Shown in pieces: positions 1 to 22,290 of a stretch of DNA of 22,290 bases. This stretch comes from a virus: positions 1-22,290 of IMG/VR virus record IMGVR_UViG_3300037427_004464. One strand, 5' to 3'. Made by a program: the position numbers and the translations under genes. The notes under the pieces were generated by a model. The model was not told where the DNA came from, did not search any database, and saw only the letters and a list, made by a program, of their open reading frames with translations. How positions within the stretch are numbered: the stretch's first letter is position 1; the number at the start of each line of letters is the position of its first letter.

Positions 1-2468
1 GTAGCGCTGCCATCTGTAAGGTCAGTGTATAAATTATTAGACGCTGATTCTGTGAGATGCTCATATATGTTTCTTCCGGCATTCGGGTGTTGTGCGTACG
101 CCCAGTGATGCCACTTTCCATCCTTGATTGCACTGTATGCCGCAGAATTTGCATTCGACGAATTGCACTCATACGATCTTGCTATCCATGATTCAGTTGT
201 ACCGAGTGAATTGTGCATAAAGCTTAAAACATAGACAGTGGCGTAGTTAAACTCTGCGCTGTACGAAATCAGAAATTGATTTTGTCTATGCTTTGAAGAC
301 CCTAAGAAATTATAGTCGGGGTGCATTGTTCCACTAGATGCTGCAGACGAAGTTAGAGAGTGATTTGGGACTTGATATCGTTGCTGGGCATATCCGGTGT
401 GTAGATAAATGTGTGCATGTTTTCCGTATGTATCCAGTCCCGGGCCATCGGGGCCGGTGGCGCCGCCGCCTGCGGCAGTACCCCAGTTTGCATTTGTTTT
501 TGAACCTATTCTATAGTTTGTCTCACCATCACCCCGCATCCAAACACCGAATGCCCATGGTCGAGTGGGTGCATTTGCCCACCCAACAGAAACCGGCTGG
601 CGTGCCCAGGACGCGTGGTCACTAGACGTAGCTTGCGTTACTAAGTCTACAATTGAATAAATATCAGGAGACGCAACCGACCCACTGTTCCCATGTGGAG
701 GTCGAGGAAGGCCCATCAGGCCGCCTGTGCCGCCAGAGTCTTGATTGTTGGCGGAAGTACCACGAATGGTTTTGTGAACTTCACTTTGTCCTATTCTTGT
801 TCCTGGTACGGTAGGTGAGAACGGACTATGATATAAAGTTGTTCCGGCTGCTACAGACCCCGTAGATGCACCAATTGTAGTATGCCCTTTATTAATTGTT
901 GAATAATGTGAAGAGGTTATAACAATCGCACTGGGTGAAAGTGAGCCTGAAATTAGAGTATTTGACGAAAGCGAAGGGACTAGACTTCTAGCGTCTAGAT
1001 CAGATATAAACGGAGAGCTATTAATATTGTTAGCAGAAAAAGACCACAAGGTTCCTGTCTGATACATGATAAATGTTGAAGGAATGTTTGTTGAAGACTT
1101 TAAAGAAGGCTTGTCTCCAAAGTTTCCATCCCCATCGAGCCTTGCATGTAATACAAAGTCGGCCGGTCTATCTGTCAATCCAAGAGAGCTGGTGACTGGG
1201 CACAGCTTATATTTTCCACCGTCAGTAGTGAATGTAAAGTTCAACAAGCCAAATGTTCCATCCGGGGTTAGTGACTCATCTTTAATGTTGGCAGTGACAT
1301 CTTCTCTATCTGTTCCGTCTCTAAAAGGAGGGATTGTTGCTGATGGTTTATACAGATAGCCTGGCATCATTAACGGGCCGGATCGCTTATTTTCATCCGG
1401 ATTATAGAGATCTTTTATTTTATATTTGTCCCACCATTCCTTATAAACAGGCCCTTCAGCATTTGAACCGGAGGCCATTTCAGTCATGGCCTTGGCGTAG
1501 TTATACTCTAAAGAACCTGTAACAGATCCGAAGTTGTCTAGCAAGTCTAGACCGAAGACTTCGACACCGTCTAAGTACGGATCACACCCCTTAATAAAGT
1601 CTCTTCCGTCTCTTGTTACAGTTCTAGAAGAGATCGATTGTACTTGATATTCTATTAATGTAGATCTTCTAAATGCGTCTTCGGCGCCGAAGCCGGCCCA
1701 GATTCCTCTAGACTGGAACGGTACTTCTAGTGTAGAGTGATCAATTACAGATCTTAGAGGGAAAGGCTCCATCACTCCATCCATTAGATTAATATCTGAC
1801 TGGCACACCAAGTTTGATGGAAAGTCAATAACTAATGGGTCTGTTGTAACGATATTTGTCGGATCATTATTCGCGGTGTCTTTGAATGGTGTTGCATCCT
1901 GGAAGATATCTGTTTGACCAAAGTCATAGTCTAATCTGAAATGCGACGGGGCTATTGTTAGACCACTGCCTTTTTTAGCTTCCGCATGATTTGAACCTGT
2001 GACAGATAGAGTTGAGCCGTCACCCGGTGATATTGCAATCTGTGACTTGCCCATATACCACCAGTGGTGATTCCATCCTTCGTGCCAATCGGAGTCAGAC
2101 ATTTCGGCGGCCGTGGGCTTAGAATTCGTTCCACTCCCGGAGGAAGCCGGTTGAGGCTTTCCATCAATCATGACCTTCTTGGAAGACCGTCCTTGATATA
2201 GATCAAAGGCAAACGACGATGGTGCATTTTGATCATCATACGGTCGAAGGCCGCCGGTCCAAGTCTTTCCATCTATGATCTTATGAAAATCATTGTTAGG
2301 TCGAAGTTTAAGAATTGTTGTACCAAATGTTCCGTCCATATCATTGACGTAGACACCCTGGTCGTATTTCTTGAGTGTGTTGGATCCTGAATATTCGTCA
2401 GGATATATTATTATAGCAGAGCTACCTCTTGTTAGTGATCCAGAGGCTACGCGTGTTGTTGTTCCCAT
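1..2468 (-). CDS. Giant LamG-containing virion (baseplate/tail fibre-like) protein, 3' end outside window
   Basis: An open frame of 822 codons starts at ATG 2466-2468 and runs off the left edge; I checked every in-frame triplet and found no stop. The start follows the upstream stop directly (TAG then ATG), with an AGAGG ribosome site 6 nt upstream inside the end of that gene. The N-terminal part is Ser/Thr/Gly/Asp-rich and unrecognised. From about residue 630 a concanavalin A-like LamG domain can be seen: an AFGVWMRGDGE strand, then DGKWHHWAYA near residue 780, the usual D-G-x-W-H-H pattern of these lectin/glucanase folds. It is probably a receptor-facing or peripheral baseplate protein, given its place after the wedge genes. 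The protein continues beyond the window, so its C-terminal function, including any adhesin or depolymerase domain, is unknown. Phage origin is sure; the exact role is inferred. Confidence 0.85.
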   Translation of the reverse strand, partial: MGTTTRVASGSLTRGSSAIIIYPDEYSGSNTLKKYDQGVYVNDMDGTFGTTILKLRPNNDFHKIIDGKTWTGGLRPYDDQNAPSSFAFDLYQGRSSKKVMIDGKPQPASSGSGTNSKPTAAEMSDSDWHEGWNHHWWYMGKSQIAISPGDGSTLSVTGSNHAEAKKGSGLTIAPSHFRLDYDFGQTDIFQDATPFKDTANNDPTNIVTTDPLVIDFPSNLVCQSDINLMDGVMEPFPLRSVIDHSTLEVPFQSRGIWAGFGAEDAFRRSTLIEYQVQSISSRTVTRDGRDFIKGCDPYLDGVEVFGLDLLDNFGSVTGSLEYNYAKAMTEMASGSNAEGPVYKEWWDKYKIKDLYNPDENKRSGPLMMPGYLYKPSATIPPFRDGTDREDVTANIKDESLTPDGTFGLLNFTFTTDGGKYKLCPVTSSLGLTDRPADFVLHARLDGDGNFGDKPSLKSSTNIPSTFIMYQTGTLWSFSANNINSSPFISDLDARSLVPSLSSNTLISGSLSPSAIVITSSHYSTINKGHTTIGASTGSVAAGTTLYHSPFSPTVPGTRIGQSEVHKTIRGTSANNQDSGGTGGLMGLPRPPHGNSGSVASPDIYSIVDLVTQATSSDHASWARQPVSVGWANAPTRPWAFGVWMRGDGETNYRIGSKTNANWGTAAGGGATGPDGPGLDTYGKHAHIYLHTGYAQQRYQVPNHSLTSSAASSGTMHPDYNFLGSSKHRQNQFLISYSAEFNYATVYVLSFMHNSLGTTESWIARSYECNSSNANSAAYSAIKDGKWHHWAYAQHPNAGRNIYEHLTESASNNLYTDLTDGSA

Positions 2469-5400
2469 CTAAAACCTCTTTATTTCACCGACTAATTGTT
2501 GCAACAGTATTGTACCTTTTAGACCATGCCTGTCATTTGGCCCAACATACATATCAGATGTATTATATCTCATCTTTGGTCTTTCAAGCATGTGAGGCTC
2601 AATAACAAAATTAACTCCTAAGAATTTTGTTCTTCTCGGAATCATCATTTCTACTAAGTTTGCGACTGTTGAGTCAAACCACTTAAAAAATTCAAAGAAG
2701 GTCTTAAAGTTAATTTTATCTGTAAGTCTGTTAAAATATACATCTCTTAGCGCCGCTAAGTCTGGATAGTCATCAGAGAACTGTAGTTCTGGACTCCCTA
2801 TGTAGTTATCAAATGCGTCGAGTGAGGAGAATATGTTTATAATATCTTCATTTAAGGCTTGAACAGCGCTGACTTCGACACTAAATCTTGTGTCGTCTAT
2901 TGGTACTTCGTCTTCTGGTATTGAATGAAGCGGTGCTGGCAAGCCTCCATATTTCTTAAGGTTCTTTTTATCTTTAAAGCTTCTCACTCTAATTCTATTT
3001 GTTGCATTTGCTTGATCAAAAAGTGTTGACAAAGAAGACAGAGTAATTGTGGTTGGCTTAATAACTTGCTTCGAGGCCTCAAAGCCTGAGCCTGTACAAT
3101 GCAAACCATTTTGCGACATGTCATGCAGTGTTATTTTGCCAGCGCTGTCTGATCCTGTAATAGTTTGGATGTAGTCTAAGTCTAGTCTTAGTTTTTCCCA
3201 TGATCCAGAGATTGTTGTTACAAAGTTAAAGTTCTTCTTCGGATCCTCGACTCCTAAAGATGTCGGGTTTAGTATATGTTCTTTTGATTCTTTTGGAGTG
3301 AGAGCTTTTGACCAGAACCTTGTGTTTAATACACGACCACCGAAGAACGTTGTTAAGTCAATATTTGAAACGTCAGCAGAAGAATAGGAAAGACCATAAA
3401 GATTATTGCCTGTTGGAACTGATTGTGAACCTATTAAGAATACAGAGCCAGAGACATTATTGTTATTTGTCTTTGTTGATAAAACACTGTTGTCATTGCC
3501 GGCGGGTGTAGTATCATCAAATAATTTTGTTGTCTCATAATACTCAGCTAAGCGGCCGCCAACTTGCCTTCCGGCGCGCAAGAACCAAGATGAAGATGCA
3601 ATTGATGCAGACATGTCATTTCTAATTCTGCCAAATGCAATATGCCACTCGCCGCCGTCGTAGATGTTGACGCCTGTCAAAGGCATTGCAAACTTTGGTG
3701 CCAGTGTTTTTGACCAAGTATCTCTAAATACCAGTGTCAACGAACCTGTAGTGCTTGTATCATTTGACCCAGAAAATGCTATCAGATTCAAGAACGTACT
3801 GTCAGATAGCGTTGAGGTTGTTGAACCCGAAGTCGAAAATCTTACCAATGAACCGGTCATTGGATGAAAATAGCCAAGAGCAGAGAAGGGTGACATTTGA
3901 TATGTTCCTTCATAAGTCCAAGAACCAGACGTAAGAATTCTATTATGAGCAGCTGTTGGACCTGGCAGAGGTATGCCTGGCTCTTTTCTCCCAGAGGAGT
4001 ATGATGCTGTTGGATAATACGGGCCTAAAAGATTTGATGACTTTAAAAATGGACGATTTGAAGGAATACCTTGAGCGTCTAAAGAGCTACTTATATTTCC
4101 GAAAGATCCAGAAAAATCTAGCATTCTTATGATTTTTGTTCTTGTAGTTCTTCTATCACTTAAGCGACCTGTGCGAGATCCCCCAAACTCCCTAAATCTA
4201 AAGTTATTATCTGGGTTAATACCCATGTTTCTCATAAGCGCCTTGATACTATGAATTGTTCCTTTTGTTCTAAGAATTTCATTCATATCAGACAATATTC
4301 TTCGCCATATCTGATTCTGAATATACTGTAAATTATTCTTTGAAAGAACAGTATCTACTTTGTGACCTTTTCTAGTGTAAAATTGATCTAATGATGTATT
4401 GGGAAAAAGTTCGGGCATTTGAAGTCCGTAAGTTTCCGCCAAGAATGGTATAAATGTGTCTGCGATTGTGCCTTCTGGGACAGGATCGACACTCATTAAG
4501 TTGCCAAAACTGTCTAGATGCATTTTAAGCTCGTCAAAAAACTTAGCCCATACAAATAAGAATGAACCAATGATTTGCGCAGAGCCCAGTTTTCCGCCGC
4601 CTGGGAAGTCTTGACTTACACCGTACCCGTCGGCGGCGTCGCCCAACTCTTTGGTTCCAAACCCTTCGAATATACTCGCTTCTTGAAGATAATGCTTAGG
4701 GATTAACTTTGTAATTAAGTTCGGATTGTTCGCATCATAGTCTGATGCTGATGTTAGCAAGTCTGTATTTAGTGATATTACATCTGGGTACGATGGAAAA
4801 AGTACTGGGCACTCTTCTGTCAGCTCTAAAGGAAGTGGGTGTGTTAGCCCACGAGGCTCTCTAAAGTATGTTTGGAAACCTACTACCTTAGAATGCAAAG
4901 AGTTTCCAGAATAGTCTATTGTTACATCGCTTGATGTATACGATCCCGTAGGTTCATTAAACTTAAAGTATAGTTTTAGTTTTTTGTCCGGATAAACTGA
5001 TTGTTTTCCATGGGCTCTCTGAACACCACCAGTTCTCGGCTTGTGGTATACTTTCAATTCATCAATTGCGCCTGATAGCGTTTGGTCAAATTGTAGTCCG
5101 TCTGCTGTGGGCCCAAAGATGCCCATTGCGTGATTTGATCCGCTCCCAATAAATAAAGAAGAATGTGAGTAGCCAAATGCACCCATTTCGTTTCTAGAAG
5201 ACGATGTTACAAGCTTAAAGTTTCTATAAAGCTTTATCTTGTTTTCGCCCGGGTTTGTATCATATACTGCGCAGATGTGCTGGAAGTCTCCCTTGGATAT
5301 ATCCATGGATGCACTCAAATAAGATGATCCAGATGATACCAGCATTATTAGAGATCCTGAGGCAGCTGCTGCTGTCGTTCCGCTCAGAGCAAGCGTAATA

Positions 5401-6017
5401 CCAGATGACGATCCGCTAAGACGCTGAAATACTACTTGATTGTTAAATTGTGTACTAGCAGGTATATGAAAATGAAAGTCAAATGCAATTGGCTTAGTCC
5501 CCTGGTCTAAAACTGACATTCCATCTGTGGCTCTGGAAAGGGTTGGGGAATAATTACCGGGCTGGTCTTTTACTTCAATATAAGTTCCAGTATCTGTGCC
5601 TCCGTTAGCTTCGGCCGCCCCTGAAAAGTGCAAAAATCCTCTAAATTTTGGAAATTTGTCATAGACCCATTTTTCAAAACCAGTTAGTCGATCAAAAAAC
5701 TCTAAATACTCAGACCGGGATCCGTCGAAAGGAAAACTATTAATGATTACATCAAATGCCGTATTTACTTTTGCTTCTGCTGAATTAAAAAACGTATGAT
5801 TTTCAAACTTATTCCAGTCTATGGAAATTTGCTGAGTTGACTTTATAGGTGAACCGGGTGGGTCGTATCTAAATGATTGTGTCACAGACTGTATTGAGCC
5901 TGTGTGCTGATCTGCAGAAACTTCAAGTACAGGAACAGAGCCTTCTGTCAAGCCTCTAATTACAGTCGGGGTAAATAAACCGGGACCCCCATAAAAAAAG
6001 TTTCCTTTTCTACCCAT
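2469..6017 (-). CDS. Baseplate wedge protein, gpI/gp7-like core flanked by two LamG domains (1182 aa)
   Basis: The ATG overlaps the upstream stop by one base (TAATG), so the two genes are translationally coupled. Residues about 165-330 form a LamG-like domain (GDFQHICAVYD; closing GAIDELKVYHKP). Residues about 515-605 carry a motif typical of P2 gpI and T4 gp7-like wedge proteins: a late-tail-protein segment PFLAETYGLQMPELFP, then IWRRILSDMNEILRTKGT with the Lys-Gly-Thr turn before a helix ending in NMGI. A second LamG-like domain spans about 690-915 (GEWHIAFGRIR; FGGRVLNTRFWSKALTPKE). The C-terminal 180 residues are predicted globular, with FFKWFDSTVANLVEMMIP near 1110-1127. Length is near T4 gp7 (about 1030 aa) and far above P2 gpI (about 180 aa). 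I infer a wedge protein that also displays lectin-like domains. Domain assignments are by eye. Confidence 0.8.
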   Translation of the reverse strand: MGRKGNFFYGGPGLFTPTVIRGLTEGSVPVLEVSADQHTGSIQSVTQSFRYDPPGSPIKSTQQISIDWNKFENHTFFNSAEAKVNTAFDVIINSFPFDGSRSEYLEFFDRLTGFEKWVYDKFPKFRGFLHFSGAAEANGGTDTGTYIEVKDQPGNYSPTLSRATDGMSVLDQGTKPIAFDFHFHIPASTQFNNQVVFQRLSGSSSGITLALSGTTAAAASGSLIMLVSSGSSYLSASMDISKGDFQHICAVYDTNPGENKIKLYRNFKLVTSSSRNEMGAFGYSHSSLFIGSGSNHAMGIFGPTADGLQFDQTLSGAIDELKVYHKPRTGGVQRAHGKQSVYPDKKLKLYFKFNEPTGSYTSSDVTIDYSGNSLHSKVVGFQTYFREPRGLTHPLPLELTEECPVLFPSYPDVISLNTDLLTSASDYDANNPNLITKLIPKHYLQEASIFEGFGTKELGDAADGYGVSQDFPGGGKLGSAQIIGSFLFVWAKFFDELKMHLDSFGNLMSVDPVPEGTIADTFIPFLAETYGLQMPELFPNTSLDQFYTRKGHKVDTVLSKNNLQYIQNQIWRRILSDMNEILRTKGTIHSIKALMRNMGINPDNNFRFREFGGSRTGRLSDRRTTRTKIIRMLDFSGSFGNISSSLDAQGIPSNRPFLKSSNLLGPYYPTASYSSGRKEPGIPLPGPTAAHNRILTSGSWTYEGTYQMSPFSALGYFHPMTGSLVRFSTSGSTTSTLSDSTFLNLIAFSGSNDTSTTGSLTLVFRDTWSKTLAPKFAMPLTGVNIYDGGEWHIAFGRIRNDMSASIASSSWFLRAGRQVGGRLAEYYETTKLFDDTTPAGNDNSVLSTKTNNNNVSGSVFLIGSQSVPTGNNLYGLSYSSADVSNIDLTTFFGGRVLNTRFWSKALTPKESKEHILNPTSLGVEDPKKNFNFVTTISGSWEKLRLDLDYIQTITGSDSAGKITLHDMSQNGLHCTGSGFEASKQVIKPTTITLSSLSTLFDQANATNRIRVRSFKDKKNLKKYGGLPAPLHSIPEDEVPIDDTRFSVEVSAVQALNEDIINIFSSLDAFDNYIGSPELQFSDDYPDLAALRDVYFNRLTDKINFKTFFEFFKWFDSTVANLVEMMIPRRTKFLGVNFVIEPHMLERPKMRYNTSDMYVGPNDRHGLKGTILLQQLVGEIKRF

Positions 6018-7558
6018 TACACAACAACCTTAAATCGTGGACTAATATCTGTGAGCCTGGTCTCAGATCCTCCATCTACGATTAAAAATTCAAAATGATA
6101 TACTCTATTTTTATGAAGAGCATTCATATGAAAGTCAAAAAACATACCATCTGCATCAGTTGAACATAAGGTTGCTTTATTACCCTTAGAAAAAGGAACC
6201 ACAACCTTCTTGGCATCAGAGTCTACAACTCTATAATATACTTCATCGTAAATTACACTCTTTATACTTCTAGCAGTTTTTGCAGGAGTATTTTGCTGTG
6301 CATATGTGTCGATTCCGAACAGTCTAAACTTTACTTTATCAGTATGTGCATACTTTGAATTCATATTAGTAACTTTTATCACTGCGTTTCTAGACACAAA
6401 TGATGATGCATTACGACTGGGTGCCTTTATTGTTAGGGAACCCGTATAAAATCCTACAGTACCATCTGTAGAGTGCCAGTATTCTTCAAATGTAAGTGAA
6501 CCACTATTTACAGCAAAGTTATGGACTGTAGATCCTCCGTCGACAACAGTCTGATCTGAGAATGGTAGTGCAAATGTTGCTGAATATATTCCTGTTTGTC
6601 CGGCGCCAGTAGTGCTTCCTGTGTGCATTGATACATTTACAGACTTTGAAAATGATCCTGTCTTTAAAGTCACTTTCATGCAGTTAGACCCAACTAGCGG
6701 AGTCAAAGATGAACCTGAGAGAATGTTAGATTTTGTGCCTCTGTGGTAATTCGTTAAGAATACCGACCCAGAAACATCAAATACAAAATTTTCATGATGG
6801 TCTTGAATGCTATCATTAAACGAAATATGCATTTCAGGACGAATGAAAATATTCATTGAATGACGCGAACCGAACCGCTTAACAAACCTGGTCTTATTGT
6901 CGGTCTCTTCAGATCCGGAGAATGCAATTCTAAATCCGTGGTTACTCATTTGATTTGTTAGAGTTGCAGAAACTATTTTTGTAACATCGAGAACTAAGTC
7001 TTCTGTACCTTCATCAAAATGCTGTGTTACGCCCAAGTCTTCTATACCTGATCCCACAGAGCCTGAGGAGATGCAGTCTATATCAGTTGACCCTAAAAGC
7101 CCTACAGAGCCGGCGCCGGTTACATTCCATGGGTACACTGTGCCATTAGAATATGATGCTGTAACATAGTTGCATATATCTAAATCGGCAAAACCGCTAA
7201 CATCTCGACCGCGGCCTTCGTCGAATGACATAGAAAGTGGATATGCGCATAAATTGTAGTTTCTTGGGACAGACTGTGCATTTACAATATTGTATAGCTT
7301 AAGCTCACACTTAAATGAGCTATCTGTCACGTCTAAGGTAGTCCCTGTTAAATCAGACAAGGTGTCAAAATTAAACTTAAGAAGTATTCTAGAGATTTCT
7401 ATTGGATTTGAATCCGGCTTGAGCGTTGACTCATTATACAGTTTAAACAGATCTAATGTTCCTGCTCGGCCGGTATTTGCATCTGTAGTTCTATAAGAAT
7501 TATTTAAAATCTTATTAGTAATATAAGCATCTTTGCTGGCTGTAAGTATTAAATACAT
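6017..7558 (-). CDS. Virion structural protein, probable baseplate component (513 aa)
   Basis: The ORF lies between the gp6-like gene (10 nt gap) and the gpI-like gene (1 nt overlap), with a GAGGAA ribosome site 6 nt before the ATG. The N-terminal 70 residues (ASKDAYITNK, a TDANTGRAGTLDLF stretch, then RILLKFNFDTL) resemble the beta-rich start of DNRLRE/CBM-like jelly-roll domains, in which a D-x-Y-I motif is followed by an N-x-G turn and an LLKF strand. The middle is rich in SGS and TGS motifs, a style shared with both downstream giant proteins. The C-terminal 100 residues look like an immunoglobulin or fibronectin-type fold (KVRYHFEFLIVDGG-like strands by eye), a weak call. No enzymatic motif is visible. 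It is most likely a peripheral wedge or fibre-attachment protein encoded in the baseplate operon; I cannot assign it to a named T4 or P2 gene. Confidence 0.75.
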   Translation of the reverse strand: MYLILTASKDAYITNKILNNSYRTTDANTGRAGTLDLFKLYNESTLKPDSNPIEISRILLKFNFDTLSDLTGTTLDVTDSSFKCELKLYNIVNAQSVPRNYNLCAYPLSMSFDEGRGRDVSGFADLDICNYVTASYSNGTVYPWNVTGAGSVGLLGSTDIDCISSGSVGSGIEDLGVTQHFDEGTEDLVLDVTKIVSATLTNQMSNHGFRIAFSGSEETDNKTRFVKRFGSRHSMNIFIRPEMHISFNDSIQDHHENFVFDVSGSVFLTNYHRGTKSNILSGSSLTPLVGSNCMKVTLKTGSFSKSVNVSMHTGSTTGAGQTGIYSATFALPFSDQTVVDGGSTVHNFAVNSGSLTFEEYWHSTDGTVGFYTGSLTIKAPSRNASSFVSRNAVIKVTNMNSKYAHTDKVKFRLFGIDTYAQQNTPAKTARSIKSVIYDEVYYRVVDSDAKKVVVPFSKGNKATLCSTDADGMFFDFHMNALHKNRVYHFEFLIVDGGSETRLTDISPRFKVVV

Positions 7559-7568
7559 TTCTTATTCC

Positions 7569-9416
7569 TCATAGAGCACTTCCAATTATGTCGCTATCAG
7601 GATACTTTAACTCAAATATATTTCCTGGCGGCCCTACTATTATTTTATTTCTAGTTGAAGCGGCGTAGTCAAAATAGAAGTCAGAGTAGCTTCTGTCATT
7701 ATCAACCCCTGTCTTAGGGTTAACTTCTAAGTTTAATAGCGAAACAACACCGGGGGTGTTAATTATAACGTTTGTAATGTCATCTAATAGAATGGGTTGA
7801 TCTATTTGGAAGTTGTCAATCTTCATGATGTCTTTAATTCTAGAAATAACTGTTTGAATTACACCGTTTTTATTTGCCCCGGGTGCGGACATTATTCCAA
7901 ACTTTATTTGGAAGTTAGAAACACTAGCATCTAATATGTCTATCGCATCTGATATCAGCCTGTATTCATTTAAATACGTGCTTAGATTTCTCTTGAGAGC
8001 ATCTGGTGATGTTGTTACCTTGCCGTATCTGTCCCTACTTATTATAAACAGCTCTGCTGAAAGCGGGTTTATCGGATTTGTTCGAATTCCTGCTCTATAA
8101 ACACGACCAAACTCATTTGGCATAGTATATATTCTAGAAAGAAGATCTTGTTTGCTTACAATTCTAGACTGCATTTGTCTAGCACTTGGAATTTTTGTTC
8201 TAAGTTCTTCTAGTGTCGGAGCAGAATCACCTCCTCGGGCCGGATCCAGATTTTTAATTTCAATACTACCTCTAACATAAACAGCATCTGCAGCAGTAGG
8301 TGAATTTTGAAAGTCCATATTGAGATGTTTAATTAGACGTATTGATCCAGCTGCTACATTATGAGATAAACCGCCGCCATATCGATATCGTATCTTTATC
8401 TTTACTCCCTTAGGGCTTATCCCTAGCGTCTGGGTTTTTAATAAAGAGTTCGGGTCTATTGCAAATCTACTAAATGTCTTTTTTCCGTATAGCGGTAAAG
8501 ATAAAGAGCTTGGATCAGGAATTATATCATCATCAAATGTCTCTGCATCACCGGAGCCGAAACGTACAGTAGTCAGTCTAGTAGTTGGGTTGTGACTGGC
8601 AATAAATCTTCTTGGTGCTGATATTACTTCTAAGTTCATTGGGACGTAGTTTCCGTCTTCATCTAAATTCATTACAGCTCTGAATACTGTATCTTGTGAA
8701 AGCGTTTCAGTTTGATAGTATACATTTCCGTCAGAGTCACTAATAGATATTATATCACTTACGTCTGTGTTTAAAAGGCCTATCTCCCGGAAAGGAACAT
8801 GAGCCGTCCCTATATTAAACTCATCAACAGTTTCATTTCCTGAAACACACAGGCCTTGTAATGACATTACATATGAGGATGGATTCCCGGCATCATTTTT
8901 TTCAAAAATTGTTAAGTTGGCTGTATAGTTTCCTTCTTCGTCTTTTGCAGTAAAGTCCAAGTCTTCTATAAGGTTAAAGTTGACTCCGGTTGCAGATGTG
9001 CTTACTGTTCCATTTCTTATGACTGGCAAAGCAGTCTTTTTAGGGCCAAATGTCCCATCATTATTTTGTTCAGCAGGAATCTTAAGATAAAACTTCACAT
9101 TAACAGACGAAGGCGATGATCCAACTACGTCTACACCAACCATTCGGAGGTGCCTTAGAATATTTTTTCTCTCAACAGCAGTTAAGGGATTTAGTTCTGT
9201 AAATTGGTGATCAAGATAATATGATAACGAGTCGCCGACATACGACGCCATATCTAAAAACAGGCCACCCATTGAAGCCTCAGAGAAATCTTTTATCTTG
9301 TCGGGAAAATAAATTCTTGCATATGAAAGTAATTCCGCTCTAAATGATTCAAAATCTTTTGCAAGAAATGTTCTAGATCTTGACTTCTTTATCTTATTCT
9401 TAACATCAATTGACAT
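7569..9416 (-). CDS. gp6: Baseplate wedge protein, T4 gp6 / P2 gpJ-like
   Basis: At 615 residues the protein is close to T4 gp6 (660 aa) and longer than P2 gpJ (about 300 aa). The N-terminus shows the family hallmark: FESFRAELLSYARIYFP, then SMGGLFLDMASYVGDSLSYYLD and LTAVERKNILRHLRMVG, the helical segment with which gp6/gpJ proteins begin. The C-terminal third contains a gpJ-like repeat region (SRIYTMPNEFGRVYRAGI; ending with a NTPGVVSLLNLEVNP segment), as in proteins forming the inner ring of the baseplate. In T4, gp6 dimers with gp7 and gp53 make the wedge core and drive sheath contraction. It sits 6 nt after gp25 and before the two large virion genes. The ribosome site is weak (GGGTAG, overlapping the gp25 stop), which suggests coupling to gp25 translation. 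Confidence 0.9.
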   Translation of the reverse strand: MSIDVKNKIKKSRSRTFLAKDFESFRAELLSYARIYFPDKIKDFSEASMGGLFLDMASYVGDSLSYYLDHQFTELNPLTAVERKNILRHLRMVGVDVVGSSPSSVNVKFYLKIPAEQNNDGTFGPKKTALPVIRNGTVSTSATGVNFNLIEDLDFTAKDEEGNYTANLTIFEKNDAGNPSSYVMSLQGLCVSGNETVDEFNIGTAHVPFREIGLLNTDVSDIISISDSDGNVYYQTETLSQDTVFRAVMNLDEDGNYVPMNLEVISAPRRFIASHNPTTRLTTVRFGSGDAETFDDDIIPDPSSLSLPLYGKKTFSRFAIDPNSLLKTQTLGISPKGVKIKIRYRYGGGLSHNVAAGSIRLIKHLNMDFQNSPTAADAVYVRGSIEIKNLDPARGGDSAPTLEELRTKIPSARQMQSRIVSKQDLLSRIYTMPNEFGRVYRAGIRTNPINPLSAELFIISRDRYGKVTTSPDALKRNLSTYLNEYRLISDAIDILDASVSNFQIKFGIMSAPGANKNGVIQTVISRIKDIMKIDNFQIDQPILLDDITNVIINTPGVVSLLNLEVNPKTGVDNDRSYSDFYFDYAASTRNKIIVGPPGNIFELKYPDSDIIGSAL

Positions 9417-9422
9417 ATTGTT

Positions 9423-9914
9423 CTACCCAGCTGAAAATATTATTGCTTCTAAAAGGCGTTCTTTGTTGTCTAGTTTACCCACTCTATAACCTATTCTTAC
9501 GCCTACTTTTGCAACATGCTCATTGTCAAATCTTTCGATCAATGGCTCAAAAGTTAGAAGTGTAATAAATGGCATGTACTTTCTAGTCGTTGTTCTAATT
9601 CTTCTAATAGCTTCTGTATCTGCAGTTTCAGATCCAATATTAAAAGCCAACTCTGTTAAATTTGCGCCAAAATCAGGAAGACCTAAACGCTCTCCATGAT
9701 TTGTCATGACCATGTTTCTAAAATTATCTGCTAATTGTTCAGCATAGTCATAGTGCATTGAAAATAATCCGTCAGCGGCGTTTCCAAATGACATTGGAAC
9801 CTTTATTCCAATTGGGTGTGTTTGACGTTCAGTGATAGCTTTAACTTTTCTATCTTTGATGTCTTCTGTTAATTCACCAACTGATGCAAAATCATATTTT
9901 TTACGAATAGACAT
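9423..9914 (-). CDS. gp25: Baseplate wedge protein, T4 gp25 / P2 gpW-like
   Basis: A 163-residue protein of the gp25-like family, which has a lysozyme-like fold without lysozyme activity and joins the wedge to the first sheath disc. The visible hallmarks are NFRNMVMTNHGERLGLPDFG (the family's G-x-R-x-x-x-P-x-x-G segment, about 65-84), TELAFN, a helix EAIRRIRTTTRKYMP, and FEPLIERF (about 122-129), which corresponds to the conserved E-P-R strand. The first 45 residues are an extension relative to the usual 110-130 aa core. The gene follows the longest gap of the window (70 nt), suggesting a separate translational or transcriptional start, but I saw no clear promoter there. It is followed after 6 nt by the gp6-like gene, the same W-J order as in P2. 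Confidence 0.9.
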   Translation of the reverse strand: MSIRKKYDFASVGELTEDIKDRKVKAITERQTHPIGIKVPMSFGNAADGLFSMHYDYAEQLADNFRNMVMTNHGERLGLPDFGANLTELAFNIGSETADTEAIRRIRTTTRKYMPFITLLTFEPLIERFDNEHVAKVGVRIGYRVGKLDNKERLLEAIIFSAG

Positions 9915-9984
9915 GGAGCGTTTACCTGTTCCCTCTTAGATTAAATATAACCAGGCAAAGTTTCTCTGCAGTTATACAAGAAAA

Positions 9985-10461
9985 TCATTTAAGTTTTCCC
10001 CATAATTTACCTGAAATGGGGTTTGGTGCTGCATGATGGATAGCAATTATAGGTATGATTGTGGCGCCAGCAGCGACCGGTCGAATTGGAGGTATACCTA
10101 TAGTTTCACATACTACTCCAGGAGCTGCAATTGATTGCACTTGTGTGATATCAACCCACGCATTCATAAAATAATCATGGATTGCAGTTCCTAAAGCCTC
10201 ACCTAATGCCTCTACAATAGGATCGGCAGCGGCGGAGCTTTGGTCCCCAGCGCCATTAGAGGTGCTGTGGGCTGTGTCTTTCGCTATTTTAAGCGCAGCT
10301 TTTATAGCTTCCTTCAAAGGACCTTCAGCTACTTTAAGACTGGCACCGGATGGACCTGCAGGATCTGGTGTTGTAAATGCACTTATGACTGAGTCTGCAG
10401 CTGATCCTGCTGCATTAGCCACATCCATTACGAGACTGCCCTCGTCGCTTTCATCCGACAT
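9985..10461 (-). CDS. Small virion protein A, paralogue of the next gene; possible spike-tip (PAAR-like) protein
   Basis: A 158-residue protein with a strong AGGAGG ribosome site 5 nt before the ATG. The first 50 residues are acidic then Ala/Ser-rich and absent from the paralogue at 10492-10815. Residues about 50-100 match that paralogue closely: 16 identical residues (60-75, AKDTAHSTSNGAGDQS), then ADPI-E-LG-A-G-AIH-Y-M. The last 45 residues are a Gly/Pro/Ile-rich beta segment (APGVVCETIGIPPIRPVAAG). Position between spike and gp25 is where contractile-tail phages often carry a PAAR tip protein, and the small Gly-rich C-terminus fits this loosely. However, no canonical Pro-Ala-Ala-Arg motif or zinc-binding Cys/His set is present, so the function is inferred from context only. 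Confidence 0.7.
   Translation of the reverse strand: MSDESDEGSLVMDVANAAGSAADSVISAFTTPDPAGPSGASLKVAEGPLKEAIKAALKIAKDTAHSTSNGAGDQSSAAADPIVEALGEALGTAIHDYFMNAWVDITQVQSIAAPGVVCETIGIPPIRPVAAGATIIPIIAIHHAAPNPISGKLWGKLK
10237..10284 (-). repeat. Near-identical 48-bp block, copy 1 (in small virion protein A)
   Basis: This block encodes residues 60-75 of protein A. It matches 10708-10755 at 44 of 48 positions. All four differences lie in third codon positions and are silent, so both copies encode the same 16 residues. It lies at the centre of a paralogous pair whose flanks are much more diverged. Confidence 0.9.
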
Positions 10462-10491
10462 TTTTTCCTCCTATAGTTTTTCTATTGCATA

Positions 10492-10815
10492 TCACTGCAA
10501 TTTTCCGAAGCCGGCATGAACAGTAATAATTGGCATCACTGTAGAACCTATATGAACTACAGGTGAGCCGGCTGTTAAAACCATCACTCCGGGGGCTTGA
10601 GTTGAAACAACAGGACCGATATTAACATCAGCTTTCATCGCATATTTGTGTATTGCGGCCCCTATAGCATTTCCTAATGTTTCTATAATAGGATCAGCCG
10701 CTTCGGCACTTTGGTCACCAGCCCCATTAGAGGTGCTGTGAGCTGTGTCTTTCGCTGCTTTGTATGCTGCTTTAATGTCTGCTTTAAGATCGATAACAGC
10801 TAATGCTAGTGGCAT
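10492..10815 (-). CDS. Small virion protein B, paralogue of protein A; possible spike-tip (PAAR-like) protein
   Basis: A 107-residue protein 9 nt after the spike gene, with AGGAG 6 nt before the ATG. It is the short form of the 158-residue neighbour: an N-terminal helix, the shared AKDTAHSTSNGAGDQS block (residues 21-36), an ADPI-E-LG-A-G-AIH-Y-M helix, then a C-terminal beta-rich segment APGVMVLTAGSPVVHIGST ending in GFGKLQ, where the paralogue ends GKLWGKLK. The common plan (helix plus Gly-rich beta tail) suggests that both occupy similar sites, perhaps trimer-binding at the spike or hub. Position directly downstream of the spike is the main argument. There is no canonical PAAR motif. Confidence is high that this is a real gene and low for the function. 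Confidence 0.7.
   Translation of the reverse strand: MPLALAVIDLKADIKAAYKAAKDTAHSTSNGAGDQSAEAADPIIETLGNAIGAAIHKYAMKADVNIGPVVSTQAPGVMVLTAGSPVVHIGSTVMPIITVHAGFGKLQ
10708..10755 (-). repeat. Near-identical 48-bp block, copy 2 (in small virion protein B)
   Basis: This is the partner of the block at 10237-10284, about 470 bp away in direct orientation, encoding residues 21-36 of protein B. It points to a tandem gene duplication with a section kept similar by recent conversion or strong constraint. Confidence 0.9.
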
Positions 10816-10824
10816 ATTTTTCTC

Positions 10825-12522
10825 CTATTCTCCGAATATTCTAGATGACTTTATACTTGGTATTTGTCCAATTCGGTCAGTCAAGTCTGCGTTAAGACGG
10901 GTAGCCGCATTATTTATTTGAAGCGCTGGTGCGCCGTACCCTGGTGTGCTATGAGTCAACACCTTAGTACAAAACTTCTGGATGTCTTCCATTATATTTG
11001 TTAAAAGTGTTTGTAGATCTGAGTATCTTACATAGGGCTCGGACGATGACTCCCCGGGGCCATGGCCTTGGCCGGCTTGGCCTATATAAATTTTTGATCC
11101 TGTTAGCTGTACAATCCCGTCAGGCAAAAGATATATTGATGCCTGATCTTCATTAACTGTACCTTCTTTTATAATTCTAATACTACCGTTTACTTCGTCT
11201 CTTTCATCATCTTTTCTTGCAACGATCCTTATTTCATCTGATTTCATTATAATAAAAGGACTCTCTTCAATATCCGCTAAGCCTTCACCTTCAAATTCTG
11301 GATTAATAGAGGCATGCTCAATATTGAAATTATAGTCACCATTAGTCCTCATTGAGACATAAATTCTACTACAGTCTGAGAGGAAGTCTGGGTCTCCTTC
11401 CATCGGCCTATCCATTCTATTTAACAAAACATTCTTTCTTTTAGAATCTTCTGCATAAGCAGCAGGATTTTTATCTACCTCTAGCTTTTCTCTAGTATTA
11501 ACAATAACGCGAGGTTGTGTGTCCTTTAGATCTCCATCCGGATCGGCCTTGGATGCTTCGTAAAATCGGCCGCGGCCGGAGACAATGTCAATTGTACCAC
11601 AATATTCTGGTATGGGGTCAGTAGCTGCGCCGCTAGAGTCTATAGCAGAATACGCATTACTATATTCAGATCCGTCTGGGCGTTTGTCGGCATTCCAACC
11701 CCTGTCTTGACCTAAACAAATAAGTGTATTGTTTGACCCTTGCAAGACAAAGTCGCCTGGGCGCTTGGTAAACCTGGGGACGGGCTCCATTGTAAATGAC
11801 TGCATAGCAAGGGAGCCTGTATATATCTGATCATATACAGACGGCGGTGCTTCTTCAGGATTCGCTGGTGGGTTTGCCTCAGCCTCATCATTGACAATAC
11901 CCTCCTCTTCATCTGGTGACGCATCGGGAGGCTTAGCAATAAAAGCTGGAGGTCCTGGATTTTCTTCTGCCTCTTTTTTGCCGGTGAATGGCGCAGTTTC
12001 TTCGCCGGTTTCTCCGTCGCCTTCGGCAGAGCTTAATTGGTGTGATCTTATTTTGTCAATATAGAGGTCGTGTCGTCGCTCAGGATGTGTGTAGTTGATA
12101 TCATCAGCATGATCCGGCTCATGAACTCTACAAAGCCAATATTGGTGAGGGGATGGTCCACCGGGGGCTTCATTAAACACCCAGACCTGCTCACCTGGCT
12201 TGACAGGCATAGACATATGAGGAGGAAAAAACGGATAGCAAAGTGTATTAGATGCGGATGCAGCTGCCCCGGGACCTGCGACTGTTCTCACAATAATACT
12301 GTTTCTTGGGGCCTTCTTTAAGGATGCTAAACCAGGACCACCAAGCTGCCTTGCCAGCCTATTAATTTCGGCCGGCATTCTCCACTCTACAGAATTTAAA
12401 ACTTCGTGGACTACCGCTCTAGATAAAGGGCCGGCTGCGGGACCTGCTGCTGCGGCTGCTGACGCTGCTGCTCCTACATCTCCGCCGGCGCCGGAGGCTG
12501 CATCTCTTGATGGATCTGCCAT
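10825..12522 (-). CDS. Baseplate central spike/hub protein (gp5 / gpV-like, OB-fold N-terminal)
   Basis: A 565-residue protein. Residues 8-35 are a low-complexity Ala/Gly/Pro run. Residues about 40-160 look like the OB-fold spike domain of gpV/gp5 proteins: SIIVRTVAGPG, then PFFPPHMSMPVKPGEQVWVF and QYWLCRVHEPDHADDINYTHP, the pattern of a beta-barrel with a P-V-K-P-G-E-x-V turn. An acidic, Pro-rich linker (about 165-230) follows, then a large middle domain (MEPVPRFTKRPGDFVLQGSN; DRGWNADKRPDG). The last 100 residues include a short beta stretch (SIYLLPDGIVQLTGSKIYIG) like the start of a gp5-type beta-helix, and a helical end. No lysozyme domain is visible, unlike T4 gp5. A GGAGAG site precedes the ATG. 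The gene starts the P2-like V-W-J-I gene series. Confidence 0.8.
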   Translation of the reverse strand: MADPSRDAASGAGGDVGAAASAAAAAGPAAGPLSRAVVHEVLNSVEWRMPAEINRLARQLGGPGLASLKKAPRNSIIVRTVAGPGAAASASNTLCYPFFPPHMSMPVKPGEQVWVFNEAPGGPSPHQYWLCRVHEPDHADDINYTHPERRHDLYIDKIRSHQLSSAEGDGETGEETAPFTGKKEAEENPGPPAFIAKPPDASPDEEEGIVNDEAEANPPANPEEAPPSVYDQIYTGSLAMQSFTMEPVPRFTKRPGDFVLQGSNNTLICLGQDRGWNADKRPDGSEYSNAYSAIDSSGAATDPIPEYCGTIDIVSGRGRFYEASKADPDGDLKDTQPRVIVNTREKLEVDKNPAAYAEDSKRKNVLLNRMDRPMEGDPDFLSDCSRIYVSMRTNGDYNFNIEHASINPEFEGEGLADIEESPFIIMKSDEIRIVARKDDERDEVNGSIRIIKEGTVNEDQASIYLLPDGIVQLTGSKIYIGQAGQGHGPGESSSEPYVRYSDLQTLLTNIMEDIQKFCTKVLTHSTPGYGAPALQINNAATRLNADLTDRIGQIPSIKSSRIFGE

Positions 12523-12524
12523 GA

Positions 12525-12893
12525 CTACTCTCCACTGATGGACGCGAAGACATCGTCTGGATTGATCTTTGCTTCTTTTTCCTCTGCTTTACTTATAAGC
12601 TCAGCCAACCTTAAGATTTGCTCATTTGACTTACACATTCTCTCAAGATATTTTGTTAAAGTAGGGCCCAATGTTGCATGCTCACCGGTGCCGCCAGACA
12701 TTCTTGACCACGCATCTGTAAAAAGCATTCCTGCATTTTCCCTATCAGTTAACGCATTTTGATAAATTTCTTTCCAAAGAACTTTTTTCTTTTCTTCGGT
12801 AGAATTAAGCTGATCGAGGATATCAGAAAAAGAATCAACCTTACCTTTCAAGGCTGTCGCTTTATCCATCTCTGTTTCTAATTTGTTAGACAT
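12525..12893 (-). CDS. Small coiled-coil protein of unknown function
   Basis: 122 residues, starting 17 nt after the sigma factor stop with AGGAT 8 nt before the ATG, and ending 2 nt before the spike ATG. The sequence is strongly helical and charged: heptad-like stretches at about 10-45 (DILDQLNSTEEKKKVLWKEIY) and about 83-108 (KYLERMCKSNEQILRLAELI), with a short Gly-rich turn (SGGTGEHATLG, about 66-76) between them. This suggests a helical hairpin that could oligomerise. No membrane segment, Cys pairs or enzymatic motif is visible. Placement between a late sigma factor and the spike gene allows either a transcription accessory role (no gp33-like sequence is recognisable) or a tail assembly or chaperone role. 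I do not recognise the family. Confidence 0.7.
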   Translation of the reverse strand: MSNKLETEMDKATALKGKVDSFSDILDQLNSTEEKKKVLWKEIYQNALTDRENAGMLFTDAWSRMSGGTGEHATLGPTLTKYLERMCKSNEQILRLAELISKAEEKEAKINPDDVFASISGE

Positions 12894-12910
12894 AATTTAA
12901 TCCTACACAT

Positions 12911-13645
12911 TTAGAAGAAAAGATTAAACTTCTCTTCACCTTTTGTAAGACGTCTGTAATGTTTTCTAATTGAAGACATTGCAACAGAAAGCTGTTTTGG
13001 TGAAAGTCCCGATATGTCTCTTACATAAATTAAGATTGCGCGCTTGTTTAGAAAGTCTAGTTCATCGACATTTTTAAAGACCGTCTGTATTGCGCTTATG
13101 CATGTTTTTTCTGTTTCGCTTGACACACATTTTTCAATTTCTTTTAATAGAATTTGAATTTCGTTTCGTAAATTTCTAGAAATTAATATTTCATCTGGAG
13201 CAGGCATGACATCATACGACTCAAAAAGCCTTGCTTGGTCGGGGGTCAACCCCTTAGGTGAGTCTATGGAAACATGCCTCTTAACTCTTTTTTGCTGCTG
13301 TCTAGATCTAATAATTAGCCAATTTTTTGCAACAACATTATAGTAGGAAAAAGCCTTTGTCCCTTTTTCAGGAGACCATTTATATAGTGACTCATAGAGA
13401 AATGACACACAATCAGACTTAAGTTCTGTAAATGTGTCGTATGATGTCTTAAATCCATACACAAATATTAGATTCTCAACCAGCTTGTCAAATGCTGGGT
13501 AGATATCTTTTAGATAAAGACCTTGCTTTTCTTCATCTGTTTCTGCATTTTGATACTTTACTATTGCCTCTTGCGTGTCGGCTGTAAAGTACATATTTCT
13601 TTTTTGACCGGGCTTGCGTCTTATCTTTCTAACTTTTCTAGGCAT
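12911..13645 (-). CDS. gp55: Late-transcription sigma factor, T4 gp55-like
   Basis: The start chosen is ATG 13643-13645 (244 aa). The longest frame begins at a TTG at 13708 without a ribosome site, whereas AGAGGA lies 8 nt before the chosen ATG. The N-terminus is very basic (PRKVRKIRRKPGQKR). Residues about 50-125 match sigma region 2 as in gp55: FTELKSDCVSFLYESLYKW, SPEKGTKAFSYYNVVAKNWLI and RSRQQQKRVKRHVSID, the DNA-melting and promoter-recognition segment. Residues about 200-235 look like a helix-turn-helix (YVRDISGLSPKQLSVAMSSI), which the smaller T4 gp55 (185 aa) lacks. The C-terminus EEKFNLFF is acidic-hydrophobic, like the clamp-binding tails of gp55 and gp33. The protein would direct host RNA polymerase to late promoters for the virion genes downstream. 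The gene overlaps the membrane protein gene by 8 nt. Confidence 0.85.
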   Translation of the reverse strand: MPRKVRKIRRKPGQKRNMYFTADTQEAIVKYQNAETDEEKQGLYLKDIYPAFDKLVENLIFVYGFKTSYDTFTELKSDCVSFLYESLYKWSPEKGTKAFSYYNVVAKNWLIIRSRQQQKRVKRHVSIDSPKGLTPDQARLFESYDVMPAPDEILISRNLRNEIQILLKEIEKCVSSETEKTCISAIQTVFKNVDELDFLNKRAILIYVRDISGLSPKQLSVAMSSIRKHYRRLTKGEEKFNLFF

Positions 13646-13952
13646 CCGTCTGTTCCTCTGAGGAATTTTGCTCTTTCCTCTCATCAATCGACGCAAAACT
13701 TTGAGCAATTTTTAGAACAGAATTTCTACATAACTTAATATCATGCACTACTTGTCTAATTTGAGGGCTATCGTAAAAAAGAGGTATCTCTAGTATCTCA
13801 CTTATTGATCTATATCTTTCGTCAAGCACGTCTAAGGACTCCTCGATTGCGTCTTCAATTTTTAATATAACTAAACCAAAACGAACAACAAAATACAACG
13901 AAACGCAAAGACTAAGCGACAAAACAATAATTATGACACTAGACAAATCCAT
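13638..13952 (-). CDS. Small single-pass membrane protein
   Basis: A 104-residue protein. Residues about 4-30 form one hydrophobic segment (SSVIIIVLSLSLCVSLYFVV and on to GLVIL), followed by a cytoplasmic-looking helical tail with acidic and basic clusters (EDAIEESLDVLDERYRSISE; VVHDIKLCRNSVLKIAQSF) and a polar end. With few positive charges before the segment and Arg/Lys after it, an N-out/C-in topology is likely. It starts 2 nt after the glycosyltransferase stop and its last 8 nt overlap the sigma factor start, so the two are probably co-translated. There is no signal peptidase site and no holin-like second segment. I do not recognise a named family; possible roles are a membrane anchor for a helical partner or a host-membrane effector. 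Confidence 0.75.
   Translation of the reverse strand: MDLSSVIIIVLSLSLCVSLYFVVRFGLVILKIEDAIEESLDVLDERYRSISEILEIPLFYDSPQIRQVVHDIKLCRNSVLKIAQSFASIDERKEQNSSEEQTDA
13654..13659 (-). promoter_or_regulatory. Ribosome-binding site that sets the sigma factor start
   Basis: AGAGGA on the minus strand, 8 nt upstream of ATG 13643-13645 and inside the end of the membrane protein gene. Neither the upstream TTG (13708) nor the ATG at 13684 has a comparable site, so this decides the start. Confidence 0.7.
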
Positions 13953-13954
13953 TA

Positions 13955-15121
13955 TTACATTAACTCACCTAAATGTAAATCATACAACTCTTTAATTGAC
14001 TCCCATGAATATTCATTTTTTAGTGTGGATGATAAATCACTTGCCCATCTTTGAGGCATGTGCGGCTTTTCATAAAACTTTCTAAACTTTCGTTTAGCGT
14101 CTTTTTCTTTTACATTTGCCCATCTAGAACCCTTAATAAAAACAGATCCGTCGACTCGGCTAGGGTGGATTTCTTCTAGATTATAGTCTACAACAATATA
14201 TCTTCCGCGGCCCATAAAGTCTGTGTGACCTGACCACCCTGTGGCTATGACTGGTACATTACTTGCAGCAGCTTCTAGAATCGGCAACCCAAAACCTTCA
14301 CCTCTAGTTAGTGTCACCAGAGCCTTTACAGAATCATTTCTATAAAGGCTTACCATATCATCATTTGTCATCTTTCCATGCAACAGATGTACTCTGGGGT
14401 ACTTTCCAGGCCTAACCGTTTTTAACAGGTCGTTCAAAAACTTTTGAGTCACCATTTTATCAATTTTTGTAGCCTTGCCTGAATTTGTCTTAAGAATGAT
14501 TCCTACATCTGGATCATCCTTGAATTCTTCGCATAGCCACTTAACAGTATAGAAGAGATTTTTTCTATCATTTTCAGGATTATTGCCTGTCAGCTGTCCG
14601 AAAACTAAAAAATTAAACTTAGTGGAAAATTCATGGTCAAGGGCAGGAATGCTTTCATCTAAAACCTCGTCATAAAAAGACTCAGGTATTACAATTATAG
14701 GCACCTTAATATTTCCGGTGTTTTCTAATGTCTTCTTAGTAAAAGTTGTAGGTACAACAATTGCTGACATTCTATTACATGCGTCTACCCATTGAGGGTT
14801 ACATCGATCTGTTTCTACACACGCTGTGACGCCAATGTTAATGTTAGCTAAATTTGGGTCCCACTCATTTGGAAGCTGTACCTGAATTGACATATCAAAT
14901 CTTGGGTGCCCTGCGCGCATGTCTACAGTCTTGTTCATAATCTTTCCAACTAGACCGTCTTCGCCGTCGCTATTAATAAACCACGGTGTTATTCCCCAGG
15001 GGGTGGCCTGAATCTTAACGTCCCATCCGTCCTTTTGCAAAGCCCATCTTGCAATCTGCCTTGAATGAACCCCGTAACCAGAGAGTGTTAAAAATGGACC
15101 TCTTAGTAAAACATTTTTCAT
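13955..15121 (-). CDS. Glycosyltransferase, GT-B fold (GT4-like), second of a pair
   Basis: A 388-residue protein starting 1 nt after the previous glycosyltransferase stop, with AGGA 8 nt before the ATG. The N-terminal domain begins LLRGPFLTLSGYGVHSRQIA, a Gly-rich acceptor-side loop after the first strand. The C-terminal domain has the GT4 signature EGFGLPILEAAASNVPVIAT (about 275-294), whose first Glu and E283 would bind the nucleotide sugar ribose and phosphates, followed by WSGHTDF. A ligand-loop motif N-x-x-x-D-R-K-N at about 180-188 precedes the second Rossmann domain. There is no membrane segment, so it is a soluble enzyme. The donor and acceptor cannot be read. With its neighbour it could build a disaccharide or modify successive acceptor sites. 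Context (next to sugar nucleotide genes on one side and virion genes on the other) allows host glycan or virion protein acceptors. Confidence 0.9.
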   Translation of the reverse strand: MKNVLLRGPFLTLSGYGVHSRQIARWALQKDGWDVKIQATPWGITPWFINSDGEDGLVGKIMNKTVDMRAGHPRFDMSIQVQLPNEWDPNLANINIGVTACVETDRCNPQWVDACNRMSAIVVPTTFTKKTLENTGNIKVPIIVIPESFYDEVLDESIPALDHEFSTKFNFLVFGQLTGNNPENDRKNLFYTVKWLCEEFKDDPDVGIILKTNSGKATKIDKMVTQKFLNDLLKTVRPGKYPRVHLLHGKMTNDDMVSLYRNDSVKALVTLTRGEGFGLPILEAAASNVPVIATGWSGHTDFMGRGRYIVVDYNLEEIHPSRVDGSVFIKGSRWANVKEKDAKRKFRKFYEKPHMPQRWASDLSSTLKNEYSWESIKELYDLHLGELM

Positions 15122-15122
15122 T

Positions 15123-16379
15123 TTAAAATTCCTTTATTGACCATGGTTTGTATCTTTTTTCCCAGTTTTCAATTAGCTCTAAAAGAGACTCATCCCATTG
15201 ATCAACTGTGTCTTTTAATGCAAACTCAGACTGGACATAGCTCCTGGCTTTATTCCCCAAGGCTTCTCTTTCTTCTTTTGGCATTTCATACAGCTTCATT
15301 AGAGCGTCAGCAGTTTGTTGTGCTGAGCAATAGTCTTCATAGATATAAGGTACCTGTTGCGATCCTACTAGTGTTTGATGAGTCACATCTAATGCCACAC
15401 CATTTTCTGAATCGTCTCTATGGTCAACAACCTGCCTTGTAAGACCACCTGTCTTAAGCGCAATAATTGGCTTTCCGCATTGCATTGCTTCTAATGTTGC
15501 TAATCCGAAACCCTCTGCGTAAGAAATATTGATACAAACATCAGAAATATTATGAAGAATGTTCATCTTTTCAAAGTCTATTCTTTCTGGAGAAAAGACA
15601 ACAGAGTCAGAAATTCCTAGCATCTCTGAGGTGGCATATAGATTAGGTCCTTCAGAGTCGTCTGGTTGGGTATGCATTAAAAGTGTTATATCTTTTTTGC
15701 CATACTTTTCTTCGACCATTTTTGCAAATAAGCTCCAGCCCCAAAGTAGATCATTTGGGCGTTTTCTTTTAGCATTTCTATTTACCCAGAAAGTTACAAA
15801 GTGATCTTTTCTATCTTCACCTAAAAGTTGAAGCCTTGCATTCTTGACTAAGCTTTTATCTTCTATTGGGTGATATATTTCTTCCGGGAGGGCATGAGGA
15901 ATAAAATTGGTTCTTCCGGGGGCTAGATCTTTTACATAGCTATACGTCATATGGGAGTGACAATTAATGAGGTCAGTTGAATCGTAAAGAACTCTATTGA
16001 ACTCAGGTACCGGTAGATTATCCCACACATGCCAATAAGCAATTGGACATATTTGGTGAATTTCGTCTTCCATTTCCCAAAGCCATATGAAGAATCTTGG
16101 GTCTGTAAAGATAAATAGTATGTCAGGTTTTTCTGTTGCTAGCGTCTGGCGAAGCATGTCTGGACTTCCAAAACCGTCAACTGGCTTAATGACAAAATCT
16201 TCACTAACTTGAACTACATCATAATTTTCATGCTTAATTGCAGCTCCGAACTGTCTAACAGACCAATGACCCTTTGCAATCAGGCCGTCTATTAAAAACC
16301 TACTTTGAACCGCGACTCCGGAAGTGCTCAAAGCATGGTCGGACAACATTAGAATTTTGTACTTCTTTTTTTTACTCAT
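15123..16379 (-). CDS. Glycosyltransferase, GT-B fold (GT4-like), first of a pair
   Basis: A 418-residue protein with a Rossmann N-terminal start (KYKILMLSDHALSTSGVAVQ), a mid-protein WVNRNAKRKRPNDLLWGW segment (about 198-215) in the place where GT4 enzymes carry the R/K pair contacting the donor diphosphate, and the GT4 signature EGFGLATLEAMQCGKPIIAL (289-308) followed by KTGG. It has no membrane helix. It is preceded by a 52-nt gap with a candidate sigma70-like promoter and followed by the second glycosyltransferase after 1 nt. A purine-rich GAGAGAGA run lies just before the ATG and probably serves as the ribosome site. Sequence similarity to its neighbour is limited to the general GT4 plan, so the two probably add different sugars or act on different acceptors. 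Confidence 0.9.
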   Translation of the reverse strand: MSKKKKYKILMLSDHALSTSGVAVQSRFLIDGLIAKGHWSVRQFGAAIKHENYDVVQVSEDFVIKPVDGFGSPDMLRQTLATEKPDILFIFTDPRFFIWLWEMEDEIHQICPIAYWHVWDNLPVPEFNRVLYDSTDLINCHSHMTYSYVKDLAPGRTNFIPHALPEEIYHPIEDKSLVKNARLQLLGEDRKDHFVTFWVNRNAKRKRPNDLLWGWSLFAKMVEEKYGKKDITLLMHTQPDDSEGPNLYATSEMLGISDSVVFSPERIDFEKMNILHNISDVCINISYAEGFGLATLEAMQCGKPIIALKTGGLTRQVVDHRDDSENGVALDVTHQTLVGSQQVPYIYEDYCSAQQTADALMKLYEMPKEEREALGNKARSYVQSEFALKDTVDQWDESLLELIENWEKRYKPWSIKEF

Positions 16380-16399
16380 ATCTCTCTCTTATAAAAATA

Positions 16400-16427
16400 A
16401 TCATATCAATATTATGAAAACCGTAAA
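16400..16427 (-). promoter_or_regulatory. Candidate sigma70-like promoter for the glycosyltransferase pair
   Basis: On the minus strand, TTTACG (-35, 4 of 6 consensus) and TATGAT (-10, 5 of 6) are separated by 16 bp in the gap after the nuclease gene. The predicted start gives a short leader with a GAGAGAGA site before the ATG. This gap is AT-rich, so a chance match is possible. Confidence 0.45.
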
Positions 16428-16431
16428 TGAA

Positions 16432-17271
16432 TCATGTACAGTGCTCTGTGTCCTTATAGGGGCAGTATGTACAGGAATTTCTATTCTTTAGGTTGAATTG
16501 TTTCTTTACCATTTTGATCATGCTTCGCATAATTTTTAATGCTCTTTCCATTGACTTCGGGCCGGCTGAAACAGTAACCAACTCACACATATTTCCTGGC
16601 TTTCCACCTCTTTTCAAAAGAATAAAGCCACAATTAATATCTTTTAGCGGAATATTGTGCTTTCTAGACCAGAAGTGCTTATAAAGAATTAGCTGAGCTG
16701 TCATTAAAATATCTTGTTTCTTGCTTCTTCGCCACCCATAAGACTGTGATGTTTTCCAGTCTAAGATCCAATATTTTGTTCCAGTGCCTCTAGTTTTAGG
16801 TACTTTAATGACAGCATCGATAAATCCTTTAAACTTTACGTCAGAATTTTCGATCTCTTCGTATAGCTCTTCCTCAGCCTTTACTGTCTCCCAACCGGGA
16901 AATGTTTCGTCTAAAAAGGTTGGAACATCATCCCACATATTTGATGCCCACTCACACCACTCTTCAACAGGTGCGTGTTTGTACCAACCAGGCATTTTTT
17001 CATACCACTCAGGCTCACCAAAGCCATGCTTGTCCCACGCATCTGTAACGTCTTTTAAGATTTTTTCTCGATCAACAGTTCTTGTTTCTAGAAGTGATTC
17101 ACACCCTTCGTGAACAGCTGTCCCAAAATCTAAAAAAGGTGAAGGTTCAAATACGTCAATTTTATCAACATGCATAAGCTTGTGCCTATAAGAGCACTCT
17201 TTCCAGCACTTGATTTCAGAAAATGATACGTGTGATTTGCCAGTAGGCATTGTTGGTTTTGTATTAATCAT
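16432..17271 (-). CDS. Cas4/AddB-like PD-(D/E)XK nuclease with predicted Fe-S cluster
   Basis: A 279-residue protein of the RecB-like PD-(D/E)XK nuclease family. Visible motifs in order: SFSEIKCWKECSYRHKLM (Cys26), GTAVHE with His54, an E-rich strand AEEELYEE near 132-139, GFIDAV with catalytic Asp152, and WILDWKTS with Asp171 and Lys173. Four cysteines (C26, then C267, C270 and C278 in CTYCPYKDTEHC) have the N-terminal plus C-terminal spacing seen for the 4Fe-4S cluster of Cas4 and AddB. It is a stand-alone nuclease with no helicase or CRISPR gene beside it. Likely a phage exonuclease in recombination, replication or DNA processing. The gene sits oddly among sugar genes and has its own promoter. 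The start at 17271 lies at the predicted transcription start, so translation would be leaderless; the next ATG is at codon 8. Confidence 0.85.
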   Translation of the reverse strand: MINTKPTMPTGKSHVSFSEIKCWKECSYRHKLMHVDKIDVFEPSPFLDFGTAVHEGCESLLETRTVDREKILKDVTDAWDKHGFGEPEWYEKMPGWYKHAPVEEWCEWASNMWDDVPTFLDETFPGWETVKAEEELYEEIENSDVKFKGFIDAVIKVPKTRGTGTKYWILDWKTSQSYGWRRSKKQDILMTAQLILYKHFWSRKHNIPLKDINCGFILLKRGGKPGNMCELVTVSAGPKSMERALKIMRSMIKMVKKQFNLKNRNSCTYCPYKDTEHCT

Positions 17272-17277
17272 AAAGAT

Positions 17278-17306
17278 ATTATACCCGGTCCGTAAAGAAT
17301 ATTCAA
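17278..17306 (-). promoter_or_regulatory. Sigma70-like promoter; predicts leaderless nuclease mRNA
   Basis: In the 48-nt gap before the nuclease, TTGAAT (-35) and a perfect TATAAT (-10) are spaced exactly 17 bp apart. Six bases separate the -10 from the ATG, so +1 would be the A of the start codon itself. No Shine-Dalgarno sequence is seen. Confidence 0.7.
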
Positions 17307-17319
17307 TTCTACAGGCTCA

Positions 17320-18183
17320 TTATTGTGTTTTTAAAAAATCAGCCACATATTGTCTCAAAGACGACTCAGGTTTCCAGCCAGTAGAATCTTTTGTCTGTTT
17401 GATATCAGCTAGAGTTTCTTTGGCTTCACCGGGGCGAGAAGGTATGTATTCTATGTTTTCAGGGCTGAACATGTTTGCCAGCTCATTAATAGAGTAGTTT
17501 TTTCCAGTCCCTAGATTAAAAACATTACCAGCATAATTCCCCTCAGATAACGCGCAGAGTCCAGAAACGATATCAGATACATGAGTAAAGTCTCTTCTCT
17601 GCTCTCCAGTTCCCGTAATTGTTATTGATTCTCCACGAATTGTCTGGCCTTCAAATACACCTACAACAGTTGCGTATGGTCCAGAAATTGGTTGTCGAGG
17701 GCCGTAGACATTAAAAAATCTTGCAATTACTGTGCTTACATCGTATACCTTGCTGTACATTTCGCATAGCTGTTCACCTGTATATTTTGCAAATGCATAC
17801 GGATTTAACATAGGGCCGCCATACGCGGACGACGATCCTGCATAAACTAATTTTGCGCCGGCGCGACGGGTGTACTCTAGTACTTCTGAAGTGCCCATGG
17901 CGTCGATGGAAAAATATTTTGTCGGGTCTTTGAAACTCGGCTGTATTCTTGCCAGAGCTGCCAAATGAAAAACAGTATCAAAACTTGAACCTTCTACGTA
18001 CTTTGCTGAATTGATGTTTCTTATGTCGTCAATCCAGTACGTGACTCCGTCGATCATATTGTCTCTAGAGCTGCTCTCAGAAATTAAGTTATCAATTACT
18101 GTAACATCATTGCCATTTTTAAAAAGCAGCTCTACTAAATGTGAACCTACAAATCCAAGGCCACCTGTTACTAAAATATTCAC
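17320..18183 (-). CDS. Extended SDR NAD-dependent sugar epimerase/dehydratase
   Basis: A 287-residue GalE-like extended short-chain dehydrogenase. It starts with GTG (AGGA 6 nt upstream), 1 nt after the dehydrogenase stop. The NAD site is LVTGGLGFVGSHL (residues 4-16), with VIDNL ending strand 2; the active-site Ser lies in GSSSAYG (116-122), and the catalytic Tyr129 and Lys133 in YAFAK. ARFFNVYGPRQ follows at about 154-164 and RDFTHVSDIV near 197. Usually 18-25 residues lie between the SSS-x-YG strand and the Tyr; here only about 8 do, so a substrate-facing loop is missing. The product is likely a 4-epimerised or dehydrated nucleotide sugar. With the UDP-sugar dehydrogenase gene just upstream, a UDP-hexuronate step (for example UDP-GlcA to UDP-GalA) is the simplest guess. 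Substrate is not shown by sequence. Confidence 0.9.
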   Translation of the reverse strand: MNILVTGGLGFVGSHLVELLFKNGNDVTVIDNLISESSSRDNMIDGVTYWIDDIRNINSAKYVEGSSFDTVFHLAALARIQPSFKDPTKYFSIDAMGTSEVLEYTRRAGAKLVYAGSSSAYGGPMLNPYAFAKYTGEQLCEMYSKVYDVSTVIARFFNVYGPRQPISGPYATVVGVFEGQTIRGESITITGTGEQRRDFTHVSDIVSGLCALSEGNYAGNVFNLGTGKNYSINELANMFSPENIEYIPSRPGEAKETLADIKQTKDSTGWKPESSLRQYVADFLKTQ

Positions 18184-18184
18184 T

Positions 18185-19039
18185 TTAATCCTCGCTAACT
18201 GCCCGGCCTTTCATAGCCTCCCAGTCTCTATTTTTTCTTACCATATCATTTTTTTCTTGAACAGACTTTAATATTGTTGAGTCTACACTAGAGTTTTCAG
18301 CAATATAAACCATAGCGCTCAAGTCTTTTGGAAAGCAGTGGCCGCCAAAACCAAGATCTCCGTCTGGACCGGGAACAGCAAAATGACTTCGACCTAGTCT
18401 AGTATCATGCAAAGCATACTCAGTTACCTTGTCGTAATCAATTGAATTTGCCTGGCATATTTGATATATTTCGTTTGAAAACGATACCTTTGTTGCTAAA
18501 AAACAATTAGTAAAATACTTTACCATTTCTGCTGTTCCGGAGCCGGTCTTAACAATTGGTATTTCAGGAAAAGCCTTTTTAAACATTGTCTTGACAATTG
18601 TCGTCGCAGGCCGGGTTCCCCCTAGAATAATTCTAGTTTGATTTTTAAAATCCTCATAAGAATTTGCCTCTGTTAAAAACTCAGGACTAAAAATTACATC
18701 AATATTGTTGAATTTATTATCTAGTAACTTTGTAGTTCCTGGTGGGACTGTTGATTTTATTACAACAATTCTTCTTTTTTCATTTGAAAAACTATTTAAA
18801 CATATCTTGTCAATATTATGAAGAGAATTCTCAACAATTCTAATGTCACACTCACCTGATTTTTTCATTGGTGTCGGCAAACATTGAAATATAATCTCAG
18901 AAGTCTCAATTAGACTATATAAAGAGTCACAATTACTTTTGCTTTTATCTAGATCGTATGTCTTTATATCATAAAATGTTTTAAGGCCTTCGTAGATAGC
19001 AGACCCTACAAAACCCTGTCCTACAATTCCAATTTTCAT
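18185..19039 (-). CDS. UDP-glucose/GDP-mannose dehydrogenase family, C-terminally short
   Basis: A 284-residue protein. It has the Rossmann motif GIVGQGFVGSAI (4-15), the TVPPGTT segment (97-103), a SPEFLTEANS loop (118-127) typical of UDP-glucose dehydrogenases, AEMVKYFTNCF with Lys174 and Asn178, and catalytic Cys235 in FGGHCFPKD. All catalytic parts of the NAD-binding and central domains are present. The usual length is 390-450 residues, and the whole UDP-binding C-terminal domain is missing; the frame ends cleanly 1 nt before the SDR start, so there is no sign of a frameshift. Likely converts a UDP-sugar to a UDP-uronate, or a variant substrate. The ATG follows the carbamoyltransferase TAA directly. 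Whether the short form is active alone, or needs a partner to close the site, is open. Confidence 0.85.
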   Translation of the reverse strand: MKIGIVGQGFVGSAIYEGLKTFYDIKTYDLDKSKSNCDSLYSLIETSEIIFQCLPTPMKKSGECDIRIVENSLHNIDKICLNSFSNEKRRIVVIKSTVPPGTTKLLDNKFNNIDVIFSPEFLTEANSYEDFKNQTRIILGGTRPATTIVKTMFKKAFPEIPIVKTGSGTAEMVKYFTNCFLATKVSFSNEIYQICQANSIDYDKVTEYALHDTRLGRSHFAVPGPDGDLGFGGHCFPKDLSAMVYIAENSSVDSTILKSVQEKNDMVRKNRDWEAMKGRAVSED

Positions 19040-20674
19040 TTACTTTTTCTCTCCGCTTCTAGTTAATATAATGTTGTATTCTGGAAAGAAAAGGTGATCT
19101 ATTTGTGTTCCAAGAAAACACCTAATTGCATGCTCTGCATTTTCACAAATAGGCTCTCTATCATTAAAACTTGTATTTAGAATAATTGGGACACCTGAAG
19201 CTTTCTTCCATCTGGTTAAAAAGTCATAATACCACTCGTTGTCTTTCTTGCTAACAGTTTGCAGCCTTGCAGTACCATCTTTGTGAACTACAGCGGGTAC
19301 TAGATCTTTTTTATCTTCTTTAAATTTAAGAACATATTGCATGTACGGACTTTCTTGGGTTCTTTCAAACCATTCTGGTACATCTTCTAGCAATATTGAT
19401 GGGGCAAAAGGCCTGAACCAGACTCGATGTTTTACCTTTTCATTGATTGTATCTTTCATCTCAGCTCTTCGTGGGTCTACAAGAATAGATCTATTTCCCA
19501 AAGCACGACGTCCAGATTCTGAAGATCCGTTAAATACAGATACTATTTTTCCGTCTAAAAGTTTAGTAATTAAGTCATCAACAGAAGACTCTTCAACAGA
19601 TAGTTCAGAACTAAATGCCTCTATTGTTCTATCAATATGTTCCTTAGGCCACACTTCACCCAAATAAGGCGTAAAATTATCTTCCCACTTAACTCTAGGG
19701 TTGCCGAGTGTTTCGTGCCATAAAATTTGTGCGGCGCCAATTGCTAAACCTCCGTCATAAGGGACAGGAGGAATATATACACCTTCTAGTCTATCATCAA
19801 ACTTGTCTAGTACTTTACCCATACAGACAGAATTTAAAGTTACACCGCCTGATAGACATAAATGTTTGTAGTCGGGAAGCTGGTCTAGACACTGCTGCAC
19901 AATACTGAATATTACTTCTTCAGTGGCTTTTTGTAGCCCTGCAGCTAGATCAAATTTGTCTTGTTCAGACTTATCTGCAATTACAGACCAGGGATTTAGA
20001 TACGGATGTGTTGGATCTTTTCCTTCAACATATGCACCCTTAGGTTGTGTGGGTGGCTTAAACCCAGCCTGAATGATGTCTTTTGTTAGCATTTTGAGAA
20101 AGTCTTCGTAATACTTCATTGGGTCGCCAAAAGCAGCCATGGCCATTATTGTACCTTCTTGTCCTCCAAGAGGCCAGCCATTTTGAAGCTTGAATACATA
20201 CCTTGTGATTCTAGTCCAAACACCACCGATATTCAACTGTGAGGGGTGAAATGACTGGAGTCGCTCCATTGTGTTATCATTGCCAACCCATACCGTAGCG
20301 GCTGTTTCAATGCCTTCATCTGACTCAACACCACCGCCATCCAGTGTTATAACAATTGATTTGTCAAAATTACTAGAATAAAATGCATTTGCTGCATGCG
20401 CATGATGATGAGAATAATATGTAATTTCGCTGCCGGCCTGAGCTTCTAGCTTTCCATAAGACTCATATTCTTTAAGCTTTCTAGCTGGGTAAACAGAAGC
20501 AAAGTGCGTAATTTCTTTGGCACCTTCGTATCTATCATACATAAATTCAGCAGCATCACCTGGTGGTGACTTTTCTCTGTTGTATCTTTCATACTCAGCA
20601 TGTACCAGCGGCTTTCCGTCCTCTAGTACACAAAAAGAGCAGTCGTGGCCGGCCCATAGTCCTGCGATTTTCAT
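19040..20674 (-). CDS. O-carbamoyltransferase, NodU/TobZ/CmcH family
   Basis: A 544-residue protein, close to the family's usual 550-600 aa. The N-terminal half is a Kae1-like ATP-dependent domain: GLWAGHDCSFCVLEDG (5-20), a metal-binding H-x-x-x-H pair (His89, His93 in SHHHAHAANAF), TLDGGGVESDE (110-120), and LCLSGGVTLN near 272. The C-terminal carbamoyltransferase domain has GSSESGRRALGNRSILVDPR (about 375-395), FRPFAPSIL and LNTSFNDREPICENAEHAI. The family uses carbamoyl phosphate and ATP to form carbamoyl-adenylate and transfers the carbamoyl group to a sugar or other hydroxyl. The usual G-P-R-A-L-G reads G-R-R-A-L-G here. An extended -10 promoter and a GAGAGG site precede it. Known relatives decorate Nod factors, antibiotics and LPS heptose; the acceptor here is not shown. 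Confidence 0.9.
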   Translation of the reverse strand: MKIAGLWAGHDCSFCVLEDGKPLVHAEYERYNREKSPPGDAAEFMYDRYEGAKEITHFASVYPARKLKEYESYGKLEAQAGSEITYYSHHHAHAANAFYSSNFDKSIVITLDGGGVESDEGIETAATVWVGNDNTMERLQSFHPSQLNIGGVWTRITRYVFKLQNGWPLGGQEGTIMAMAAFGDPMKYYEDFLKMLTKDIIQAGFKPPTQPKGAYVEGKDPTHPYLNPWSVIADKSEQDKFDLAAGLQKATEEVIFSIVQQCLDQLPDYKHLCLSGGVTLNSVCMGKVLDKFDDRLEGVYIPPVPYDGGLAIGAAQILWHETLGNPRVKWEDNFTPYLGEVWPKEHIDRTIEAFSSELSVEESSVDDLITKLLDGKIVSVFNGSSESGRRALGNRSILVDPRRAEMKDTINEKVKHRVWFRPFAPSILLEDVPEWFERTQESPYMQYVLKFKEDKKDLVPAVVHKDGTARLQTVSKKDNEWYYDFLTRWKKASGVPIILNTSFNDREPICENAEHAIRCFLGTQIDHLFFPEYNIILTRSGEKK

Positions 20675-20699
20675 TTATTTTTTCCTCTCATTACTAACA

Positions 20700-20727
20700 A
20701 TTATATCAGCTATGATCCTGTTGTTAT
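20700..20727 (-). promoter_or_regulatory. Extended -10 sigma70-like promoter for the carbamoyltransferase unit
   Basis: In the 61-nt gap, ATAACA (-35, 4 of 6) lies 16 bp before a perfect TATAAT, which is preceded by TG at the extended -10 position (TGATATAAT). The leader of about 18 nt contains GAGAGGA before the ATG. Confidence 0.6.
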
Positions 20728-20735
20728 TCATCAAT

Positions 20736-21095
20736 TTAGTCGCCCTTTTCAATCCTATAGCTGTCTGAATCGAAATGTTGTGTTGAAAATTCAAACAATT
20801 CTGTGTCTTCCAAGGCTATCATTCTGTGCCTCAAACCTCTATAGACATGAAAGTTGTCGCCCGGGCCTAAAATTATTTCACTAGCATTGCTAATATCATC
20901 TACCTTAGAGTATTTTACTAATAGCCTACCAGATTGTACATAAAAAACTTCATCCTTTAGTTTGTGGTAGTGCCAAGAGCACATTTTTCCTTTAACAAAA
21001 TACAAAAGCTTTCCGCAGTATTCTTCACAATTAACAATCCACTTTTCGAAGCCCCAACCCTTTGGAACAAACTTAATCGGCAAAGAAGTCTTCAT
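20736..21095 (-). CDS. Cupin, mannose-6-phosphate isomerase/WbuC-like
   Basis: A 119-residue single-domain cupin. The pattern is that of the C-terminal cupin of AlgA/ManC-type enzymes: PKGWGFEKW (11-19), YCGKLLYFVKGKMCSWHYHK with metal ligands His42 and His44, DEVFYVQSG with Glu49, LGPGDNFHVYRG, LRHRMIALED with His90, and FEFSTQHFDSDSYRIEK. The full metal set (two His, Glu, His) is present, so it can be an active sugar isomerase or epimerase, or a sugar-nucleotide binding protein. The ATG has AGGAG 6 nt upstream and overlaps the HAD gene by 23 nt. No guanylyltransferase domain is attached. Its place in the nucleotidyltransferase-kinase-phosphatase cluster suggests a step in making an activated sugar. 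Confidence 0.85.
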   Translation of the reverse strand: MKTSLPIKFVPKGWGFEKWIVNCEEYCGKLLYFVKGKMCSWHYHKLKDEVFYVQSGRLLVKYSKVDDISNASEIILGPGDNFHVYRGLRHRMIALEDTELFEFSTQHFDSDSYRIEKGD

Positions 21096-21393
21096 CTTTT
21101 ACTCCTTTGTCATCAATATAGACATCAGCTGCTGGCTTTCCTAAAATTAAGTCGTGATACTTTACACCCCAACTATCCAGCTGATTTCTAGTAAACTCAT
21201 AAAATTGCTTATAAGACTTGTGAATATTTCCATCATGACGACCCATTCCTCGGGCGGTAAAGTAAACTAGCTCATTACCTTGATCGTATAGATTGTTGAG
21301 CTTATCGATTCTTTCCACAATAGGCTCTGCGGATTCGTAGTTGGTCCCAGATTGACTACAGATTGTTCCATCTATATCTACCATGTATTTCAT
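21073..21393 (-). CDS. Mini HAD-superfamily phosphatase
   Basis: A 106-residue HAD protein without a cap domain. Motif I is VDIDGT (nucleophile Asp6, acid/base Asp8), motif II YFTARG with Thr46, motif III LGKPAADVYIDDK (Lys86, Asp94, Asp95). All four HAD motifs are complete, so it should dephosphorylate a small phosphorylated compound. It is far shorter than GmhB (about 190 aa) and resembles the small capsule-synthesis-type phosphatases instead. The ATG overlaps the kinase stop by 4 nt (ATGA), and the 3' end overlaps the cupin by 23 nt. This tight coupling suggests that the HAD acts in the same sugar path as the kinase. The substrate is not shown. Confidence 0.85.
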   Translation of the reverse strand: MKYMVDIDGTICSQSGTNYESAEPIVERIDKLNNLYDQGNELVYFTARGMGRHDGNIHKSYKQFYEFTRNQLDSWGVKYHDLILGKPAADVYIDDKGVKDEDFFAD

Positions 21394-22160
21394 TCAAGAT
21401 CTCCCAGGGTTACGTTATAAACCCCTGTTTTTTGTACTGTTACTCTTGCACACTTATTTGCAAATCTAATTGCATCTCTAATATTTTTAAATTGACAATA
21501 GTGAACTGCCAAAGCAGATAAAAATGTGTCACCAGCGCCGCAAACATCAATTACTTCGCACGGATTTGTTGTTAAAATTTCCCCTCCATATTTTGCCCCT
21601 CTAGAGCCGATAGTCACAATTAACTTAGAGGAGTCTGGCAAGTTTTTTATTTCTTTGCTTTCAGACTCATTTATCTTTATAATGCAATTCTTGAAAGGAG
21701 AGAGGTCTTTTTTCTTTGTGTCAACAAAAACGGGCTGCGGTAGCTTTGGCACAATTCTTTCTAGAAACTCCTGTGTGAGAAAGCCCTTGTTGTAGTCTGA
21801 TATCACTGTTGCATCATAGTCATTGACAAGATGTAAGTCAAGATACGCACGTATCATTGGTTGACAGCTATCAAACTCATCGACTCGTAATATTTGCTGC
21901 TTTGTTTTTTTGTCAATAAATCTGGTCTTAGTCATAGTATTCGACGTTGTAACAAGATCAGTTTCTTGCCCTAGGGATATAATATTAGTTGAAACATTTG
22001 ATGCCATGCCCTCTTTAACAAGGGTGCCAGTCTCTTCAATGTTTAAAATTGGAACAGGCGCTTCTGGGCTTATTCTTTCGCATGCACCAAAGACATATCT
22101 GTCTAGACATGTCTCACCTATTACTAATATTTTGGAATGTTTTTGTTGTGGATAGTCCAT
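21390..22160 (-). CDS. PfkB-family sugar kinase, HldE/RfaE domain I-like
   Basis: A 256-residue PfkB kinase. N-terminal strand ILVIGETCLDRYVFG (11-25) holds the substrate Asp20; ISPEAPVPIL (30-39) is typical of HldE/RfaE kinases; GMASNVSTNIISLG (51-64) follows; SDYNKG (121-126) and the C-terminal GAGDTF with Gly208, Ala209, Gly210 and catalytic base Asp211 are all present. HldE domain I is about 310-320 aa, so this form is some 60 residues short, mainly between residues 64 and 120. The start lies 47 nt inside the upstream nucleotidyltransferase gene in another frame. It probably phosphorylates C1 of a heptose or hexose 7-(6-)phosphate. The HldE identity of the kinase is supported by the neighbouring HldE-type domain II gene. 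Confidence 0.85.
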   Translation of the reverse strand: MDYPQQKHSKILVIGETCLDRYVFGACERISPEAPVPILNIEETGTLVKEGMASNVSTNIISLGQETDLVTTSNTMTKTRFIDKKTKQQILRVDEFDSCQPMIRAYLDLHLVNDYDATVISDYNKGFLTQEFLERIVPKLPQPVFVDTKKKDLSPFKNCIIKINESESKEIKNLPDSSKLIVTIGSRGAKYGGEILTTNPCEVIDVCGAGDTFLSALAVHYCQFKNIRDAIRFANKCARVTVQKTGVYNVTLGDLE

Positions 22161-22290
22161 CTATTAACTCAAATATTTTTACTTCTGCAAGATTATTTCC
22201 GACGACGTCAGCTACTCTATAGTCTCCGCCCTTTACAATAATATCAGGCTTTATTGACTTGATCAAATTGATCGGTGTTTCCTCTTTGAA
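22114..22290 (-). CDS. Nucleotidyltransferase C-terminus, HldE/RfaE domain II-like (5' end outside window)
   Basis: A 58-codon open frame entering from the right edge and ending in TGA at 22114-22116. The protein reads TPINLIKSIKPDIIVKGGDY, a short segment starting VVG, then FELIDGLSTTKTFQNI. The KPD-x-x-VKGGDY and D-G-x-STT motifs are those of the sugar-1-phosphate adenylyl/cytidylyltransferase family, as in HldE domain II and RfaE-like enzymes. It overlaps the kinase start by 47 nt. In HldE the order is kinase then transferase in one polypeptide; here the transferase gene comes first and is separate. Only the C-terminal third is visible, so the HxGH catalytic motif is not seen. Confidence 0.85.
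   Translation of the reverse strand, partial: FKEETPINLIKSIKPDIIVKGGDYRVADVVGNNLAEVKIFELIDGLSTTKTFQNISNR

Follow-up and report, generated by a model that had tools for sequence, protein, structure and literature searches.

Introduction

The tips of contractile tails are variable and are poorly annotated outside model phages. In T4, gp5.4 is described as capping the spike, with one gp5.4 per spike trimer (PMC7600766), and its small gene lies between the spike gene and gp6 in the order 5, 5.1, segC, 5.3, 5.4, 6. A second described type is the iron-loaded spike apex of P2 and phi92, which carries an HxH motif in the C-terminal part; this motif is reported for Milano gp27 (PMC10811340).

Here, we analyzed two likewise small genes, A and B, that lie in tandem between a spike-like gene and a gp25-like gene in the window, a stretch of 22,290 bases that constitutes an entire IMG/VR virus record of a phage known from metagenome sequence alone. 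We compared the pair with its relatives, examined a short block of near-identical DNA within it, and asked whether the same region is matched in other phages that carry several copies.

Results

Gene order around the A/B pair

The genes around A and B lie on the minus strand, in the strand order spike-like, B, A, gp25-like, and gp6/J-like (Table 1), and both open reading frames are present where the initial annotation had placed them. The gap from the stop codon of the spike-like gene to B is nine bases, that from B to A is thirty bases, and AGGAGG precedes the ATG of gene A. In addition to the matches in Table 1, a profile of the gp6/J-like protein (A2) matches PDB 9f4a, "Baseplate wedge protein gp6", with an E value of 4.4e-7.

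Table 1. Features of the window, with coordinates counted from its first base
Feature	Coordinates	Strand	Description
Protein with Laminin_G_3 (concanavalin-like lectin) domain	2469..6017	-	1182 aa; Pfam E 5.1e-10; adjoins baseplate genes
gp6/J-like baseplate wedge protein	7569..9416	-	615 aa; phrog_219 E 5.2e-11; TIGR02243 E 2.7e-16 (below cut-off)
gp25-like baseplate wedge protein	9423..9914	-	163 aa; Pfam GPW_gp25 E 1.3e-4 (below curated cut-off); phrog_43 E 1.4e-4
Gene A, slot protein copy 2	9985..10461	-	158 aa; longer tail, ending in GKLWGKLK
Direct repeat, first and second unit	10115..10314, 10586..10785		200 nt, ungapped, 71%
Shared 48-bp block in A	10237..10284	-	residues 60-75; 44/48 bases identical to the block in B
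Gene B, slot protein copy 1	10492..10815	-	107 aa; directly 3' of the spike-like gene; tail ending in HAGFGKLQ; matches the lone slot gene of L087-L092 and L107 (sister contigs) in position and length class
Shared 48-bp block in B	10708..10755	-	residues 21-36; end of helix 1 and interhelix loop
Spike-like protein (gp5/VgrG position)	10825..12522	-	565 aa; C-terminus KSSRIFGE (C-terminal region 10825-10900); putative label
Small conserved protein	12525..12893	-	upstream of the spike-like gene
Sugar/glycan gene cluster	13955..22160	-	Pfam; adjoins tail genes

Several other features of the window surround this module. The sugar/glycan cluster, a putative phage-borne nucleotide-sugar set, contains two glycosyltransferase-1 genes, an NAD epimerase, a UDP-glucose/GDP-mannose dehydrogenase, a carbamoyltransferase, a cupin, and a pfkB-type kinase, and a PD-(D/E)XK nuclease sits inside it (Pfam). 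The protein with the Laminin_G_3 domain is a candidate receptor-binding or wedge protein. The small protein upstream of the spike-like gene has counterparts in many relatives (for example, at 2882-3256 in L006 and 3926-4324 in L011); these share the pattern LWKEIYENA..DR ... KYLERM.KSN.Q...LAE and have no known family at a convincing E value.

A and B are paralogs that arose by a lineage-specific duplication

The A and B proteins align across approximately 100 residues with a score of 261, compared with a mean of 34.7 and a maximum of 59 in 1000 shuffles. Outside the block, 46/91 residues and 159/273 bases are identical, and the direct repeat listed in Table 1 spans most of the gene. The pair is thus paralogous over nearly all of B, and the earlier statement that the two proteins differ strongly outside the block has to be withdrawn. 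The real differences lie in the C-terminal tails and in an N-terminal extension of approximately 40 residues that is unique to A and is followed by a helix-loop-helix core as in B. In searches of Pfam, PHROG, and NCBIfam, A and B returned weak unrelated names or none, with no Pfam family at E up to 1, and a PDB profile search returned nothing convincing.

The gp6 tree places the window next to a sister group of eight contigs (L086-L092 and L107; SH-aLRT 100). One family gene is found in 7/7 of the sister contigs with a visible slot; L086 is truncated ahead of it. Exactly one family match is present anywhere in each of the longer records of L088, L089, L090, L102, and L144; this search covered ten records, seven of which have a match, and the L185 record has three. 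Domain trees, in which many forks are open, were built from 86 columns, or 68 without the loop, and A and B are sisters in them with a support of 98 for all columns and 89, not starred, without the loop columns. Because A and B group together in the domain trees and the sister contigs carry one copy, the duplication is lineage-specific. The initial annotation had suggested a duplication and had named an independent origin of the two genes as its refutation; in the relatives, the origin is not independent. Collectively, judged from the trees and the copy counts, a small variable baseplate gene was duplicated in tandem within the lineage of the window, giving A and B.

A slot family with one to three copies

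Relatives were reached only via gp6 profiles. Neither B nor the A/B alignment by itself retrieved any from viral_contigs, B alone found none in phage records, and a single-sequence scan with gp6 found none. Three scans with gp6 profiles were used, taking the best 80 of 598, 512, and 119 confirmed matches. With tblastn in named phages, gp6 relatives appear in 17 records; B, the spike-like protein of the window, and the slot and spike-like proteins of relatives found none there. The order spike-like, slot gene(s), gp25, and gp6 recurs among the contigs found with the gp6 profiles. Three MAG-assigned contigs, L174, L175, and L176 (305,838 bases, labelled Methylococcaceae MAG), carry the same phage baseplate module, so they may represent phage DNA placed in bacterial bins.

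A slot-protein profile was built from 22 members, A and B included, and counted over all loci. Among the loci from the best-80 gp6 scans, 244 have gp25 and 145 of these also have a spike-like gene; the domain is carried by 92/145. After removal of contigs with the same gp6 core, 96 contigs with spike-like and gp25 genes remained. The domain is present in 57 of these 96 contigs distinct by gp6, as one copy in 43, two in 7, and three in 7 (L177 is scored as two and really has three, one copy having been missed by the slot filter; L178 has the same slot length), and 39 are without a detected domain. The comparison across relatives that had been proposed for the A/B pair thus gives one, two, or three copies per slot.

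Other, often larger, proteins occupy the slot in the 39 domain-free contigs. Larger, unrelated-looking proteins are also seen in the slots of L094-L098, L112-L125, and L015/L016/L027. An internal stretch of the slot protein of L112-L125 matches the helix-loop-helix profile, so that larger tip proteins may contain the domain. An enzymatic slot product was considered on the basis of one record's "putative chitinase" and rejected, as nine slot proteins including that one match no Pfam family at E up to 0.01.

A and B themselves both lie between the spike-like gene and gp25 and match the family profile with 66 and 82 bits, respectively, both being members of its seed alignment (A5); with phmmer, B matches L007 (E 1.6e-13). 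The B model and the model of the fused relative L177 both show two helices followed by beta segments. A and B therefore belong to an uncharacterised family with a helix-loop-helix and a beta-tail that occupies the variable slot between the spike-like gene and gp25.

Beyond the window, multi-copy slots are found in L099/L103/L104/L209, in L111/L126, and in L142, L155, L157, L177, L183, L185, L187, and L189; in the last eight, two domains are fused in one protein. Tandem or fused multiplication thus occurred in at least three lineages besides that of the window. This repeated multiplication, together with the loop matching described below, is more interesting than the single duplication in the window.

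Structure models of the slot protein

The single-chain model of B is of middling quality (mean pLDDT 69.7, pTM 0.49). It contains helices at residues 3-28 and 37-61 and beta segments at residues 63-73 and 96-105. The model of the two-domain relative from L177 is better (pLDDT 76.6, pTM 0.66) and repeats the helix-helix-beta order twice. Foldseek searches of the PDB with the B model and the fused L177 model gave no match at E <= 0.001. With VIA-align, the best match (Z 7.2, rmsd 1.8, 52 residues) is an unrelated helical protein, which we took as a common arrangement. The best structural match of B is A0A7S9XGR0 in BFVD, an uncharacterized protein of Virus NIOZ-UU157 (92 aa, probability 1.00, 18% identity), with a Foldseek E value of 0.015, which is above 0.001.

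The spike-like neighbour

The spike-like label of the gene upstream of B is putative and comes mostly from synteny, and the gene order around it is conserved in relatives. Searches with this protein in Pfam, PHROG, NCBIfam, and PDB gave no match, and there is a weak local match to the beta-helix region of T4 gp5 (probability 7%). With hhalign, it matches the corresponding gene of Microcystis phage Mel-JY01, Flavobacterium phage immuto, and one uncultured phage (E 4.7e-6, probability 86%) over the last ~120 aligned columns.

The C-termini of the spike-like proteins of the window and its relatives fall into distinct types (KS.RIFGE, ..KTK, and ..KVLVK), which tend to follow the content of the next slot. 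An end of the form FGE/YGE/FGD is found in 42/57 contigs with the slot domain versus 7/39 without it (Fisher 9e-8, kinship not corrected). This association fits a contact between the slot protein and the end of the spike.

A 48-bp block with shared codons

The 16 residues AKDTAHSTSNGAGDQS are common to A and B and are encoded by the block listed in Table 1; as first annotated, all four base differences between its two copies are silent. Given 62/107 identical columns, a run of 16 identical residues arose in 304 of 100,000 column shuffles, and the best 16-codon window (44/48) was reached in 13 of 20,000 codon-column shuffles. At the block, the window copies share an insertion of approximately 8 residues relative to the sister contigs; the long loop and the block are absent from the single-copy sisters L087-L092 and L107. 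The longest identical tract between A and B is 17 nt.

Silent differences number 4/16 in the block versus 24/44 outside it (Fisher P 0.077), a contrast that is by itself only suggestive. Because a simple reading of these sites would over-claim conversion, we applied codon-usage and scan tests. When gp6 codon usage is taken to predict synonymous choices made independently, 12/16 codons are shared in the block versus 6.2 expected (P 0.0025), whereas the other identical residues share 20/44 versus 16.4 expected (P 0.16), and codons outside the block look saturated. Furthermore, an unbiased scan was run, the block not being preselected, at window sizes of 10, 16, and 24 columns, with codon usage drawn from five genes of the window. 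The best window falls on the block at every size, with scan-corrected P values of 0.018, 0.024, and 0.021, respectively.

The initial annotation had offered gene conversion as one explanation and had named codon divergence of the block elsewhere as a refutation; the block is instead less codon-diverged than the rest. Since the scan P is ~0.02 at the block, local gene conversion is moderately supported, also by an identical tract in the contig L185 (see below), and is not proven. A local tract of shared DNA history in A and B is, from these codon patterns, likely but not certain.

The loop is matched within genomes in some other multi-copy phages

If copies are older than the split between genomes, the similarity of copy 1 to copy 2 should not be higher within a genome than across genomes. 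In the three-copy clade (8 genomes with 3 domain classes, the first copy being used in 6), the cross-copy similarity of the loop is 0.410 within genomes versus 0.302 between genomes (4/5000 permutations); for the same copy between genomes, it is 0.308. The corresponding counts are 65 of 5000 permutations for helix 1, 4255 for helix 2, and 915 for the tail. Because the loop similarity had been noticed before the permutation test, the analysis was repeated as a blind window scan. The best windows coincide with the loop or with helix 1 and the loop (scan P 0.0025; range 0.0015-0.003). When one genome was left out at a time, the scan P was 0.001-0.006 for six genomes, 0.027 without L185, and 0.081 without L187; it was 0.093 without both L185 and L177. 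The two-gene group L099/L103/L104/L209 (4 genomes with 2 copies) shows the same direction without significance (loop 432/5000, scan P 0.123), and L111/L126 were left out of the permutation tests because they comprise only two genomes. The suggestion of a constrained element is thus strengthened, as an independent three-copy clade keeps the same loop, and not the tails, matched within genomes.

In L185, a 284-kb record, two tandem slot genes share a 38-nt identical tract (2647-2684 and 2904-2941) that runs from helix 1 into the loop, and their products differ in the tails; in seven other loci, the identical tract is 8-14 nt. The loops of L187 and L183 show no codon excess, and those of L187 match as protein and not in codons; therefore, conversion is not general. 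Collectively, both conversion and protein-level selection seem to act on the loop.

Discussion

We consider it fairly probable that A and B are spike-associated adaptor subunits that co-assemble, with a shared loop for a common partner that is homogenised by conversion and selection while the tails diverge; the physical association itself is putative. In this mechanism, the helix-loop-helix end of the slot product would dock on the spike/hub assembly, and more than one subunit would co-assemble: A with B in the window, and three domains in certain relatives. Selection, together with short gene conversion events now and then, would keep the partner-contacting loop matched within one phage, and the beta/glycine-rich tails, which may face outward, would diverge. 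The loop is likely to be a shared docking surface. A heteromeric A/B tip, which the initial annotation had raised, is a plausible hypothesis because two copies are joined in a single protein in related phages. For the accompanying idea that the copies alternate in virions, no evidence was found, and these natural two-domain fusions speak against it.

The loop could instead carry no functional meaning, the block being the relic of one recent conversion tract between neighbours. Codon sharing that exceeds the usage expectation in the block and equals it elsewhere is in line with such a relic, as is the 38-nt tract in L185. However, other genomes with several copies show matching at this structural position too, and L187 does so with no sharing of codons; random tracts should also hit the tails and helix 2, where the three-copy clade shows no excess. 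We regard this purely mechanistic origin as unlikely.

Purifying selection alone, acting on a loop that is needed by a common partner and was never converted, with silent sites there not yet saturated, is a decidedly unlikely account. It agrees with the nonsignificant direct silent-site contrast and with the protein-level matching without codon sharing in L187. However, silent sites elsewhere are at expectation, so the shared codons of the block need another cause, and the sisters L087-L092 and L107 are without the long loop, which is therefore not constrained across the family. A constraint on nucleic acid, in which the 48 bp would act as a signal in DNA or RNA, with the matching protein residues as a by-product, would suit the high base identity and few silent changes but is highly improbable, as back-translation of the 10-residue core of the block yields 0 matches in viral_contigs, the single-copy sisters lack the block, and the L187 loop matches in protein without base matching.

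The reading as co-assembling adaptor subunits with a conversion- and selection-matched loop can be extended. Contractile-tail phages might possess an expandable adaptor set of one to three copies, in tandem or fused, in which the loop is matched since all copies dock on the same site, and which forms a hetero-oligomeric tip with position- or partner-specific tails; we put this forward tentatively. A family that multiplies in one slot with the loop matched and the tail varied may provide a handle on docking versus outward-facing residues. Moreover, loop matching within genomes is a sequence-only test for co-assembly. In literature searches on gene conversion and baseplate, concerted evolution and phage tail, spike tip helical hairpin, and tandem or paralog baseplate, the pattern was not found among the titles and abstract starts listed, and it may still be in print.

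Among described proteins, PHROG 5576, a group of small phage proteins, is matched by L099 (E 2.9e-5) and L132 (E 1.1e-4), both of which belong to the slot family; A and B themselves are not among its matches at E up to 1, and a literature search on its name found nothing. The H-x-H motif of the iron-loaded apex is absent from the translations of A and B. No PAAR match was found in A, B, or ten relatives, and the family profile (A5) has no similarity to T4 gp5.4 (probability 0.04%). The slot occupies a position similar to that of gene 5.4 in T4, and in its proposed place at the end of the spike, the A/B family would resemble T4 gp5.4, a PAAR-type tip. In contrast to gp5.4, it has a helical hairpin core, and it occurs in two or three copies in some phages.

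Follow-up and report, generated by a model that had tools for sequence, protein, structure and literature searches.

The contig IMGVR_UViG_3300037427_004464, analysed here as the whole 22,290-bp IMG/VR record (hereafter, the window), derives from an uncultured myovirus. It raises the question of how a phage with genes for an HldE-type kinase and nucleotidyltransferase could make a heptose sugar when no GmhA is encoded nearby, and of which sugar an adjoining carbamoyltransferase would modify. We estimate at roughly two in three the probability that the right-hand end of the window encodes a phage NDP-heptose pathway, with a cupin at the GmhA step, that feeds glycosyltransferases and is followed by tailoring genes.

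Gene content of the sugar region

Profile and family searches together with motif inspection bore out every gene named in the original prediction, all on the minus strand (Table 1), and added a PD-(D/E)XK nuclease that had been absent from its list. Baseplate and tail genes lie downstream on the same strand. The comparison set comprised hundreds of other viruses and viral contigs, plus archaea and bacteria. No relatives were found among the viral contigs with the baseplate protein as query, and they were recovered instead with the carbamoyltransferase and the cupin.

Table 1. Genes of the sugar region, with positions in the window
Feature	Coordinates	Strand	Remarks
Partial RfaE-II (HldE C-terminal domain) nucleotidyltransferase, 58 aa	22114..22290	-	5' end beyond contig
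RfaE-I-type heptose-7-phosphate 1-kinase, short phage form, PfkB fold, 256 aa	21390..22160	-	
Small C0-type HAD phosphatase, 106 aa, predicted 7-phosphatase in GmhB's stead	21073..21393	-	
Cupin, 119 aa, predicted non-orthologous D-sedoheptulose-7-phosphate isomerase (GmhA replacement)	20736..21095	-	
NodU/TobZ-type O-carbamoyltransferase, 544 aa	19040..20674	-	Carbam_trans_N + Carbam_trans_C
Short nucleotide-sugar 6-dehydrogenase (UDP-sugar dehydrogenase), 284 aa	18185..19039	-	
Extended SDR nucleotide-sugar epimerase/dehydratase, GalE-like	17320..18183	-	
PD-(D/E)XK (Cas4/RecB-like) nuclease, conserved neighbour, non-sugar gene	16432..17271	-	PF12705 E=8e-22
GT4-type glycosyltransferase A (GT_A)	15123..16379	-	PF00534 E=2e-15
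GT4-type glycosyltransferase B (GT_B)	13955..15121	-	PF00534 E=1e-7, phrog_2170 E=8e-27

The kinase has its best family match in TIGR02198 (150.6 bits, E=5e-44) and, being short and divergent, does not reach the 345-bit cut-off of that family. It also matches PF00294 and phrog_8133, its closest PDB sequence match is HldA (4e84, E=6.8e-20), and it retains the RfaE-I motifs RISPEAPVPV, SDYNKG and GAGDT, a combination that points to an RfaE-I-type heptose-7-phosphate kinase. Between its GMASNV and TKTR motifs it is about 30 residues shorter than HldE, a gap that we counted against the heptose-pathway reading. The contig end, where the record itself stops and offers no further sequence to the right, truncates the nucleotidyltransferase, leaving a C-terminus that bears the motif KGGDY..VVG..STT and is 65% identical to its nearest full-length relative, the L002 protein, which scores 170.6 bits against TIGR02199 (RfaE-II; cut-off 181.5); on these last 58 residues and the score of the relative, the window protein is a probable RfaE-II-type enzyme. 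The HAD protein matches phrog_1238 and, at 49.7 bits (cut-off 162), TIGR01689 (EcbF/BcbF), and all four HAD motifs (DIDGT, TARG, GKP, DDK) are conserved among the 14 homologues compared. Small and EcbF-like, it is not a GmhB-type 7-phosphatase (HAD-IIIA with a zinc loop), and we infer that it would act as the 7-phosphatase. The RfaE-I motifs and the RfaE-II relative lend support to the earlier proposal of a sugar cassette in which the phage combines a phosphatase with a kinase and a nucleotidyltransferase that are both of HldE type.

A cupin as a probable stand-in for GmhA

The cupin is 58-88% identical to its phage homologues, and its metal ligands H42, H44, E49 and H90 are invariant across phage, bacteria and archaea. 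Its AF2 model (pLDDT 92.6) has fold matches that include 7zvy, 7nzp and 3mpb; sugar isomerases form only part of the 881 cupin matches with E<=0.001, which counts against giving them much weight. The protein scores with the mannose-6-phosphate isomerase and lyxose isomerase families, and a fused archaeal form (L076) exceeds the Pfam cut-offs for PF01050 and PF07385. By fold, similarity and HxH...E...H metal site, the cupin is type II phosphomannose/lyxose isomerase-like. Deep branches of the cupin tree are weak, and the tree was left out of the evidence.

The key evidence for the predicted function comes from Woesearchaeota, in nine genomes of which RfaE-I is fused to the same cupin family (nine ORFs), most of these ORFs adjoining GmhB and/or RfaE-II. 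Two relatives carry RfaE-I-GmhA fusions with the same neighbors, GmhA occurring where the cupin sits in the nine others, and one further woesearchaeal ORF joins GmhB, cupin and RfaE-II. The cupins of these operons (L076, L077, L177-L191) are 46-50% identical to that of the phage and are linked to the same pathway; the operons differ in being cellular and fused and in having a true GmhB. Across 32 genomes with RfaE-I at 280 bits or more, the cupin and GmhA largely exclude each other: SIS_2 is present in 1 of the 12 genomes that carry the cupin, against 14 of the 20 that lack it (p=0.00095). One woesearchaeal genome, G350, carries both the cupin and a GmhA-like SIS protein. HldE and the cupin occur without a stand-alone GmhA in 8 of 12 Binataceae-type genomes. 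All these comparisons use MAGs, in which a missing GmhA is weaker evidence than it appears, and related genomes do not count as independent.

Viral neighborhoods agree with this arrangement. In loci chosen by the cupin alone, the kinase, nucleotidyltransferase and HAD genes all lie within 4 kb of it, co-oriented, in 42 of 64 distinct cases, usually in the order NT-kin-HAD-cupin or kin-NT-HAD-cupin. No SIS_2/GmhA protein scored over the cut-off among 50 cupin-bearing viral contigs, and the 13 records with a GmhA homologue include no member of the set of 35 phage records that bear the cupin. The cupin-bearing phages and contigs tested accordingly have no recognized GmhA of the SIS fold, and the cupin is the predicted substitute. 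The original prediction had remarked on the missing GmhA; the absence stands, and the fusions and near mutual exclusion suggest that the gap is probably filled by the cupin, acting as a non-orthologous sedoheptulose-7-phosphate isomerase that would complete the NDP-heptose pathway.

Were the cupin instead to act later, on an NDP-sugar, as an RmlC- or CapF-like epimerase or isomerase, its top fold matches, which are CapF cupin domains, would be accounted for, as would the SDRs that often adjoin it in viral loci and the cellular loci that pair it with SDRs and have no RfaE genes near. We consider this unlikely, given the woesearchaeal operons of RfaE-I-cupin, GmhB and RfaE-II, in which the cupin takes the place of GmhA, the resemblance to mannose-6-phosphate and lyxose isomerases, and the negative association with GmhA. 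The cupin is also found in bacterial loci where no RfaE gene lies within 10 kb, as in most of the 47 genomic loci, and its family could therefore act on several substrates, which tells against the main reading too.

With the cupin as the isomerase, host sedoheptulose-7-phosphate would be converted to D-glycero-D-manno-heptose-7-phosphate by an enzyme non-homologous to GmhA. The kinase would then form the 1,7-bisphosphate, the small HAD would remove the 7-phosphate (the GmhB step), and the nucleotidyltransferase would yield NDP-heptose, most likely with ADP. Because the cupin seems to replace the standard first enzyme, phages may make the heptose sugar by themselves.

Tailoring genes and the carbamoyl acceptor

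The carbamoyltransferase matches PF16861 (E=2e-60) and PF02543 (E=2e-22), both far over the cut-off, and phrog_1601 (E=1e-107), which identifies it by sequence as a NodU/TobZ-type O-carbamoyltransferase. Its structure matches are TobZ, GdmN, the novobiocin carbamoyltransferase and 7xb6; the TobZ residues G421 and R423 are kept and W408 is not, a pattern that, on the text of PMC8670742, speaks neither for nor against DNA modification. WapO (PA5005), which carbamoylates HepII in Pseudomonas (PMC8005017), belongs with NodU and TobZ to the same superfamily (PF02543 + PF16861), and the likeness of the window protein to WapO is at superfamily level. Grouping it as WapO-type rests on gene adjacency to the heptose genes, which is itself not constant.

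The original prediction had proposed a carbamoylated heptose as the product. The analogy with WapO is sound (PMC8005017), and such a product is possible; that the carbamoyl group goes onto heptose is not established. In its specific form, the cassette would yield carbamoylated heptose as in the WapO system, with the cupin serving as some other sugar isomerase and GmhA supplied by the host. The activity of WapO on HepII favors this proposal, as does the carbamoyltransferase gene abutting the NT-kin-HAD-cupin block in the window; its nearest relatives (L110 and L112, 61-65% identical) also carry the module, to which a separate cyanophage carbamoyltransferase clade is likewise linked. Against it, a carbamoyltransferase lies within 10 kb of the cupin in only 3 of 80 viral cupin loci and in none of the other 77, and two relatives that share synteny with the window, G002 and G003, have a carbamoyltransferase 45-48% identical to its own together with nonulosonate-type NeuB/CMP-sugar genes, with no heptose kinase in either contig. 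The pairing in G002 and G003 leaves the carbamoylated product unproven, and a general link between carbamoyltransferase and heptose was rejected as the association is not constant. A host GmhA would be needless if the cupin fills that step, and we regard the host-GmhA proposal as a minority possibility, somewhat stronger than that of an NDP-sugar cupin.

Phage carbamoyltransferases of the same fold and superfamily convert 5-hydroxymethylcytosine to 5-carbamoyloxymethylcytosine in DNA (Yang et al., 2021; PMC8670742), and a role on phage DNA, unrelated to sugars, could be imagined here, the more so as relative G003 has a thymidylate-synthase-family gene elsewhere. DNA-modifying members adjoin thymidylate synthase homologues, whereas non-modifying ones adjoin group 1 glycosyltransferases (PMC8670742). 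The window gene lies amid PF00534 glycosyltransferases and sugar genes; no homologue of thymidylate synthase or dCMP hydroxymethylase was found in the 22,290 bp of the window, nor one of thymidylate synthase in 55 kb of G002. DNA carbamoylation was rejected as very improbable, since the gene context in the window and G002 does not fit.

The dehydrogenase scores 191.9 bits against TIGR03026 (cut-off 189.8), matches PF03721, PF00984 and phrog_9148, and contains the catalytic motif FGGHCFPKD. Its N-terminal and central domains are matched, and no match to the C-terminal UDP-binding domain was found. The SDR (PF01370, E=9e-47; phrog_540) falls under the cut-off for galE (TIGR01179, 117 bits) and is 54% identical to that of G002. 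The UDP-uronate branch suggested earlier is plausible, with the qualification that the dehydrogenase is a short form.

The nuclease occurs at the same position in L122, L155, L080 and L017, GT_A is 63-65% identical in L122, L155 and L080, and GT_B is 41-51% identical in L122 and L155. The window, L122 and L155, the last of which lies on a 128-kb relative, share the order cassette-PDDEXK-GT_A-GT_B-o104-o265-baseplate. Both glycosyltransferases keep their place in this lineage. They would draw on NDP-heptose and/or on a uronate-type product of the dehydrogenase and SDR, and the NodU-type enzyme would O-carbamoylate one of the sugars in the finished glycan, which may be the heptose. A search for a flippase or polymerase found no ORF with at least four hydrophobic segments, either in the window or in related islands; because core-type heptosylation is also cytoplasmic, this result decides for neither a virion nor a host acceptor. 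We slightly favor a cytoplasmic acceptor, whether a virion protein or something else.

Known clusters and the meaning of the cupin

The gene cluster is not new in kind. Cyanophage 'LPS' clusters (P-SSM2 PSSM2_308-313, S-CAM1/3, S-SSM7, Sf-FS3; T4-GC 303-308) hold carbamoyltransferase, RfaE-II, RfaE-I, HAD, cupin and SDR genes close together, P-SSM2 and S-CAM1/3 carrying the same five families, and homologues of T4-GC 304, 305, 306 and 307 were all matched by tblastn in most cyanophage loci (L003-L014). The window phage differs in belonging to another lineage by its baseplate, which is related to those of Flavobacterium phage immuto and Microcystis phage Mel-JY01, in its extra short UGDH, in another type of SDR (about 24% identical), and in a carbamoyltransferase of another clade (30-37% identical). 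With the bacterial ADP-heptose pathway (GmhA-HldE-GmhB-HldD) the module shares HldE-type kinase and nucleotidyltransferase domains and a HAD phosphatase, whereas in the phage these domains are separate genes, a smaller HAD replaces GmhB and a cupin would replace GmhA. The new point is the cupin as the probable answer to the missing GmhA; no relevant report of a cupin that replaces GmhA turned up in the literature searched.

Heptose-related cyanophage genes have been noted for well over a decade without a known function, and passenger or 'stuffer' DNA has been considered for these LPS clusters (Sullivan et al., 2010; PMC3037559). That the cassette is functionless is hardly credible, in that its frames are open, its catalytic residues invariant and its gene order preserved in hundreds of contigs and in phages that differ widely. 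In cyanophage records and PHROGs the cupin goes under the names 'cysteine dioxygenase' or 'nucleotidyltransferase', and the small HAD under 'phosphoheptose isomerase'. The cyanophage genes with this last label were rejected as GmhA, as they encode the small HAD (BLASTP to GmhA, E=5.3).

In its broadest form, which we judge about evenly balanced, the proposal is that this cupin family, which would owe its spread chiefly to marine phages, constitutes a second, unrelated answer to the committed heptose step. Phages, Woesearchaeota and some Binataceae would thus make NDP-heptose without GmhA, and phages would convert an intermediate of the host pentose-phosphate or Calvin cycle into a carbamoylated phage-specific glycan even where host LPS contains no heptose. 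Should the cupin prove to be the isomerase, the module would give phages a complete pathway starting at sedoheptulose-7-phosphate, the present HAD and cupin labels in cyanophage records and PHROGs would be wrong, and DPANN archaea and some bacteria would gain the isomerase that their heptose operons lack. Such a role would also bear on the question of why a sugar reportedly missing from cyanobacterial LPS (PMC4390846) is made by phages.

The sugar cassette and its cyanophage counterparts

The window, 22,290 bp long, is an entire IMG/VR record. All its genes lie on the minus strand, and the sugar genes are followed by two glycosyltransferases and by baseplate and tail genes. The original prediction had described a co-oriented sugar cassette, and this observation is confirmed: its gene list is correct, with a PD-(D/E)XK nuclease absent from it. 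The nuclease gene separates the sugar genes from the glycosyltransferases and occupies the same position in loci L122, L155, L080 and L017.

Features of the window, in order of transcription
Feature	Coordinates	Order or place	Strand
RfaE-II nucleotidyltransferase, C-terminal 58 aa only		right end of window	-
RfaE-I/PfkB kinase		2nd	-
HAD, 106 aa		3rd	-
Cupin, 119 aa		4th	-
NodU/TobZ-type carbamoyltransferase, 544 aa		5th	-
Nucleotide-sugar dehydrogenase, 284 aa	18185-19039	6th	-
SDR		7th	-
PD-(D/E)XK nuclease (Cas4/RecB-like)	16432-17271	8th	-
GT4 glycosyltransferase GT_A	15123-16379	9th	-
GT4 glycosyltransferase GT_B	13955-15121	10th	-
Small protein o104, 104 aa		after glycosyltransferases	-
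Conserved protein o265, 265 aa		after o104	-
Baseplate and tail genes		downstream of o265	-
Neighbouring tail proteins with repeated segment	9985-10461; 10492-10815		-
Tail/baseplate protein, 1182 aa	2469-6017		-

In the short dehydrogenases of the window and of a related phage (L018:19537-20412, 291 aa), the C-terminal UDP-binding domain is not detectable and the catalytic motif (GHCFPKD/GSCFPKD) is kept; short homologues occur also in viral loci L118 and L154. Among the tail genes, two neighbours with the common segment KDTAHSTSNGAGDQS..ADPI.E.LG.A.G.AIH are apparently a tandem duplication, and the 1182-aa protein, which resembles gp7 weakly and contains a concanavalin-like Laminin_G_3 domain, is possibly glycan-binding.

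The window adds one more example to a kind of phage gene cluster already known. By tblastn, 34 phage records match the kinase and 35 the cupin; almost all are T4-like phages of Synechococcus or Prochlorococcus or marine single-cell virus records. In P-SSM2, S-CAM3, S-SSM7 and Sf-FS3, carbamoyltransferase, nucleotidyltransferase, kinase, HAD and cupin are likewise clustered, with an SDR adjoining. Co-occurrence of T4-GC 304, 305, 307 and 308 was described in three phages, with functionality left open (Sullivan et al. 2010, PMC3037559), and a later announcement named such cyanophage genes heptose-related LPS genes (PMC7378029). Shortly before the heptose kinase, S-SM2 (L006:4967-7189) and P-TIM68 (L014:5768-7992) carry transketolase-like and zinc alcohol dehydrogenase genes, which perhaps make another higher sugar.

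A cupin as the proposed replacement of GmhA

GmhA converts a ketose phosphate into a manno-configured aldose phosphate, a reaction type shared with phosphomannose isomerase. We propose, as a new inference with a probability of roughly two in three, that the phage module encodes a complete NDP-heptose pathway in which the cupin replaces GmhA. The lack of GmhA noted in the window by the original prediction holds more widely: 13 phage records contain a true GmhA homologue, but none of the 13 bears the cupin, and SIS_2, the GmhA-fold family, is not found above cut-off in 50 cupin-bearing IMG/VR contigs. The cyanophage "phosphoheptose isomerase" was rejected as a GmhA, the gene being a small HAD (DxDGT, TARG, GKP and DDK motifs) that does not resemble the GmhA of E. 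coli (BLASTP E=5.3). That label, and those of the cupin ("cysteine dioxygenase", "putative nucleotidyltransferase" or "glucose-1-phosphate adenylyltransferase related"), are likely misannotations in cyanophage records L003-L014 and PHROGs phrog_1238 and phrog_7851.

Weak matches of the cupin profile to the PDB include L-ribose, D-lyxose and mannose-6-phosphate isomerases, and the many cupins that match the AF2 model (pLDDT 92.6) include CapF, D-lyxose isomerases and Thermococcus phosphomannose isomerase. From phage to archaea, four metal ligands and S104, T105, H107, D111 and R114 are invariant.

A scan with the cupin alignment yielded at least 571 related viral stretches and 47 loci in ~85,000 genomes, two counts that, obtained with different peptide patterns, are not strictly comparable. 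Within 3 kb of the cupin in the best 80 of these viral loci, selected by cupin alone, lie HAD (63), nucleotidyltransferase (59) and kinase (56) genes. After removal of identical cupins, 42 of 64 loci have all three within 4 kb, always co-oriented and mostly ordered nucleotidyltransferase-kinase-HAD-cupin, as in the window, or kinase-nucleotidyltransferase-HAD-cupin.

In the woesearchaeal genome G006, a single 436-aa ORF (L076:9083-10393) joins an RfaE-I kinase (TIGR02198, 342 bits vs a cut-off of 345) to a C-terminal cupin; this fused form exceeds the Pfam cut-offs for mannose-6-phosphate isomerase and lyxose isomerase. The end of the ORF is overlapped by GmhB, and two genes upstream lies a GT9 heptosyltransferase. 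Another genome, G007, encodes GmhB-cupin-RfaE-II as one ORF, adjoined by kinase and GT9 genes. The RfaE-I-cupin fusion occurs in 9 of 281 genomes of the class, and two others have an RfaE-I-GmhA fusion flanked by the same GmhB and RfaE-II; the cupin therefore occupies the exact position of GmhA. SIS_2 was found in 1/12 cupin-positive vs 14/20 cupin-negative genomes (Fisher p=0.00095), the 32 genomes including related, non-independent MAGs and being defined by an RfaE-I threshold (≥280 bits) picked after inspection of the table. The RfaE-I-GmhA fusions and GmhB-cupin-RfaE-II triple fusion at L200, L213, L214 and L176, all in Woesearchaeota-class genomes, reflect an archaeal heptose pathway that is rearranged several times. 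Separate evidence comes from Binataceae-type genomes, where cupin and HldE-type kinase (≥300 bits) co-occur in 12 of 12 and SIS_2 matches are confined to GlmS-sized proteins in eight.

Acceptor of the carbamoyl group

The carbamoyltransferase clearly belongs to the NodU/TobZ family. Of the interpretation originally placed on the cassette, the gene cassette itself is supported, and carbamoylation of heptose specifically appears doubtful. The enzyme adjoins the heptose module in a well-supported clade made up of the window, L110 and L112, and again in a separate cyanophage clade, and heptose could be the acceptor by analogy with WapO, a precedent for heptose carbamoylation (PMC8005017). However, the link is not fixed: 77 of the best 80 viral cupin loci have no carbamoyltransferase within 10 kb, and the syntenic relatives G002 and G003 have the enzyme on contigs in which no RfaE kinase was found. 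DNA is an unlikely substrate. Yang et al. (PMC8670742) located DNA-type carbamoyltransferases next to thymidylate synthase homologues and the remaining ones next to group 1 glycosyltransferases, and the window matches the second context.

A glycan island beside the baseplate genes

The gp6-like baseplate protein of the window is 29-30% identical to proteins of Flavobacterium phage immuto and Microcystis phage Mel-JY01. Two contigs located through cupin similarity, L122 and L155, are collinear with the window across sugar cassette, PD-(D/E)XK, GT_A (63-65% identity), GT_B (41-51%), o104, o265, o122, gp5, gp25 and gp6. The more distant G002 and G003, located through the carbamoyltransferase (45-48%), retain it with PD-(D/E)XK, GT_A, GT_B and SDR, and G002 also o265. 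Apart from these, their sugar genes are nonulosonate-type ones (NeuB and CMP-sugar synthetase, with an aminotransferase in G002 and a UDP-GlcNAc 2-epimerase in G003). This lineage thus has a fixed site, next to the baseplate genes, for a fast-changing glycan island. In related phages, L017:17412-21014 and L018:7214-8577 hold NeuB, CMP-sugar synthetase and aminotransferase at the island position that the heptose module takes in the window; the L017 NeuB bears a C-terminal cupin, and the G002 island encodes a predicted GlmS-like (glucosamine-6-phosphate synthase) protein (L024:6107-7936).

Neither the window nor the related islands encode a multi-pass membrane protein, and the island continues into baseplate genes; glycosylation of a virion protein or other cytoplasmic acceptor would fit these observations. 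Alternatively, the glycan may be a core-type modification of host LPS. Cyanobacterial LPS reportedly lacks heptose (PMC4390846), and therefore in cyanophages the product of the module would differ from a standard LPS core sugar.
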